A stretch of DNA of 64,000 bases from Acidobacteriota bacterium (GTDB taxonomy: Bacteria; Acidobacteriota; Terriglobia; Terriglobales; Acidobacteriaceae), in NCBI GenBank assembly GCA_021792135.1, contig JAJYVF010000029.1:1-64000 (forward strand), in the 5' to 3' direction. Both the position numbers and the translations under genes were made by a program. The notes beneath the pieces were generated by a model. It worked only from the letters and a program-made list of their open reading frames with translations, had not been told where the DNA came from and ran no database searches. This document shows positions 1 through 64,000 of this stretch, in pieces (the first letter of the stretch is position 1; the number at the start of each line of letters is the position of its first letter).

Positions 1-59
1 GCCTCAACCTGCTTCAGCGCAGCGATGATCTGCGCCTCCGTGTGTCTGCTCCTGCTCAT
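1..59 (-). CDS. IS3-family transposase OrfA, N-terminal fragment (cut by window edge)
   Basis: Nineteen codons are visible from the ATG at 59 on the minus strand; the protein begins MSRSRHTEAQIIAALKQVE. This is the usual opening of the helix-turn-helix OrfA protein of IS3-family elements, which binds the IS ends and joins OrfB by frameshifting to form the transposase. The reading frame stays open to the window edge. A purine-rich stretch (GGGGAAGGG) precedes the ATG. It is too short to place in a subgroup. Confidence 0.65.
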   Translation of the reverse strand, partial: MSRSRHTEAQIIAALKQVE

Positions 60-124
60 CAGCCCTTCCCCTTTCCTTCGTCCAGATCGTATTCCGTTCT
101 GGACCGATTCTGGGGGTCAGGTCA
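1..124 (-). mobile_element. Partial IS3-family insertion sequence, left window edge
   Basis: The window opens inside an insertion sequence read on the minus strand. The start of an OrfA transposase lies at 59..1. Upstream of it, the minus strand at 124 begins TGACCTGACCCCCAGAATC, which resembles the terminal inverted repeats of IS3-family elements (TGACCTGNCCCC type). The element therefore probably ends at about 124, roughly 57 bases past the stop of the neighbouring gene at 181. The other end, OrfB and the target duplication lie outside the window, so completeness cannot be judged. Confidence 0.65.
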
Positions 125-180
125 CTCCTGCGGCCTCTCTCCTGCAAGCCGGCATGGATGAGAACCAGTCGAGAGCTGCC

Positions 181-726
181 CTACTGCGCCTCGATCGGCA
201 GCGAAGCGCCGCCCCGAACGGCACACGAACCGGCGCCTGGCGCATTCCAGGTGGTGCCGTCGGCAAACCAGACCTGGTCGAGGCTGACCTGCGCCACGCC
301 AAACAGGTAAGCGTGGTCCGGCAGCGGAATGTGAGTCAGCTGATCAACTTCCCGGTCCAGATCCCTGGTCCCGGAGAAGGTGAGGCTCACATCCAACGGC
401 GATGCATCGAGCGCATAGATATTCGTCTTCACCCGCAGATGCGCCGTAATCGTCGCCGAGGCGATCGCCTTGCCGCTGCTGTTGCGGAAGTGGAGATCCA
501 GAGCGCCGTCACGGCCCGGCTGGGAAGCAACCGGCAGGTATCCAGCCTCGGGAGCCACATTGGCGCTGGTGAGAACCAGCGGGCAGCCCGCCAGGTCGGC
601 CGGACCGCTCAGCGGCGTGCCTTCGAGATCGAGAGACGAAATCCCCGCTGGAGGCGGTGCCGCCAGATTTTGCGCGAGGAGAGCGGACGAGAAAGCCAGC
701 AGGAGGGCGGAGACGAAGAGCTTCAC
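181..726 (-). CDS. Hypothetical secreted protein
   Basis: This 181-residue protein is not recognised. I chose the GTG at 726 because GGAGGTG sits seven bases upstream and the product then opens with a clean signal peptide (VKLFVSALLLAFSSALLAQ); an ATG at 759 would add an unlikely leader. The mature part has a segment with alternating polar and hydrophobic residues (about 50-140) that may form a beta-rich domain, and two cysteines (in AGCPL and GSCAV) that could form a disulfide. It has no obvious operon partner; an IS end lies just downstream. It is likely periplasmic or surface located. Confidence 0.6.
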   Translation of the reverse strand: MKLFVSALLLAFSSALLAQNLAAPPPAGISSLDLEGTPLSGPADLAGCPLVLTSANVAPEAGYLPVASQPGRDGALDLHFRNSSGKAIASATITAHLRVKTNIYALDASPLDVSLTFSGTRDLDREVDQLTHIPLPDHAYLFGVAQVSLDQVWFADGTTWNAPGAGSCAVRGGASLPIEAQ

Positions 727-855
727 GGCGAGCACCTCCGATGCCCAACAGCATAGCACCGTACCGGGGGAAAGGTCTTCGAAGGCCGCAACCGGAACGC
801 CGCTCCTTCAGGCCGTCAGGAGTGTAATCACCGCGCGGCGCTACACTGAAGAAGA

Positions 856-1419
856 ATGGTTTTTGTCCTCGACAACTACGATTCCTTCACCTGGAACCTC
901 GTCCAGTACATGGGCGAACTGGGCGCAGAGGTCGAGGTCCGCCGCAACGACGAGCTCACCCTCGACGAGGTGGAGGCGCTCCAGCCCGAACGCATCGTGC
1001 TCTCGCCTGGTCCCTGCACTCCCCATGAAGCCGGCATCTCCATCGACCTCATCCGCCACATGGCCGGCAAGGTGCCCATCCTCGGCGTCTGCCTCGGCCA
1101 TCAGGCCATCGGCGCGGCCTTCGGCGGCCAGATCGTCCGCGCCCCCCAGCTCATGCACGGCAAAACCAGCCAGGTGGAGCACGACGGCAAAACCATCTTT
1201 GCCGGCATCGCTTCGCCCATGACCTGCACCCGCTACCACTCCCTCATCGTTCAGGAAAAGGGCCTGCCCAAGGAGCTGGAAATCTCCGCGCGCACCGCCG
1301 ACGGTACCATAATGGGACTGCGCCATCGCAGTTTGCCCGTCGAAGGAGTCCAGTTCCATCCCGAGAGCGTCCTGACTGGCGACGGCAAACGCCTGATCCG
1401 GAATTTCCTGGAACTTTGA
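856..1419 (+). CDS. trpG: Anthranilate/aminodeoxychorismate synthase glutamine amidotransferase subunit
   Basis: This 187-residue class I glutamine amidotransferase releases ammonia from glutamine for the partner synthase that makes anthranilate (tryptophan) or aminodeoxychorismate (folate). The triad is visible: Cys79 in GVCLGHQ, and His168 and Glu170 in QFHPES. The opening [17 protein letters not shown] is typical of TrpG/PabA. Length matches the family. GAAGAAG precedes the ATG. No trpE, pabB or trpD is adjacent, so the partner must be encoded elsewhere, and in many bacteria one such subunit serves both pathways. Its 3' end faces the SdpI-like gene 18 bases away. Whether to call it trpG or pabA cannot be settled here. 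Confidence 0.93.
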
Positions 1420-1437
1420 CTCGAAGGTGCAGGGTTG

Positions 1438-1779
1438 TTACAAGTTTTTCAGCCGCGCCAGCAAAATGGTGATCCCGACCCCCTGGCACAGTGCCAGGAT
1501 GATCAGGTACGCCGCGGGCCGGAACGGGTGCGACATCGGCAGGGCGAGCAGCACCGTCCATACCGCGACCGCAGCTGCCGTGGACGCGAGGAAACAGATT
1601 CCGCCCATGCGATTGGCCTTGTACCATAGTGCCGGAGAGGACAAGGTTTTCCGTGTGCGCACCCCGTACCACAGGTTCGGCGGCACCTTGCCGAGAATCA
1701 GCGGGACGGCAATCAGGACCATCGCGATCGGCAGACCGATGACCAGCCCAGTGACAATATGCGGAACCGGATGCGTCAC
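1438..1779 (-). CDS. SdpI/YhfL-like small membrane protein
   Basis: This is a 113-residue integral membrane protein with three hydrophobic helices, at about 8-28, 60-80 and 88-108. The segment NLWYGVRTRKTL followed by SPALWYKANR is the signature seen in SdpI-family proteins; in Bacillus SdpI is an immunity protein against a toxic peptide, but most family members have no known role. Its 5' end overlaps the divergent gene at 1759 by 21 bases if both first ATGs are used, so one of the two probably starts further in. No toxin gene is visible nearby. Confidence 0.6.
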   Translation of the reverse strand: MTHPVPHIVTGLVIGLPIAMVLIAVPLILGKVPPNLWYGVRTRKTLSSPALWYKANRMGGICFLASTAAAVAVWTVLLALPMSHPFRPAAYLIILALCQGVGITILLARLKNL

Positions 1780-2844
1780 AGCAGCAGCATAACGCGGATC
1801 CTCGTTGCCACCTGTCTCTTCTGCGGGCCCGGCTCCGCGCAGCTCATCCCGCTTCCGCCCGATCAGCTACCCGTGAATCACCCTGCTTCTCCCGCACCGC
1901 CCGCTCCTGCACCGCCCGCTCCTGCCGTGCAGCCGGTGTCTATCGCTACCGTGGCTCTTCAGGGTGTCTCGATTTCCGGCTCGCTTTCAGTCGAGAACGG
2001 ACGCGCCACCATCGGCAACAACGGCACCATCACCGCCGGCGACAAGACCGCCCAGGTCGACCTCACCCGCGGAGGCACCCTCAGCGTCTGCGCTTCTACC
2101 AAAATCCATCTCTCCACCGACAACACCATCCCCGGCGCAGACGGGGCGCTCATGGTCGCGATGGACCGCGGAGCCATCGAAGCTCACTACGCCCCCAGCA
2201 AGTACTCCGACGTCCTGCTGACCCCCGATCTGCGCATCCTCATCTCCGGTCCCGGCCAGGCGGACCTCAGCCTGAGAGTCAACAGCCAGGGCGACACCTG
2301 CGTCGACAACCATGGCGATCACGCCCCCTACGTCCTGGCCAGCAACCTCTTCGAGGGCGGCGCCTACCGCGTCCAGCCCAACCAGCGGGTCCTCTTCGAA
2401 CACGGCAGCCTGCGCGAAGTCGTCGACAACGAGAAGGAATCCTGCGGTTGCCCGGCAGAGCCGAAACCTCCGCTCTCCGTTGCCGGCACCGGAGCCCCCG
2501 GCACCGCGCCGGCAACCGCCGGCCAGCCGGTTGCGCCTACCAAAGCCGAAGCCGAGAATCCCTTCCCCCTGGCGGAGAGCGAAGGCCTGAAACCTCTGCC
2601 CCCGCAGACTGATCGTCCGGCTGCCCCCGCCGGGCAGGCCCGTGCCCAGGTGGAAGCTCCGCTGGTCTACGACAGCCACAACCCGGAAGCGCTGCCGCCC
2701 GAGCCGCCGCCTGCTGCGGAAACGCCCAGCGCCCCTAGCGCCACCGCCCCGTCGGCGCCGGTAGCCCGGACCCCGCCCGCCAAACCCCATCCGGGCTTCT
2801 TCCGCCACATCGGCCGCTTTTTCAAAAAGCTCTTCGGCGGATAG
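1759..2844 (+). CDS. Secreted FecR-like protein with proline-rich C-terminal half
   Basis: The 361-residue product starts with a signal peptide (ITRILVATCLFCGPGSAQ) and a Pro/Ala spacer. Residues about 65-215 form a beta-rich region with FecR-like features, such as LTRGGTLSVCAST and YRVQPNQRVLFEHG. Residues 230-340 are rich in proline and alanine, and the chain ends in a basic tail, RHIGRFFKKLFGG. The two cysteines in ESCGCP could bind a metal or form a disulfide. ATGs at 1759 and 1771 are both possible; the upstream one overlaps the divergent membrane gene. FecR domains in signalling systems sense outer-membrane transducers, but no sigma factor is near, so a structural envelope role is equally possible. 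Confidence 0.5.
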   Translation: MRNRMRHSSSITRILVATCLFCGPGSAQLIPLPPDQLPVNHPASPAPPAPAPPAPAVQPVSIATVALQGVSISGSLSVENGRATIGNNGTITAGDKTAQVDLTRGGTLSVCASTKIHLSTDNTIPGADGALMVAMDRGAIEAHYAPSKYSDVLLTPDLRILISGPGQADLSLRVNSQGDTCVDNHGDHAPYVLASNLFEGGAYRVQPNQRVLFEHGSLREVVDNEKESCGCPAEPKPPLSVAGTGAPGTAPATAGQPVAPTKAEAENPFPLAESEGLKPLPPQTDRPAAPAGQARAQVEAPLVYDSHNPEALPPEPPPAAETPSAPSATAPSAPVARTPPAKPHPGFFRHIGRFFKKLFGG

Positions 2845-3004
2845 CCGCCGGCTCCGCTCGTCAGCCCGGGCTGGCTTCCTTCTCGGTTCTCGCTCCGGCC
2901 CGCTACGGTAAAATCAACTTGCCGGAGCAGATTTCTGAGCGATCCTCACCACGGCTCGCCCTCCGTCGCTTCCCGCATCCATTTTTTGCAAGGAGCTTTT
3001 CCCT

Positions 3005-3565
3005 ATGGCGATTCCCGCCACCCAGATGCGCCCGGGCATGATCATCAAGCACAACAACGACCTCCACCTCGTCTTCTCCGTGGAGCATCGCACCCCCGGC
3101 AACCTGCGCGCTTTCATCCAGGCCAAGCTGCGCAACATCCGCACCGGCGCCATGTTCGTGGAGCGCTTCCGCTCCCCCGACCCGATCGAGCGCGTCATCG
3201 TGGACGAAATCCCCATGGACTTCCTCTACAACGACGGCGACGACTACTACTTCATGAACACGGAGAACTTCGAGCAGACCCACCTCAAGCGCGACACACT
3301 CGGTGACGCGGTCGAATACCTCACCGCCAATCTGCAGATCAAGGTCTCCTTTCACGATGGCGTCCCGGTCGGCATCGAACTGCCCCAGACCGTCGAGCTC
3401 ACCGTGATCGAAACCGAGCCCGGCCTCAAATCCGCTACCGCCTCGTCCGTCACCAAGCCCGCCAAGACCGAGACCGGCCTCGTCGTCCAGGTCCCACCCT
3501 TCATCAACGAGGGCGAAAAGATCCGCGTGGACACCGCCGAGGGCGCCTACCTCAGCCGGGCGTAG
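3005..3565 (+). CDS. efp: Translation elongation factor P
   Basis: EF-P binds the ribosomal E site and relieves stalling at polyproline stretches. The 186-residue protein has the three-domain family length, opening MAIPATQMRPGMIIKHNND. Domain I carries the loop HRTPGNLRAFIQAKLRN. The tip residue that is a modified Lys34 in E. coli or Arg32 in Pseudomonas is Asn33 here, so neither lysylation nor rhamnosylation is possible at that site. The C-terminal OB domain is present (VQVPPFINEGEKIRVDT). AGGAG lies a suitable distance before the ATG. The gene stands alone between a secreted protein and eutB. The window encodes several proline-rich proteins (at 1759 and 5990) that might depend on it. Confidence 0.95.
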   Translation: MAIPATQMRPGMIIKHNNDLHLVFSVEHRTPGNLRAFIQAKLRNIRTGAMFVERFRSPDPIERVIVDEIPMDFLYNDGDDYYFMNTENFEQTHLKRDTLGDAVEYLTANLQIKVSFHDGVPVGIELPQTVELTVIETEPGLKSATASSVTKPAKTETGLVVQVPPFINEGEKIRVDTAEGAYLSRA

Positions 3566-3613
3566 TTTCAGGGTTCGACCCTCTCGCCTTCTGTGCGGCG
3601 TTGCGGCGGTGCT

Positions 3614-3635
3614 ATCGTCTCCCTGAGAAGACGAT
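3614..3635 (+). other. Short perfect hairpin upstream of eutB
   Basis: ATCGTCT at 3614-3620 pairs with AGACGAT at 3629-3635 across an eight-base loop. It lies about 50 bases before the eutB start. There is no following T-run. The 123-base gap between efp and eutB is too short to hold a full cobalamin riboswitch, and I see no B12-box there. Confidence 0.25.
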
Positions 3636-3688
3636 GGGGACTGATCGTCCAGGCATGACGGTGGTCTCCGTGATTCGGTTAAGAGCCG

Positions 3689-5077
3689 ATGGCCTATTCC
3701 ATTACAGCCGCCGGGCGCACGCACACCTTTCGCGACCTGAAGACGCTGCTGGCCAAAGCCACGCCGGCGCGCTCCGGCGATGCGCTGGCCGGAATTGCCG
3801 CCGAGAACGAGGAAGAACGCGTCCTCGCCCGCATGGCCCTGGCGGAAGTGCCGCTGGCGCGCTTCCTCGACGAGCTGCTGATTCCTTACGAGGACGACGA
3901 AGTTACCCGGCTGATCATCGATACGCACGACCGAGCCGCCTTTGCCCTGATCGGCAATCTCACCGTCGGCGCCTTCCGCGAATGGCTCCTGGATCCGGCC
4001 ACGGATACGGAGACTCTGGCGCGAACCGCTTCCGGCATTACGCCGGAGATGGCCGCCGCCGTTTCAAAGCTGATGCGCAACCAGGATCTGATCCTGGCAG
4101 CGCAAAAATGCCGGGTCGTCACCCGTTTCCGCAATACGCTGGGCCTGCCCGGACGCCTCTCGGTGCGGCTCCAGCCCAATCATCCCACCGACGATGTGCG
4201 CGGTATTGCCGCGTCGATGCTGGAGGGGCTGCTTTACGGCTGTGGCGATGCGGTCATCGGGGTCAATCCGGCCTCCGACAGCCTGCGGGCGGTCATCGGT
4301 CTGCTCGATATGATGAACGGCTTCCGCGAGCGCTACGAAGTGCCGACCCAGACCTGCGTTCTGGCCCACGTCACCAGTACCCTGTGCGCTATCGAGCGCG
4401 GCGCGCCGGTGGATCTGGTCTTCCAGTCCATCGGCGGGACCGAGAAGACCAACCGCAGTTTCGGCGTGGCGCTCGCCACTCTGGAAGAGGCGCGCTCGGC
4501 GGCGTTGGCCCTTCACCGTGGCACCGTGGGCGACAACGTGATGTACTTCGAGACCGGTCAGGGCAGCGCGCTCTCCGCCGATGCGCACGAGGGCGTTGAC
4601 CAGCAGACCTGCGAGGCCCGGGCCTATGCTGTCGCCCGTCATTTTCAGCCGCTGCTGGTCAACACGGTGGTCGGCTTCATCGGACCCGAATACCTCTTCG
4701 ACGGAAAGCAGATCATCCGCGCCGGGCTGGAGGATCATTTCTGCGGCAAGCTGCTGGGTCTTCCCATGGGCTGCGACGTCTGCTACACGAACCACGCTGA
4801 AGCCGATCAGGACGACATGGACACACTGCTGACGCTGCTGGCTGTCGCCGGCGTGAACTTCGTCATGGGTGTGCCCGGGGCCGACGATGTGATGCTCAAC
4901 TACCAGAGCACCTCTTTTCACGATGCGCTCTATGCGCGTGCGGTGCTCGGCCTTCGCCGCGCGCCGGAGTTCGAGGCATGGCTGGAGCGGATGGGCATGG
5001 CGAGCACCCGCGGCGAGCTGCTCGCCCCGGAGGCGGAACAGAGGCTGCTCCCGGCGGCGCGCGAATGGCTGCGATGA
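3689..5077 (+). CDS. eutB: Ethanolamine ammonia-lyase large subunit
   Basis: EutB with EutC forms the adenosylcobalamin-dependent lyase that turns ethanolamine into acetaldehyde and ammonia. At 462 residues it matches the family length and aligns along its whole length. Recognisable segments are [17 protein letters not shown], the region [18 protein letters not shown] in the barrel, [16 protein letters not shown], the [19 protein letters not shown] stretch and [17 protein letters not shown] near the C-terminus. The stop overlaps the eutC start (ATGA), so the two are translated together. No reactivase (eutA), aldehyde dehydrogenase, transporter or microcompartment shell gene is next to it, which points to a simple cytoplasmic enzyme used to gain nitrogen or carbon from phosphatidylethanolamine debris. 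Confidence 0.95.
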
Positions 5078-5838
5078 GCGATACCGGCAGCGACGTCTGG
5101 ATGCAGCTCCGGCGCTTCACCCCGGCTCGCATCGGACTGGGCCGCGTCGGCGGCAGCTTGCCCACCCGGGCGCTGGTCGAGTTCGAACTGGCCCATGCGC
5201 AGGCCCGCGATGCCGTGCATGCCGCCCTCGATCCCGATGCACTCGCGCAGGAGCTTCAGAAACAGGGATTCGGCTGGCCCATTCTGGTGAGGAGCGAGGC
5301 GAGCGACCGCATGGAGTATCTTCTGAGGCCGGATCGGGGACGAGCCCTGAATGCCACAAGCCGCGAGGGACTGCAGCAATTCGTGCCCGGAAGACGAGGC
5401 TGCGAACTGGCGGTGGTCATCGCGGATGGCCTCTCGGCGCAGGCTCCTGCCCGCCATGCAGCGTCCCTGCTGCGGGAGATGCGTGCCCTTTCGGATCTGC
5501 TCGGGGAAGGCACCGTTTTCATCCTTGCCACCCTGGCGCGGGTGGCCCTGGGGGATCAGATCGGGGAATTGCTGCAGGCCAAAGCGGTTCTGGTGCTTAT
5601 CGGCGAGCGGCCAGGTCTGAGCTCCCCGGACAGTCTGGGGGCATACCTGACCTGGGCGCCGCGGGTCGGCCGGACGGATGCGGAGCGCAACTGCGTCTCG
5701 AATATCCGCCCCGAAGGTTTGTCGTACCCCGAAGCGGCGCGCAAGTTGTTATATCTGCTGGGCGAAGCGCAACGCCTGCAGCTCAGCGGCATCCAGCTGA
5801 AGGACGACAGCGAAAGCCTGCCCGCCCGCCTGCCCTGA
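5074..5838 (+). CDS. eutC: Ethanolamine ammonia-lyase small subunit
   Basis: EutC helps bind the cobalamin cofactor and completes the active site of EutB. The 254-residue product starts at the ATG that overlaps the eutB stop (ATGA at 5074-5077), the classic coupled arrangement; an ATG at 5065 is an alternative. Family segments include [61 protein letters not shown] and [15 protein letters not shown]. It is slightly shorter than the E. coli protein (about 295), mainly at the N-terminus. It forms a two-gene operon with eutB. Confidence 0.95.
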
Positions 5839-5865
5839 TGATCCTTACAGCCGGACGGAGCCCCG

Positions 5866-5895
5866 CCCCGCCTTTCGGGGGTCCCGCATTGCGGG
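5866..5895 (+). terminator. Two small GC hairpins after eutC (weak terminator candidate)
   Basis: CCCCG at 5866-5870 pairs with CGGGG at 5876-5880, and CCCGCA at 5883-5888 pairs with TGCGGG at 5890-5895. They lie some 30-60 bases past the eutC stop. No U-run follows directly; the nearest T-rich bases are at about 5909-5913. The structure fits an operon end but is not a convincing intrinsic terminator. Confidence 0.3.
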
Positions 5896-5989
5896 AGGTT
5901 ACCACAACATTTTGGCGAAAACTGCGTCCACCATGGGGGGAGTTTTTCGCGTTCGGTTTACCCCCCGGAAGCCTAGAATAATTACCCAT

Positions 5990-8902
5990 ATGGCAAGTCG
6001 ACTTCTTCGTACGTCCATTGCACTGGTTGCCTTTCTGTCGGCGGTTGCCTCGGTGTGGGCGGATTCCGCGCCTTTCGATTTAGCGGGCCCGAAGCTTGAA
6101 GTCAGGGTTACACGGGACACCAGAACGCTGCCCATCTCGGAGGTGCCGAATCTGGCACCCGGAGACCGCCTGTGGATCAAAGCCGATTTGCCGGAGGGCC
6201 AGTCTGCGCATTATCTGCTGGTCGCGGCGTTTCTGCGAGGGTCGACCAACCCATCCCCGGAGAGCTGGTTCTTTCGCCAGGAGACCTGGATCCGCAGGAG
6301 TGAGGATCGAGGTCTCGCTGTAACGGTTCCGCAGGGCGCCCAGCAGGTGATCCTCTTTCTGGCCCCTGAGACCGGCGGCGACTTTCGCACCCTCGTGAGC
6401 GCTGTCCGCGGGCGGCCGGGCGCCTTTGTCCGCTCTTCTCAGGACCTCAACCAGGCGATGCTCGATCGCTCGCGTCTCGATACCTATCTCGCCGCCGTGC
6501 GCGCAATCAATGACAGCGATCCCGCGAAGCTGAAGGATGCCGCGCCGCTGCTCGCGCGCAGTCTGGGAATGAAGATCGACGACAAGTGTCTGGACCGCAT
6601 TCCCGAACTGCAGGCGCCCTGCCTCGAGCAGGGGCAGGATGCCATGATCCTGAATGACGGCCACAGTATGTCGATTGTGGAGGCGCTGACCTCGGGAGCG
6701 GCGGGCGATCTGGCCATGCAGATGAGCTATGCGCCCCAGGCCGACTACGGCTTCTACAGCCCCTACGTCGGCTCAGTGATGGATATTGCCCGGATCCTCG
6801 ATACGTTTCACACCGCGCAATACCAGTACATTCCGGCTCTGGCCACGGAGAACGGCGCGCAGATCAGCCTGATGCTGAACACGCCACCGTCATTCCACAA
6901 CCCAAAATCGGTACTGGTGACGGCGCTGCCGGCGGTGGAGGCTTCGCAGCCCCCGCCGCTGCACCCGGTGGATTCCGGGCAGAACTACTGCGCGGAAAAG
7001 AACTCGCTGGTGCTTGCCGTGGACGGTGCGCCGCTGGTTTTCTCCACCGGCTACGCGCACGGCACGATGCTGCGGCTGAAGACCAGGAGCGGCAAATACA
7101 TTGATGAGCCGCTTGTGCCCGATGCGGCCCGGGGTGGTCTGGTGCTCGCGGCCAAGGACCTGAGCGCCAGCGATTTCGGCAACACCATCGATGCCTCGCT
7201 GCACGGCTACTGGGGTTTCGAGAAGTACGACGGGCCGACGTTCCACCTGCAGAATACTCATGCGCAGCACTGGGAACTGGCCGCGGCCGATCGCGAAGCC
7301 CTCATCGTGGGCCGCGAAGACACGATCCATCTGTCAACCGATGATGCGAGCTGCGTGGACACGATCCTCGTTAAGGACTCGACGGGCAAGGAGATCAAAA
7401 CCGACTGGAAGACAACCAGTCCCGATCAGGTCATGGTCCAGGTGCCGCTTAAGGAGACTCATCCGGGACCGCTGCTGCTCGAAGTGAAGCAATACGGAAC
7501 GGTGACCGCGCAGACGATTCCGCTGCGGGCATTTGCCGAGGCCGGTCATCTGGACAGCTTTACCATGCATGCCGGAGATACGCAGGGCATTCTGAAAGGC
7601 AGCCGCCTGGAGGATGTCGCCAGCCTCACCCTGAACGGAGTGGTCTTCGAGCCGGGGAAGATCACATCCACCATGGCGAGCGACGAGTTGCCGATGGTCG
7701 CCAAAGACACGAAGGGGGCTGCCGGTCTGCAGCAGGGGGAACCAGCCCAGGCCGCGGTCGCTCTGACGGACGGCCGAATCCTGGGCGTGCAGGCCCTGGT
7801 CGGACCGCCCCGGCCGGGTGTGGAGCTGATCGGCAAGAGCGTGCAGGACTCGGCTTCCACCGAGGGCAGCAATATCCAGCTGGCCAACCAGGATGAGCTG
7901 CCGCAGGATGCCAGGCTGACGTTCTCGATTCGGGCCAAAACACCGCCCGCGTTCAGCCGCGGCGAGAAGATTGAGGTGGCCACGGCGGACGAGGCGTTCG
8001 GCACGACTCTCAGCCTCGATAACGGCGGCATGACGCTCGAGAACTCGACAGTCGCGCTGGCCACGCTGGACCCGGCGAAGGCTTTTGGCGGATCGGCTTT
8101 TGGTCCGCTCAAGTTTCGGGTTGTCGACAACGGCACGAACGGAGACTGGCAGCCGCTGGCGACGCTCGTGCGCCTGCCTGTGCTGCACGACCTGAAATGC
8201 CCAGTGGGAGCGGACCAGCGGTGCCGTCTCAGCGGGTCGAATCTGTTTCTGGTGGATTCGATTTCGAGCGATCCCCAGTTCGCCAATCCCGTTCAGGTGC
8301 CTGACGGATTTCCGGGATACGTTCTGCCGGTGCCACATCCGGAAGGCGGCCAGCTCTACGTCAAGCTGCGCGACGATCCTTCGGTTGTGAATGAGGTCAC
8401 ACTCGCGGCCGAGAAGTTGCCGCCACCGCCGGACGAAGCCGCGGCGCACCGCCTGGCGCGCCCGCCCTACCACGAGGGAGAACCGGCTCCGACCCCCGGA
8501 GCGGATACCGCCACAGCGAAGACTGGCCGCTCCGATCAACCATCGTCCGCAGCGCCAGCGCCGGAACCGGCCCAGACCCCGGCGACTCCTCCCTCTCAGG
8601 GCGGGACTTCAGCGGCGCAGCCCTCGCCGGGGCAGTCATCGTCCGCTCCACCTGCTCAGAACCAGCCTCCTCCGGCGCAGCCGTCACAGGGACAATCCTC
8701 CGGGGCTCCGCCGTCGCAGGGCCAGCCTCCGTCAACGCAACCGTCACAGGGGCAGACAACGCCGCCGCCGGCTTCATCCTCCCCGCAAAGCGGTTCCAGT
8801 TCCTCGGGGTCCCAGCCGCAGCCGGGCAATCCGCCCCAGACTGGTACCGACTCATCCTCCCCGCAGGAGAACTCGATCTCAGGAATTCTGCAACAGCACT
8901 GA
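5990..8902 (+). CDS. Large secreted protein with Gln/Pro-rich repeat tail
   Basis: The 970-residue protein is not recognised. The ATG at 5990 gives a clear signal peptide (MASRLLRTSIALVAFLSA ending near VWADS); earlier in-frame ATGs add an unlikely basic leader. Residues about 30-830 look globular and beta-rich, with several segments that resemble Ig-like or sugar-binding folds (for instance VLVTALPAVEASQPPPLHP and LTLNGVVFEPGKIT). From about residue 850 the chain is low complexity, with repeated PSQGQ units. No membrane anchor or LPXTG-like sorting signal is visible. The next gene, 56 bases on, encodes a VWFA protein, so the pair may work together at the surface. A TAGAAT box at 5974-5979 could be a -10 element. 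Confidence 0.55.
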   Translation: MASRLLRTSIALVAFLSAVASVWADSAPFDLAGPKLEVRVTRDTRTLPISEVPNLAPGDRLWIKADLPEGQSAHYLLVAAFLRGSTNPSPESWFFRQETWIRRSEDRGLAVTVPQGAQQVILFLAPETGGDFRTLVSAVRGRPGAFVRSSQDLNQAMLDRSRLDTYLAAVRAINDSDPAKLKDAAPLLARSLGMKIDDKCLDRIPELQAPCLEQGQDAMILNDGHSMSIVEALTSGAAGDLAMQMSYAPQADYGFYSPYVGSVMDIARILDTFHTAQYQYIPALATENGAQISLMLNTPPSFHNPKSVLVTALPAVEASQPPPLHPVDSGQNYCAEKNSLVLAVDGAPLVFSTGYAHGTMLRLKTRSGKYIDEPLVPDAARGGLVLAAKDLSASDFGNTIDASLHGYWGFEKYDGPTFHLQNTHAQHWELAAADREALIVGREDTIHLSTDDASCVDTILVKDSTGKEIKTDWKTTSPDQVMVQVPLKETHPGPLLLEVKQYGTVTAQTIPLRAFAEAGHLDSFTMHAGDTQGILKGSRLEDVASLTLNGVVFEPGKITSTMASDELPMVAKDTKGAAGLQQGEPAQAAVALTDGRILGVQALVGPPRPGVELIGKSVQDSASTEGSNIQLANQDELPQDARLTFSIRAKTPPAFSRGEKIEVATADEAFGTTLSLDNGGMTLENSTVALATLDPAKAFGGSAFGPLKFRVVDNGTNGDWQPLATLVRLPVLHDLKCPVGADQRCRLSGSNLFLVDSISSDPQFANPVQVPDGFPGYVLPVPHPEGGQLYVKLRDDPSVVNEVTLAAEKLPPPPDEAAAHRLARPPYHEGEPAPTPGADTATAKTGRSDQPSSAAPAPEPAQTPATPPSQGGTSAAQPSPGQSSSAPPAQNQPPPAQPSQGQSSGAPPSQGQPPSTQPSQGQTTPPPASSSPQSGSSSSGSQPQPGNPPQTGTDSSSPQENSISGILQQH
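8588..8757 (+). repeat. Degenerate PSQGQ-type codon repeats
   Basis: Within the 3' end of the preceding secreted-protein gene, units such as PSQGGT, PSPGQSS, PSQGQSS, PSQGQPP and PSQGQTT recur at variable spacing. They are imperfect at DNA level. Such tails often act as flexible spacers that cross the wall or glycan layer, and their number may vary between strains. Confidence 0.6.
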
Positions 8903-8958
8903 GCAACTTTCGGTTCTCGGGGGAGTCGGATCATTAGCATTGCCGGAAAGGAAGAATC

Positions 8959-10020
8959 ATGAAGTACGTGTACCCGCTGTGCGTAATGCTTGCCTGTTGC
9001 GGTGCCGGATTCTGTCAAAGGGTTGCGGTAGTCCCCAAAGCTCCACCCGAGCCCACGACTGCGACGGGTTCGAGCACACTCGACGTGATGGTTACCGACA
9101 AGGCCGGCCATCCCATTCCCGGCCTTCAGCAGCAGGATTTTACCCTCCTCGATGATCGCCACCCGACCGCGATCGAGAATTTCAAGGCCTATCAGGACAC
9201 GAATCCAGAGGAAGACTCGACCAGCATCCTCATTCTTATCGATGACGTGAACAACGATTTCAATATTGTCAGCAATGAGCGGGGGCAGATCGATTCTTAT
9301 CTGCGACGCAATCATGGGCAGCTACCGGCGCCGGTCTCGATCGCCTATCTCACGGAGCGGGGATTCGACCTGGTCGTGCCGCCGTCGACCGACGGAAATC
9401 TCGTCGCATCCGTGCTCGATCAGCGCCAGGGGGAACTGCGCGATATCGACAGGTCCGCGGGATTCTACGGCTTTTCAGAGATGATGCAGATGTCGATCGA
9501 CGCGTTCACCAAGATGCTTCGCTACGAGTCGAGAGTTCCAGGCCGGAAGCTGGTGATCTGGATCAGTAAAGGGTGGCGGCTGTTCGACAGTCCCAATGTG
9601 GTGTTCACTGACCAGCAGGAGCGGGCTTTCTTCAATCTGGTCGTCGAACTGTCAACAGGTCTGCGCCAGGCGCGGGTTGTGCTGTACGCCGTGGACCCTT
9701 ACGGTCTGGAGGATGCGGGTGGCTTCCGCACCTTTCTCTGGCAGGATTTTCTGAAGCCGGTCCGATCTCCGGAGCAGGCGCAGCCGGGCTCCTTCGCCCT
9801 GCAGGTCTTTGCCGTGCACAGCGGAGGCAAGGTCCTGACCAGCAGCAATGACATCGCCGGCGAAATTGCGCAATGCGCTCAGGATGCCAGCGCCTGGTAC
9901 CGATTCGCCTTCAGCCCGGCACGCTCGGAAAAACCCGACACGTGGCATGATCTGCAGGTGAAGGTGGACAAGCCCAAAATGATCGTCCGAACGAGCAACG
10001 GCTACTACGCCCAGCCCTGA
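8959..10020 (+). CDS. Secreted VWFA-domain protein, acidobacterial type
   Basis: The 353-residue protein has a signal peptide (MKYVYPLCVMLACCGAGFC) and a short Pro/Thr linker. It then has the pattern of VWFA-related proteins abundant in acidobacteria: an N-terminal beta-sandwich segment (LDVMVTDKAGHPIPGLQQ, DFTLLDD) followed by a Rossmann-like VWFA core with a MIDAS-like strand, SILILIDDVN, and later GRKLVIWISKGW and RQARVVLYAVDPYG. The core ends with an ASAWYRFAFSP segment and a YYAQP tail. GGAAG precedes the ATG. VWFA domains bind proteins in a metal-dependent way; the ligand is unknown. The upstream 970-residue secreted protein is a natural candidate partner. Confidence 0.8.
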   Translation: MKYVYPLCVMLACCGAGFCQRVAVVPKAPPEPTTATGSSTLDVMVTDKAGHPIPGLQQQDFTLLDDRHPTAIENFKAYQDTNPEEDSTSILILIDDVNNDFNIVSNERGQIDSYLRRNHGQLPAPVSIAYLTERGFDLVVPPSTDGNLVASVLDQRQGELRDIDRSAGFYGFSEMMQMSIDAFTKMLRYESRVPGRKLVIWISKGWRLFDSPNVVFTDQQERAFFNLVVELSTGLRQARVVLYAVDPYGLEDAGGFRTFLWQDFLKPVRSPEQAQPGSFALQVFAVHSGGKVLTSSNDIAGEIAQCAQDASAWYRFAFSPARSEKPDTWHDLQVKVDKPKMIVRTSNGYYAQP

Positions 10021-10215
10021 GGGATGACCGGCAGTCCGTGATTGAAGGCCGCCGCAGCTCGACAGCCGAGCGCGTCGCCATGCGGCGCGATGCCCATCGG
10101 CCTGACGATCGTCCGCCGATCTTCGAGAACCAGCGGGCCTGGGCGGTCCTCAGTAACCGAGCAGATGCAGCTGCATGACCGTTCGGGCCACCTACTCTGC
10201 GCAGGAGCCTGAGCG

Positions 10216-11148
10216 CTACATATTCGTGTGGCCGGCCCGCATTTCCTCGTTGAAGCTCGGCCGGGTCGCGGCCAGGGCTGCATTCAGCTTCGCCCGGTAT
10301 TGTTCGGCGTGCCCCAGCAGCATGGGTGTTGCCGAGGCATATTCGCCGTCGAGCGCCAGTACCCCCTGGCGAGCCAGGTCGGCAGCCATCCGGCCCAGTT
10401 CCGCGGAGGTTGTGTTCAGGTACTGCGCATCGCGCGGATCGGCAATCCAGACGGGACGGTTGCCGCCCAGCACACCGGAGAGCCAGTAGGTCTTCAGCGC
10501 GAGGAAATCCATGCGGCTGCGGCCGTCGGTATCGGTAAAGAAGAATTTTTTCTGCCAGCGGCTGTAGTAGCGGGTCGTCACCGGGACAGGCTGGCGGTTG
10601 CCGCTCTTCAGCAGTTCAAGCTGGCCGCGGTCCAGCGTCTTGCGCACGGCATTGTAAATGAACGTCTCGGCATAGGGCTGTTCGGGCGCCGGCACAATCT
10701 CGGCGAAGGTTACGGTCATGCTGGCGGAAACGAGGGCGTGGAGCGGCGATCCGGTTCCGTCTTCCAGATGGACAGTGCCATGCACGATGAAGGTGTCAGC
10801 GCCCGAGGTGGAGCGGTGGAACGGCCAGCCAAAGTGGCTGAAGCTGACGGGCAGTCCGGCCAGGGTGACGTATGCGTCGGGCCGAGGATTGCGCAGCCGG
10901 CTGGCAGCCTCCCGGAGATGGCCGGCCATCTCCGGAAGCAGCTCAGGTTTATGAAAATCGAAGGCTTCGCTCAGTTCCAGCAGCAGCGTCTGCTCGGGTG
11001 ATGCATCGGGACCCCTGCCGAGGCGGAAGCGGGTCGTGGGGTGGCCGTTGAAATCGGTTCCCGCGTCGATGGAAAGAACGCTCAGACCGGCCTCATGGGC
11101 CGCCTTCTGAAGACTGGCAGTCAGAGTGGATTCGAGGTGGGCAGTCAT
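10216..11148 (-). CDS. Hypothetical protein, 310 residues
   Basis: I do not recognise the family. There is no signal peptide or membrane helix, so the product is probably cytoplasmic. It contains a beta-rich middle (VTLAGLPVSFSHFGWPF and TFIVHGTVHLED) and a basic aromatic stretch, TRYYSRWQKKFFFTDTDGR, followed by a helical C-terminus. The C-terminal 60 residues carry many Ala and Arg residues in a likely helical hairpin. The gene is divergent from the three-gene operon that starts at 11389 and lacks a strong ribosome binding site at the ATG used here. Confidence 0.5.
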   Translation of the reverse strand: MTAHLESTLTASLQKAAHEAGLSVLSIDAGTDFNGHPTTRFRLGRGPDASPEQTLLLELSEAFDFHKPELLPEMAGHLREAASRLRNPRPDAYVTLAGLPVSFSHFGWPFHRSTSGADTFIVHGTVHLEDGTGSPLHALVSASMTVTFAEIVPAPEQPYAETFIYNAVRKTLDRGQLELLKSGNRQPVPVTTRYYSRWQKKFFFTDTDGRSRMDFLALKTYWLSGVLGGNRPVWIADPRDAQYLNTTSAELGRMAADLARQGVLALDGEYASATPMLLGHAEQYRAKLNAALAATRPSFNEEMRAGHTNM

Positions 11149-11388
11149 CCTGGAGGTTTCTCGTCTCAGGCCTGATTGTAGCGGCAGGAACGGGGATCGG
11201 AAAATGGGGAAGAAGGAGCTATCCTGCGTCTAAGCGATCCGCCCGCGATTCCCTGCGCACGATGTTTACCAGATGTGTATTCTGTCGAGAGACTTTGCGA
11301 CGGATAATGAGAGGAAATTCATCAGACTGCAATTTTTCCGCCCCCAGATCGTCCAGGTGAGTTTGAAGTGAGAAGAGAGGAATTTTCT

Positions 11389-11643
11389 GTGCAAATCCTG
11401 CGACGCGTTGTTTTCGCAGCGCTGGCATCGACGGAATTGCTGGTTTTGCTCGCAGCCTTCACAAAACCCGCATACGGCTATGTGGATCCGGGCTCGGGAC
11501 TGCTGGCCTTCCAGGTGGGAGGGTCGATGCTGGCCGGGGGTCTGTTCATTCTGAGGTCGAAAATTCGGCGGTTGTTCCGGAGGCTTTTCGGCAGAGAGGA
11601 TCTGGCGCCGGAAACGAAGGCTCCCCCCGAAACGGGTGATTGA
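11389..11643 (+). CDS. Small membrane protein with YVDPGSG motif
   Basis: I chose the GTG at 11389 because AGAGG lies eight bases upstream; an in-frame GTG at 11368 lacks a good site. The 84-residue product has a signal-like helix (about 5-25), the segment YGYVDPGSGLLAFQ, a second hydrophobic stretch (GGSMLAGGLFIL) and a basic C-terminus (SKIRRLFRRLFGR). Proteins with the YVDPGSG motif recur next to membrane hydrolases of the alkaline phosphatase fold, and one such gene lies two genes downstream. Its stop overlaps the next start (TGATG), so the two are coupled. No function is known. Confidence 0.65.
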   Translation: MQILRRVVFAALASTELLVLLAAFTKPAYGYVDPGSGLLAFQVGGSMLAGGLFILRSKIRRLFRRLFGREDLAPETKAPPETGD

Positions 11644-13022
11644 TGGCAACAGTCGAGCTTCCGCTCGAGACATTTCGCGATCCAGCCGGCTCCCTCCGGA
11701 TGGAAGGGGACCGCGTGCTGCGCCGGGTGCGCCCGGAACGCTCCGCATCTGCTCTGCGTTTTCTCCGGTCCAGGCAGGCCAGGGAATGGGTGGAGCAGGG
11801 CTGTCTGATCGGGACGGAGTTCATCGAGGAAGCAAACGGGGAACTCACGCTGGAGCACCCGCGCGTCTTCTTCCCGGCCTATCCGTGGGAGTGGACGCCT
11901 TCGGCATGGATCGAGGCTGCGGAACTGACCCTGGATCTGTGCGAAGCGCTGTTCAACGAGGGGCTGATCCTCAAGGATGCGACTCCCCTCAACGTGCTCT
12001 TCCAGGGCGTGCGTCCGGTCTTTGTGGATGTGCTCTCGATCGATGAGCGGGATGCGAGCAGCCCGGTGTGGCTGGCATACGGACAGTTTGTGCGCACCTT
12101 TCTGCTGCCGCTGCTCGCCTGCAAACACCTTGGCTGGCCTCTGGCGGCCTCCATGCAGAAGCGCGATGGCTACGAGCCGGCCGATCTGGCCCCGTACCTG
12201 GGCCGCTGGCAGCGGTGGCGCGAGCCGTTTCGCTCGCTGATTACGCTGCCGCTTCTGCTGGAGAAGAGCGGTGGCGAGTCCACCCAGAGTGTCGCGAAGA
12301 TCCGTCAGAAGCCTGAGGCCGCGGTCACGGTGCTGCGCCGGAATCTGGCTGCATTGCGCCGTCACCTGCGGCAGCTTGTTCCCGGCCGGCCGACGTCCCG
12401 CTGGAGCGCCTATGCGCACTCGGCAGACCATTACAGCAGCGAAGACGCCAAGCGCAAACAACAATTCGTTGAGAATGCGCTGCGGGCTGCGCGGCCGCGG
12501 CATGTTCTGGATCTTGGGGCGAATTCGGGGGTCTATTCGCGGATTGCGGCCCGTACCGGTGCTGAAGTTGTGGCCTGGGACACGGACATCGGCGCAACCG
12601 AGGAAAACTGGCGAGAGGCGCAGGAGCGCGATCTTCCCATTCTGCCGCTCATTGCGAATCCGGCGCGTCCCACCCCCCCGGCGGGGTGGCGAAACCGCGA
12701 AAGCCTGGCGCTGCTCGACCGGGCACGCCGCCGCTTCGACTGCGTGCTGATGCTGGGCTTCATCCACCACCTGCTGCTTTCGGAGCAAATCCCGCTGGAT
12801 GAGATTGCCGGGCTGATGCGCGAGCTGACCAGCCGGTGGGCCATTGTTGAGTGGGTGCCAGCCAGCGATCCCCGCTTCATCGACCTGATGCGCGGGCGCG
12901 AGAATCTGTACGGCTGTCTCGATGAGAGGGCCTTCGCCGAGGCTTTCGGCGGGTACTTCACCGTGCTCACGCGCGAAGTACTGCCCAACCGCCGCGTGCT
13001 GTTCCTGCTGCGGGCCAGGTAA
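11643..13022 (+). CDS. Two-part SAM-dependent methyltransferase with kinase-like N-terminal region
   Basis: The ATG at 11643 overlaps the previous stop (TGATG). The 459-residue product has a class I methyltransferase domain in its C-terminal half: motif I HVLDLGANSGVYSR (about 283-296), the acidic strand end AWDTD and a FDCVLMLGFIHHL motif IV region. The first 200 residues resemble the C-lobe of small-molecule kinases: ILKDATPLNVLFQG followed by PVFVDVLSID matches the HxD...N / hxxD pattern, with the usual catalytic His/Asp replaced by KD. This part may bind a substrate rather than phosphorylate it. The downstream gene encodes a membrane hydrolase, so the substrate may be a surface glycan or lipid. 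That link is inference. Confidence 0.7.
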   Translation: MATVELPLETFRDPAGSLRMEGDRVLRRVRPERSASALRFLRSRQAREWVEQGCLIGTEFIEEANGELTLEHPRVFFPAYPWEWTPSAWIEAAELTLDLCEALFNEGLILKDATPLNVLFQGVRPVFVDVLSIDERDASSPVWLAYGQFVRTFLLPLLACKHLGWPLAASMQKRDGYEPADLAPYLGRWQRWREPFRSLITLPLLLEKSGGESTQSVAKIRQKPEAAVTVLRRNLAALRRHLRQLVPGRPTSRWSAYAHSADHYSSEDAKRKQQFVENALRAARPRHVLDLGANSGVYSRIAARTGAEVVAWDTDIGATEENWREAQERDLPILPLIANPARPTPPAGWRNRESLALLDRARRRFDCVLMLGFIHHLLLSEQIPLDEIAGLMRELTSRWAIVEWVPASDPRFIDLMRGRENLYGCLDERAFAEAFGGYFTVLTREVLPNRRVLFLLRAR

Positions 13023-13026
13023 GCGG

Positions 13027-14622
13027 GTGCAGGGCCTCCGGACCAGCTCGGCCTCCGGGCGCATTGGATGGCTTCGCAGATGGGTGGAAGGCTCCGGAGT
13101 TGCCATCCTGCTTGCCCCCGGCCTCATCTGGACCCAGCTTTCACGCACGCACGTCGATGTGTATCACCGGCTGCTACCGCTCACGACGGTGGTTCGCGCC
13201 CTGGCCGTCGACCTGGTTCTGCTGTCGCTCGTCGCCATGCTGGTGATTCGGGGGCTGGAGGCACTCAGTTCCCGAATGGAGGCTGAGGGCGGACGCAGAA
13301 ACCTCTTCCTGCTGCTTTGGGCGATCTGGTTCTCTCTGCTGGCGGCGCGCGCCGTTGCCGGACTCATTGTGGCGCAGGTGTTGTGGTGGCGGCAGATCTC
13401 GACCGGCCGGACATTTCTGCTGGCGCTGATTGTGCTGCTCGTTTTCTGGCTGATTTCCCGGCGCTGGTATCTGGGGATCGTGAAGGCATTGCGGGTCGGC
13501 TGTCTGCTGCTCGGTTTCTGCATTTTCTGGATGGTTCCGGTGTTGGTTGCCACCAGCCTGGCGCACCAGCCCTGGGATCTGACCCGGTTTCGAAAGCCTC
13601 TGCCCGCGCAAACCGCTCCGCATGCGCGGATCGTATGGTTGTTGTTCGACGAGATGTCCTACGACCAGGTGTTCGTTCATCGCTGGCCGGGGCTGGAACT
13701 GCCGAATCTGGACAGGTTCCGCACCCAGAGCGTCACGTTTTCGGATGTGCAGCCTGACGGCTTCTTCACGGAGGATGTGATTCCGTCGCTGCTGCTGGGC
13801 AAGCCGATCGAAGATGTGCTCGGAACCCCGTCCGGCTGGATGGTCTACCGGACCAGTGCCAGGGCTCCCTGGCAGCGTTTTGACGGGAACGAGACGCTCT
13901 TCGCCGCTGCGGAGCGACAGGGATGGACCACGGGCGCGATCGGCGGCTATAACCCCTACTGCCGCATCCTCCGCGACCAGCTGGACTTCTGCTGGATGAA
14001 TCTGCCGCTGCTGCCCGACCATTTTTCCCGCAGCGAGAGCACATTCGGGAATGTGGTCGCGCCGCTGGTGGCCAACTGGGACAGGCTCTCGGGCCGTCCG
14101 CACGGGGCACCCCCGCCCAATTCCGCCTCGCTGGATACGCTGGGCGCGGTGCGCGCCGGCAGCGCGCTGATTGCCGATACCCAGATCGACTTCTGCTTCG
14201 TGCACCTGCCGCTGCCCCACCCTCCAGGTCAGTACAACCGCCGGACGGGCCGAATCGGGCAGGGGGGCGGCAGCTACATCGACAACCTGGCGCTCTCCGA
14301 CCGTGTTCTCGGCCGCATGCTGGACGAGATCGCCAGGAGCGGCGCGGCGGATCGAACCACGGTCATTGTTTCCTCCGACCACAGCTGGCGGGTCTGGATC
14401 TGGCGGCACGCTTTCGGGTGGACGCAGGAAGACGAACTGGCCTCCGGTCACGGGCGATTTAATCCGAACCCGACGCTGATGGTGCGATTCCCCGGGGAGA
14501 CGGCGGCAGGCGAGGTGACGCGCCCCATGCCCCTGCTGTCGCTGCACGAGCTGATCGAAGAGCTGATGGCCGGCAGGATCGGGAACGCGCAGCGGCTCGA
14601 AGCGTGGGCAGTACAGCAATAG
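13027..14622 (+). CDS. Membrane-anchored sulfatase / alkaline phosphatase-superfamily protein
   Basis: The start is taken as the GTG at 13027, four bases after the methyltransferase stop, with AGG before it. The 531-residue product has four to five membrane helices in its first 190 residues, then an extracytoplasmic domain of the alkaline phosphatase fold. That domain opens with ARIVWLLFDEMSYDQ, where the Asp would be a metal ligand, continues with LPNLDRFRTQSVTFSDV, and has the second metal site in TVIVSSDHSW. The usual sulfatase C/S-x-P-x-R site is replaced by a Thr-containing segment (GFFTEDVIPSLLLG), so the nucleophile is more likely Thr, as in phosphoglycerol transferases or phosphoethanolamine transferases. 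It ends the three-gene coupled operon. Likely work is on an envelope polymer. Confidence 0.75.
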   Translation: MQGLRTSSASGRIGWLRRWVEGSGVAILLAPGLIWTQLSRTHVDVYHRLLPLTTVVRALAVDLVLLSLVAMLVIRGLEALSSRMEAEGGRRNLFLLLWAIWFSLLAARAVAGLIVAQVLWWRQISTGRTFLLALIVLLVFWLISRRWYLGIVKALRVGCLLLGFCIFWMVPVLVATSLAHQPWDLTRFRKPLPAQTAPHARIVWLLFDEMSYDQVFVHRWPGLELPNLDRFRTQSVTFSDVQPDGFFTEDVIPSLLLGKPIEDVLGTPSGWMVYRTSARAPWQRFDGNETLFAAAERQGWTTGAIGGYNPYCRILRDQLDFCWMNLPLLPDHFSRSESTFGNVVAPLVANWDRLSGRPHGAPPPNSASLDTLGAVRAGSALIADTQIDFCFVHLPLPHPPGQYNRRTGRIGQGGGSYIDNLALSDRVLGRMLDEIARSGAADRTTVIVSSDHSWRVWIWRHAFGWTQEDELASGHGRFNPNPTLMVRFPGETAAGEVTRPMPLLSLHELIEELMAGRIGNAQRLEAWAVQQ

Positions 14623-14720
14623 CCGAGGCCGCTTCGGTCATTCATTGGTAACGGGGAAATTCTGCGGCAGCCTGGTTCGCGACGGGAAGTCGATCTCTCC
14701 GGCGTTTAAACTTCTAAGCG

Positions 14721-16340
14721 ATGACAACGATCAGCCGGCGCAGGTTCCTGTCCACTGCGGCTCTGTCGATCGCCGCAAGCCGCCTCAGCGCGCAGCGCGG
14801 GGCACGACCCCGGGTTTCCCTCAGGATTCCCAGCGAAGCTACAGGACCTCACATGCCCGCCGATTTTGTCGGCCTGTCGTATGAGGTAGAGCAGTTTACG
14901 GATCCAACGTTTTTTTCTGCAGGCAATACGGGTCTGATCCGCCAGTTCAGGGCGCTGGCGCCTAAGGGCGTGCTGCGCCTTGGTGGCAACACCAGCGAAT
15001 TTGAATGGTGGAAGGCAACACCCGGCTCACCGGAGCCGAAGCACCCGCAGACGCGAGTGGTCGAAGGCGAACCGAAGCCGCAGTACTATGCGGTGACACC
15101 CGAGGCGGTGCGCAACCTTGCGGCCTTTCTGAAAGCGACCGGCTGGAGCTGCGTGTATGGCATCGGGATGGGAACCAATGCGCCGGAGCGGGCGGCGGAA
15201 GAAGCTGCGTTCGTGGCCGGGACGCTTGGATCGAGCCTGCAATATTTCCAGATTGGCAATGAGGCGGATCTTTTTGGGCGGCACCTGCGCGACCCGAAGA
15301 CGTGGTCCGCGAAGACCTACCTGCAGGAGTGGCTGACGCTGGCGCGTGCGGTGACTGCTCGCGTTCCCGGAGCGAAGTTCGGGATGCCGGATGTGGCTTC
15401 GCATGTCGAGTGGCTGACCGACATTGCCGAGGTGTGGTCTTCGATCCAGAACCCTCCTGACGTGACGACGCTGACTCATCACTACTACTTCGGTGGTCCG
15501 GCCACCAACCCTGAGGTCAACATTCCCAACCTGCTGAAGCCGGCCACCATGGCGAAGGTGCAGGAGACGGCGGATGTTGCGACCGCAGCAGCCCGGAAGA
15601 TGGGCGTCCGGGTTCGCATGACGGAAGGCAACACCTGTTATCGCGGCGGTAAACCGGGGCTCTCGGATGTATTCGCGGCGGCACTGTGGGCGGCGGACTA
15701 TTCTCTGCTGCTGGCCAGCAACAACTACACGGGAGTGAACCTGCACGGCGGCACCGGCAAAACCGTCGCCACCGGCGTCGGCGGTTTTCTTCCCGGAGAC
15801 GTGCTGCTGAAGGAACAGGGCGCGACACCGGAGCAGATCGCCTCTCACCCTCACCCGTTTTACACGCCGATTGCGAGCTTCGGTTCAGAGTACGTGATGG
15901 AGCCGGTTGGGTACGGTCTGAAATTTGCCGGCCGGTTCAGCGGAGCCCATCTGATACCCGGTGATTACTCATCGCAGCTGCAGGAAGCGGGAGTCGATGC
16001 GACGGGCTATGCCGCTCTTCTGCCTGACGGGCATACGGCAGTCATCATTCTGAACAAAGATGCGCAGCAGGACGTGGACCTAACTTTGAACTTTGCCGGC
16101 AAAGGAAATAGCGCAGTCGAAATCGAGACGCTGCGCGCTCCGGCTCTCGACAGTCGAGAAGCCCACATCACGCACGGTCCCACGCGAGGCCGCCATGCTC
16201 GAAACCAGCAAGGCCTGGACGCGACATTTCAGTTCCCGCATTCCGACTGGCCGGCGGTGATTCTCCCCGGCGGCCTCCAGAACGGGAAATTGAGCTTCAC
16301 CATTCCGCGAGCCAGCGGAGTTTGCCTGACTGTCCGCTAA
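14721..16340 (+). CDS. Glycoside hydrolase family 79-like protein, Tat-exported
   Basis: The 539-residue protein matches the GH79 beta-glucuronidase/heparanase group, of which a structurally known member comes from Acidobacterium capsulatum. A Tat-type signal is present (SRRRFLSTAALSIAAS). The (beta/alpha)8 domain carries the likely acid/base Glu181 in QIGNEAD and nucleophile Glu302 in RMTEGNTC, 121 residues apart, a fitting distance. LRLGGNTSEFEWW is the first barrel strand. A C-terminal beta-sandwich (about 440-539) follows. It would release glucuronic acid or related residues from glycans in the periplasm or outside. It is convergent with the catabolic locus at 16350. The ATG lacks a strong ribosome site; TTTAAACT at 14705-14712 could be a -10 box with a very short leader. 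Confidence 0.8.
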   Translation: MTTISRRRFLSTAALSIAASRLSAQRGARPRVSLRIPSEATGPHMPADFVGLSYEVEQFTDPTFFSAGNTGLIRQFRALAPKGVLRLGGNTSEFEWWKATPGSPEPKHPQTRVVEGEPKPQYYAVTPEAVRNLAAFLKATGWSCVYGIGMGTNAPERAAEEAAFVAGTLGSSLQYFQIGNEADLFGRHLRDPKTWSAKTYLQEWLTLARAVTARVPGAKFGMPDVASHVEWLTDIAEVWSSIQNPPDVTTLTHHYYFGGPATNPEVNIPNLLKPATMAKVQETADVATAAARKMGVRVRMTEGNTCYRGGKPGLSDVFAAALWAADYSLLLASNNYTGVNLHGGTGKTVATGVGGFLPGDVLLKEQGATPEQIASHPHPFYTPIASFGSEYVMEPVGYGLKFAGRFSGAHLIPGDYSSQLQEAGVDATGYAALLPDGHTAVIILNKDAQQDVDLTLNFAGKGNSAVEIETLRAPALDSREAHITHGPTRGRHARNQQGLDATFQFPHSDWPAVILPGGLQNGKLSFTIPRASGVCLTVR

Positions 16341-16349
16341 ATATACCGG

Positions 16350-17738
16350 TTACGCCTTCCGCGCGTTGCTGAAGATCTCGACGAGGCGATCGGCGATGAT
16401 TTTGTCCTCGCCCTCTTTGAGTTGCCACAGCGTAAAGCCGAAGGCCTGCGGATTGCGCGGACGATGATGCTCGTGGTGCTCGTCTGACGGATTGGGGTCG
16501 CGACCGCGCATGCCGCCGGCGTTGGATCCCATGGCTCCGATGGCCAGAGGCTTCGTCTCAGCCAGCTGTTTCATCACCTCCGGCCCGGTGATGTCCAGTT
16601 TGGCCGAGTCGATGTGCCAGGAGTAATAAGGGGTTACGTTGCCAAGGGCCTGTGGATTGAACTGACGCGGGAGCGCCGTGACGCCGAAGCGCGCGACCGC
16701 TTTGGAAATAACCGCGGCGCGATCGTCATACCGCTGGATGGATTGGTCGAAGTCCTCGTTGACGAAAAGCTCGAGCGCCTTCAGCAGTCCGAAGATCGTT
16801 TCCTTGCCGACCTTGCAGGGGCGGCCGATGCGGTCTTCCTGGGGGCTCATGTTCAGCAGGGCATAGTGGATGAGCTCTTCCTTGCCAATCAGGACGCCGG
16901 AGGCCTGGGGCCCGCGAATATCCTTGCCGCCGCTGAAGGCGACAAAATCGAAGCCGAGGGCGGGGTATTCCCAGAGCCGCTCCCTGGGAGGGACATCGGC
17001 GGCCGCATCGTTGAAGGTATACAGGCCGTGCGCCTTCGCGATTGCGACAGTTTCGGGCCCGCTGACCTGACCGCCGTCGGACAGGATATTGGTGAAATGG
17101 ATGGCCAGGGTTTTCGGATTGATCGCAGCGATCATCTCTTCGCGCGTCTCGACCTCGACAAGCTTCGCCCCGGTCTGGCGGATCTGGTGATCGAAGGGAT
17201 AGCGGTGGCTCTTCTGGATGATGACTTCGGTCCTTGGGAAATCGGTGACGTTGGGGATGGTGCGGATGCGCGGCTCGAGGTCCTCCGTCATCATGCCCGC
17301 GTAGCCCACGACCAGGGCTGCAGCGGCTCCGCCGGTGACCAGACCGGTATAGCCGGCCGGTGATTTGCAGAGCTTCGCGATGTATTTCCCGGCGGCAATC
17401 TCGAGATCGTCGATGGAGACACAGTGCTCGTTCCCCATGCGGATCAGCTCCATCACCTCGGGGCGCATGACGGAACCGCCGATGACGGTGAGGGTGCCGT
17501 TGATGTTGACCATGGGGGTGAGCCCCAGTTCAGCATAAATATCCCCGGTCGAGCCCAGGCCGCTGGTGATGGGAACGATCTTGTGGCCATCGATGGCATC
17601 TTCGGCCTCAAACATCCTGCGCTTCGAGCCGAAGAGCGAAGCCGCTTTCGCCCGCCAGGGGAAGAAAAGACTCCCGGTCCCGGCGGCGGCTCTGGTCAGG
17701 AAAGAACGGCGGCTCCACGGCAATTCGCGACCCATCAA
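16350..17738 (-). CDS. Tat-exported PLP-dependent lyase, SelA/DgaE-like (paralogue 1)
   Basis: The 462-residue protein has a Tat signal (WSRRSFLTRAAAG) and then a fold-type I PLP domain of the SelA-like group that includes D-glucosaminate-6-phosphate ammonia-lyase (DgaE). The Schiff-base lysine is Lys272 in AFSGGKDIRGPQ, and the cofactor-ring aspartate is in TFNDAAADVPP. GYTGLVTGGAAAAL is the phosphate-binding region. An insertion rich in His (HEHHRPR) near residue 430 is unlike its paralogues. Because Tat exports folded proteins, PLP is probably loaded in the cytoplasm. The RidA-like gene lies 39 bases upstream in the same operon, which suggests that the reaction passes through an enamine/imine. 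The substrate, probably an amino sugar acid, is inferred. It is not a selenocysteine synthase in this setting. Confidence 0.8.
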   Translation of the reverse strand: MMGRELPWSRRSFLTRAAAGTGSLFFPWRAKAASLFGSKRRMFEAEDAIDGHKIVPITSGLGSTGDIYAELGLTPMVNINGTLTVIGGSVMRPEVMELIRMGNEHCVSIDDLEIAAGKYIAKLCKSPAGYTGLVTGGAAAALVVGYAGMMTEDLEPRIRTIPNVTDFPRTEVIIQKSHRYPFDHQIRQTGAKLVEVETREEMIAAINPKTLAIHFTNILSDGGQVSGPETVAIAKAHGLYTFNDAAADVPPRERLWEYPALGFDFVAFSGGKDIRGPQASGVLIGKEELIHYALLNMSPQEDRIGRPCKVGKETIFGLLKALELFVNEDFDQSIQRYDDRAAVISKAVARFGVTALPRQFNPQALGNVTPYYSWHIDSAKLDITGPEVMKQLAETKPLAIGAMGSNAGGMRGRDPNPSDEHHEHHRPRNPQAFGFTLWQLKEGEDKIIADRLVEIFSNARKA

Positions 17739-17777
17739 CAGCTCCTTTTCAGCAATTTGTCTCCCTATTCCTTCACA

Positions 17778-18332
17778 CTAATCGGTTTCGCCTGTGGCCT
17801 GCGGGTTGACCACCAGGGCGCTGCCAACGATTTCGATCAGTGAGTCACCCGGGATCCACTCCACGGCCATGCAGGCGCGTGAAGGAGCTTTGCCGGGGCT
17901 GAAATAGGTCCGGTAGATTTTGTTCAGCGCATCGTACTGCGCCTTGTGGGCATCGAAACGAGCCTTTCCTGTGGGCATGGGAACGCTGTCCGCCAGGGGC
18001 AGGCAGAGAAAGACCTCGAGGTGCAGAATGCTGTCCATCGTGCAGCCGTGGCTTTCGAGGCTCTTCTTCAGAGCGTCCATGGTCCGTGCGACATGCTTTT
18101 CGAAGGGATCGGTGACGAGGACGTGATCTTCCGGCGGATATCCGTCGTTGGAACCGGTTCCGTAGAAATAGTAAATGCCATCGTGGATATGATTGCTGTG
18201 GGGATGGGGCTTCTTCTCGCCCGCCGCTGCGCCAGCCGGGGCCTGCTGCGCGAGGAGCTCCGGAACGCTGCCGGCAACGCCTGCGAGCACGCCCAGGCGG
18301 CTAACGAAACTGCGTCGACTGCTGATCTGCAT
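17778..18332 (-). CDS. Tat-exported RidA/YjgF-family imine deaminase
   Basis: The 184-residue product has a Tat signal (SSRRSFVSRLGVLAG) and one RidA domain (about 45-178). RidA enzymes hydrolyse 2-enamine/2-imine products of PLP enzymes to keto acids and ammonia. The conserved active-site arginine is Arg152 in GKAPSRACMAVEW, and Glu167 sits in LIEIVGSALV. GGGAG lies before the ATG. It is the first gene of a two-gene operon with the PLP enzyme at 16350, the functional pairing expected if RidA clears that enzyme's product. An extracytoplasmic RidA is unusual, since best-known members act in the cytoplasm. Tat export also allows the trimer to assemble before transport. Confidence 0.85.
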   Translation of the reverse strand: MQISSRRSFVSRLGVLAGVAGSVPELLAQQAPAGAAAGEKKPHPHSNHIHDGIYYFYGTGSNDGYPPEDHVLVTDPFEKHVARTMDALKKSLESHGCTMDSILHLEVFLCLPLADSVPMPTGKARFDAHKAQYDALNKIYRTYFSPGKAPSRACMAVEWIPGDSLIEIVGSALVVNPQATGETD

Positions 18333-18534
18333 GAGTATGGTCTCCCTCGTATCTCTTCCGTACTGCGGTTAGTCCCCTCAACTACGGCGACAAACAATCT
18401 CGTCCTTCTTCCCATCCGGGCGAAGCAAGCATACGACCGGTGCCCCCGGGCAGACACAGGCAAATGGCTGACGGGAGGCCAGGTCGAATGACCTGGTAGG
18501 CTGCGGCATCTCCAGCGCGCGCGATCCGCGGGGA

Positions 18535-19170
18535 TCAGTCGAGGTGCACCAGTCCGCGCTGCAGGGCGTAGATGGTGGCCTGCGTCCGGTCACGGGCGCC
18601 CATTTTATCAAGCAGCGAGCTGACATGGATGCGAACCGTTTTCTCCGCAATGCCGAGTTCCTCGGCAATCTCGCGGTTGCTGCAGCCGCGGGTAATGCAA
18701 AGCAGGACCTCGGTCTCTCGTGGGGTGAGCTCGACGGCAGGTGTTCGCTCGGCCAGGCGGTCGAGCGCAAGGTGGGGGAAATAGCGAAGGCCGCGGTGGA
18801 CACACTGGATGGCGCTGAGGAGTTCTTCGCCGCTGGCGTCCTTGGTGAGATAGGCCATGGCGCCGCTACGGACGGCGCGGTAGATATCCTCGCTGCCGGA
18901 ATAGTTGGAGAGCACGACGATGCGCGCGTTCGGATATTCACGGCGCAGCCGGGTGATCAGGTCGAAGCCGCTGATGAGCGGCAGGCGGAGATCGAGAACG
19001 ACGACGTCCGGCTCCAGCGACCGATACATGGCCAGGCCCGCCTCTCCGTCGCAGGCTTCACCCACGATCCTGATCTGCGGATGGGCCGAGAGCACGGAAT
19101 GGAGCGCCATCCGCGCGAGAAAGTGATCTTCCACCAGCAGGACACGGATTTCCTTCATATCCCAATCCAC
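18535..19170 (-). CDS. NarL/LuxR-type response regulator
   Basis: The 211-residue protein has a receiver domain (1-125) with acidic pocket VEDH, phosphoacceptor Asp60 in VVVLDLRLP and Lys in AYLTKDASG, followed by a GerE-type helix-turn-helix (about 145-205; LTPRETEVLLCITRGCSNREIAEEL). It overlaps the end of the histidine kinase gene by 16 bases, so the pair is translationally coupled. An ATG four codons further in (19158) is an alternative start. Given the flanking MFS gene upstream and the RidA-PLP operon 200 bases downstream on the same strand, it probably controls this catabolic locus. Confidence 0.9.
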   Translation of the reverse strand: MDWDMKEIRVLLVEDHFLARMALHSVLSAHPQIRIVGEACDGEAGLAMYRSLEPDVVVLDLRLPLISGFDLITRLRREYPNARIVVLSNYSGSEDIYRAVRSGAMAYLTKDASGEELLSAIQCVHRGLRYFPHLALDRLAERTPAVELTPRETEVLLCITRGCSNREIAEELGIAEKTVRIHVSSLLDKMGARDRTQATIYALQRGLVHLD

Positions 19171-20201
19171 CGAATGACGTGTTGGCCCTGGGCGACGGGC
19201 TGCTGCATCGCGTTAAACGGTACCCGCACCATGACCTCTGTGCCGAGATCGGGGGAACCCTGGATACGAAAGCTGCCGCCGAGTTTTCTGGCCCTCTCCT
19301 GCATGACGGCAACGCCGAAGTGACCATGCTTCGCTGCGGCCCGGTCGAGTGCCTGCAGGCCCCGGCCATCGTCGCGGATGGAGAGACAGAGCCCGTCACT
19401 CTCATATTTGAGGTGAACGAGGATATGGGAAGCGCCGGAATGGCGGATGGCGTTGGTGACCGCCTCCTGCCCGATACAGGTCAGATGATGTACGCAGCCC
19501 GGGGCCAGGGGAATCTCCTCGCCTTCGAGTTCCAGTCTCGTTCGGATCGCACCATGCATATAGTGCGCTGCCAGGGAGCGAGAGAGAGACTGCGAGAGAA
19601 CGCTGGTAATTTCGTCGGTTTCACGCAGATCCCAGATAATGCGGCGTGCCTCGGCCTGACAATGAGAGACCATGCTGCGTGCCAGTTCGCAGGATTCGGC
19701 CGCCGGCGTTGCATCCAGACCGCTGTCGCGGAACAGCTTCGCGGTGGCTTCCAGCTGCCAGGAGATGGCCGCGAATCCCGCCATCAGGGTGTCGTGGCAC
19801 TCACTGGCAATGCGGCTGCGCTCCTCGAGGACGATTCCGATTCGCCCCTTCATCAGCAGCATGCGGCGGCGAAAGAACTGGGCCGGCAGGGTGATGCCAA
19901 GAAACAGGAGGGCGAGGTAGAAATACCAGGTCTGATAGACGGGGATGGGGTCCTGATCCGGTAAGGAAGCATTAGGCCCGGAATTCTGGGTCTGGGAAGT
20001 CCTGGCCGCCCCAGCGGGAACGTATTTTGCTGTGGCCGGGGACCGGACCTGCGCGCTCGCGACCGCTACGGAGAGGCAGGCCACGAGGAGATATCCGGTG
20101 AGGTGCCCGGCGATGCCGCGCCAGCAGGAATCGGGGGCCCTGGTCCGGATCGGACACGGCCTCCCCGACACGGTTCTGCTGGTGAGCATGTCACACGGCA
20201 T
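19155..20201 (-). CDS. Sensor histidine kinase, HisKA_3 (NarX/LiaS) type
   Basis: The 348-residue kinase has an N-terminal signal-like helix (about 33-51), some 40 extracytoplasmic residues, one membrane helix (WYFYLALLFLGITLPAQFF, about 92-110), the dimerisation/phosphoacceptor region with His136 in ASECHDTLMAGF, and an ATPase domain with QEAVTNAIRHSGA, DDGRGL and GHFGVAVMQERA. The periplasmic part is too small for a classic sensor domain, so it may sense through a partner protein or the membrane. The similar proteins in many acidobacteria carry a large propeller in that place, which is missing here. It lies 32 bases after the MFS transporter gene and is coupled to the response regulator. 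The exact start is uncertain; no clear ribosome site precedes the first ATGs. Confidence 0.85.
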   Translation of the reverse strand: MPCDMLTSRTVSGRPCPIRTRAPDSCWRGIAGHLTGYLLVACLSVAVASAQVRSPATAKYVPAGAARTSQTQNSGPNASLPDQDPIPVYQTWYFYLALLFLGITLPAQFFRRRMLLMKGRIGIVLEERSRIASECHDTLMAGFAAISWQLEATAKLFRDSGLDATPAAESCELARSMVSHCQAEARRIIWDLRETDEITSVLSQSLSRSLAAHYMHGAIRTRLELEGEEIPLAPGCVHHLTCIGQEAVTNAIRHSGASHILVHLKYESDGLCLSIRDDGRGLQALDRAAAKHGHFGVAVMQERARKLGGSFRIQGSPDLGTEVMVRVPFNAMQQPVAQGQHVIRWIGI

Positions 20202-20233
20202 TCACAGATTCTGCCATGCATGCGGCGGAAAAG

Positions 20234-21532
20234 TCACACAGTATTGCTCTCGAGCGGGGTCTCGGGATGGACCGTCAGCCAGCACAGAGCGCTCAGGATG
20301 GCCAGTGCGGCCGCGACTGCAAAGGAGGTGTTCCAGCCGTAGCGCTGGGCGATCCAGGGGGTAAGAGAGGCAGTTGCCGCTCCGCCGATTTGCCCGCCCA
20401 TGTTGACCATGCTGGAGAAAACGCCGGTGCTGGGACCGGCAATGTCCACCGAAACGGACCAGAAGGAGCTCTGCGAAATGTACAGCGCCCCCGCGCCTCC
20501 CGCGAGAGTGACCCCGGCGAGCGCCGGGTTGTGGACCTGCGCGCCGAGGAAGAGAAAAAGCGCGGTCAGAACCTGAGAGGCGGCGGCCAGCCAGCAGCGT
20601 CCGACGCGGAGCCCAAAGCGATGGGTGAGTTCATCGCTGAGCACGCCTCCTGCCAGGCAGCAGAAGGTCATCGACAGGAAGGGGAGCATGGCGTAGTTCG
20701 CGCTGGATTTCAGGTCCAGCCCGCGCACCTGGGCCATGTAGAGGAAATACCAGCTGAAGAAGATCCAGGCGATATAACCGAAGCTGAAGTATCCCACCAT
20801 GAGAACAGCCAGATCCCGGCGATGGAGGATGGCTCGCCAGGAGATGACCGGTGCCTCCGACGGAGACTGACTGGCAGGGGGATATGTCAGTCCTTCATGG
20901 ATTTCGCGCAGTTCGGCCGGTGACACGGCGGGGTGCTCTTCCGGGGTATCGCGGGAGGTCTGCCACCACACCATGCAGACGGCCAGGCCCACCACTGCAC
21001 TGAACCAGAAGGCAGCGCGCCAGCCGTAACTGGTGATCAGCCACGTGAGCAGGGGAGGCGTGAGGCCGCTGCCCGCGCCGACGCCCGCCAGGATGAGGCC
21101 ATTGATGACTCCTCGTTCTTCCAGCGGGACCCAGCGGGCCACAAACTGATTGGCCGCGGGATAGATGACGGATTCGCCGGCCCCGAGGGCGAGCCGGACG
21201 ATGATCAGAAGCAAAATTGCCTGGCCGATGCCGGTCGGAAGGAGCGCAGTAAAGGCAGTGGCCGCACACCAGGACAGCACACCCAGGGTGAGCACGCGGC
21301 GCGGTCCGAACCGGGCGGCAAGCCAGCCGGCTGGCACCTGGAAACCGGCATAGCCAATCAGGAATGCGCTGAAGATCCAGCCGAGCTGCTGATTGCCGAT
21401 GCCGTATTCGCGGCTGATCTGCAAACCTGTGATCGAAATGTTGGTCCGGTCAAGAAATGCAACGCCGCTCAGGATGAACAGCCAGAAGGCAAGGAAATAG
21501 CGAACGCGGGAGTGAGCGGCCTCCTTCGTCAT
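20234..21532 (-). CDS. MFS transporter, anion:cation symporter (ACS) type, copy 1
   Basis: The 432-residue carrier has twelve predicted membrane helices and ACS-family signatures: LSGVAFLDRTNISITGLQ in helix 1, the GESVIYPAANQFVARW stretch in the middle of the N-half, and FGYIAWIFFSWYFLYMAQ in the C-half. I start it at the ATG at 21532, which aligns with the paralogue at 23915; longer frames upstream add a non-hydrophobic, Arg-rich leader. ACS carriers take up hexuronates, galactonate, glucarate and related sugar acids. The gene heads a minus-strand operon with the two-component pair. A keto-deoxy sugar acid or amino sugar acid is a fitting substrate for this locus, by inference. Confidence 0.9.
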   Translation of the reverse strand: MTKEAAHSRVRYFLAFWLFILSGVAFLDRTNISITGLQISREYGIGNQQLGWIFSAFLIGYAGFQVPAGWLAARFGPRRVLTLGVLSWCAATAFTALLPTGIGQAILLLIIVRLALGAGESVIYPAANQFVARWVPLEERGVINGLILAGVGAGSGLTPPLLTWLITSYGWRAAFWFSAVVGLAVCMVWWQTSRDTPEEHPAVSPAELREIHEGLTYPPASQSPSEAPVISWRAILHRRDLAVLMVGYFSFGYIAWIFFSWYFLYMAQVRGLDLKSSANYAMLPFLSMTFCCLAGGVLSDELTHRFGLRVGRCWLAAASQVLTALFLFLGAQVHNPALAGVTLAGGAGALYISQSSFWSVSVDIAGPSTGVFSSMVNMGGQIGGAATASLTPWIAQRYGWNTSFAVAAALAILSALCWLTVHPETPLESNTV

Positions 21533-22331
21533 CGATGTGGGTTCCCGACGATTACGACGCGTCCAGGGGGCAAGTGCAATATCGTGTCCAACTGGCTCGG
21601 TCCTGCCTTCCAGCGGCACCCCGTCAAACGAGGTTAGCCCCGGCATCTCGCAGGACCTTCGTGACCAGAACGTCGGGAAGACTGGAGAGATCTCGACGGT
21701 TCGCCGGCGCTCTGCTCGCTGCCCAGAAGCCCCGATCTCGGGATCACAGACCTGCGCTGCGGATTTGTGCGTATAGCCTAACAGGTATTTGCCTCGAAGC
21801 GGCGGTCTCGTCGGTGTTGCGCGGGGCTGCGGCGCGGGGGCTGCCAATCGGAGCAGCGGCGGGAACCGCTGCAGATTCCGGGCTGAGGACGGGTCGCCCG
21901 GGGCGAATACGACAAACGCCGATTCGCCAGTTTCGGCATCGGATGTCTATCCCGAAGAGCGCTCTGCCCAGCCCGACGCGCGGCGCAAACGTGCAGCAGC
22001 GCGGGCCTTCTGGTTCGGCAGACTACAGACGGGATTTCCTGCCAGGGCATCTGCCTTATATCCGTGTAAGACGGGAGTCGAATGACAACCGGCGCGAGGG
22101 ATCATGCAATGAGAATGCCGGCGGCTCTGCGCGTCCATGGTGTCTTGCGTCATGCAAGAGACCCAGCACACAGGCCGGGTTGCCGGTGAACGATCATGCC
22201 CAGCACGCAATGGCGTTCATATTAGGATGATTCGGTGCAGCAACCGCTTCATTACTGCGCAACCAGCGTGTCAGAGCGCAGTGCGCGGGTGATGGATGTT
22301 CGGACAAGGTTTCAGTCAGGAGAAACAACAG
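21533..22331. other. Long divergent intergenic region (about 800 bases)
   Basis: The region separates the minus-strand MFS-kinase-regulator operon from the plus-strand rraA-like gene. An open frame covers much of it, but it has an Arg-rich, unlike-protein composition, no ribosome site and no recognisable family, so I do not call it a gene. It likely holds both promoters and operator sites. I could not identify a defined operator by eye. Confidence 0.4.
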
Positions 22332-23117
22332 ATGCTACGTATCCGTTTGTTCCGGAATCGTCGCGAAGTTCCGCTCTTCCTCATCGTCGCTTCGATCGCA
22401 GCGTTGCTACTGGGTATCGCGCATGTCGTGCGCGCGGATGAGCCTCTGAGCGCGGCCGCCTACGCCAACGATCCGGCAATGATGATCGACGCCTATCGGC
22501 ATGTTGAAGTCGCATCGGTATCTGACGCGGTCGAGCAGATCCTGCACGAAAAGCAGTATATGTCGCATCACATGCGGCCGATCTTCCCCGCGAAGTTTGC
22601 CGGATACGCCTTAACGGTGGAGCTCGTGAAAGAGGAAAATCATGATCCCAACGCCCTGAGCGGGATGCTCACGGCGATCGACTCCGGGGCTCCCGGATCC
22701 GTCTACGTGATGAAGGTTCAGGACGGATCCGACATTGCGGGGATGGGTGGATTGATGGGAACAGCCATGTTTGCGCGCGACTTCGCCGGCGCTGTGATCG
22801 ATGGAGGGGTCCGGGATCTGCCTCAGCTGAAGAAAATCGGATTTCCGGTGTTCGCGCTGGGCGTTGTGCCCTCGACGTCAGTCGGGCATTACCGCTTCCG
22901 TGCTGCAAATGAGCCGATCACCTGCGACGGGGTTCCGGTTGCCCCCGGGGATGTGGTCACAGCCGACCAGGACGGAGTGGTCGTGGTTCCTCGCCAGCAT
23001 GCCGCCGAAATTCTGGTTCGGGCACAGCAGCTCGATTACAGTGAGCACTCCATGTATCCGTTCATCGAGAAATACCATTCGATTGAAGAAGCAGTAAAGA
23101 AATTCGGGCGGCTTTAG
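22332..23117 (+). CDS. Exported RraA-family (class II pyruvate aldolase-like) protein
   Basis: The start is the ATG at 22332, with AGGAG nine bases upstream, giving a 261-residue product with a signal peptide or N-terminal anchor (FLIVASIAALLLGIAHVV, then RADEP). The RraA/HMG-aldolase fold follows: the active-site arginine and metal-ligand aspartate are Arg161 and Asp162 in IDGGVRDLPQL, preceded by the GGLMGTAMFARDFAG loop and followed by VPSTSVGHYRF and PGDVVTADQDGVVVVP. Related enzymes cleave 4-hydroxy-2-oxo acids to pyruvate with a divalent metal; 2-keto-3-deoxygluconate has this chemistry. Family members outside E. coli are mostly aldolases or decarboxylases, not RNase E inhibitors. An exported form is unusual and fits a periplasmic pathway. 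Confidence 0.75.
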   Translation: MLRIRLFRNRREVPLFLIVASIAALLLGIAHVVRADEPLSAAAYANDPAMMIDAYRHVEVASVSDAVEQILHEKQYMSHHMRPIFPAKFAGYALTVELVKEENHDPNALSGMLTAIDSGAPGSVYVMKVQDGSDIAGMGGLMGTAMFARDFAGAVIDGGVRDLPQLKKIGFPVFALGVVPSTSVGHYRFRAANEPITCDGVPVAPGDVVTADQDGVVVVPRQHAAEILVRAQQLDYSEHSMYPFIEKYHSIEEAVKKFGRL

Positions 23118-23914
23118 GAGGATTCAGGCAGGACTGCGCGGTAGATCTTGCGTCCAACAAGAGTCAGCGGAAGGTGCTCCGGGAGGTTCCTTTGTTGAAA
23201 TCGGCCTAAGTGCTTGCATGTGACCGACCTGTAATGTCCGAGTCATCTCGCGCAGAGTATCTGCCGAAGTGGCCCGGTCCTGCCTCGGCGGAGCAGGTTG
23301 CTGATTTAGCTGCAGATCCAGGGCGATTAGGCTATTTGGCCTATCTGTACCCTGACCAGGAAGCCCGATGACAACTGCCCGCGCCCCCTGCACAATTGAC
23401 TCCGTGTGAAGATCCCGCCGTGTCCTTTGGTCATGCCATTAGGCAGGCGAATGTCGAGTAGTCGTTGGGTGGACGCTGAGCCGACCGCCTCTTATCGAAT
23501 GCCCTCATCGTGGCTAACGAGGATGTGCCGCGGAATGTCGGGATCCAGCGCGAAGCTGTTCTTCCATCTCACTGCTCACGGGAGCGACCGGCGCGCCTGG
23601 GGATATCCGCACAGAGGCAGCCGAATCCCTTATTCATGCGGGGATCGCGGGCCGGATCCGGGCTTCCCGCAGGGGATCGGGAGCGGTATCCCGCACCGCG
23701 GAGCAATGGGTGGCACAGGGGCTGGGGACCGGGTCCGGTTGCTGAGGCCTTCGAGATGGCGCATGAAGCTGCAGGGAAGGCCGGCTGGAACGGGTGTCAT
23801 GATCGAGTCCGAGCATGAAATCGGAACCAGGAGAAAGCGGGGCCTGCGGGCGGCCGTCGGCCGGAATACCCCCATTCCTGTCCCCCTGCTTTGGGATCGG
23901 GGAGCGGTAAGGGG
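23118..23914. other. Long intergenic region (about 800 bases) between rraA-like and MFS genes
   Basis: No convincing gene is seen on either strand. Short frames on the plus strand around 23400-23900 are rich in Arg, Ser and Gly and lack ribosome sites or known motifs. The region might be the decayed remains of a gene, or a long leader for the MFS gene at 23915. The last 100 bases contain G-rich runs and GGAGCGGTAAGGGG just before the MFS start. Confidence 0.4.
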
Positions 23915-25276
23915 ATGACTCATCGGCGGCTGCGGGTCAGATATTTTCTTGGATTCTGGCTGTTTGTGCTGAGCGGTGTGGCATTTCTGGACCGGACGAA
24001 TATCTCCATTGCCGGTCTGCAGATCAGTCATGAATATCATCTCGGCAATCAGGGTCTTGGGTGGATTTTCAGTTCGTTCCTCATTGGCTATGCCGGCCTG
24101 CAGATTCCGGCGGGATGGGTATCGTCGCGCTTCGGCCCGCGCAGCGTGCTGACCCTTGGCGTGCTTTCGTGGGGGGTAACGACCATCCTCACGGCCGTCC
24201 TGCCGCCCACCATCGGACACGCTCTGCTGCTGCTGATCTGCATTCGATTCGCGCTCGGTGCCAGCGAATCCGTGATCTATCCCGCCGCGAATCAGTTCAT
24301 CGCCAGGTGGGTGCCGCTTCGGGAGCGCGGCTTCATCAACGGCCTGATCTTTGCAGGAGTCGGGGCCGGGAGCGGTCTGACACCGCCTCTGCTCAACTGG
24401 CTTATCACGCGCTACTCCTGGCGGTCGGCATTCTGGTTCAGCGCATCCCTGGGCGTAGCGGCGGCGCTTGTCTGGTGGAAGATGGCGCGCGATACGCCGG
24501 AGCAGCACCCGCTGATGTCGATGGCGGAACTGTCGGAAATTCGGAGCGATCTCAACCTCCAGACCGAGCCTCCTCCCGGTGAAAAACCGGTCATCCGCTG
24601 GCACTCAATTGTTCATCGTCGCGATCTGCCGGCGCTGATTGCCTCTTATTTCAGCTTCGGGTACATTGCCTGGATCTTCTTCAGCTGGTTTTTTCTGTAC
24701 ATGGCGCAGGTGCGCGGCTTTGACCTGAAATCGAGCGCCGATTATGCGATGCTGCCGTTCCTGTCGATGACCGTCTGCTGTCTGCTGGGCGGGGTGCTGA
24801 GCGACCTGATTACACGGAAGTGGGGATTGCGCGCGGGCCGGTGTTGGCTGGCTTCGGCCTCGCTGGCAGCAACCGCATTTTTTCTGGTTATCGGTTCGCA
24901 GGTACGCAGCCCTCAGCTGGCAGGCCTTATTCTGGCCGGTGGAGCGGGTGCGCTCTACATCTCGCAAAGCTCTTTCTGGTCGGTCTCCGTGGACATCGCC
25001 GGATCAAATTCGGGGATCTTCTCAAGTATCATCAACATGGGAGCCCAGATTGGCGGGGCAGTAACCGCATCGCTGACGCCGTGGATCGCGCAGCGCTACG
25101 GCTGGACAACTTCTTTCGCGATCGCCTCTGTGCTCGCCCTCGCCAGTGCCGCCCTGTGGATGACGGTCCGCCCCGAGCGTCCTCTTGAAATGAACTGCGA
25201 GCCCGAGATCGGAAGGCAGACAGGAGTCCAGGGCGCAACTCTCAGGCAGGGCGGGGAAATAGGGGGAACCCTGTGA
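23915..25276 (+). CDS. MFS transporter, anion:cation symporter (ACS) type, copy 2
   Basis: This 453-residue carrier is a close paralogue of the product at 20234 along its whole length. Shared segments include LSGVAFLDRTNISIAGLQ, SESVIYPAANQFIARWVP, GVGAGSGLTPPLLNWLIT and FGYIAWIFFSWFFLYMAQ. Twelve membrane helices are expected. The ATG at 23915 follows GGAG and AAGGGG. It lies 112 bases before a PLP-enzyme gene on the same strand, as copy 1 lies upstream of a PLP-enzyme operon on the other strand. The two copies could take up different sugar acids or serve different conditions. Confidence 0.9.
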   Translation: MTHRRLRVRYFLGFWLFVLSGVAFLDRTNISIAGLQISHEYHLGNQGLGWIFSSFLIGYAGLQIPAGWVSSRFGPRSVLTLGVLSWGVTTILTAVLPPTIGHALLLLICIRFALGASESVIYPAANQFIARWVPLRERGFINGLIFAGVGAGSGLTPPLLNWLITRYSWRSAFWFSASLGVAAALVWWKMARDTPEQHPLMSMAELSEIRSDLNLQTEPPPGEKPVIRWHSIVHRRDLPALIASYFSFGYIAWIFFSWFFLYMAQVRGFDLKSSADYAMLPFLSMTVCCLLGGVLSDLITRKWGLRAGRCWLASASLAATAFFLVIGSQVRSPQLAGLILAGGAGALYISQSSFWSVSVDIAGSNSGIFSSIINMGAQIGGAVTASLTPWIAQRYGWTTSFAIASVLALASAALWMTVRPERPLEMNCEPEIGRQTGVQGATLRQGGEIGGTL

Positions 25277-25388
25277 ACCCTGTTTGCTCTGCGTCCTCAG
25301 GATGCGGGGCTGAAACTCTGCGTATCTGCTCGCAGCTCAACCGCAGGCCATCTGTTACCGGAAAGCGCGCTGGGAAAGGAAGTCAGCC

Positions 25389-26717
25389 ATGAAACTCATC
25401 TCCGACTGCAGTCGTCGTTCGTTTCTGTCCAGAATAGGAGCCGCGGCCACCCTCCTGGGGGCGGGCGGACTGCGGGGCGCTGTTGCGGAGGGGCAAAGCT
25501 CGGATTTCGGCAAGGAGAGCAGCCGGGCCAGGCCGCGTCTGACCGGACTGGGTTCGACGGGCGATATCTACGCTGAGCTTGGTGTCAACACGGTGGTCAA
25601 CGCTGCCGGAACCTACACCGCGCTGGGCGGCTCGCTGATGTCGCCCGAGGTGATGGAAGTCATGCGCCTGGGCAACACCGGATTCGCGGATATTAACGAA
25701 CTTGAGGTTGCGGCGGGAAAGAAGATGGCCGAGCTGTGCAGGATGCCTTCCGGATACACCGGTCTGGTGACGGGAGGAGCCGCTGCGGCACTGCTCGTGG
25801 GCTACGCCGGAATCCTGACGGGAGACAACAGACAGTACATCCAGCAGATTCCCGACCTGACGGGAATGCCGAAGACGGAAGTGATCATTCAGAAAAGCCA
25901 TCGCTATGCTTTCGATCATCAGATTCGGCAAACAGGAGTGAAGCTAATCGAGGTCGAAACTCGCGATCAGCTGCTCGCAGCCATCAATCCCAGGACGGCC
26001 GCAATGCACTTCACCAACTATCTGAACGGCCTGGGCCAGATCAAGGTGGACGAGTATGTGCAAATTGCGAAAGAGCACAACCTGCCTGCCTTCAACGACG
26101 CGGCTGCCGATACCCCACCGATTTCGCGGCTCTGGAAATACACCGAAATGGGCTATGATCTGGTGACCTTCAGCGGCGGCAAGGATATTCGCGGCCCGCA
26201 GGCGGCCGGACTGCTGATGGGCAAGGAGGACCTGATCCGCTGCGCATTGCTCAACATGAGCCCCAATGAAGATACGATTGGACGGGCTTCCAAGGTTGGC
26301 AAGGAAGAGATCTGCGGGATGCTGAAGGCCATTGAAATGTTCGTTGCCTCTGATCAGGCAGCAATTCTGAAAGGCTATTACGCGCAGCTGGGTCAAATCG
26401 CGCGCACTCTCGGCAGGATTCCCGGGGTGACAAGCGATTACGAATACAACCCCGAGGAGATCGCCAACAATACGGTCAGGATGGCTGTGAGCTGGGATCC
26501 GGCGAAGATCGCTCTGACAAAAGATCAGGTGACGCAGCAGCTGGCTGCGACCCGGCCGTACTCCATACGGCTGGCCGATGACGGGGACGGCTCCGGGAAG
26601 AACCTCTCTTCCAATCCGCGGATCCAGATCACGGCCTGGATGCTGCAGCCGGCACAGGAGAAGCTCATCGCCGACCGGCTGGCGGAAATTCTTCGCTCCG
26701 GGCAAAAGGCCGCCTGA
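25389..26717 (+). CDS. Tat-exported PLP-dependent lyase, SelA/DgaE-like (paralogue 2)
   Basis: The 442-residue protein has a Tat signal (CSRRSFLSRIGAAATLLG) and a SelA-like PLP domain very close to paralogue 1. The Schiff-base lysine is Lys265 in TFSGGKDIRGPQ; the ring-binding aspartate is in AFNDAAADTPP; the phosphate loop is GYTGLVTGGAAAAL. AAGGAAG precedes the ATG. It lacks the His-rich insertion of paralogue 1. The neighbouring upstream gene is MFS copy 2, and the TonB-dependent receptor follows. There is no RidA gene directly beside this copy; the exported RidA proteins encoded at 17778 and 31932 could serve it. An amino-sugar acid ammonia-lyase role is inferred from the DgaE relationship and the locus. 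Confidence 0.8.
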   Translation: MKLISDCSRRSFLSRIGAAATLLGAGGLRGAVAEGQSSDFGKESSRARPRLTGLGSTGDIYAELGVNTVVNAAGTYTALGGSLMSPEVMEVMRLGNTGFADINELEVAAGKKMAELCRMPSGYTGLVTGGAAAALLVGYAGILTGDNRQYIQQIPDLTGMPKTEVIIQKSHRYAFDHQIRQTGVKLIEVETRDQLLAAINPRTAAMHFTNYLNGLGQIKVDEYVQIAKEHNLPAFNDAAADTPPISRLWKYTEMGYDLVTFSGGKDIRGPQAAGLLMGKEDLIRCALLNMSPNEDTIGRASKVGKEEICGMLKAIEMFVASDQAAILKGYYAQLGQIARTLGRIPGVTSDYEYNPEEIANNTVRMAVSWDPAKIALTKDQVTQQLAATRPYSIRLADDGDGSGKNLSSNPRIQITAWMLQPAQEKLIADRLAEILRSGQKAA

Positions 26718-27235
26718 TCGCGCTTCTCCGTGCAGCGGCTCCCGGGGGACGAGGGGGCCTTTCAGCCCTGTGAGGCGCAACGCCTTTAGCCGGAACGGGG
26801 CTGACGGCTGTTTGTATCCGCCTCGAGCGGGGCCGCGCGCCGATGGGCAGCACGGCCGGACCCCCTCCGGACTCTCTCTCCGGAACTCGGCAAGGGCTTA
26901 ATAGCTGTTCCCCCAAAGCCGGAGGCGCTCAGCCTGACCGGGACTTGATTGCAGGTTCCCTGCTGAGGGGCAAAATCTAGGGCATCCGTCTTAGAAGCAA
27001 CCAAGCCAAAAGGCAGATGACAGCGAATCCGAAATGTAATGAAATGACTCTCCTGGTAGCCAATCCTGAAGCCAATTAAACGAAAGGGCCCTGCAAGGCC
27101 GATCGAAGCCCCGTTCTCCAGATACAGCGGTGTCGGCCCAAGACATCTTCCGGATTGGTTGGCCAGCGTATCACGACAGCACAAGGACGTAACGAAAAAT
27201 GGTCTGACGCAGAACACCTCAGGAGGTCTCAGGTG
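26718..27235. other. Intergenic region before the TonB-dependent receptor (about 520 bases)
   Basis: No gene is supported here. The first half is GC-rich; the second half is more AT-rich (from about 26990), as expected for a promoter and leader of a strongly regulated receptor gene. AGGAGGT at 27221-27227 is the ribosome site of the next gene. I see no defined terminator or riboswitch fold by eye. Confidence 0.4.
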
Positions 27236-30200
27236 GTGAAGTCCTTTGGGAAGGCTCTGACTGCATTCGCTGTGTGGATCGTCGTCATATGCGCTGCGAC
27301 TATCGCACACGCCGATATCACCGGTTCGATTTCCGGAATTGTGACTGACCCGACCGGGGCCGTCATTCCGGGTGCCACAGTGGTTGCGACCGCACTCTCG
27401 ACCAACGTACAGCACACCACGGTTACCGACGCGAAAGGCTTCTATGCCTTTCCGGCGCTCAACGTCGATGAATATCGCGTGACTCTCACCCAGCCGGGGT
27501 ATGAAGAGTTTATCGTCAACAACGTGAAGATCAACGCCAACTCGGCAGTGCGGATCGACATCAGGCTTACGCTCGGCAAGGTAACGAATACGGTCTCAGT
27601 GCAGAGCGACGCCCTGCACATCGAGACGCAGAGTACGCAGATGGGCGAGGTTATTGATGGGAAACAGATGACGTCCGTTCCTCTGAACGGCCGCTCCTTT
27701 ATCGATCTGCTGGCGCTGCAGCCGGGAGTTTCGCCTTACACGGGCAACGCCACCACGGAGGGCGTGGGCGCCTATACGATCTCGGGAGATCAGTCGAACG
27801 GCAGCCAATCCGTCAACGGTGGCCGATCCGGCTCGAATGGGTACATGGTCAACGGAGCCGATGCGGAGGAGGGCGTTCATAACGGCGCCGCGATGATCCC
27901 CAACCTGGATTCGATCGCACAATTTCGGATTATCACCAACAACTTCGATGCCGAATACGGAAACTTCAGTGGCGGCCAGGTCAACGTCGTTACAAAGTCC
28001 GGGACCAACCGGATCCACGGAGACCTCTTCAACTTTTTGCGCAACACGGACCTCGATGCCAGGGACTACTACTCCCCCACGCGCGGCGTGTTCATTCAGA
28101 ACCAGTTCGGGGGGACAATCGGTGGGCCGATTCGGAGAGACAAGGTTTTCTTCTTTGGCGATTATCAGGGAACGCGGCAGATTGTCGGGCAAACCCAGTT
28201 CTTCCCCGTACCATCGCTGGCCGACCGAACCGGAAACCTCATGGATCAGGCATCGGCTCTCCTGGGTTCCGCTCCGGCCAACGGTGGCCAGGGGGTGGTG
28301 GGGAACTACTGGGCTGGAATCCTGTCGCAGCGACTCGGATATCCGGTAACCTCGGGCGAGCCATATTACACGACCGGCTGTACCAACTCCGGCCAGTGCG
28401 TCTTCCCGAACGCGGTGATTCCCCAGAGTGCGTGGTCCCCTGTGGCGGCGAAAACCCTTCATTACATCCCCCAGCCGAACTTAAACACTCTCTCCGGGCC
28501 CGTCTTTCAAACCTCGGCATATAACAGCCATCTGACGGATGACAAAGGCGGGATCCGTCTGGATACCAATACCCGATTCGGCGCTCTGTTCGGCTATTAC
28601 TTCGCTGACAAATTCTCTACGAATAACCCGTATGATCAGGGCATCAATATCCCGGGGTTTGCGGATCAGAACATCGGCCTGACGCAGATGATCAACCTGG
28701 GCCTGACCACTACCTACGGGCCCGAGCTGGTCAACGACATCCGAATCGTCTATCTGCGGGATGTGAATAAAACAGGGATTCCGCAGCAGGGAACCGGGGT
28801 TTCGCTGGCGTCCCTCGGATTCAACACGCCCTGGAACAGCACCGGCGGGCTCGGCAATATCAACCCCGCCATGGTGGGCGTTCCGTCGTTCTTCTTCAAC
28901 AATTACGAGTTTGGGCTGGCGCAGGATGCGCTGAAGCAGTTCAACAACACAATCCAGGTGATCGATAACGTCACTCGCGTGGTGGGAACCCATACGGTAA
29001 AGTTCGGCGTGGACTTCCACTACGACCAGATTAATGAAAGAAACTACGATGACGTCAACGGCGCGTTCGGGTTCAACGGCGCGGAGACCGGTCTGGATTT
29101 TGCCGATTATCTGATCGGCGCGCCTGATAACTTCACTCAGGCCAGCCAGCAGCTGCTGGATTCGCGCGCACAATACTACGGCGCATACGGGCAGGACTCC
29201 TGGAGAATCACCCCTGAGCTGACGTTCAATTACGGTCTCCGGTACGAGATCATGACGCCCTGGTACGATACGCAGAACAAGCTGGAAACGGTAATCCGCG
29301 GAGAGCAGTCCAAGGCGTTTCCGGGCGCTCCGCTTGGTCTGGTGGTTCCTGGCGATCCCGGCGTGCCGCGCACGCTCTCCCCTGTGAAGTACACCAACTT
29401 TGCTCCCAGAATCGGCTTCGCCTTCGCGCCGAACGTCAGCGGCGGGGTTCTTGGAAGGCTGCTGGGAGGCCCGGGCAAGACCAGTATCCGCGTAGGTTAC
29501 GGGATCTTCTACAGCGCGATTCAGGATGCGACCGGCTTCGTTGAAGTCGGCGACGCGCCATACGGACTGTATTACTCTTCCCCCGTTCCTTCCCTGCTGG
29601 ACTCGCCCTTCATCGATCGCCCAACGGGAAACTTTGAAGGCATCAAATTCCCGTTCAAGTTTCCGCCCACCAACGTTTCTCCGCAGCATCCTGATACCTC
29701 GTTCAACTGGGTACAGGCAACGCCCATCTCGGGCTCGGATTACTTCTATCCGCACAATGTCATTCCTTATGTCGAGGAATACGAGCTGTCGCTGCAAAGA
29801 CAGATTGGAACGGCGACAGTGGTTACCGCCAGTTATGTTGGGAACGCGGGGCGGCATCTGCTGACGTTTGAGGATTCCAATCCGGCAAACCCCGCCCTTT
29901 GCCTTCAGCTCAGCAATCCCGCAAGCGTAGCCGCCGGATCGCAGACCTGCGGTCCCTTTGGGGAGGACAACGTCTATACGTTGCCGAATGGCAATACGGT
30001 GAACGGTACTCGTCCCATGGGCCTCAACTTCGGCAGCAATCCCTATATGATGACGGCGGCCACGTCGAGCTTCAACTCGCTGCAGGCGAGTGTGCAGCAT
30101 ACCGAAAAGTACGCCAATTTTCTGATTGGCTACACCTGGGAAAAGTCGATTGATAACGGATCGAGTGCCTTCGACGCAACGAATCCCTATAACCCCGCTC

Positions 30201-30787
30201 TCAGCCGCGGTCTGTCGATCTTCGATGTTCCGCAGGACCTGGTGGCCAGCTACACGGTTGATCTGCCATTTAACAATCTGGTCGGCCATAATGATAATGG
30301 CGCTCTGAGCCGCGTCACGACCGGCTGGCAGATCTCCGGAATCTCGTCGTTCGTGAGCGGGCAGCCGGTCCAGCTGTCGGAGAGCGATGACCGCTCGCTT
30401 ACGGGAACCTTCAACGATACAGTCGACGAGCCCAGCTACGCCAATAACGGCAGCCGGCTATTTGTGAACAAGAACCCGCGCAGCCAGCAGTCGTACTTTA
30501 ATCCCGGCTACTTCGTTCCCGAGCCGCTGGGACAGGTGGGCAACGTTATGCGGCGTTACTTCGTCGGGCCCGGGATCCTCAATTCGGATATGGCCTTGCT
30601 CAAGGATACGAAGTTGACGGAGACGAAAGAGCTGCAGTTTCGTGCCGAGGCCTTCAACGCCTTCAATCACGCCCAGTTCAATAATCCATCGGGGAATGTG
30701 AATAACACAGGTGCCGGAGGATTTGGCTATGTGACGTCGGATCAGGGTCCGCGCATTATGCAGATGGCATTGAAACTCCTGTTCTAA
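27236..30787 (+). CDS. TonB-dependent receptor, Oar-like, with carboxypeptidase-regulatory domain
   Basis: The 1183-residue outer-membrane protein begins at a GTG eight bases after AGGAGGT (a GTG three bases earlier is also possible). It has a signal peptide (FAVWIVVICAATIAHA), an N-terminal CarboxypepD_reg-like domain (about 25-105; GSISGIVTDPTGAVIPGATV), a plug domain with QMTSVPLNGRSFIDLLAL and FDAEYGNFSGGQVNVVTKSG, and a beta-barrel of some 900 residues ending in an aromatic residue (MALKLLF). Such Oar-like proteins are multiplied in acidobacteria and probably import oligosaccharides or other large substrates. Its position inside the catabolic locus suggests it brings in the glycan fragments used there. 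No surface lipoprotein of the SusD type is next to it. Confidence 0.92.
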   Translation: MKSFGKALTAFAVWIVVICAATIAHADITGSISGIVTDPTGAVIPGATVVATALSTNVQHTTVTDAKGFYAFPALNVDEYRVTLTQPGYEEFIVNNVKINANSAVRIDIRLTLGKVTNTVSVQSDALHIETQSTQMGEVIDGKQMTSVPLNGRSFIDLLALQPGVSPYTGNATTEGVGAYTISGDQSNGSQSVNGGRSGSNGYMVNGADAEEGVHNGAAMIPNLDSIAQFRIITNNFDAEYGNFSGGQVNVVTKSGTNRIHGDLFNFLRNTDLDARDYYSPTRGVFIQNQFGGTIGGPIRRDKVFFFGDYQGTRQIVGQTQFFPVPSLADRTGNLMDQASALLGSAPANGGQGVVGNYWAGILSQRLGYPVTSGEPYYTTGCTNSGQCVFPNAVIPQSAWSPVAAKTLHYIPQPNLNTLSGPVFQTSAYNSHLTDDKGGIRLDTNTRFGALFGYYFADKFSTNNPYDQGINIPGFADQNIGLTQMINLGLTTTYGPELVNDIRIVYLRDVNKTGIPQQGTGVSLASLGFNTPWNSTGGLGNINPAMVGVPSFFFNNYEFGLAQDALKQFNNTIQVIDNVTRVVGTHTVKFGVDFHYDQINERNYDDVNGAFGFNGAETGLDFADYLIGAPDNFTQASQQLLDSRAQYYGAYGQDSWRITPELTFNYGLRYEIMTPWYDTQNKLETVIRGEQSKAFPGAPLGLVVPGDPGVPRTLSPVKYTNFAPRIGFAFAPNVSGGVLGRLLGGPGKTSIRVGYGIFYSAIQDATGFVEVGDAPYGLYYSSPVPSLLDSPFIDRPTGNFEGIKFPFKFPPTNVSPQHPDTSFNWVQATPISGSDYFYPHNVIPYVEEYELSLQRQIGTATVVTASYVGNAGRHLLTFEDSNPANPALCLQLSNPASVAAGSQTCGPFGEDNVYTLPNGNTVNGTRPMGLNFGSNPYMMTAATSSFNSLQASVQHTEKYANFLIGYTWEKSIDNGSSAFDATNPYNPALSRGLSIFDVPQDLVASYTVDLPFNNLVGHNDNGALSRVTTGWQISGISSFVSGQPVQLSESDDRSLTGTFNDTVDEPSYANNGSRLFVNKNPRSQQSYFNPGYFVPEPLGQVGNVMRRYFVGPGILNSDMALLKDTKLTETKELQFRAEAFNAFNHAQFNNPSGNVNNTGAGGFGYVTSDQGPRIMQMALKLLF

Positions 30788-30799
30788 GCCGATCCGGAA

Positions 30800-30838
30800 G
30801 CGGCACGACGTCTGGAGGGGATCCGGACGTTCTGCCGC
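30800..30838 (+). other. Imperfect stem-loop between receptor and lactonase genes
   Basis: GCGGCACGACGTC at 30800-30812 can pair with GACGTTCTGCCGC at 30826-30838 in 11 of 13 positions, leaving a 13-base loop. It starts 12 bases after the receptor stop. No T-run follows, so it is more likely an RNA-processing or 3'-stabilising hairpin than a strong terminator. It would let receptor and enzyme genes be expressed at different levels from one transcript. Confidence 0.4.
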
Positions 30839-30869
30839 GACCACGGTTATCCGGTACGGAGACGTGTGG

Positions 30870-31853
30870 ATGTTGTCCATTCCGGCAAGACACTGCGGGT
30901 TACCAGGTGCGGCAGCTCTTTTCTTCTTTCTCTTCGGTCCCGGGCTGCTGCATCCACAACGGGCGGGCCAAAGGAGTGAGTTGAAGGCGCTATCGCCATC
31001 ATTCTGGAATGTGATCCGTCGCGATGCGAAGCTGACGCAGGTGGCATCCGGGTTCGGTTTCACCGAAGGTCCGATCTGGGATGAGTCGGGCTACCTGTGG
31101 GTCAGCGACGAAACCCTCAACAAGATATACAAAGTCGATGTTGCCACAGGTCAAAAGCAGGTGGTCATTGCTCTGGGCGACCCCGACGGAAATACGTACG
31201 ACAGGAATCAACGAGTCCTTGATTGTGCCAGCGTGCTGCGGGCTGTCATCCGCCTCTCCCCTGACGGTAGTCACTACACCATTGTGGCGGATCGATTTCA
31301 GGGCAAACGACTGAATTCTCCCAACGATGTCGTGCTGGGGCCGGATGGGGGCATTTACTTTACCGATCCGACATCGGACCTGCCCAAGGGCCAGAAGCAG
31401 GAGATTCCGTTCAAGGGGGTCTATCGAATCGCCAGGGACGGACAGACTCAGGTTCTGGTCAGGGATCTGAAGGAACCCAATGGTCTTGCCTTTTCCCCTG
31501 ACGGAAAGCGGCTGTATGTTGACGATTCTACAGAGCGAAACATCTGGGTCTATGACTTCCACTCCGATGGTACGCTGACCGGTGGCCGGGTCTTTGGTCT
31601 TGAGCCTGGCGGCTCCGAGGACGGTGTTCCTGATGGAATGAAGGTTGATATGCACGGAAACCTCTATGTGGTTGGACCCCGAGGCATCTGGGTCTGGACT
31701 GCGAAAGGGCAGCACATTGGTACGATTGTTCTGCCGGAACAGCCTGCCAATCTCACCTGGGGAGACAGGGATTACTCGACGCTCTATATAACAGCAGAGA
31801 CATCGGTATATAAGATCCGGACAAAGGAGCGTGGGTACGTGCCCTGGCTCTGA
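30870..31853 (+). CDS. Exported SMP-30/gluconolactonase-family protein (copy 1)
   Basis: The start is the ATG at 30870, eight bases after GGAG; a GTG at 30864 is too close to it. The 327-residue product has a signal peptide (LPGAAALFFFLFGPGLLH) and a six-bladed propeller of the SMP-30/gluconolactonase family. Metal-ligand segments are GFGFTEGPIWDESG (Glu), LNSPNDVVLGPDG (Asn) and EPNGLAFSPDGKRLYVDDS (Asn and Asp). Members open sugar lactones to aldonic acids. It is about two-thirds identical by eye to the product at 39378. Placed with PQQ-type dehydrogenases, which make such lactones, its likely role is hydrolysing them in the periplasm. Confidence 0.88.
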   Translation: MLSIPARHCGLPGAAALFFFLFGPGLLHPQRAGQRSELKALSPSFWNVIRRDAKLTQVASGFGFTEGPIWDESGYLWVSDETLNKIYKVDVATGQKQVVIALGDPDGNTYDRNQRVLDCASVLRAVIRLSPDGSHYTIVADRFQGKRLNSPNDVVLGPDGGIYFTDPTSDLPKGQKQEIPFKGVYRIARDGQTQVLVRDLKEPNGLAFSPDGKRLYVDDSTERNIWVYDFHSDGTLTGGRVFGLEPGGSEDGVPDGMKVDMHGNLYVVGPRGIWVWTAKGQHIGTIVLPEQPANLTWGDRDYSTLYITAETSVYKIRTKERGYVPWL

Positions 31854-31931
31854 AAGACCATCTACGTCTCCCATCAACACGTGCAATAAAGTCTGCGCCG
31901 GAACAGACCAGCCAGGAATCTGAGGACTGAA

Positions 31932-33164
31932 ATGAACAAGGTTGCCAAATACTCGGCTTTCTTTGTGACGCTGATCATGAGCGGCTCCCCTTCCGTCCTG
32001 GTGGCCCAGAGCTCGATGCTGCAGGCGATCAGGCCAGCCGGTGCCCCGGTGTCCTCCGCGCCCTACAGCCCCGGGATTCTGGCAGGCGGTACACTGTATG
32101 TTTCGGGCCAGGGCAGTCTCGACGCAGAAGGCAAGCATCCCGCCGACTTCCCGGATCAGGTCCGCCAGGCGCTGCACAATGTGCGCAATACTCTCAAGGC
32201 CGCGGGCATGGACTTCGGCAACATCACCTGGCTGAATATCTATCTTGTCAGCAGCAGCGACATCGATGCCATGGATAAGGTGTACTGGGGGGAGATCGGT
32301 CCTGATCCGCCTGCACGCACCGTGCTTGTTGTGGCGGCGCTGCCGAATCAGGAGCGGATTGAAATCAACTGTATCGCGGTGAAAGACCGGCGGACCCGGC
32401 ACAGCATCTGGCCAACAGGATGGCCCCGCGGGAGGAGAGCAGATCCGCCGGCGGTTCAGGCGGGAGATGTTGTTTATCTGTCGGCTCAGAGCGGCCGGGA
32501 TCCGGTTACCGGAGAAGAGCCCGGTACATTCCCGGAAGAAATGAGGCAGGCGCTCGATCATGTTCAGACCATCATGGCGGCTGCCGGTCTGAGCATGAAG
32601 AACGTTCTCTGGGTGAACCCTTACATGAGCGTGAGCGGGCAGTACGACGCGATGGGCAATGTGTATAGGACCTTTTTCGAGTTTGGCAATACGCCGGGAC
32701 GGGGGACCATCCAGGTGATGGCACTGCCGCACCAGGAGCACATCGTTTTCAGCTGCATCGCGGGAACGGATCTTGCGAAGCGCAGGGCGGTTCGTCCGAG
32801 AAATATGCCACCCAGCGCTACAGCCAGTCCGGGAATCCTGTACGGGAACACTCTGTACCTTTCGGCCAAGGATGGGTTCATTCCTGGCCAGGGAATTGTT
32901 ACTCAGGATTTCGACCTGCAGCTACGGCAGTCCATGCGGAACCTTTTGGATGGACTTGAGGAAGTCAACATGTCGTTTTCCGACGTTGTCTTCTCCACCG
33001 TCTACCTGCGCCAGATGCAGGATTATGGCCGCATGAACGCCCTCTACAGAACCTTCTTCAGCGGCACGCTTCCAGCACGCACCACCCTGCAGCAAAACGA
33101 GGATTTCGGCGCGGAGGACGCCGAACAAATCTCGTTTATCGCCGTGAAGACAGGCAGTCACTGA
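31932..33164 (+). CDS. Exported protein with three tandem RidA domains
   Basis: The 410-residue protein has a signal peptide (YSAFFVTLIMSGSPSVLVAQ) followed by three RidA/YjgF domains at about 30-152, 165-280 and 290-407. Each keeps the active-site arginine in the same context: Arg129 (DPPARTVLVVAALP), Arg257 (NTPGRGTIQVMALP) and Arg383 (GTLPARTTLQ). The third domain has lost some of the usual core (QQNEDFGAEDAEQ in place of the VEVA-LP strand), so its site may be weaker. RidA normally forms a homotrimer with active sites between subunits, so this chain may fold as a one-molecule trimer. It lies 16 bases before the third PLP-enzyme gene. I infer it deaminates enamine/imine products of the exported lyases. 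Confidence 0.85.
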   Translation: MNKVAKYSAFFVTLIMSGSPSVLVAQSSMLQAIRPAGAPVSSAPYSPGILAGGTLYVSGQGSLDAEGKHPADFPDQVRQALHNVRNTLKAAGMDFGNITWLNIYLVSSSDIDAMDKVYWGEIGPDPPARTVLVVAALPNQERIEINCIAVKDRRTRHSIWPTGWPRGRRADPPAVQAGDVVYLSAQSGRDPVTGEEPGTFPEEMRQALDHVQTIMAAAGLSMKNVLWVNPYMSVSGQYDAMGNVYRTFFEFGNTPGRGTIQVMALPHQEHIVFSCIAGTDLAKRRAVRPRNMPPSATASPGILYGNTLYLSAKDGFIPGQGIVTQDFDLQLRQSMRNLLDGLEEVNMSFSDVVFSTVYLRQMQDYGRMNALYRTFFSGTLPARTTLQQNEDFGAEDAEQISFIAVKTGSH

Positions 33165-33180
33165 ACCAGAAGGAGAAGAG

Positions 33181-34461
33181 ATGAACACGGATTTTGGTAT
33201 AAAGCGCCGAACCTTCGTGAAATGGGCGACTGCCTTTCCCCTGCTTGTGCAGGTCGGATTCCAGCAGGCGCTTGGCAAGGGATGGGCCGAAACTGCGAAA
33301 GAATCAACGGACAACATCTATACCAGGGTCGGGGTGCGGCCTGTCATCAATGGGCGGGGTACCTGGACCTATCTGAGCGCGACCCTGGAGTTACCCGAAG
33401 TTAAAGCCGCTCAGGAAGCTGCGTCCAGGCACTTTGTAAATATCTTTGATCTTCAGCATGCCGTTGGCAGGCGGCTCGCCCAGCTAACGGGCGCAGAGTC
33501 CGGGATGATCACGTCAGGCGCGGCTGGGGCGATGGCCTCAGCAACCGCCGGATGCATCGCCGGAACGGATCCGGAGAAGATCTGGCAGCTTCCGGACACC
33601 ACCGGGTTGAAAAATGAAGTTGTGATGATGGGAGGCCGGAGCCCATTTGACAGCGCCATTCGCCTCGCCGGTGCGAAGCTCGTGCTGGCGCACTCACCGG
33701 AGGAGTTGGCGAATGCAATCAACACCAATACGGCGATGATCTACACGACATCCGCCCCCGATGTCCTGGCTCAGGAGATTACCGTTGCCAAGAAGGCCGG
33801 CGTGCCAATTCTGATGGATGCTGCCGATGGTGTGCCGCCCATCGGAAAGCTGCAGCAATTTGCCAGGATGGGCTGCGATCTCTATACGGTCAGCGGCGGC
33901 AAGGGCCTGTGCGGCCCGCAGTGCAGTGGGGTTTTGCTCGGCCGCAAGGATCTTATTGAAGCCGCGCTGGCCAATACCAACCCCTGGGAAGGTGCGGTAT
34001 GCCGGCCAATGAAGGTGGGCAAAGAGGAAATCATGGGGTGCCTGGCGGCGGTAGAGGCCTGGTACCACATGGATGTCGCTGCGCTGAACAAGGAATGGAG
34101 CGGACGTGTAGAACGCATTCAAAAGCTGGTGCAGACCGTGCCGGGAGTCGAGACTTCGATTGCCACGCCGGAGGGTGGAAACAGCTATCCCACACTGACC
34201 ATTACCTGGGATCAGAAGGCCTGGGGCTACACTACGCGTGACTGCGCGAAGGATTTGCTGGATGGAGATCCGAGTATCGCGGTTCTGACGAACGATAATC
34301 CGAGCGACGTTCTGAGCCGGAAACCGGGAAACGTCAAGGCTCCCGGCGCTGCTGACGATCGGCTGCAGATCATCTCCATGACACTGAAGCCGGGTGAGGA
34401 GATCATTGTTGGGCGTCGCCTGCGGCAGTTGTTGTCGGCGGCCCGATCCAGACGTGCCTGA
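33181..34461 (+). CDS. Tat-exported PLP-dependent lyase, SelA/DgaE-like (paralogue 3, divergent)
   Basis: The 426-residue protein has a Tat-like signal (GIKRRTFVKWATAFPLL) and a SelA-like PLP domain clearly less similar to paralogues 1 and 2. Lys241 in TVSGGKGLCGPQCSG is the Schiff-base lysine, Asp213 in PILMDAADGVPP the ring partner, and AESGMITSGAAGAMAS the phosphate loop. Two cysteines flank the lysine loop, which paralogues 1 and 2 lack. AAGGAGAAGAG precedes the ATG. It is directly downstream of the triple-RidA gene, the second RidA-PLP pairing in this locus. The divergence suggests a different substrate isomer or a different amino sugar acid. Confidence 0.8.
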   Translation: MNTDFGIKRRTFVKWATAFPLLVQVGFQQALGKGWAETAKESTDNIYTRVGVRPVINGRGTWTYLSATLELPEVKAAQEAASRHFVNIFDLQHAVGRRLAQLTGAESGMITSGAAGAMASATAGCIAGTDPEKIWQLPDTTGLKNEVVMMGGRSPFDSAIRLAGAKLVLAHSPEELANAINTNTAMIYTTSAPDVLAQEITVAKKAGVPILMDAADGVPPIGKLQQFARMGCDLYTVSGGKGLCGPQCSGVLLGRKDLIEAALANTNPWEGAVCRPMKVGKEEIMGCLAAVEAWYHMDVAALNKEWSGRVERIQKLVQTVPGVETSIATPEGGNSYPTLTITWDQKAWGYTTRDCAKDLLDGDPSIAVLTNDNPSDVLSRKPGNVKAPGAADDRLQIISMTLKPGEEIIVGRRLRQLLSAARSRRA

Positions 34462-34610
34462 CAAAAGAGAACTCCGCGGCATGCCCGGAGGCGTCGGAAC
34501 GGAATCCGCGGCGGGAATCATCTGTGCAGAGCGGCAGGAACCTGGGGCGAATGAGAACAATAGTTGTCTGTCCCGGTGTGTGTAATTCGTTGGCACTGAA
34601 GAGGGAAAGA

Positions 34611-36008
34611 ATGCATCTGGTTGAGAAACAGAGACGAGCGAATAGAATCTGCCTCATCGCAGTGCTTGGTATCGCGCCCTTCACCCTTGTAGCTCAGAGC
34701 GCGGCAGCGGGCAGTCCGGTAACATGCAGCATCCGGGCGACTACCTTCGACGGCTGGAAGGCCGAAGAAATGGCCAATCAATGGGTTCAGCTGATCTTCG
34801 TCCCTGAACTCGGGGGCCGTCTGATGCAGGTCACTTTTGATGGTCACCCCTATCTGTTTGTCAACCCCGAATACGCCGGAAAATATATTCCGCCCGCAGA
34901 AGCGGCGGGACAGTGGATCAATTATGGGGGAGACAAGATTTGGCCGCTGCCGGAGGGTAACGACGACGAGCAGCAATGGACGGGGGCCTCCACTCCTCTC
35001 GATGACGGAACCTACAAGTTCAGTGTTGTTTCAACACATCCCAGATGCACGGTACGACTCGATGGGCCGCCGGACCCGCCGACGGGTCTTCAGTATTCGC
35101 GCGACATCAGCATAGGAAATGACTCGCCGGAAATTGACTTTCACGCGATCGCGAAAAACTTCACCGGATATACGATCAACTGGTCTGTGCAGTCCGTCTC
35201 GCAATATAATCTCGCAAGCCCTTCGAAAGCGGGGGACTATAACCACGACTTTTGGGCGTTCACGCCTGTCAATCCGAATTCTGCCTATCTCCTCGGCTAT
35301 CATGTCCGCGATGGCTTCGCGAGCGATCCTTCCTTCAGTGTGAAGGCGGGATTATTTCGCCTGAACTGGAAGTATATCGAGAACGAAGTGTGGGTTGACT
35401 CAACGGCCGGCTGGGTCGCTATTGTGGACGGCGCTACCAATTATGCCATGGTGGAGAAGGCCCAACACATCGCAGGTGGGGAATATCCGGGAAAGGCGAC
35501 GGTGATCTTCTACAAGAATGGACCAACGGTGGAACTCGACGCTGCCGGGATGCCTCGACTTACTCGAACCGATCCTGCAACGACGCCCTACTACATGGAG
35601 GCTGAATTGAACAGTCCCATGGCTGAACTGTCGCCCGGCCAAACCTACTCCATGGATACCCAGTGGTTTCCCTCCCGGATGGGCACGGACTTCCAAACCG
35701 TGACAGATGCCGGCATGGTTGGCAGGCCTCTGAAGGTAACCAGAAATGGTACCGATCTGGGGGTTACTGGGCAATTCGGCGTCTTTTTTGCGGGCAGGCT
35801 GGTAGCACGCCTCTATGATCGCGGCGGGGCGGAAATGAACCGTGTTACGCTGCGGACAGCCAGTCCCCGGGAGCTGGTGAATCTCCACCAGTCTATTGCA
35901 GCGCCTGCGGATATCGTACGGGTTTCGGTTCACCTGATCGACGGCAATAACGTCGATCGCGGTGCTCTCGGGGAGGTGTTCGTTTCGAATGCAGACGGTG
36001 CACCGTGA
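34611..36008 (+). CDS. Secreted DUF4380-like protein, possible mutarotase fold
   Basis: The ATG at 34611 is preceded by GAGGG and gives a 465-residue product with a signal peptide (ICLIAVLGIAPFTLVAQS). The segment VQLIFVPELGGRLMQVTFDGHPYLFVN is cut here to its key parts: PELGGRLM and YLFVNPEYAGK, which resemble the start of aldose-1-epimerase-like sandwiches and of DUF4380 proteins. GGDKIWPLPEG follows. Its stop overlaps the PQQ-dehydrogenase start (GTGA at 36005-36008), so the two are coupled. A sugar-anomer binding or interconverting role that serves the dehydrogenase would make sense, but no catalytic residues can be assigned from sequence alone. Confidence 0.65.
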   Translation: MHLVEKQRRANRICLIAVLGIAPFTLVAQSAAAGSPVTCSIRATTFDGWKAEEMANQWVQLIFVPELGGRLMQVTFDGHPYLFVNPEYAGKYIPPAEAAGQWINYGGDKIWPLPEGNDDEQQWTGASTPLDDGTYKFSVVSTHPRCTVRLDGPPDPPTGLQYSRDISIGNDSPEIDFHAIAKNFTGYTINWSVQSVSQYNLASPSKAGDYNHDFWAFTPVNPNSAYLLGYHVRDGFASDPSFSVKAGLFRLNWKYIENEVWVDSTAGWVAIVDGATNYAMVEKAQHIAGGEYPGKATVIFYKNGPTVELDAAGMPRLTRTDPATTPYYMEAELNSPMAELSPGQTYSMDTQWFPSRMGTDFQTVTDAGMVGRPLKVTRNGTDLGVTGQFGVFFAGRLVARLYDRGGAEMNRVTLRTASPRELVNLHQSIAAPADIVRVSVHLIDGNNVDRGALGEVFVSNADGAP

Positions 36009-37633
36009 AGCTGCGCGGTCAGGCTGCTCTCCGGATCATTCCTCTGTTCGTGCTTTCATTGGCAGCGGGCCAGGAGGCCACGCCCCTGACGGGGACAGCG
36101 GATGTGGGCAGAGCGCAGCTGGAATCGCACACTATCGGGGATAACTGGCTATCGTATAACGGAGACTACTCGGGGAGGCGTTACAGCAGTCTGACCCAGA
36201 TAACTCCAGCTAACATAAAGAAGCTTCGGGCAGCATGGGTCTTTCACAGCAGCCACGCCGGCACCCTGGAAGCAACCCCTGTTGTGGTGGACGGAGTTAT
36301 GTATCTCACGGCTTCCAACAACGCATACGCGCTGGATGCGGCGAATGGGCGAATCCTGTGGCATTATTCGCGGCCAGTCTCCCCGGGACTGGTCGATGAT
36401 GCCTCAGGCCATATCAGCCGGGGAGTTGCTCTGTGGGAGCATCGCCTGTACATGGAAACGGATAATGCTCATCTGCTCTGCCTCGACGCGCGCTCCGGCG
36501 CGTTGCTCTGGGATATTGCATATGCCACCTGGAACAGAAATTACGGGGCCACCAGTGCTCCCCTCGTTGTGGGGAGGAAAGTTCTCGTCGGGACCTCAGG
36601 GGGGGACGATGGCGTGCGGGGGTTCATCGCCGCGTACGACGCTGTTACGGCAAAACTGTTGTGGCGCCGGTGGACGATTCCGGGGCCAGGCGAGTTCGGA
36701 TCATCGAGCTGGCCCGGGAAATCCTATTTACATGGCGGCGGCACCGCCTGGATGCCGGGGACCTATGATCCCGAACTCAATACGCTCTACTGGGGCACCG
36801 GCAATGCCGCACCGGACTACGATGGAAGCGTCCGGCCTGGAGATGATCTCTACACAGCCAGCCTGCTGGCGCTGGACCTGGATACAGGACGCATGAAGTG
36901 GTATTTCCAGTTCACTCCGCATGACGTTTACGACTATGACGGAGTGGAAACTCCCGTTCTTATTGACGGGCTTTATCAGGGGAAGCCGCGAAAGCTTCTG
37001 GTCGAGGCCAATCGCAATGGATTTATCTATACGCTCGATCGTGTAAGCGGTAAATTCCTTTCGGCAACGAGGTTTGCGGATAGAGTCAACTGGGCCAGGG
37101 GTATTGACGCTCACGGTCGCCCCATTTATACGAGCGTGCAGCCGACGGACTCGGGTACTCTTACCTGCCCCGGGGACGTGGGTGCGACGAACTGGTATTC
37201 GCCTGCTTATAACGAGGTAACGAAGTACCTCTATTTCATTTCGCTTGACCAATGTACGGTAAATTATGTGAAGCCCCAGGTTTTCTCCCCCGGAACGGAG
37301 TATTATGCGACAGGTACCAGGGAGGACCCAAGCGGGAAGGGCAGGAAGTATCTTCTCGCCTTTGACCGCGATACCAATCACTTCGCATGGAAGTATCCGC
37401 AGGAGGGCGATACGCATTCCTGGGGTGGTGTGATGACCACGGCGACCGGGCTGGTTTTCTTCGCAGACGACACTCATTCCTTCGAAGCTGTCGATGCCAG
37501 AACCGGAAAGCCCTTATGGCATTTCAATACAGGGCAAACGCTGCATGCGTCTCCGATGACTTATTCGGTAACAGGCAGGCAATTTGTTGCGATTGCGTCG
37601 GGAGATAACCTATTTGCTTTTGCCCTGCCCTGA
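36005..37633 (+). CDS. Exported PQQ-type alcohol/sugar dehydrogenase (copy 1)
   Basis: The 542-residue quinoprotein starts at a GTG overlapping the previous stop. A signal peptide (ALRIIPLFVLSLAAGQ) leads into an eight-bladed propeller of the PQQ methanol/ethanol dehydrogenase type: WLSYNGDYSGRRYSSLTQI at the N-terminus, NYGATSAPLVVG with a cofactor-site Thr/Ser, and GTGNAAPDYDG. The catalytic aspartate is Asp310 in TPHDVYDYDG, and position +2 is Asp312 rather than Ala, the change linked to lanthanide use in XoxF and PedH. The neighbouring-cysteine disulfide of methanol dehydrogenase is absent. There is no fused cytochrome domain; the dihaem cytochrome at 38531 could accept electrons. Whether the strain makes PQQ is not shown in this window. 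Confidence 0.85.
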   Translation: MKLRGQAALRIIPLFVLSLAAGQEATPLTGTADVGRAQLESHTIGDNWLSYNGDYSGRRYSSLTQITPANIKKLRAAWVFHSSHAGTLEATPVVVDGVMYLTASNNAYALDAANGRILWHYSRPVSPGLVDDASGHISRGVALWEHRLYMETDNAHLLCLDARSGALLWDIAYATWNRNYGATSAPLVVGRKVLVGTSGGDDGVRGFIAAYDAVTAKLLWRRWTIPGPGEFGSSSWPGKSYLHGGGTAWMPGTYDPELNTLYWGTGNAAPDYDGSVRPGDDLYTASLLALDLDTGRMKWYFQFTPHDVYDYDGVETPVLIDGLYQGKPRKLLVEANRNGFIYTLDRVSGKFLSATRFADRVNWARGIDAHGRPIYTSVQPTDSGTLTCPGDVGATNWYSPAYNEVTKYLYFISLDQCTVNYVKPQVFSPGTEYYATGTREDPSGKGRKYLLAFDRDTNHFAWKYPQEGDTHSWGGVMTTATGLVFFADDTHSFEAVDARTGKPLWHFNTGQTLHASPMTYSVTGRQFVAIASGDNLFAFALP

Positions 37634-37737
37634 GAGAGCCGGATAGTTCTGCGAATCGACGGCGATGTCCGCCGATGGCCAGGGAAAGAGTTCAGTAAAT
37701 CACCGGGATCCGCAATTTCGGATGAGGTGGAACAGGG

Positions 37738-38520
<783 letters not shown>

Positions 38521-38530
38521 GTCAGAGAAG

Positions 38531-39481
38531 ATGATCCGCCACTCAGAGCGACGGCACTGGCTGGGAATCACTCGACTGAGTCTCTTCGGTCTCTTCTGTG
38601 TCGCCCTGCCTGTGATCACCCTCCTGCCTGCCCAGAGCCTCGCAGCAAAACAGGAGAGTGCCGGCCCCGAAGCAGTTCTTTTCAGCCAGAACTGCGCTGC
38701 CTGCCATGGCAGCGACGGCCGCGGCGGCGAACGGGCTCCCAACATCGCAACCCGGCATGAGATCGTCTCTCTGTCCGATGCACAGCTTCGCGGAACTCTG
38801 ACCAAGGGGGTACTGGCCGCGGGCATGCCATCCTTCAGCTATCTGGGGAACGAGAAAATTGACCGGCTCGTTCACTATCTCCGCGTGCTGCAGGGAGTAT
38901 CGAACACGGACAGCGGGCAGCTCCCCGGTGATCCCCGCGTCGGTGAGCAGCTCTTCTTCGGCAGGGCATCCTGTTCAACCTGCCACATGATGCATGGCAG
39001 AGGCGGCTTTATGGGAGAAGACCTCAGCGATTATGCCCATGGCCGTTCCGTGGAGGTCATCCGCACCGCCATCGTTCATCCCGACCCGGGTACCTCCGGA
39101 CATCTGGTGCAGATCGAGACCAGCAGCGGCCATTCCGTCCGCGGGCTGGTTCGATGGCAGGATAACTTCACCGTGGTGATTCAGAGCGAGGACGGAGCCT
39201 TTCACAGCGTTCCGCGGGATACCATCACAAACATGACAACGAGCAGCCAGGCTCTGATGCCGCCGGACTACGGCAAGACGCTAAATTCCACTGAGGTGAA
39301 CGACATTGCCAGCTACCTTCTCAGCAGCACAGGACCGGGCAAGGCGACCCCTGCCGCCGACGATGACGAGGTCCAGGATGAAACCAGCCCATCCCATTTC
39401 CAGAGCAGGGTTCAGCCTCAGCCGGCAGATCGCTTTCTGTGCGGTTGTTTTCGCGATCGTCCTTTCGGGCCTGGCAACTAG
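38531..39481 (+). CDS. Exported dihaem c-type cytochrome
   Basis: The 316-residue protein has a signal peptide (about 12-39) and two haem-binding CxxCH motifs: Cys55-Cys58-His59 in QNCAACHG, with a likely axial Met99 in GMPSF, and Cys148-Cys151-His152 in ASCSTCHMMHG. Residues about 185-240 form a beta-rich insertion (SSGHSVRGLVRWQDNF, AFHSVPRDTI), as seen in cytochromes partnered with dehydrogenases. The C-terminal 40 residues are low-complexity and overlap the next gene by 104 bases. AGAGAAG precedes the ATG. Standing between two PQQ-type dehydrogenase genes, it is the likely electron acceptor that passes electrons to the respiratory chain. Confidence 0.88.
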   Translation: MIRHSERRHWLGITRLSLFGLFCVALPVITLLPAQSLAAKQESAGPEAVLFSQNCAACHGSDGRGGERAPNIATRHEIVSLSDAQLRGTLTKGVLAAGMPSFSYLGNEKIDRLVHYLRVLQGVSNTDSGQLPGDPRVGEQLFFGRASCSTCHMMHGRGGFMGEDLSDYAHGRSVEVIRTAIVHPDPGTSGHLVQIETSSGHSVRGLVRWQDNFTVVIQSEDGAFHSVPRDTITNMTTSSQALMPPDYGKTLNSTEVNDIASYLLSSTGPGKATPAADDDEVQDETSPSHFQSRVQPQPADRFLCGCFRDRPFGPGN

Positions 39482-40391
39482 CGCCCAGCAGGCTTCTCCC
39501 GCGCGCTCCTTCCGACTCGTGGCCAACACGCCGGCTTTCTGGTCACTGATACCGCAAGGTGCCCGGCTGGCAACCATGGGAGGCGGATTTGGATTTACCG
39601 AAGGTCCCGTTTGGGACAAATCCGGATTTCTGTGGGTCAGCGACGAGATCCTCAACAAGATTTTCCGGCTGTATCCGGACGGGCATCGCGATGAAGCAAT
39701 CTCGCTCGGAGATCCCGATGGGAATACGTACGACCGCGATCATCGGCTAATTGACTGTGCCAGCGTCCTGCGCGCGATCATCCGGCTCAGTCCGGACGGG
39801 AAAAATTATACCATCCTGGCCGATCGATTCGAGGGCAAGCGGTTCAACAGCCCCAATGACGTGGTCCTCGGGCCGGACGGGGCATTCTACTTTACCGATC
39901 CGACGCTTGACCTGCCGAAGGGACAATCTCAGGAGATCCCGTTTCAGGGGGTCTATCGGCTCGATGCAAAGGGAAACGTCAGGCTGCTCACGCGTGATCT
40001 CCAGCAGCCCAATGGACTGGCTTTTTCCCCCGATGGCCGGTTCTTTTACGTCGATGACTCTGCGAGGAAGGACATCAGGGTTTATCGGTTTCACCCGGAC
40101 GGGAGTCTCTCCGATGGAAAGCTCTTTGGCAGCGAAGAAGTCGCGGGACAGGAGGGCGTACCCGATGGGATGCGTGTGGATCGGCGGGGCAATCTCTTTG
40201 TTGTTGGGCCGGGCGGCATCTGGGTCTGGAGCCCCGCGGGCGTGCACCTGGGAACCGTGGTACTTCCGGAGCAGCCTGCGAACCTCAGTTGGGGAGGTCC
40301 GAGCTATTCCGTCCTTTACATTACAGCTACCACCTCGGTCTACAGGATCAGGACCGCAACGCGCGGATTTGTGCCTTATGACCTGGAGTAA
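39378..40391 (+). CDS. Exported SMP-30/gluconolactonase-family protein (copy 2)
   Basis: I start this 337-residue protein at the ATG at 39378, with GAGG six bases before it and a signal peptide right after (RQIAFCAVVFAIVLSGLATS). This start lies inside the cytochrome gene, so translation may be coupled. The propeller matches copy 1 closely: GFGFTEGPVWDKSG, LGDPDGNTYDR, FNSPNDVVLGPDG, QPNGLAFSPDGRFFYVDDS and GVPDGMRVD. The same metal ligands are kept. A PQQ-type dehydrogenase follows 152 bases downstream, a dehydrogenase-lactonase pairing seen twice in this locus. Confidence 0.88.
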   Translation: MKPAHPISRAGFSLSRQIAFCAVVFAIVLSGLATSAQQASPARSFRLVANTPAFWSLIPQGARLATMGGGFGFTEGPVWDKSGFLWVSDEILNKIFRLYPDGHRDEAISLGDPDGNTYDRDHRLIDCASVLRAIIRLSPDGKNYTILADRFEGKRFNSPNDVVLGPDGAFYFTDPTLDLPKGQSQEIPFQGVYRLDAKGNVRLLTRDLQQPNGLAFSPDGRFFYVDDSARKDIRVYRFHPDGSLSDGKLFGSEEVAGQEGVPDGMRVDRRGNLFVVGPGGIWVWSPAGVHLGTVVLPEQPANLSWGGPSYSVLYITATTSVYRIRTATRGFVPYDLE

Positions 40392-40543
40392 CGCTCAGGT
40401 TGGCGTGTTCAGGCCCCGACCGGAGCAATATGTCGAATCCTGCCACGTTGGCCCGAAACCCTCGCTAATAAGTTGGCGCAAGGCCACATGAGAATTCAAG
40501 GGAGGCGCAAATAGCCGCCGTAGCTGAGTATCGCCGGAACCGT

Positions 40544-42190
40544 ATGCACCTACCACGATGTCCGAAACTGTCGCTCTGTCTGTCTCCGCTCATTGCTTCG
40601 CTGCTGCTGCCGATCAACATCCGCGCGCAATCCGAGAATCAGCCAGGCACGCCGGTCAATATAACCGCACGCGACCTCGAGGCGCGGAGTATCCAGAGTA
40701 ACTGGCCATCCTACAACGGCGACTATACTGGCCGGCGCTACAGCAGCCTGGCCGAGATCACGCCTGATAATGTCAGCCAGATGCGCGTTCAGTGGGTGTT
40801 TCACGCGCGGAGCGCCGGCATCCTTGAAGTAACACCGGTTGTGGTGGGCGGCATCATGTATGTGACTGCCTCTAACGATCTTTATGCAATTGATGCGCGT
40901 ACTGGGTCCGTGTTGTGGCACCACTCGAGACAGATCACCGAGGGGCTTGTGGATGACGCCTCCGGGCACATTAACCGCGGCGTGGCGGTGCTTGGAAATC
41001 GGCTTTACATGGAAACCGACAACGCACATTTGCTCTGTCTGGATGCGCGTTCCGGGAATCTGCTGTGGGATGTCGCCTACGCCACCGGCAATCGCAATTA
41101 CGGAGCTACCAGCGTGCCTCTCGTCGTTAAGGACAAGGTAATTGTGGGAAGCTCAGGCGGTGACGACGGGGTGCGAGGATTTATTGCAGCCTTCGATCCT
41201 GCAACGGGGAAAGAACTATGGCGTTTCTGGACAATCCCCGCTCCGGGAGAGAAGGGGTCTTCCAGTTGGCCCGGCGATATGTATATGCACGGGGGTGGAA
41301 CAACCTGGATGCCGGGGACCTACGATCCGGAGCTGAACACGATTTACTGGGGAACAAGCAATCCGTCTCCCGATTTCGAAGGCAGTGTGCGGCCCGGCGA
41401 CGACCTGTACACCGACTCGCTGCTGGCGTTGGATCCCGACACGGGCAAGCTCAGGTGGTATTTTCAGTTCACGCCCCACGACCTCTATGACTATGACTCG
41501 ACTGAGACTCCGGTGCTGATCGATGCCGTATATGAAGGAGGGCCGCGTAAGCTGATCGTCGAAGCAAACCGGAACGGATTCATCTATATTCTCGATCGCG
41601 CCACCGGCAAGTTCCTGTCCGCTAAGCAATTCGATCCGCAGGAGAACTGGGCCAAAGGCATCGACGATCAGGGCAGACCGATTTCAGCCGGTAAGGTGCC
41701 GAGCGCCGAGGGCGCGCGCGTCTGCCCTGGATTTGCCGGAGCTACGAACTGGTATTCGCCGTCTTACAGCGAAAAGACGCGCCTCTTCTATTTTATGAGC
41801 CTTCGGGAGTGCACGATCTATCTGGAGAAAGTGGAGCCGTTCCAGCAGGGACGCGAATATTACTCTACAGGAACGAAGCGGGTACCCGACGAGAATGCGC
41901 AGAATGTTCTTATCGCCTATAACCCTCTGACGGATACCTTCGCCTGGGAGGTTCCGCAGACGGGAAGCCATCATGCATTTACAGGCGTGATGACCACAGC
42001 CACGGGGCTGCTGTTGTTTGGGGATGAATCGAACTCCTTTGAGGCTGCCGATGCGGTCACCGGAAAGTCCCTGTGGCACTTTAACATGGGGCAGAGCCCG
42101 CACTCCTCGCCCATGAGTTATGCCATTGATGGCAAGCAGTACTTTGCCATAGCGGCAGGAAATGACCTGTTCGCGTTCGGCCTGCCCTGA
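40544..42190 (+). CDS. Exported PQQ-type alcohol/sugar dehydrogenase (copy 2)
   Basis: The 548-residue protein is a close paralogue of the product at 36005, with a signal peptide (SLCLSPLIASLLLPINIRAQ) and the same propeller landmarks: WPSYNGDYTGRRYSSLAEI, NYGATSVPLVV, GTSNPSPDFEG. The catalytic aspartate is Asp316 in TPHDLYDYDST with Asp318 at +2, again the lanthanide-type residue. No haem domain or vicinal disulfide is present. Two paralogues with different loops suggest different sugar or anomer preferences. The next element is a 14-codon leader frame and the cupin gene. Confidence 0.85.
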   Translation: MHLPRCPKLSLCLSPLIASLLLPINIRAQSENQPGTPVNITARDLEARSIQSNWPSYNGDYTGRRYSSLAEITPDNVSQMRVQWVFHARSAGILEVTPVVVGGIMYVTASNDLYAIDARTGSVLWHHSRQITEGLVDDASGHINRGVAVLGNRLYMETDNAHLLCLDARSGNLLWDVAYATGNRNYGATSVPLVVKDKVIVGSSGGDDGVRGFIAAFDPATGKELWRFWTIPAPGEKGSSSWPGDMYMHGGGTTWMPGTYDPELNTIYWGTSNPSPDFEGSVRPGDDLYTDSLLALDPDTGKLRWYFQFTPHDLYDYDSTETPVLIDAVYEGGPRKLIVEANRNGFIYILDRATGKFLSAKQFDPQENWAKGIDDQGRPISAGKVPSAEGARVCPGFAGATNWYSPSYSEKTRLFYFMSLRECTIYLEKVEPFQQGREYYSTGTKRVPDENAQNVLIAYNPLTDTFAWEVPQTGSHHAFTGVMTTATGLLLFGDESNSFEAADAVTGKSLWHFNMGQSPHSSPMSYAIDGKQYFAIAAGNDLFAFGLP

Positions 42191-42231
42191 GCAACAGGAC
42201 CAGAATACCTGAGGCGTGGGGAGGAGGAGTT

Positions 42232-42276
42232 ATGGCCAGAAACAAGGCCTTTGCATCATGCGAGGTGCGAAGCTGA
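42232..42276 (+). CDS. Possible 14-residue leader peptide coupled to the cupin gene
   Basis: AGGAGG at 42222-42227 is the strongest ribosome site of this stretch and precedes an ATG at 42232. The frame reads MARNKAFASCEVRS and stops at TGA 42274-42276, whose last base is the first of the cupin ATG (TGATG). Translation of the leader could therefore set cupin translation. It is short and unconserved as far as can be judged here, so it may also be a by-product of a shifted start. Confidence 0.4.
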   Translation: MARNKAFASCEVRS

Positions 42277-43166
42277 TGGTCAGCAGAAAAGTCTCCACTG
42301 TCCTGGCGGTGCTTGCAACTCTCGTATCCGCCACTTCGGGTACCGCTGCAGATCGGACGATCGACCCGACATTTCTCTATCGCGATACAGCGACCGTTGC
42401 CGAGAAGCCCTCGGACATCACAACAGCCACCTGCCATTACAAGCCTCTCTTTGGGCAGGGTGACTCGGAAACGTCCATCGTTGTCGGTGTCGCCCGATAT
42501 GGAGAGGCGCTTATCGACCCGCACGGTACCTGCGCGACCGTTCAGTATCCGGAGGAGGATCAGGTCTACGTCGTTCTCAGCGGCCACGGCGCCGCAAAAT
42601 ACGGAGAGCAGGATGTACCCCTCCGAACGGAGGATTATCTTTATATACCCTCAACTGTTACGCACCGCCTGGAAAACAGTTCGTCTGCCCCCATGACGGT
42701 CGTGGTCATGGGCTTTCGCACGAAGGGATTCGAGAAGGCGCCCATACCGCCTCATCCTTTAAAGGCCAATATCGAGGGCGTCCCCACGCGATATGTCGGC
42801 GGCCATCCGGAATCCACTCACTTTCGTCTGCTGATGGGAGACGTTGACAGTAAGCGGGATCGCATTGCCGCAGGCCGCGTGCTGACGAGCCTTTTCCTGA
42901 TGGAAATTGATCCGGGAGGCACGAACTTTCCGCACCATCACGAACGAGAAGAAGAAATCTATCTCGTGCTGAGCGGGCACGGAACCATGGTTGCGGGTGG
43001 CGGCATGGACGGAATCGCCGGACGTCATCCCGCCAAAGCCGGAGATGCCTATTTTTTCAGGCTGAATGCGACGGTGGGGTATTACAGTGCGCCCGGGGTG
43101 AAATCCCGGCTGCTGTGCGTTCGCTCCTGGTATCCCGGCATGGTCCTGAAAGGGATGCAGCATTGA
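42276..43166 (+). CDS. Exported double-cupin protein
   Basis: The ATG at 42276 overlaps the stop of a 14-codon frame with a strong ribosome site; GAGGT at 42262-42266 also precedes it. The 296-residue product has a signal peptide (STVLAVLATLVSATSGTAA) and two cupin barrels. The first (about 60-150) has a degenerate metal site (PHGTCATVQYPEEDQVY). The second (about 200-280) has a full site in NFPHHHEREEEIYLVLSG. Bicupins include sugar-acid isomerases, oxidases and dioxygenases. At the end of the catabolic run it could act on a sugar acid or keto acid in the periplasm, but no substrate can be named. Confidence 0.7.
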   Translation: MVSRKVSTVLAVLATLVSATSGTAADRTIDPTFLYRDTATVAEKPSDITTATCHYKPLFGQGDSETSIVVGVARYGEALIDPHGTCATVQYPEEDQVYVVLSGHGAAKYGEQDVPLRTEDYLYIPSTVTHRLENSSSAPMTVVVMGFRTKGFEKAPIPPHPLKANIEGVPTRYVGGHPESTHFRLLMGDVDSKRDRIAAGRVLTSLFLMEIDPGGTNFPHHHEREEEIYLVLSGHGTMVAGGGMDGIAGRHPAKAGDAYFFRLNATVGYYSAPGVKSRLLCVRSWYPGMVLKGMQH

Positions 43167-43315
43167 TTGGATTTTTGCCCTTCGCTGGGATCGCTGGCGG
43201 TAGCCCCTGTACGAAATGTTCATTTCCTTTGGCGACGCGCCTGATCCTCCGGACCTTCTCCTCATCCGTGCCGCTGTTGTACAGTGGCACGACGGTATTT
43301 TGAGGGGACCTTCCG

Positions 43316-45460
43316 ATGTTGAACGGCCGCGCGATCCTCATCCCAGCTCTTGCAGGCGCGAGCATCGCGATTTGCGCGGTCGCTGGCTGCGCACACCGCC
43401 AGTCTGCCTCGCAGGACCCGGGCCGTGCCCCCGATAGGTACATCTGGCTCGAAAACGTGAACAGCCCCCGCGCCATGGCCTGGGTGAGGGCAGAGGATGG
43501 ACGCGCTGCCAGGGTTCTTGAAGCCGATCCGCGCTTCGGGACCCTGCAGACTGAAGCGCTGAAGGTGATGGAAGACCCGAATCGCCTGCCGATGCCACAA
43601 CTGCGCGGAAAGGACGTCTATAACTTCTGGCGCGACAAGAACAACGTGCATGGCCTGCTCCGCAGAACCAGTGTCGGCGATTACAGCAGTGACGATCCTC
43701 GCTGGCAAACGGTTCTCGATATTGATGCACTCGGCCGGCAGGAGAAAACTGACTGGGTCCTCCATGGCCTCAACTGTCTCTATCCCGGCGATCGCTACTG
43801 TATGGTCGATCTTTCCGTGGGCGGGGAGGATGCCTCGACCTCGCGCGAGTTCAATCTCAGGGCGGGCAGATTTGTTGACGGCGGTTTCGCCTCGCCGCAC
43901 AGCAAGCAGGACATTGCCTGGGAAGACAGGGATACTCTTCTGATCGCCCGCGACTGGGGGCCGGGAACGATGACGAAATCCGGCTATCCCTGGATCGTGA
44001 AGGAATGGAAGCGCGGCACACCCCTTGACGATGCCAAAGAGGTCTTTCGGGGCGAGCCTACCGATATCTCGGCCAGCGGCTACGTTCTGCATGACGCGCA
44101 GGGTGACCACGTCACCATTTTTGAGCGCAGTGTGACCTTCTTCCAGTCCAGTTACTTCATTCGAACTCCGAGCGGCCTCAGGGAACTCGCGATTCCGCGC
44201 AAATCCAATCCTGCCGGACTGCTGCACGGGTGCATGTTCATCGATCTCCACGAGGACTGGACCCCGAACCCAGGAGGGCAAGAATTCACGCAGGGCTCGC
44301 TGCTTGAGGTGCGCCTCTCAGAGGTGATGCGCGATCCTGCCCATCTCCGGCCCACCGTCGTCTTTGCGCCGACGAGCGATGAGTTCCTGAATGGTATGGC
44401 AACAACGCGTTCGCATCTTGTGGTGGTCACGCTGAAGCATGTGCTTGGGCGGGCTTACGTTTACACGCCGACAGGCAGAGATGCGTGGAGCAGGGAGCCA
44501 CTCGAGGTGCCTGGCAACAGCACCGTTCGCATCGTTACAGCAAGCGATAGCAGCGAGGCTTTCTTTCTGAGCGCCGAGGGTTTCCTCACCCCACCCTCTC
44601 TGCTGGCCGGCGATGCAGCCACGGCGCGCCTCAGGGTATCCAAATCGCAGCCTCCGCTCTTCGACGCTTCGCACGACACTGTCGAGCAGTTCTATGCCAC
44701 ATCGAAAGACGGAACCAGGGTGCCTTATTTCGTCGTGCATCCGAAGAACATGCAGATGAACGGGCGAAATCCGACATTGTTGAATGCCTATGGCGGGTTC
44801 GAGATCTCTGAGACGCCGACTTATTCAGCAGTCAGAGGCAAGATGTGGCTGGAGCGTGGTGGCATCTTTGTGCTGGCCAATATCCGTGGCGGGGGCGAAT
44901 TCGGGCCCGCCTGGCATGAAGCAGGGCTGAAGACGCATCGCCAGCGGATTTATGATGACTTCGCCGCGGTGGCCGAGGACCTGTTTGCGCGCAGGATCAC
45001 CTCGCCTGCACATCTCGGCATCATAGGCGGCTCCAACGGTGGTCTGCTCATGGGCGTCGAGATGACCCAGCATCCGGAGATGTGGAAGGCGGTGGTAATC
45101 CAGGTGCCTCTGCTCGACATGCTCCGCTATGAGAAGATCGCTGCCGGGGCAAGCTGGGTGGGCGAGTATGGTTCGGTCAGCATTCCGAAAGAGCGCGCAT
45201 TTCTGGAGCGCATCTCGCCCTATAACCAGCTGAAGCCGGATGTAAAGTACCCTGAACCTCTCATCTTCACCACCACGCGGGATGACCGGGTGGGGCCACA
45301 GCACGCCCGGAAGTTCGCGGCGAAAATGGAGGGATATCACGAGCCGTTTCTTTACGACGAGATCACTGAGGGCGGCCACGGCGCGGGAGCCGACCTGAAG
45401 CAGGAAGCCCGCACCTGGGCGGAGACCTTCACCTACCTTTCGGAGAAGCTGATGGACTGA
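43316..45460 (+). CDS. Prolyl oligopeptidase family (S9A) serine peptidase, lipoprotein
   Basis: The 714-residue protein has a lipoprotein signal (AICAVAGC, lipobox Cys about 25), an N-terminal seven-bladed propeller (about 40-440) that restricts entry to short peptides, and a C-terminal alpha/beta hydrolase. The triad is Ser573 in GGSNGGLLMG, Asp656/657 in TTRDDRVGPQH and His688 in TEGGHGAG. LNAYGGFEISETP and LANIRGGGEFGP are typical family segments. GAGGGG precedes the ATG. It is separated from the cupin gene by 149 bases and may not belong to the same operon. It would digest small proline-containing peptides in the periplasm, for instance from glycoproteins whose glycans are used next door. 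Confidence 0.92.
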   Translation: MLNGRAILIPALAGASIAICAVAGCAHRQSASQDPGRAPDRYIWLENVNSPRAMAWVRAEDGRAARVLEADPRFGTLQTEALKVMEDPNRLPMPQLRGKDVYNFWRDKNNVHGLLRRTSVGDYSSDDPRWQTVLDIDALGRQEKTDWVLHGLNCLYPGDRYCMVDLSVGGEDASTSREFNLRAGRFVDGGFASPHSKQDIAWEDRDTLLIARDWGPGTMTKSGYPWIVKEWKRGTPLDDAKEVFRGEPTDISASGYVLHDAQGDHVTIFERSVTFFQSSYFIRTPSGLRELAIPRKSNPAGLLHGCMFIDLHEDWTPNPGGQEFTQGSLLEVRLSEVMRDPAHLRPTVVFAPTSDEFLNGMATTRSHLVVVTLKHVLGRAYVYTPTGRDAWSREPLEVPGNSTVRIVTASDSSEAFFLSAEGFLTPPSLLAGDAATARLRVSKSQPPLFDASHDTVEQFYATSKDGTRVPYFVVHPKNMQMNGRNPTLLNAYGGFEISETPTYSAVRGKMWLERGGIFVLANIRGGGEFGPAWHEAGLKTHRQRIYDDFAAVAEDLFARRITSPAHLGIIGGSNGGLLMGVEMTQHPEMWKAVVIQVPLLDMLRYEKIAAGASWVGEYGSVSIPKERAFLERISPYNQLKPDVKYPEPLIFTTTRDDRVGPQHARKFAAKMEGYHEPFLYDEITEGGHGAGADLKQEARTWAETFTYLSEKLMD

Positions 45461-45536
45461 CGCCTCAGGTACCCTGCGGACCTGCATCGGCGCGGTCTCG
45501 CGCTGCAGCTACGGTTCCCGTAAACTGGAGGGGAGC

Positions 45537-45626
45537 GGAGAGGTGGCCGAGTGGTTGATGGCTCCGGTCTTGAAAACCGGCATACCCGCAAGGGTATCGG
45601 GGGTTCGAATCCCTCCCTCTCCGCCA
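45537..45626 (+). tRNA. tRNA-Ser (anticodon UGA)
   Basis: The acceptor arms GGAGAGG (45537-45543) and CCTCTCC (45616-45622) pair fully, followed by discriminator G and an encoded CCA (45624-45626). The anticodon loop reads CTTGAAA with TGA at 45571-45573, so it decodes UCA. A long variable arm (ATACCCGCAAGGGTAT) marks it as a class II serine tRNA, and GGTTCGAATCC is the T arm. TAAACT at 45521-45526 may be its -10 box. No integrase or attachment repeat is seen beside it. Confidence 0.97.
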
Positions 45627-45663
45627 GCGATTCCGGCTGTAGCTGCGGGTGACGCGCGATCTA

Positions 45664-48168
45664 CTACGCTTCCAGCGCCGAGACCGTACTTACCTTTCTC
45701 TCGCCGGATCGCTCGATGCGTATCGTCCTGAGCTCCCAGGGCGCGAGAGAAACATCCGCATGAACCGGGATGACGGAAGACTCGATATGGGCTACCGTGT
45801 GGCTTCCCGCGCGCTCCTGAACTCGAAGGATCAGCGCATTGGCCGAGTCTTCCGCCTGCTTGATGGCGAGGATCCAGACACTGTCCGGAGTAACTTCGAG
45901 GAAGGATTTACTCCAGGGTTGCTGTCCTCTGTGCGCTGAGTCCATGACATACTCGGCGGGTGTTTGCAGTTCGTTGGCGAGCCGATCGAGATGGAGGTCG
46001 GTATAACTCCCGCGGCCGCCGGTGAGCCAGAAGATTCGCTCCTGCCGGCCCTGATCCTGCCAGGCGTCGAGGCTGTCGGTCTGAACCGGGCAGGGCTGAT
46101 GGCGCGCGTACGGCGCGGATCGGATGACGATGGTGCGCAGCAGACCATTCAGACAGTCATAGCTGTAGGTTGAGTGATTCAGAAGCGCTACGGTGTAGCT
46201 GTTTCTGTTCAGCATGCCGTCAACCGCAACCCAGTCATGATACGGTTCTTCGTTGCCGTTCGTGGAGCGTTCAGCAACCGCTCCGGCCACGGATGCAAAG
46301 ACGCGGGGATTATTGAGAGCCGTCGGGACTTCCAGCTTGAGAATCTGCTCGTGCTGATGCCAGTTGATCACAAAGTGCAACTTTGCGATGTCGAGTTGAG
46401 GAAACGTAGTTACATCGACAGCAATCTCCGATTGCTGCCAGCGGAGCCTCTGGCGCGTGATTCGGAGCACTGGGCCGTCTTCCACGACTTTGGAGGAGAT
46501 CAGGTCAGGACGGCCTATCTCGTTGCGGAAGCTATCCACTCCGTGCGACCAGGTATCGCTGGGATCGGCGATAACCACCAGTCCGAGCTGAGCAGCCAGT
46601 AACTCAGTTCCGTCCGCAGCTTTCAGAGAATAAATGCCGAAACTATTATCTCTAACCGCGATGGCTGAGGCCGGTTGCCAGGAAGGCGTGGATGGTGCGG
46701 CGCCGAATGTTTCTGAGAAGACCTGATAGCCGAAGGGCGGAAGATCGACCCAGGCGGCAAGGCGCGGATAGAAGGTGGTCATGCTCTCGGAAGGCCGGTG
46801 CTGAACCGGGATTCTGGTGCCGTCCTGAGCCTGCAGGCAGGTGATGGGCGAATGCCGGTCGCCGGGGATGTACTCAAGAAAGGCTCTTCTCCGCCAGGGC
46901 AGCGAGTTGAAGGCGAAGATCAGGCCGCCGCTGGCGCCGCTTGTGTCAACCTGCTTTGCGACCGTCTGCAGCGCGTCGACTTTTGCTGCCATGGCAGTCT
47001 GGCAGGCAGTTCCCAAGCCGTCGCGCGCATCCTGATAATCGGAATAGAGCGCAGTGCCTGCGAGCAGGTCGTGAAACTGGTTGAAGAGAATATTCCACCA
47101 GGCGTTCGCAAACTCAGCCTGCGGATACCTGCGTGTCAGAACGGTGCTCGTCAGCCAGCAGAGAGACTCGGCCTGCACCATGGCCCGTTCCGATCTGCGG
47201 TTCTGATATTTTTCTTCTCCGCACGCTGAATAACAGCCGCGGGAATGGTGCTGCAGCCCGCCGCGGATGACGGGCAGGCTGACCATGGCCGGTGAGGACT
47301 CGACCGCGCGGAAGAATTCGCCGACCGTGCTCCAGCGAAGTTCCGGCAGGCTGGGGTCATTGCGAAGCTGAAGAATCTGCTGGATCTGGGCTTTGGTGAC
47401 CGCGCCCCCGTGATCGCCGACTCCAAGGAAAAACGCTCCGTCGGAAAATCCCTCGGCAAAACTGGAGTCCGCCACTTTCGGGATCTCCGGAGCAGAGCTG
47501 TCGTAGGACCTGTAAATCCTCAGGGTCAGCACGCGCGAGCCGTCCGGGCCCTCCCACCAGAAGAGCAGCGGCAGCTTCTTATCGGGCTCCTGCTCCTCCG
47601 CCTGCGGCCGCATGAAGACGTAATACCGATAGCCCGAGTGCTTCAGAATGGTCGGCAGTCCCGCGGCATGCCCGAAGGAATCGGGATTGAAGCCGATTTC
47701 TACGTCGACACCGAGATTCTTCCGGCAGTACTCCTTCCCATACAGCGCATGGCGGATGAAGCTTTCAGAGGCAGGGAGATTGCAATCGGGCTCGACAGGC
47801 CAGCCGCCGACCACTTCCCATCTGCCTTCGCGAATTCGGCTGAGGATCTCCTCGAACATGGCCGGGTCGGACTTCTGAATCCAGCGGTAGTGGATTGCCG
47901 AGGAATGGCAGTAGCGGAAGCCGGGGGTCTCCTGCATCCTGTCCAATGCGCTGCGCGCTGTGGTCAGAACAAGGCTCGAGCTGTCTCTCCAGGGCCACAG
48001 CCAGGCTGCATCCACATGCGAATAGCCGATGATGTGCAACGTGCGGCGTCTCGATGGTTGTGGCTCTGACTGAAGACTCTCGCCAAAGGTCCCTGAACCG
48101 GCCAGCGTTCCTGCGGCGGCTGCACTGCGAAGGAGAAAGTCTCTTCTGGAAATCTGTATTGGATCCAT
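45664..48168 (-). CDS. Glycoside hydrolase family 38 alpha-mannosidase, Tat-exported
   Basis: The 834-residue protein starts at the ATG at 48168, followed by a Tat signal (QISRRDFLLRSAAAAGTL); an upstream frame adds an unlikely leader. The GH38 domain has zinc ligands His51 and Asp53 in GYSHVDAAWLWPW, and the nucleophile Asp163 in GFNPDSFGHAAGLPTIL. The middle three-helix part and the C-terminal beta-sandwich domains (about 350-834) are complete. GH38 enzymes cut alpha-mannosides of N-glycans or related glycans. It is divergent from the ROK kinase at 48348 and convergent with the serine tRNA. Confidence 0.88.
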   Translation of the reverse strand: MDPIQISRRDFLLRSAAAAGTLAGSGTFGESLQSEPQPSRRRTLHIIGYSHVDAAWLWPWRDSSSLVLTTARSALDRMQETPGFRYCHSSAIHYRWIQKSDPAMFEEILSRIREGRWEVVGGWPVEPDCNLPASESFIRHALYGKEYCRKNLGVDVEIGFNPDSFGHAAGLPTILKHSGYRYYVFMRPQAEEQEPDKKLPLLFWWEGPDGSRVLTLRIYRSYDSSAPEIPKVADSSFAEGFSDGAFFLGVGDHGGAVTKAQIQQILQLRNDPSLPELRWSTVGEFFRAVESSPAMVSLPVIRGGLQHHSRGCYSACGEEKYQNRRSERAMVQAESLCWLTSTVLTRRYPQAEFANAWWNILFNQFHDLLAGTALYSDYQDARDGLGTACQTAMAAKVDALQTVAKQVDTSGASGGLIFAFNSLPWRRRAFLEYIPGDRHSPITCLQAQDGTRIPVQHRPSESMTTFYPRLAAWVDLPPFGYQVFSETFGAAPSTPSWQPASAIAVRDNSFGIYSLKAADGTELLAAQLGLVVIADPSDTWSHGVDSFRNEIGRPDLISSKVVEDGPVLRITRQRLRWQQSEIAVDVTTFPQLDIAKLHFVINWHQHEQILKLEVPTALNNPRVFASVAGAVAERSTNGNEEPYHDWVAVDGMLNRNSYTVALLNHSTYSYDCLNGLLRTIVIRSAPYARHQPCPVQTDSLDAWQDQGRQERIFWLTGGRGSYTDLHLDRLANELQTPAEYVMDSAHRGQQPWSKSFLEVTPDSVWILAIKQAEDSANALILRVQERAGSHTVAHIESSVIPVHADVSLAPWELRTIRIERSGERKVSTVSALEA

Positions 48169-48347
48169 GAGGAATTTTCCGGGGCGAACTTCAGCGGCAA
48201 TTTCGCACATCCTGGCAGCGGGTCCGCTGGCCCCAGCGTATTGTAATGCGGGGCAGACCGGTTTTTGCGGTATCACACGAGGTGGCGTCTCCGAGCTGTT
48301 GTGAAAGCCCACGCTGCAATTCCGGGTGAATTGTTATCTTTACTCTT

Positions 48348-49346
48348 GTGGAGCAGCGTCTGAGCCGAATCGAAGAGGGTGCTGGCGGCGTCCTTGCTGG
48401 CATCGACATCGGGGGGACGAAGACAGCGATCGTCCTGTCTGCAGAGCCCCCTGCTATTCTGCGGCGCGTGGAATTTCCCACTCTGCCTGAGCAGGGGCCG
48501 GAACGGGTCATCGAACTGATCCGGAAGCACTTTCGGGACTTTCTTTGTGCGCGGGAGATGAAGCAGCTGCAGCTGCGTTCGATTGGGGTCAGTTGCGGCA
48601 GCCCGCTGGACCGCATTTCCGGTGTCATTCAGGCCCCGCCGAATCTGCCCACCTGGAAGGACGTGGCCATCACATCGATCCTGTCGCAGGAGTTCGGCGT
48701 TGTCTGCAGGCTGGAAAACGACGCTAATGCCGGGGCGATGGCCGAATACCGGTTCGGAGCGGGCCGGGGCACGCAGCACATGGTTTTCATCACAATGGGA
48801 ACCGGATTTGGCGCCGGCATCATCGCTGACGGCCGGTTGTATCACGGAGCCTCCGATTCGGCGGGCGAGATCGGACACGTGCGGCTTACACCAGATGGGC
48901 CGGTCGGTTATCACAAAGCGGGCTCTGTGGAGGGCTGGGTCAGCGGCGGTGGCATCGCCCAGGTTGGCATGCGTGAAGTCGCAGCGGCGATACACCGAGG
49001 GGAGCCGACGGTGCTTTCCCTGTACCGGGAAAACGAAGGGAAAATCACTGCGCGCCAGATTGCGCTTGCTGCACAACAGGGCGATGCGCTGGCAAAGCGA
49101 ATTATTCATGAGACCGGAACACGCCTCGGGCAGATTCTGGCGATTCTGGCAGATATTCTGAACCCGGAGAGAATCGTGATCGGCGGGCTCGCCATGCGTC
49201 TGGGCGAAATGCTTTTGTTCCCGGCGCGAGCTGCGATGGAAGGTGAAGCTTTGCCGGCGAGCTATCGCAGCTGCACCGTCGTACCTGCGGCTCTCGGAGA
49301 GCAGATCGGGGACATTGCGGCGATCTGCGTCGCCATGGGTTTTTGA
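48348..49346 (+). CDS. ROK-family sugar kinase-like protein lacking the zinc motif
   Basis: The 332-residue protein has the ROK ATP-binding motif GIDIGGTKTAIV, the catalytic-base segment RLENDANAGAMAEY (Asp), MGTGFGAGII and GEIGHVRL. ROK kinases phosphorylate glucose, N-acetylglucosamine, N-acetylmannosamine or allose. The structural CxCGxxGCxE zinc site after GHVRL is replaced by GPVGYHKAGSVEGW, with all cysteines missing, although the Glu is kept. No DNA-binding domain is present, so it is an enzyme rather than a repressor. It starts at a GTG with no good ribosome site; TTATCTT at 48333-48339 could be a -10 element for a leaderless message. It lies between GH38 and the heptose genes. Confidence 0.83.
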   Translation: MEQRLSRIEEGAGGVLAGIDIGGTKTAIVLSAEPPAILRRVEFPTLPEQGPERVIELIRKHFRDFLCAREMKQLQLRSIGVSCGSPLDRISGVIQAPPNLPTWKDVAITSILSQEFGVVCRLENDANAGAMAEYRFGAGRGTQHMVFITMGTGFGAGIIADGRLYHGASDSAGEIGHVRLTPDGPVGYHKAGSVEGWVSGGGIAQVGMREVAAAIHRGEPTVLSLYRENEGKITARQIALAAQQGDALAKRIIHETGTRLGQILAILADILNPERIVIGGLAMRLGEMLLFPARAAMEGEALPASYRSCTVVPAALGEQIGDIAAICVAMGF

Positions 49347-49432
49347 GCCCGGACTCGCATTCGTCCGCTCAGTTGACGGTCCCGGAGCGAACGCCTGCGC
49401 GGTCCCCCACATTCCTGAACTAAGGAGCCCTG

Positions 49433-49936
49433 ATGAAGATTGCCGAACCGAGGATACTCAGCATCCCGGAGATTCGTGCTGAACGCGACCGGCTCGTCGC
49501 CGAAGGCAAGGAACTGGTATTTACAAATGGATGCTTCGATATTTTGCACCGCGGACACGTGAGCTACCTGAACTTCGCGCGCAACCAGGGCGATGCCCTG
49601 GTGGTCGCTCTGAATACCGATTCTTCGGTGAAAATGAACAAGGGAGACGACCGGCCCATCAACCGCGAAGAGGATCGCGCATATGTGCTCGGATCCCTGC
49701 GCGCGGTGGATTACATCGTCTATTTCTCCGATCGCGAACCGAGGGACATCATCGCGCAAATCCTTCCGCAGGTGCTGGTAAAGGGCAAGGACTGGGCGCA
49801 TTACGTGAGTGGACGCGAAATCGTCGAAGCGTGCGGGGGCCGTGTCGTTCTGGCGGATATGGAGGCCGGCCGATCCACGACCGGAACCATTGAACGTATC
49901 CTGAAGGTGTATGCCGAGAAGGGGGAGCATGAGTAA
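49433..49936 (+). CDS. rfaE2: D-beta-D-heptose-1-phosphate adenylyltransferase (HldE C-terminal type, RfaE2)
   Basis: The 167-residue protein is a stand-alone cytidylyltransferase-fold enzyme that makes ADP-heptose for the LPS inner core. FTNGCFDILHRGHVSYL contains the HxGH nucleotide site, and GRSTTGTIERIL is the C-terminal signature. In E. coli this activity is fused to a kinase; here the kinase half must be encoded elsewhere. AGGAG precedes the ATG. Its end overlaps hldD by eight bases. Confidence 0.92.
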   Translation: MKIAEPRILSIPEIRAERDRLVAEGKELVFTNGCFDILHRGHVSYLNFARNQGDALVVALNTDSSVKMNKGDDRPINREEDRAYVLGSLRAVDYIVYFSDREPRDIIAQILPQVLVKGKDWAHYVSGREIVEACGGRVVLADMEAGRSTTGTIERILKVYAEKGEHE

Positions 49937-50903
49937 GCGCATCATTGTGACGGGGGCGGCCGGATTTATCGGGCGCAATGCCGTTGAGCGACTGAACAGC
50001 CGGGGGGAAGAGAATTTAATCCTGACCGACACCCTTGGCAGGGATCAGAAGTGGCGCAACCTCCGTGGCCTGGTCTTTGAGGACATTTTTTCGCCTTCGG
50101 TTCTTTTGGAGCGGATCGACCGGGGCGAGTTCCGGGACGCCCGGGCCATCGTGCATCTCGGAGCCTGCAGTTCCACGACCGAATCCGATGCCGACTACCT
50201 TCTGGAGAACAACTATCGTTATACGCGGAGGCTATGCGAGTTCAGCCTTGCGAACAACGTTCGGTTTATCTACGCATCCAGCGCAGCGACCTACGGCGAC
50301 GGAAGCAGGGGCTATTCCGACGACGATGCAGTTACGCCGAGTCTGCATCCGCTGAACATGTATGGATACTCGAAGCACATGTTCGACCTTTGGGCTCTCA
50401 GAACGGGAGCACTGAAGAGAATCGCCGGCCTCAAGTACTTCAACGTCTTTGGCCCATACGAGGATCACAAGGGTGATATGAAATCGATGGTGGCCAGGAG
50501 CTACCGTCAGATCCGCGAACATGGCCGGGTTCAGCTGTTCAGGAGCCACAATCCGCAATTCGCTGACGGCGAGCAGATGCGCGACTTTATCTATGTAAAG
50601 GATGCCGTCGATATCACACTGTGGTTTCTCGATCAGGTCGATGTCAACGGCCTGTTCAACTGTGGCACGGGCAGAGCGCGAACCTGGAATGGCCTGGTGA
50701 CAGCGGTCTTTCATGCCGCAGGGAAACCTGTGCAGATCGATTACATCGACATGCCGCCCGCGCTGCAGGGAAAATACCAGTACTTTACCGAAGCGAAGAT
50801 GGATAAGCTTGGCGCCGCCGGCTACAGGCGCTCATGCATGAGTCTGGAAGACGCCGCTGACGATTATGTCCGGAGCCACCTGAGCCATCCGGAAAACCTG
50901 TAA
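49929..50903 (+). CDS. hldD: ADP-L-glycero-D-manno-heptose 6-epimerase
   Basis: The ATG at 49929 follows GGGGGAG and lies eight bases inside the previous gene. The 324-residue short-chain dehydrogenase-type epimerase has the NADP site VTGAAGFIGRN, the YxxxK pair in MYGYSKHMFD, the SSAATYGDGS loop, and family-typical RSHNPQFADGEQMRDFIYV. It flips C6 of ADP-heptose, the last step before transfer to LPS. With rfaE2 it forms a two-gene operon and shows that the organism builds heptose-containing LPS. The gene is convergent with GH2, 32 bases away. Confidence 0.95.
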   Translation: MSKRIIVTGAAGFIGRNAVERLNSRGEENLILTDTLGRDQKWRNLRGLVFEDIFSPSVLLERIDRGEFRDARAIVHLGACSSTTESDADYLLENNYRYTRRLCEFSLANNVRFIYASSAATYGDGSRGYSDDDAVTPSLHPLNMYGYSKHMFDLWALRTGALKRIAGLKYFNVFGPYEDHKGDMKSMVARSYRQIREHGRVQLFRSHNPQFADGEQMRDFIYVKDAVDITLWFLDQVDVNGLFNCGTGRARTWNGLVTAVFHAAGKPVQIDYIDMPPALQGKYQYFTEAKMDKLGAAGYRRSCMSLEDAADDYVRSHLSHPENL

Positions 50904-50935
50904 GTCTGAGCCTATTGCAGTTGTGAAGGGTTGAA

Positions 50936-53641
50936 TCAGTGGGGTCGCCCTTCATGGGTGAGACCTGCTGTGATCATCGGCAGTCCGGTTGCCGGCCAGT
51001 GGCTTACCTGCGCGTCGACATTCAGAGCGAGAGCGCAATCGGCGTTGGTGACCGGGCTGACGCTGACGTTCCAGCCATCCACGACCACCAGCGGTGTCTC
51101 GCCCCTGAGATCGCTCAGGGCCGCATCGATGTGGACGGCTCGGCTTTCTCCGGGGCCGAGAGAGATGTAGTTGTCGGAATAGAAGACGGGCAGAACGCGC
51201 GCGTTACTGCTCCGGCGGCGCAGTTGTAAGTGCGTCATCAGCGCGATCGTCTTACCAGGATTGGTCAGGGTAACGTCGAGGCCCAGGCGGCCGTTGGCAT
51301 CGTGACGAACGATGCTGCCGTTGAGCGTGACCACCGGCATGGAATCGAGCGGGCTCAGATCCTCGCCCAGCGCGGGGTTCGGCTTCCAGTAGAGATTGCG
51401 GGAAACGATCTGACCCTGCGCATCCCGCAGCTCGAGCTTCACGAAATACATGTACGGCAGCTCCTGTGGCAGCGGCGTGGGGCCGAGATCAATCGCGGTG
51501 TCGGCGGGGCCGTTTACCGGGATGTCCTTCTCGAGCGCTGGTTTCGTGGCGTCCCAGATATTCAGGATGGAAACATGAGCGGTGTCGCCGGAGATGGGCT
51601 GGGGCAGGTTATTGATGACCTGGAGGTGCCCGTTGGCCTCGTTCATCTGGATGTGGACCAGTTCGGAGGCCGACTTGACGGCGAAGAGCGACGAGTTGGG
51701 CTCCAGATCGTGGTGATACAGCTGCCAGACGAAGCTCGGCTGAGCGGGATTGCTCATCCAGGTCAGGATGCCAGTATCCGGAGCGAAGAGGCTGGCATTG
51801 CGGCCCTCATACATCGCCCGGAAGGCTTCCCAGTTCATCAGCTGTGCCTTGCGAACAAAGTCCGCCAGATTCACGATGCGGCCGTAGCGGGCCGCCAGGA
51901 CATAGGGGTAAAGATCGCCGTGCGAAGCGCCTTTGGCGAGGTCGTGCTCCGCCCAGTCATCGTTGATGACTTCCCAGTCTTTTTCCGGCATCATGCCATG
52001 GATCGACTCGATCGTGGGAACCGAAACGCTGCCCGTCTCCGTCTTGAAGGGGGCGTCAGGGATATAGAAGGCCTGCGGCTCGCGCCAGTCGTAGGGACCA
52101 TGTGAGACAACGCCGCGGCCGGCGGTCGAGCTTGGCTGGTAGAGGCGAACGGGATCGAGTTCCGGAATCATTTTGCGCAGCGCGCTGTCGATCTCCGGTG
52201 GCGGATAGCCTTCGTTGCGCGCGCACCAGACGGCGATCGAGGGGTGATTGCGGAAGCGCAGGATCTTGTCGCGCACATTGGCGAGGTAGATCTGAAGATC
52301 GTCCGGGTTGGGACCGTCGCTGGGATTGGGCTGGAAAAACTCGTCCCAGATGAGAATGCCGTACTTGTCGCAAAGCTCGTAAAAATCTTCGCTGGTGCTC
52401 TGCCCCACCCAGTTGCGGATCATGTTCAGGTTGGCCAGAGCATGCATGTGAATCTCGGCATCCAGTCGCGCGCGGGGGATTCGCTTCATCGCTTCATCCA
52501 TCCCCCAGTCGCCGCCGCGAATGAATATCTTCACACCATTGACCGAGATCGTCAGCGCATCCGGAGGCCCGTAGGTGATCTTTCGGATCCCGAAGGTCGT
52601 GTCCTTCGCGTCAGAGTCTTTCCCGTGCTGGACGAAATGCAGATGCAGCGTATAGAGGTTCTGTGGGCCGTAGCCGTTGGGCCACCAGAGTTTCGGGTTG
52701 GTGAGATGCAGCACGGCAGTAGTCCTCGGATCGAAGGTGATGGTCTGCGCGCTGTGTGCGGGCAGCCGGACCTTCTGCGAGAACTGCACGTCGCCGAAAC
52801 TGCCCTCCAGTTCGCCGGTCTGCGCCTTTCCTGAGGTGTTCTCGAGGTCAGCCTTCACCGTGATATCGGCTGTGGCTGTGCTCGGCAGGGGCAGATCCGT
52901 GGTGACAAGGGGGCTTTCCACCAGTACCGGACCAGACGCCGACAGCCAGACCTTCTGCCACAGACCGGTGTCGCGGTCGCGGATGGCTGGAATCCAGTCC
53001 CACCCGATGGTGCAGAGGAAGGTTGGGCCGTCGATGGCGGTGATGCCGCCATTCCTGCCCAGGCCATTGGCAATGGTGTGTTCATGGGGGATACCGGGAT
53101 GTGGCTGCGGCCAGACACGCACGGCCACCACCGCTGCCCGGCCCGGTTTGACCAGCTTTGTAATGTCGAATCGGCCGCGGATGAAGGCTCCCTTGATGGA
53201 GCCCGCCTGGATGCCGTTCACCCAGACTTCCGACGCAAAATTGCTGCCGTCGAAATGGAGCCAAACCTGGTGGTGAGCGTAGTCCTTCGGGACGGTGAAG
53301 ACGGCCCGGTACCACCAGGAGGTCTTGTTCAGGCTTTCCGGGATCAGATTGGGCCGGTTGTTCTCGCCATAAAGCGGCTCGGGGTAAACGCCGTCATTCA
53401 CCATGCTGGTCAGCACAGTGCCCGGAACGGTGGCAGCGAGCCAGCCATGCGGCTGGTACGAATCCTGCGAAAGGACGGCTCCGGTCTCCGGTAACTTTGC
53501 GCTGTCCTGCAGCTGCCATCCGGAATTGAGTTCGATGGGCGCAGGCGGGGCAACCCCCTGCGCGAGGGCCGTTGCGACGCTGCACGCGGCGATTAAGACT
53601 GCTGCCTGAAGCGACGCAACGACATTCCTGCGATTGACCAC
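50936..53641 (-). CDS. Glycoside hydrolase family 2, beta-mannosidase/exo-glucosaminidase clade, secreted
   Basis: The 901-residue protein has a signal peptide (VVASLQAAVLIAACSVATALA), a sugar-binding jelly-roll domain (about 60-235), an Ig-like domain, the TIM barrel (about 355-640) and C-terminal sandwich domains. The acid/base is Glu477 in WCARNEGYPP, and the nucleophile Glu535 in PFKTETGSVSVPTIES. The pattern lies close to beta-mannosidases and exo-beta-D-glucosaminidases (CsxA group) rather than beta-galactosidases. If it is a glucosaminidase, it would feed free glucosamine to the oxidative locus; if a mannosidase, it would trim N-glycans or mannans. It is downstream of GH29 in one operon. 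Confidence 0.85.
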   Translation of the reverse strand: MVNRRNVVASLQAAVLIAACSVATALAQGVAPPAPIELNSGWQLQDSAKLPETGAVLSQDSYQPHGWLAATVPGTVLTSMVNDGVYPEPLYGENNRPNLIPESLNKTSWWYRAVFTVPKDYAHHQVWLHFDGSNFASEVWVNGIQAGSIKGAFIRGRFDITKLVKPGRAAVVAVRVWPQPHPGIPHEHTIANGLGRNGGITAIDGPTFLCTIGWDWIPAIRDRDTGLWQKVWLSASGPVLVESPLVTTDLPLPSTATADITVKADLENTSGKAQTGELEGSFGDVQFSQKVRLPAHSAQTITFDPRTTAVLHLTNPKLWWPNGYGPQNLYTLHLHFVQHGKDSDAKDTTFGIRKITYGPPDALTISVNGVKIFIRGGDWGMDEAMKRIPRARLDAEIHMHALANLNMIRNWVGQSTSEDFYELCDKYGILIWDEFFQPNPSDGPNPDDLQIYLANVRDKILRFRNHPSIAVWCARNEGYPPPEIDSALRKMIPELDPVRLYQPSSTAGRGVVSHGPYDWREPQAFYIPDAPFKTETGSVSVPTIESIHGMMPEKDWEVINDDWAEHDLAKGASHGDLYPYVLAARYGRIVNLADFVRKAQLMNWEAFRAMYEGRNASLFAPDTGILTWMSNPAQPSFVWQLYHHDLEPNSSLFAVKSASELVHIQMNEANGHLQVINNLPQPISGDTAHVSILNIWDATKPALEKDIPVNGPADTAIDLGPTPLPQELPYMYFVKLELRDAQGQIVSRNLYWKPNPALGEDLSPLDSMPVVTLNGSIVRHDANGRLGLDVTLTNPGKTIALMTHLQLRRRSSNARVLPVFYSDNYISLGPGESRAVHIDAALSDLRGETPLVVVDGWNVSVSPVTNADCALALNVDAQVSHWPATGLPMITAGLTHEGRPH

Positions 53642-53698
53642 CGCTAGCCTTCCTTCCCGGGGGAGCTCAAAATTCCGGACAGAGGCAACGCTGGCTAG

Positions 53699-55513
53699 CT
53701 AGACCAGCGATACCTTCAGAGCTGCTGCAAAATCGACTTTCGGTTGATATTGCTGGGGGAGCGTCACCCGCAGGTCCTCTGCGGTCTGTTTCCAGCGGAG
53801 CTTCTCCTGGGTACCCAGCAGCTGGACATTCCGGATTTTGCCCGGCTGGGTCGAGCTTCGGGTGCCCAGCGACTGGATGACGATTTCGGTGCTGGGCCAG
53901 CCCAGCACCATGGCATAGACAACCTTATTATCCTTGCTGCGCGTGAAGCGGATATCCTTCTCTCCCAGTTTGGCGATGCTGGTCCCCTGGAATGAGCCGC
54001 TTTTCACTGCGTCGGGGCCTTCACCGTAAACCTTCCACGGGCGCGTCTCGTAGATCGCTTCGCCGTTCACGCTCATCCAGTCGGTGACACGATCGAGAAT
54101 CGCTGTCTCCTTGCTGTCGATCGTCCCGTCAGGCAGGCCGGGAATGTTCAGGATGAAGGTGCCGTTCTTGCTGACCGTGTCAATCAGCCAGTGAATGACA
54201 TCCCGGGGAGGCAGGTAGCCGCCGTATTCACCCGGCTTGTTGTAGAGGGCCCGATTGTAATGCCAGTCGCCGATGCAGGTTTCCGACTGCCAGGCATAGG
54301 GCATGATCCTGCTGGTCAGCCCGCGTTCGTAGTCGGCGATAACCGCTTTGGCATATTGATCGGGAACCTGCTTGACGTTGGCGACCGCTTCCAGCTTTCC
54401 GCCGTGGGTCTGCAGGTTGTGGTTGTAGAAGTACGCGCCGATATTCATGCCGCCCCAGCCCAGGGGGAAGAGCGAGTTGTCGAAGTAGAGAAGATCGGGA
54501 TCGTGCTGGTCGATGAGGTCGCGCGTCCGGTCGTAGAAATTCTTCACATACGAGATATCCGGCAGCGCATTGTGCGGATGTTTGGGTCCGTACAGGCGCT
54601 GCGGGTCATAACCCTGCCACCACTCGTTTCTCCCCTGGTCTTCAGTCAGGTCGCCGTCGTAGGGCACCCCGGCGAGGGGTCCCTTCGCATCAGCTCCGTG
54701 CGACGTCTGGAACCACCACCAGTTGCGGCCCTGATGAACCGTCACGCCGAAGCGGAGTCCCTGGTTGCGAGCAGCTGTGGCCCAGGTGCCAATGACGTCG
54801 CGGTGCGGACCCAGATTCACGGCGTTCCAGGGCTGATGCTTCGAGTTCCACGCATCGAAGCCGTCGTGATGATTGGCCAGAGCAATGAAGAGCCGCGCTC
54901 CGGCCTTCTTATAGCGTGCAATGAGCTCGTCGGGCTCCCAGTTCAGCAGCGTCCACTGCGGGCACAGGTCCTTGTAGCCAAAGGTGGACGGCGGACCATA
55001 ATGGGCGAGCTGATATTTGTTCTGGTCCGACCCTTCCATGTACATACCGCGGGCATACCAGTCGCCGGCTTCGGGGACGCATTGCGGGCTCCAGTGAGCC
55101 CAGATGCCGAATTTGGCGTCGCGGTACCACTCCGGCGCTTCGTACTGCTGCAGCGACTCCCAGGTAGGCTGATAGGGGCCCTGGCCGGCCAGGTCGGGAA
55201 TAGGCGAATTCATCGGGACGCCGTCCCAGGATCCGCCGGGGACCGGAAGCTCCGGCGGGCTGCCCCATTCGGTTGGCTTCCAGTTGCTCTCGTCCAGGTT
55301 TTCGCTGATGATGCGGCCATTTTCAAGCGCGTAGAAGATGCGCTGGTTGGCGGGCGTTGCGCAGAACTGCGCGTAATCCTGCGTGTATTTGTCGTATTCC
55401 GCGGCGACTCCGGCCCCCTGGGAAGAAGCCGACTCGCCGGTTTGCGCCATTCCCGGTAAAGCCTTAGCGGCAGCGGCGGCCGCCACTAACTTGCAGAAGT
55501 CCCTCCGTCGCAT
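53699..55513 (-). CDS. Glycoside hydrolase family 29 alpha-L-fucosidase-like, Tat-exported
   Basis: The ATG at 55513 is preceded by GGAGG and followed by a Tat-like signal (MRRRDFCKLVAAAAAAKALP). The 604-residue product has the GH29 TIM barrel: YRDAKFGIWAHWSPQCVPE, ARLFIALANHHDGFDAWNS, and the likely nucleophile Asp in DPDLLYFDNSLFPLGWGG. A C-terminal beta-sandwich (about 500-604) carries VYAMVLGWPSTEIVI, typical of the family. It releases terminal L-fucose from glycans. The GH2 gene follows 57 bases downstream. No fucose-catabolic genes are visible in the window. Confidence 0.9.
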   Translation of the reverse strand: MRRRDFCKLVAAAAAAKALPGMAQTGESASSQGAGVAAEYDKYTQDYAQFCATPANQRIFYALENGRIISENLDESNWKPTEWGSPPELPVPGGSWDGVPMNSPIPDLAGQGPYQPTWESLQQYEAPEWYRDAKFGIWAHWSPQCVPEAGDWYARGMYMEGSDQNKYQLAHYGPPSTFGYKDLCPQWTLLNWEPDELIARYKKAGARLFIALANHHDGFDAWNSKHQPWNAVNLGPHRDVIGTWATAARNQGLRFGVTVHQGRNWWWFQTSHGADAKGPLAGVPYDGDLTEDQGRNEWWQGYDPQRLYGPKHPHNALPDISYVKNFYDRTRDLIDQHDPDLLYFDNSLFPLGWGGMNIGAYFYNHNLQTHGGKLEAVANVKQVPDQYAKAVIADYERGLTSRIMPYAWQSETCIGDWHYNRALYNKPGEYGGYLPPRDVIHWLIDTVSKNGTFILNIPGLPDGTIDSKETAILDRVTDWMSVNGEAIYETRPWKVYGEGPDAVKSGSFQGTSIAKLGEKDIRFTRSKDNKVVYAMVLGWPSTEIVIQSLGTRSSTQPGKIRNVQLLGTQEKLRWKQTAEDLRVTLPQQYQPKVDFAAALKVSLV

Positions 55514-55657
55514 CCACGTCCTCCGTATAGCTGGAAACAAAGCAAACCGAAGTATAAGCGGAGCGGCATCATTTTCTCTGTCGAGAAAACCCGGCGCACG
55601 AAGAAAATGCGGCTGCATTCCGCTTTTCGGGCAGAAGAGGGGAATGCAGCCGGAGGC

Positions 55658-56188
55658 TTATTCGTTGTAATGAAGCAGGCTGAAGACGTCGTAGTCCTGG
55701 AAGCGATCGCGGCCTTTGAGGAAATCGAGCTCGATGACGAAGCCAAGGCCGGCGATTTCGCCCCCAAGCTGGTGGACCAGCTTGATGGTTGCTTCCATCG
55801 TGCCCCCGGTGGCGAGCAGGTCGTCGACCAGAACGACGCGCTGGCCCGGTTCAATGGCGTCGACGTGGATCTCAAGCGAGTCCGAACCGTATTCCAGGTC
55901 ATAAGTGACACGGGCGGTAGGTCCGGGCAGCTTGCGCGGCTTGCGGACGGGAACGAACCCCGCGTTCAGACGATAGGCGAGCGCCGGTCCGAAGATAAAG
56001 CCCCGGGCTTCGATCCCCAGCACAAGGTCGATGTCCTTGCCGATGTAATACTGCGCCAGCGCGTCAACGAGCGCGGCCAAACCCTTCGGATCTTTGAGCA
56101 GGGTGGTGATGTCGTAAAAGAGAATGCCCGGCCTGGGAAAGTCCGGAACAGTGCGGATGAGCGCCTTCAGGGGCTCGCAGTCAGTCAT
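55658..56188 (-). CDS. apt: Adenine phosphoribosyltransferase
   Basis: Apt salvages adenine to AMP using PRPP. The 176-residue protein aligns from its first residues ([12 protein letters not shown], then [19 protein letters not shown]) and has the PRPP loop [13 protein letters not shown] and the [15 protein letters not shown] segment. I take the ATG at 56188; one at 56200 is also possible, and neither has a strong ribosome site. It follows the acylphosphatase gene by about 20 bases, so they form one operon. Confidence 0.95.
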
Positions 56189-56207
56189 TGCAGAGATCAT
56201 AAGGGTT

Positions 56208-56489
56208 CTACCAGGCTCCTTCGATGCGAAACGGCCCAAGTTTCTCGGCTTCCTTCCTGTCCAGTTCGTGCTCGATTACGGCATCCACGCGGCTGCCACG
56301 CGAGCCTCTGCGCAGCGCCTGAGTCAGCTCAGCCAGCGACTCGGCGTCTCCCGCAGCGAGGACTTCCACATGGCCATCTTCGGTGTTGCGGACCCAGCCG
56401 TTCAGCTCGAGAGCAGCAGCTTCGCGGTGAACGAACCAGCGAAATCCGACGCCCTGGACACGTCCTTTGACCAGATAGTGGCGCACCAT
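56208..56489 (-). CDS. acyP: Acylphosphatase
   Basis: This 93-residue cytoplasmic enzyme hydrolyses carboxyl phosphates such as acetyl phosphate. Both catalytic residues are visible: the Arg in [12 protein letters not shown] and the Asn in [14 protein letters not shown]. The length fits the family. It heads the operon with apt. The 210-base space to the divergent tolC-like gene presumably carries both promoters. Confidence 0.93.
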
Positions 56490-56666
56490 AGGAAGGCACG
56501 GCCAGTGTTTCAGATGAGGCCGCCGGGACGCAACATGACCCCGTGGCGTCCGCCCGGACAGACGAGCAAGTGCCTGACTGGCCGGAAGATAAATCCCGAG
56601 ATACGCCTCTGAAAATTAGACTGATCATGGTCACCCGATACCAACCAACGACCAGCAATCAGGAAA

Positions 56667-56683
56667 CCGCCTGCGAAAGGCGG
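56667..56683 (+). other. Short hairpin just before the tolC-like ribosome site
   Basis: CCGCCT at 56667-56672 pairs with AGGCGG at 56678-56683 across GCGAA. It ends five bases before GGAGGG (56688-56693), the ribosome site of the TTG-started gene at 56700. It could affect translation start of the efflux operon. It has no T-run. Confidence 0.35.
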
Positions 56684-56699
56684 CCGCGGAGGGAAACGA

Positions 56700-58106
56700 T
56701 TGTCTCAGTTGCCGGAACAGCCCAATTCCAGCAATGGATGGGAAGGCGTCGGCGGAATGCGCATACCCGTTCGAAGCCGCACTGTCATTGCCGGAGTGAC
56801 GCTGCCGGGCTTTCCCTTCTCGACGTTCGCGGCTCGTTGGCTGGCCGGATGCTGCTTTGCGGTTCTGATCGCCGCACCCATAAGTGGCGATGCTCAGACC
56901 GGCAGGGCGGCCTGGACCTGGGATCAGGTGAAGGCGAAATTCGAGACCGATAACCCCACGCTGAAGGCGGATGCGACCAACGTCCAGGAGATGAGGGCCG
57001 AAGAGGTCACGGCGGATCTGCGGCCGAACCCTCAGTTCAGCCTGTCGGAAGACGGCACGCAGATCGCGCCCGGGCATGGGATCTGGCAGCCCTTCGGCGG
57101 CACCTTTGTCGTGCCCATGGTGAGTTACCTCCACGAGCGCGACCACAAGCGCGAACTGCGGCTGCAGAGCGCCCAGGAAGGTACGCATATCGCCGCGTCG
57201 CAGCATCTCGATCTCGAACGCACCATGCTGTTCACGCTGCGCGCGGCCTTTGTGCAGACGCTGGAGGCGAAGGCGATCGTCAATCTGGCGCACCAGGAAC
57301 TCGATTATTACGACCACATCATCGACATCAGCCGGGAGCGGTTCGCGAAAGGCGACCTGGCGCGGATCGATTTCGAGCGGATCGAACTGCAGCGCGTGCA
57401 GTACGAGTCGGACCTGCAGGCAGCCGAAGTGAACCTGCGCACCGCGAAGATCCAGCTTCTGCAGTTCCTGGATCAGAGGACGCCCGTAGACCTGTTCGAT
57501 GTGCAGGGGCCGTTTGACTTCTCCGATCAGCTTGAACCCCTGGACGCATACCACCAGATCGCGCTCGAGAACCGCCCCGACCTGCGCGCGGCTCTGGAGT
57601 CCATCCGGCAGGCGGATACGAATCACAGGCTCGCGGTCGCCAACGGCTCGACGGACCCGACCCTCAGCGGCTGGTACACCTGGAATTCCTCCAATAACAA
57701 CCCCAATGCCACGCAGACCCTCGGCGCCAGCGTGAGCATTCCTTTGCGGATCTTCGACCGCAATCAGGGAGAGAAACAGCGGACCGCGCTCGACATTGCC
57801 CGGACGCAGGAGGCGGCTGATGCCACACGCGCACAGGTCTTCAGCGATGTGGACTCCGCCTGGCAGCAGGTGGACAGCAATCTGATCCTGCTGCGGCCGT
57901 ATCGCGCCAAATACCTCACCGAAGCGCTGCAGGTGCGGGAGACCGTGACCTATGCGTGGCAGCACGGGGGAGCATCCCTGATGGACTTTCTGAATGCGCA
58001 GAGCGATTATCGCAACGTGCAGATGGCCTATCTGCAGCTGGTCGGCGCATATCTGACCGCAGCCGGACAACTGAACATGGCCGTGGGACGCGAGGTGATC
58101 CAGTGA
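56700..58106 (+). CDS. TolC-like outer-membrane efflux protein (CzcC/CusC type)
   Basis: The 468-residue protein is the outer-membrane channel of a tripartite metal pump. A TTG at 56700 with GGAGGG six bases upstream is the best start; the ATG at 56757 has a weaker site. A signal region (WLAGCCFAVLIAAPISGDAQ) is followed by two outer-membrane efflux repeats rich in long helices, for example LRAAFVQTLEAKAIVNLA and RERFAKGDLARIDFERIE, with the repeat segment SIPLRIFDRNQGEKQRTA. Its stop overlaps the adaptor start (GTGA). Confidence 0.9.
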   Translation: MSQLPEQPNSSNGWEGVGGMRIPVRSRTVIAGVTLPGFPFSTFAARWLAGCCFAVLIAAPISGDAQTGRAAWTWDQVKAKFETDNPTLKADATNVQEMRAEEVTADLRPNPQFSLSEDGTQIAPGHGIWQPFGGTFVVPMVSYLHERDHKRELRLQSAQEGTHIAASQHLDLERTMLFTLRAAFVQTLEAKAIVNLAHQELDYYDHIIDISRERFAKGDLARIDFERIELQRVQYESDLQAAEVNLRTAKIQLLQFLDQRTPVDLFDVQGPFDFSDQLEPLDAYHQIALENRPDLRAALESIRQADTNHRLAVANGSTDPTLSGWYTWNSSNNNPNATQTLGASVSIPLRIFDRNQGEKQRTALDIARTQEAADATRAQVFSDVDSAWQQVDSNLILLRPYRAKYLTEALQVRETVTYAWQHGGASLMDFLNAQSDYRNVQMAYLQLVGAYLTAAGQLNMAVGREVIQ

Positions 58107-59236
58107 TCATAAGGTTCAGCTTCGCAGGCTCTCTGCTGGTGTGCTTTCTGCTCACGGCATGCGGGAAGAAATTCGATCCGGCTGCGGGTGCGCCGCCGGC
58201 TCCGAAGGTGGTGAAGGTGGGCAATGCGGATGTGGTCACGGTCGAACATCCGGAAGAGTTTCCTCTCGTCGCCGCTGGGAAGATCGATGCTCCGCACTGG
58301 CTCAGTGTCACCGGCTCCGTTTTCCCCGATGTCAACCGGGAAATTCCCGTCATCTCGCTGGCCAGCGGCCGTGTTGTGGATGTTCGTGTGACGCTGGACC
58401 AGAACGTGAGAAAAGGCCAGCTGATGATGGAAGTCCAAAGCCCCGACGTTACGAACGCCTTCGATATGTATCTGAAGGCTGTTAACGACGAGCACCTGAC
58501 GGACATGGCCCTGGAGCGAGCGAAGGACCTCTACCAGCACGGGGCGATCCCGCTCTCGCAGCAGGAGCAGGCCCAGGACGCGGAAGACGATGCAAAGGCA
58601 GATCTCGATGCTGCCAATCGACAGCTGAGCACACTGGGCGTTGACAAAAATCATCCATCGGACATCGTCAGCGTCTACGCGCCGATCTCCGGCGTAATCG
58701 TTGCGCAGAACGTGACCAATGCAGCGGCGGCGGGCGTGACCTACTCCGGCTCCGCCACCGCCTTCACGGTTGCCGATCTTTCCCACGTGTGGGTGATCTG
58801 CGATGTCTACGAAAACGATCTGCCGCAGGTGCAGCTCGGACAGGAGGCGCGGATCAGCCTGAATGCCTATCCTGGCAAAGTGCTCACGGGCCGCGTGAGC
58901 GACATCGGGCCGGTGCTGGATCCAACCATTCGCACTGCCAGGGTGCGCATCGACGTACCGAATCCGGGCATGCTGCGGCTGGGCATGTTCGTGACAGCGA
59001 CGCTGATCGGGCGGACAAGGGAAGTCCACGCGACGGTCCCCGCTGACGCCATCCTTCACCTGCACGACCAGGACTGGGTCTACGTACCCGCAGGCGGAGA
59101 CCATTTCCGGCGCATCGCCGTGCAGGCCGGAGATATGCTGCCCGGCAATAATCAGGAAATCCTGTCGGGTATTGCGCCCGGCCAACAGGTGGTCAGCAGC
59201 GTTCTGCAGCTGGAAGCGTTGCTGGAGGCGCAATGA
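58103..59236 (+). CDS. RND efflux periplasmic adaptor, lipoprotein (CzcB/CusB type)
   Basis: The GTG at 58103 overlaps the tolC-like stop and follows GAGG. The 377-residue product has a lipobox (SLLVCFLLTACGKK), so it is anchored in the inner membrane. Then come the barrel-sandwich segment (ISLASGRVVDVRVTLDQNV), a helical hairpin, PISGVIVAQNV, the beta-barrel (VWVICDVYENDLPQVQLG) and a membrane-proximal end. Its stop overlaps the next start (ATGA). It links the CzcA-type pump to the outer channel. Confidence 0.93.
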   Translation: MIIRFSFAGSLLVCFLLTACGKKFDPAAGAPPAPKVVKVGNADVVTVEHPEEFPLVAAGKIDAPHWLSVTGSVFPDVNREIPVISLASGRVVDVRVTLDQNVRKGQLMMEVQSPDVTNAFDMYLKAVNDEHLTDMALERAKDLYQHGAIPLSQQEQAQDAEDDAKADLDAANRQLSTLGVDKNHPSDIVSVYAPISGVIVAQNVTNAAAAGVTYSGSATAFTVADLSHVWVICDVYENDLPQVQLGQEARISLNAYPGKVLTGRVSDIGPVLDPTIRTARVRIDVPNPGMLRLGMFVTATLIGRTREVHATVPADAILHLHDQDWVYVPAGGDHFRRIAVQAGDMLPGNNQEILSGIAPGQQVVSSVLQLEALLEAQ

Positions 59237-62200
59237 TCCGAAGGGTTGTCGACTTCGCCCTCCAGAACAAATTTCTGGTGCTGGCGTTCGGGATTCTGCT
59301 GTTTGCCTGGGGCATCGTGTCGTTCGAGCGCCTGCCGGTCGAAGCCTATCCGGACGTAGCCAACAACTACGTCGACATTATTGCCCAGTGGCCGGGGATC
59401 TCTGCCGAGCAGATCGAGCAGCAGGTGACCATCCCCATTGAAATCATCATGAACGGCGTTCCCGGTGTGGCGCACGTGCGCTCGTGGTCGATCTTCGGAC
59501 TTTCTACCGTGGAGCTGGTCTTCGGCGACGAAACCACCGATTTCGAAAACCGCGAACGCGTCCTGGAGCGGCTTTCTCAGGTGACCCTGCCGCCGGGGGT
59601 GGTGCCGCAGATGGGGACGGACTGGAGCCCCGTCGGCCAGATCTATTTCTACATTCTGCGCAGCACCAACCCGGAATACGACGTGATGAACCTGAAATCG
59701 CTCGACACCTGGGTGGTGCAGAAGTATCTGAAGTCCGTACCCGGGGTGGTCGATACGAACCCCTTCGGCGGTCCAACGCGCGAATATCAGGTGAGGCTCG
59801 ATCCGGACAAGCTCGTCGATTACGGGCTGAGCCTGGCGCAGGTTGAACAGCAACTCACGAACAACAACGCCAACGGAGGCGGCAGCTTCATCCAGGCCGG
59901 CGAACAGCAGATCAATGTTCGCGAAGTGGGGCTGGTGAAGAACATTCAGGATATCGGCAGCACCGTCGTGATCGCGAAGGGCGGAACGCCGATTCGCATC
60001 AACAACCTGGGCATTGTCGAGCAGGGACCCATGATCCGTCTGGGCCAGTTCGGCGATGCTTACGACCGCGAAGGCGGAAAGCTCGTCGATAACGACGATG
60101 TGGTCTCCGGCATTCTCTGCCTGCAGAAAGGTGCCGACGCTCAGCCCACGCTCGACCGTATCCACAAAATGGTGAAGGAGCTGAACACACAGATCCTGCC
60201 GAAGGGCGTCACCATTCATCCGTTCATCGACCGCAGCGATCTGCTCCATTTCACCACGCACACGGTCCTGCACAACCTGAGCGAAGGGATCGTTCTGGTT
60301 GTCGTCATTCTGTTTCTCTTTCTGGGGAATGCACGCGGTGCGCTCATTGTGGCACTGACGATTCCCTTCTCGCTGCTCTTCGCGGCCATCTGCCTCGACC
60401 TCAAGCACATTCCCGCTAACCTGCTCTCGCTGGGGGCGCTGGATTTCGGCATGGTTGTAGACGGCGCGGTGGTGATGGTGGAGAACATCGTCCGCCACCT
60501 GAGCCGCAACGAAGAAAATGGACGGCCGATTCAGCTGCGTATCTCAGAAGCCGCGCACGAGGTGCAGCGCCCGGTTTTCTACGCAATCGCCATCATTATT
60601 ACTGCGTATCTGCCGATCTTCACGCTGCAGGCTGTGGAGGGCCGTCTCTTCCACCCGATGGCGTGGACCGTGGCGTTTGCGCTGCTGGGCGCGTTGCTTT
60701 TCTCCATTGTGCTCGCCCCGGTCCTCTCCAGCTTCCTCTTCAGCAAGGGCACGAGGGAGTGGAAGAACCCGGTGATGGAGTTTTTGCGCCGGCACTATCG
60801 GCACCGCGTGCGCTGGGCCATTCATCACCATGGGGTCACCCTTGGTGTGGGGGTTCTGGGCCTGGTTCTGGCTCTGCATCTCGCCTTCGGCGGTGTGATC
60901 GGCTCGGAATTTCTGCCCCACCTGGATGAAGGCGCACTGTGGGTACGCGGCGAACTCGATCAGAGCATCGGTCCGGCCGAGAGCATTGCCGTGGCAAACC
61001 AGGCCAGACTGATTCTCTGCTCTTTTCCGGAAGCTACCGAGTGCACCAGCCAGACCGGACGTCCGGACGACGGCACGGATCACACCGGCTTCTTCAATAC
61101 GGAGTACTACGTCGGCCTGAAACCGAAAAACGAATGGCGGCCGGTTTTCCGCGGAAACAAGAACAACCTGATCGCGGCCATGAACTACGCCCTCGAAAAG
61201 AGGTTCCCTACGGTGATCTGGGGCTTTTCGCAGCCCATCGAGGACAACATGGAAGAGGCAGTCAGTGGCGTCAAGGGTGAACTGGCCACCAAGGTTTACG
61301 GCAACGATCTGCACACCCTCGAGGACATTGCCGACCACGTCGCCGCTGTCATGAGCGGCGTGCCGGGCATCGCCGATCTCGGCGTCCTTCAGGTGACCGG
61401 CCAGCCAGATCTGGATATTCAGGTGGACCGCGCGAAGGCTGCGCGCTGGGGCATCAATGTCGCCGATGTGCAGGATGCGGTCCAGACTGCCGTCGGCGGA
61501 ACGGCTCTGACGCAGGTGCTGCGGGGCGAGCAGGTCTACAATCTCACGCTGCGCTACCTGCCGAAGTACAGGAACACGCGCGAAGCGATTGCAGACATTC
61601 GCCTGCTGTCTCCCACAGGCGAGCGCGTCTCGCTGGCGCAGCTTTGCGACATCCGTGAAGCCGACGAAGGTTCCGAAATCTACCGCGAAAATAACCAGCG
61701 CTACGTGGCCATCAAGTACAGCGTGCGCGGCCGTGCGCTCGGCGATGCGGTGCGCGAGGCTATTCAAAAGGTCGATGCGCAGATCAAACTTCCCCGCGGC
61801 TATCACATCAGCTGGGAGGGCGAATATCAGAGCGAGGTGCGGGCAGAAAAGCGTATGGCCATCATTGTGCCCATTACCGTTCTGCTGATCTTCATCATTC
61901 TCTACTCGATGTATCGCTCCCTCAAATGGGCTGTTCTCATCCTGGCAACCGTGGCCATGGCCAGCATCGGCGGCCTGCTGGTGCTGCTGATCACGGGCAC
62001 GAATTTCAGCGTGTCCTCGGAGGTGGGCTTCCTCGCGCTCTTCGGCGTCTCGGTTCAGACCGGCGTCATCATGCTGGAGTACATCAACCAGCTCCGTGCC
62101 AGAGGCATGGTTGTGGAGGATGCGGCGGTCGAAGGCGCGGTTCTGCGGCTGCGCCCCATCATGATGACCATGCTGGTCGCCACGCTGGGCCTGCTGCCGG

Positions 62201-62373
62201 CCGCGCTTTCCCATGGTATCGGCTCGGATTCGCAGCGTCCGTTCGCTATTGTCATCGTGGGTGGCCTGATCACCGATCTGCTGATGAGCGCCTTCCTGCT
62301 GCCGACCCTGTATGTCTGGACCGCCCGGGATTCCGACGTGCTGCCGCCCGCAGAAACAGAGTTTGAAAACTGA
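59233..62373 (+). CDS. Heavy-metal RND efflux pump (CzcA/CusA type)
   Basis: The 1046-residue proton-driven pump has twelve membrane helices and two large periplasmic loops. The helix-4 signature of heavy-metal RND proteins is complete: Asp404, Asp410 and Glu417 in ALDFGMVVDGAVVMVEN, the pattern linked to divalent metal export (Co, Zn, Cd, Ni) as in CzcA. FERLPVEAYPDVANNYVDI opens the first porter part. The three-gene operon (outer channel, adaptor, pump) is coupled by 4-base overlaps throughout. Metal choice cannot be fixed from sequence. It ends 13 bases from the convergent response-regulator gene. Confidence 0.95.
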   Translation: MIRRVVDFALQNKFLVLAFGILLFAWGIVSFERLPVEAYPDVANNYVDIIAQWPGISAEQIEQQVTIPIEIIMNGVPGVAHVRSWSIFGLSTVELVFGDETTDFENRERVLERLSQVTLPPGVVPQMGTDWSPVGQIYFYILRSTNPEYDVMNLKSLDTWVVQKYLKSVPGVVDTNPFGGPTREYQVRLDPDKLVDYGLSLAQVEQQLTNNNANGGGSFIQAGEQQINVREVGLVKNIQDIGSTVVIAKGGTPIRINNLGIVEQGPMIRLGQFGDAYDREGGKLVDNDDVVSGILCLQKGADAQPTLDRIHKMVKELNTQILPKGVTIHPFIDRSDLLHFTTHTVLHNLSEGIVLVVVILFLFLGNARGALIVALTIPFSLLFAAICLDLKHIPANLLSLGALDFGMVVDGAVVMVENIVRHLSRNEENGRPIQLRISEAAHEVQRPVFYAIAIIITAYLPIFTLQAVEGRLFHPMAWTVAFALLGALLFSIVLAPVLSSFLFSKGTREWKNPVMEFLRRHYRHRVRWAIHHHGVTLGVGVLGLVLALHLAFGGVIGSEFLPHLDEGALWVRGELDQSIGPAESIAVANQARLILCSFPEATECTSQTGRPDDGTDHTGFFNTEYYVGLKPKNEWRPVFRGNKNNLIAAMNYALEKRFPTVIWGFSQPIEDNMEEAVSGVKGELATKVYGNDLHTLEDIADHVAAVMSGVPGIADLGVLQVTGQPDLDIQVDRAKAARWGINVADVQDAVQTAVGGTALTQVLRGEQVYNLTLRYLPKYRNTREAIADIRLLSPTGERVSLAQLCDIREADEGSEIYRENNQRYVAIKYSVRGRALGDAVREAIQKVDAQIKLPRGYHISWEGEYQSEVRAEKRMAIIVPITVLLIFIILYSMYRSLKWAVLILATVAMASIGGLLVLLITGTNFSVSSEVGFLALFGVSVQTGVIMLEYINQLRARGMVVEDAAVEGAVLRLRPIMMTMLVATLGLLPAALSHGIGSDSQRPFAIVIVGGLITDLLMSAFLLPTLYVWTARDSDVLPPAETEFEN

Positions 62374-62386
62374 CCGGAAGAGCCTT

Positions 62387-63061
62387 TTAGCCGTGCAGCT
62401 CAGAATCGTCGGCGAGCCAGTCGTGGGAGTGCCTTTCGAGCACCAGCCGCACCAGCTGGCTCCGGGTGCGCACCCCGGTTCTGGCAAAGAGCTGCTGCAG
62501 CACCGCCTTGACGGAGCTTTCGGAGAGATTCATGGCGGCGGCGATGGTTTTGTTCCCCTGGCCTTCGAGAACGCCGCGCAGGACAGCCTTCTCGCGACCT
62601 GTCAGCGCCGAGTGGGGTGCGGCGGCCTCGGAGTTTCGCGCGATGCCTTCGATGACCGGCTTGACCGTGCGGGGATCGAGCCACATCTCGCCTCCGGCGA
62701 CGCTGCGAATCGCCTCCGCCAGCTGAGCCGGAGGACTGTGCTTGAGGAAGATGCCCGCAGCGCCATGATCCAGAACCGTCATCATGTCGGCCCGGTTCAT
62801 GCCTGCGGTCACCATCAGAACCCTGGGCGGGGACGGCATCCGTCTGATTTCATCCAGGATGGGCAGCGCCTGCTCCGTTCCCAGATCGTAGTCGAGGAGG
62901 ACGATATCCACCGGACGTTCCGAAAGGAGCCGGCAAGCCTCCCGGAGACTGGCGCCGCCGCCGATGACTTCAAAATCCGGCTCAGCCGCCAGCAGGCGAA
63001 CGAGGCCCTCCCGGAACAGCACATGATCGTCGATGACGATGAGCCGGACGCGGTTCTTCAT
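62387..63061 (-). CDS. NarL/LuxR-type response regulator
   Basis: I start at the ATG at 63061, giving 224 residues that open directly with the receiver strand (MKNRVRLIVIDDHVLFREGL). Phosphoacceptor Asp57 lies in IVLLDYDLG, and Lys in GIFLKHSPP. The GerE helix-turn-helix (about 150-215) contains LTGREKAVLRGVLEGQGNK and ESSVKAVLQQLF. An ATG at 63109 would add 16 residues. It is divergent from the histidine kinase at 63219, its probable partner. It is convergent with the efflux operon; a regulatory link to it is possible but not shown. Confidence 0.88.
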   Translation of the reverse strand: MKNRVRLIVIDDHVLFREGLVRLLAAEPDFEVIGGGASLREACRLLSERPVDIVLLDYDLGTEQALPILDEIRRMPSPPRVLMVTAGMNRADMMTVLDHGAAGIFLKHSPPAQLAEAIRSVAGGEMWLDPRTVKPVIEGIARNSEAAAPHSALTGREKAVLRGVLEGQGNKTIAAAMNLSESSVKAVLQQLFARTGVRTRSQLVRLVLERHSHDWLADDSELHG

Positions 63062-63218
63062 GCTGGCGCAGGACCTGCGGGTGCCTCCATCATAAATGGC
63101 GTCCCACATGCTTCCGGACGGGCTGAAGCGGTCATCTTTCGGGCGGGAGGACTTACCTCTCGCCGAGAAGGATGCGAGATTCTCCGCTCAGGCCCTAACA
63201 TCTGAAGCGTACTCCTGC

Positions 63219-64000
63219 ATGGACGTCCTGACCCTCTACTCCCGCGCCAACCGAAAGGCGCTGCTGATTACGGCGGTGGCTCTGACCGTTGTCATCGCGG
63301 TGGTGGACTGGTACACGAAGTCTTTTATCTCCATCGGATTTCTGTATCTCTTCCCCATGATGCTGGTCAGCGGCCTGCTGAACCGCTCCCAGATTCTGAT
63401 TCTTGCGCTGCTGTTTACCGGATTGCAGGAGGCATTCGGCGACCTTCCCTTCACGACCGCTCCTGCGCGCGTCATCTTCACCTGGGCGGGGTTCGCTGGA
63501 ACCGGGCTCTTCCTCTCGGAGCTGCTGAGGAACCGGCGCATCGTCCTGGCTCATCTGGAAGAGGTGGAGGAGCAGGCAAGGCAGCGGCGCGAGGCCGAAG
63601 AACAGCTGCAGACTCTGGTGGACAGCAGTCCAGCAGCGATTCTGACCGCCGGTTCCGACGGCAGGATTCTGCTGGCCAACGATGCCGCACGCGAGCTGTT
63701 TGCGGCCGAGGACGGCGGCCTAGCCGGAAAGCGCATCTCCGGGTTGCTGCCTGCCCTGCAGGCAGCCCTCGACTCGGGGCAGTCCCGGCTCATGCGGACT
63801 GCGACTCAGTGCCGTGCTCAGCGCGTCAACGGGGAGGCCTTCCTCGCCGGGGTCTGGTTCTCCACCTATCGTGCCCGTTCCGGCAACCGCCTGGCAGCCA
63901 TCGTGGTGGATCTCTCGGAGGAGTTGTGCAGCCGGGAAGACCTGAGCCTCGACTATCTTCTGCGCAGCGCCCGGATCCTGATGAGCGCTGTTTCGCACGA
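63219..64000 (+). CDS. Membrane sensor histidine kinase with PAS domain (cut by window edge)
   Basis: From the ATG at 63219 an open frame of 260 codons runs off the window. It opens MDVLTLYSRANRKALL, has four membrane helices (about 12-105) including FISIGFLYLFPMMLVSGLL, a coiled coil (HLEEVEEQARQRREAEEQL, about 110-130), a PAS domain (about 132-235; LVDSSPAAILTAGSDGRIL) and the start of a HisKA helix ending in LMSAVSH, where this His is the likely phosphoacceptor. The ATPase domain lies outside. It is divergent from the response regulator and 157 bases apart. Confidence 0.8.
   Translation, partial: MDVLTLYSRANRKALLITAVALTVVIAVVDWYTKSFISIGFLYLFPMMLVSGLLNRSQILILALLFTGLQEAFGDLPFTTAPARVIFTWAGFAGTGLFLSELLRNRRIVLAHLEEVEEQARQRREAEEQLQTLVDSSPAAILTAGSDGRILLANDAARELFAAEDGGLAGKRISGLLPALQAALDSGQSRLMRTATQCRAQRVNGEAFLAGVWFSTYRARSGNRLAAIVVDLSEELCSREDLSLDYLLRSARILMSAVSH

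Follow-up and report, generated by a model that had tools for sequence, protein, structure and literature searches.

A conserved gene pair for a Rid protein and a SelA/DgaE-like PLP enzyme, both with Tat-like signals, in Acidobacteriaceae

Background

The described system closest in logic to the gene pair analysed here is the ong pathway of Pseudoalteromonas, which comprises the deacetylase OngB, the PLP lyase OngC, converting glucosaminate into KDG and NH3, and the RidA protein OngD (PMC9537276). The ongD gene is essential for growth on GlcNAc1A, its role being given there as unknown, and OngB together with OngC yields KDG in vitro without OngD (PMC9537276), so that the Rid may speed the conversion rather than enable it. 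This pathway and our pair have in common the deamination of phosphate-free glucosaminate, proposed for the latter, and a Rid gene in the cluster. However, OngC is a fold-type III enzyme and the ong steps are predicted to be cytoplasmic in the text available, whereas the PLP enzyme studied here is of fold type I and, like its partner, bears an export signal.

A second relative is D-glucosaminate-6-phosphate ammonia-lyase (DgaE). The H163A variant of DGL keeps a high activity and appears to release free enamine into solution; His163 was proposed to avoid a cytotoxic intermediate, and RidA was named as breaking down such enamines (PMC9529869). Established cases of holo PLP enzymes that leave in folded form via Tat are PvdN and PtaA of Pseudomonas, both of which, unlike our enzyme, are involved in siderophore tailoring; the available text mentions no Rid partner for them (PMC6206403). 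Finally, a periplasmic complex of L-amino acid oxidase and RidA in Chlamydomonas and a lao cluster in Gluconacetobacter have been described (PMC5053998). These resemble our pair in placing a Rid beside an exported amine-releasing enzyme, but this enzyme is a flavin oxidase and not a PLP enzyme, and the text available does not say that the RidA of Gluconacetobacter is exported (PMC5053998). The Chlamydomonas complex also makes the initial annotation of our locus, in which RidA was said to act in the cytoplasm, not quite right.

In the portions of the literature accessible to our search, no exported bacterial RidA was recognised, and a word search of a survey of the Rid family (PMC4433059) found none of the terms “signal peptide”, “periplasm”, “secreted”, “exported” or “Acidobacteria”. 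Each element of the exported pair thus has a precedent, while neither the combination nor its recurrence nor the pathway context that it appears to have was found in print in the same sources.

Results

The RID1-PLP1 pair

The window, i.e. the whole stretch of 64,000 nucleotides that was analysed, contains on its minus strand two adjoining genes, the Rid gene standing first:

RID1, 17778..18332, minus strand: Rid (YjgF/UK114) protein of 184 aa with a Tat-like signal, containing an insert of 18 residues and retaining the catalytic Arg and Glu
PLP1, 16350..17735, minus strand: SelA/DgaE-like fold-type I PLP enzyme with a Tat-like signal, retaining the Schiff-base Lys but neither His162/163 nor the phosphate Arg cluster of DgaE

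The likelier start of PLP1 is ATG 17735, preceded six bases upstream by AAGGAG, since this ribosome site is better than that of the listed alternative, TTG 17738; the gap between the two genes is therefore 42 bp and not 39. The two-gene operon of the initial annotation is right as to strand and adjacency, but the run is longer: five genes on this strand, MFS(21532)-HK-RR-RID1-PLP1, end with the pair, and this series is divergent to an RraA gene. A scan for promoters and terminators gave nothing exceeding shuffled sequence.

Both N-termini display SRRSF and a hydrophobic stretch, as read by pattern and by eye, and the genome encodes one TatC above the cut-off. A loose Tat pattern was matched by 8 of 31 hand-picked ORFs of the window, the RraA among them being atypical. 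The eight include homologues of glycosidases (GH79 and GH38), hence Tat-like signals are not limited here to cofactor enzymes and Tat alone argues little. The suggestion that both proteins need folding or cofactor loading before export suits the PLP enzyme, for which PvdN and PtaA are precedents, better than the Rid, as Rid proteins require no cofactor.

Family assignment of the two proteins

PLP1 exceeds the cut-offs of PF00266 and PF03841. The best PDB match of its predicted model is DgaE (7lc0), and Cap15, an O2- and PLP-dependent enzyme, is the second PDB relative by sequence and fold. PLP1 shares with DgaE the predicted fold, the Schiff-base Lys, a GKE motif and, in most rows of the alignment, R or K at the position of the carboxylate Arg226. 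It differs by its export signal, its Rid neighbour and the loss of the histidines and phosphate arginines described next. The PLP-binding Lys is kept in all aligned rows, at chain residue 213 (Lys-217 in the numbering of PMC9529869). Conversely, His162/His163 were found in 0 of 57 acidobacterial family rows, PLP1 reading NILSD there, and the phosphate-binding Arg301/332/346 are replaced by Y/A/W in PLP1; these arginines are not kept as a set, single ones persisting in some other rows.

A true DgaE is therefore rejected for PLP1, which with 88.8 bits also stands far under the NF047797 cut-off of 600, and so is SelA (TIGR00474, 23.1 bits for a cut-off of 267.9). The score against selA_rel (TIGR01437), 133.1 bits, is also under the cut-off of 385.3. 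The model matches both DgaE and SelA, which we take to be of fold type I, and not a fold-type III lyase of the OngC kind. From fold and family, PLP1 is a putative lyase, in support of the initial designation.

RID1 belongs to the Rid/YjgF/UK114 superfamily (PF01042, 42.9 bits for a cut-off of 27.3), and the top structure matches of its model (pLDDT 86.9) are RutC and other Rid structures. It is not a member of the RidA subfamily, for which it scores 34.5 bits against a cut-off of 106.25 (TIGR00004). Its Arg aligns with that of Rid relatives; this residue, R122, is invariant in our alignment A1 and is presumably the catalytic one.

Conservation of the pairing

Contigs were scanned with PLP1, yielding 26 loci, all labelled Acidobacteria except one labelled only “bacterium”; one locus (L032; L numbers denote loci and G numbers genomes) is cut inside the gene, leaving 25 evaluable. 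A RID1 relative lies directly upstream of PLP1 in 20 of these 25, the match at L040 being partial, at a contig edge. The adjacent Rid is missing in the other five (L016, L025, L028, L031, L038). RID1 was not found in the four genomes searched among them, three giving no match and one a 40% match that corresponds to a RID2, a related type described below, located elsewhere. In genome G215, whose PLP1 lacks a RID1, a different Rid, Sec-like at its N-terminus, was observed just upstream of PLP1 and divergent from it (L149, 4981-5511, minus strand). Between the stop codon of the Rid and the likely start of the PLP gene lie 23 to 68 bp in 25 rows including the window, at least two of which repeat one genome. 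An in-frame RR motif, again judged by pattern and eye, is present in 20/20 RID1 whose 5' end is complete (out of 22 read, the window among them; L033 and L036 are cut) and in 25/25 PLP1 relatives from the scanned loci, in agreement with the Tat signals initially assigned to both proteins.

In a set of 149 genomes of the phylum, 31 had a match, and the best 37 of 58 match rows, from 15 genomes, were used, the 21 weaker ones being dropped. A PF01042 gene occurs within 3 kb of 13 of these 37 SelA-like genes, against 0.41 expected, and 12 of the 13 are on the same strand. In a set of 150 genomes of the family, with thresholds of at least 209 bits for RID1 and at least 552 bits for PLP1, which leave out more distant PLP paralogues, RID1 was counted in nine genomes and PLP1 in 13, all nine RID1 being directly upstream of PLP1 (Fisher 8.6e-12 for co-occurrence, kinship ignored). 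Nineteen further genomes of the family have a weak Rid match, upstream of a PLP2-type gene in 11 of them and not in the other eight. A chance neighbourhood is rejected on the basis of the locus scan, the phylum excess and the nine of nine family genomes. The pair is real, conserved and functionally linked; the link between Rid and PLP enzyme drawn in the initial annotation is well supported by this conservation, and that idea was right in outline, within a larger gene set and with a more specific likely chemistry.

On a PLP tree of 59 rows, 36 are paired, 14 unpaired (the DGAE row being assigned there by us) and nine not evaluable, and pairing is scattered, with at least 11 changes for a shuffled mean of 12.3. 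The loci were picked by similarity to PLP1, and the tree and locus counts are therefore not a survey. We also considered the loss of His163 as a strict correlate of Rid pairing. It does not track pairing, because it is common to paired and unpaired acidobacterial members, and a Rhizobium pair has both the histidine and the Rid. In that Rhizobium pair, on plasmid NZ_CP125653 (L137, 7409-9188), a RidA gene lies directly upstream of a SelA_rel PLP gene, a closer relative of DgaE, within a run of ABC transporter genes that includes an allantoicase-like one. Unlike the window pair, neither of its proteins shows an export signal, and the enzyme keeps His162/163 and two of the three phosphate arginines.

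Several Rid types adjoin SelA-like genes

Four types of Rid were found beside SelA-like genes: RID1, with the 18-residue insert; RIDx, short and with a Tat signal; RID2, without the insert; and RID3, with three domains and a Sec-like signal. The last is represented in the window by a second pair of the exported type (31932-34461):

RID3, 31932..33164, plus strand: single chain with a Sec-like signal and three Rid domains, each of which has the Arg
PLP3, 33181..34461, plus strand: SelA-like enzyme with a Tat-like signal, 16 bp behind RID3

RID3 possibly joins in one chain what is usually a trimer of Rid proteins. Long Rids resembling it were also seen in L155, L158, L082, L083 and L085. The RID2 type occurs in a quinoprotein-Rid-PLP-MFS run in L144, L145, L147 and L148, partly in L143 and L146, and in L153 with a weak Rid of 24 bits; L152 has such a run but lacks a Rid between the quinoprotein and the PLP gene. 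The RR motif is present in 11 of the 12 RID2 read (L153 is the exception); for four of the 12 (L154, L161, L162 and L163), the fetched stretch contains no PLP gene. The Arg taken as catalytic is found in every aligned Rid partner, including each RID3 domain, while the Glu is lost in domains 2 and 3 of RID3 and in the RIDx of L037. A second SelA-like paralogue stands beside RIDx, with Q or D at the position of DgaE Arg226 (L079 9661-11325, L081 8966-10915, L086 6169-7779, L136 13710-15308); the aligned ones from L079 and L086 have a C-terminal extension of about 100 residues.

An independent recruitment of all four lineages was not upheld by a Rid tree (28 rows, quick method), in which RID1 is nested inside RID2, both group with RIDx (support 93) and RID3 stands apart; it is thus clear only for the Tat-type Rids on the one hand and RID3 on the other. 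On a PLP tree of 66 rows, the six RID2 partners that were placed form one group, and PLP2 of the window is nearest to them by path yet grouped with PLP1.

Rids that look exported are not restricted to pairs. Among the fetched Rid loci that are not adjacent to a SelA-like gene, export seems likely from the N-terminus in 12 of 40, compared with 12 of 12 adjacent ones, the latter judged by eye and not blind; the former count, from seven genomes (G024 in part), was 12 by pattern, from which the artefact L108 was removed and to which L100 was added by eye. Two Rids with a Tat-like signal, L100 (1491-2090, minus strand) and L107 (1521-2093, minus strand), have no SelA-like match within 3 kb.

Gene neighbourhood

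The following genes surround the two pairs in the window:

14721..16340, plus strand: GH79-type beta-glucuronidase homologue with a Tat-like signal; convergent neighbour whose membership in the unit is uncertain
18535..19170, minus strand: LuxR-type response regulator, directly upstream of RID1, an order shared with L020
19155..20201, minus strand: HisKA_3 sensor histidine kinase
20234..21532, minus strand: MFS transporter (start ATG 21532), best NCBIfam match the D-galactonate transporter group TIGR00893, under cut-off
22296..23117, plus strand: RraA-like protein (class II pyruvate aldolase family) with an N-terminal signal-like stretch
23915..25276, plus strand: second MFS transporter, same group as 20234..21532
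25389..26717, plus strand: PLP2, SelA-like paralogue with a Tat-like signal, 52% identical to PLP1, no Rid adjoining
27155..30787, plus strand: outer membrane beta-barrel with a CarboxypepD_reg domain
30864..31853, plus strand: SMP-30/gluconolactonase-like protein with a signal-like N-terminus
36005..37633, plus strand: quinoprotein like acido-empty-quinoprotein group A, under that cut-off, with a signal-like N-terminus
39306..40391, plus strand: second SMP-30/gluconolactonase-like protein
40544..42190, plus strand: second quinoprotein

Both quinoproteins are under the cut-off of TIGR04528 and one passes TIGR03075; the term “empty-quinoprotein” was not found in the literature searched. A relative of these quinoproteins heads the Rid-PLP-MFS run in L144, L145, L147, L148 and L153. 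Glycosidases surround the cluster, namely GH79 (14721-16340), GH38 (45664-48312) and a fucosidase (PF01120, 53699-55618), and possibly feed it with sugars from glycans.

RraA, MFS, quinoprotein, lactonase, deacetylase and BBE genes recur across loci. The order in Paracidobacterium acidisoli (L020) is MFS, RraA, MFS, HK, RR, RID1, PLP1, quinoprotein, DUF4380, PLP3, and a longer stretch (L158, genome G183) additionally has cupin, RID3, SGL and OMP genes, i.e. much of the window's own content. On pACIX902 of Granulicella tundricola the run is MFS-HK-RR-OMP-RraA-PLP-RidA-PLP-deacetylase-lactonase-BBE oxidase, in which RraA, both PLP enzymes, RidA, deacetylase and lactonase begin with signal-like stretches and the annotated BBE start shows none. 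Seven distinct loci (L079, L081, L083, L086, L090, L091, L136) have a deacetylase gene close to SelA-like genes, L081 directly after PLP1. None was found within the window; elsewhere in the genome one is located at C35:8324-9553, with another SelA-like gene at a distance of about 9 kb.

Discussion

From gene order, conservation, signal motifs, predicted folds and the state of active-site residues we infer a substrate, a release of enamine, a role for the Rid and a location. On balance, we lean towards the pair being a unit working outside the cytoplasm, in which an exported ammonia lyase acts on a phosphate-free 2-amino-aldonate of the glucosaminate type and its enamine product is hydrolysed by the Rid. 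PLP1 would be synthesised in the cytoplasm, take up its PLP there and leave as a folded protein via Tat. It would then strip water from a non-phosphorylated 2-amino-2-deoxy sugar acid to give an enamine, as DgaE does on the 6-phosphate. This enamine would probably be set free, because His-163, the proton donor of DgaE, is absent, and the co-exported Rid would convert it (or the imine) into a 2-keto-3-deoxy acid and ammonia. The substrate could be made by neighbouring exported products, a quinoprotein or BBE oxidase followed by a lactonase, and in relatives a deacetylase, and the product might be cleaved by the RraA-type aldolase and imported by the MFS carrier. By their residues, the exported enzymes resemble natural His163-less versions that may act on a phosphate-free substrate; if such a lyase frees its enamine, a partner Rid would be understandable. 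The proposed substrate is read from the neighbour genes only, among which the window offers no deacetylase. Several observations speak against this reading: the five PLP1 loci without an adjoining Rid, the RID2-type runs in which the Rid is missing (L152) or weak and devoid of the RR motif (L153), the loss of His163 irrespective of pairing, the Rhizobium pair that has both His and Rid, the scores of PLP1 under the DgaE, selA_rel and SelA cut-offs, the quinoprotein scores under that of TIGR04528, the export-like signals of non-adjacent Rids, and the formation of KDG without OngD in the ong system.

That the substrate is instead another beta-hydroxy amino acid, e.g. D-threonine, D-serine or cell-wall derived amino acids, with the role of the Rid unchanged, seems rather unlikely to us: OngC is also active on D-serine and D-threonine (PMC9537276), but the neighbours of the pair point to sugar acids, with SGL lactonases, quinoproteins, a galactonate-type MFS and a glycosidase homologue. 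The same neighbourhood bears on the nature of the reaction, as RraA aldolase, lactonase, galactonate-type MFS and deacetylase fit a lyase yielding a 2-keto-3-deoxy acid and, with DgaE as the best match, make it distinctly unlikely that PLP1 would be a PLP-dependent oxidase using O2 like Cap15, or another exported enzyme that releases amine, with the Rid hydrolysing its imine. Such an oxidase would accord with the second rank of Cap15 among the PDB relatives by sequence and fold, and with the published association of an exported L-amino acid oxidase with RidA (PMC5053998).

The Rid could also be exported as a chaperone or as a protein binding nucleic acids or ligands, hydrolyse no enamine and have only the operon in common with PLP1. 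Several roles have been ascribed to Rid proteins (PMC9537276), and the solitary exported-looking Rids of L100 and L107 would agree with this, but it is made highly improbable by the catalytic Arg of all aligned partners, including every RID3 domain, and by the fact that Rids of at least two lineages adjoin one enzyme family. Signals that do not function in Tat export, or proteins that remain on the cytoplasmic side, are likewise highly improbable: the RR motifs were judged by pattern and eye, but they occur without exception in the 20 RID1 and 25 PLP1 sequences, and a TatC is present.

Conclusions

Beyond the exported lyase and its Rid, a wider reading is tentatively put forward, according to which Acidobacteriaceae might possess a whole phosphate-free pathway of amino-sugar oxidation outside the cytoplasm, composed of C1 oxidation, lactonase, in some members deacetylase, PLP ammonia lyase, Rid, RraA aldolase and MFS import. 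In it, a lyase without internal proton donor would hand free enamine to a dedicated co-exported Rid, a role taken by two or more Rid lineages, including the single-chain form with three domains. The published remark that DgaE may have retained His-163 so as not to release a harmful enamine (PMC9529869, in the text available) would thereby become a testable evolutionary trade between an internal proton donor and a partner enzyme. The pair may also provide a handle on the open question, raised by the ong pathway, of what makes a RidA gene indispensable for the catabolism of GlcNAc1A. If true, PLP ammonia-lyase chemistry and the clean-up of its enamine, so far mostly known inside cells, would be placed outside the cytoplasm in soil bacteria.
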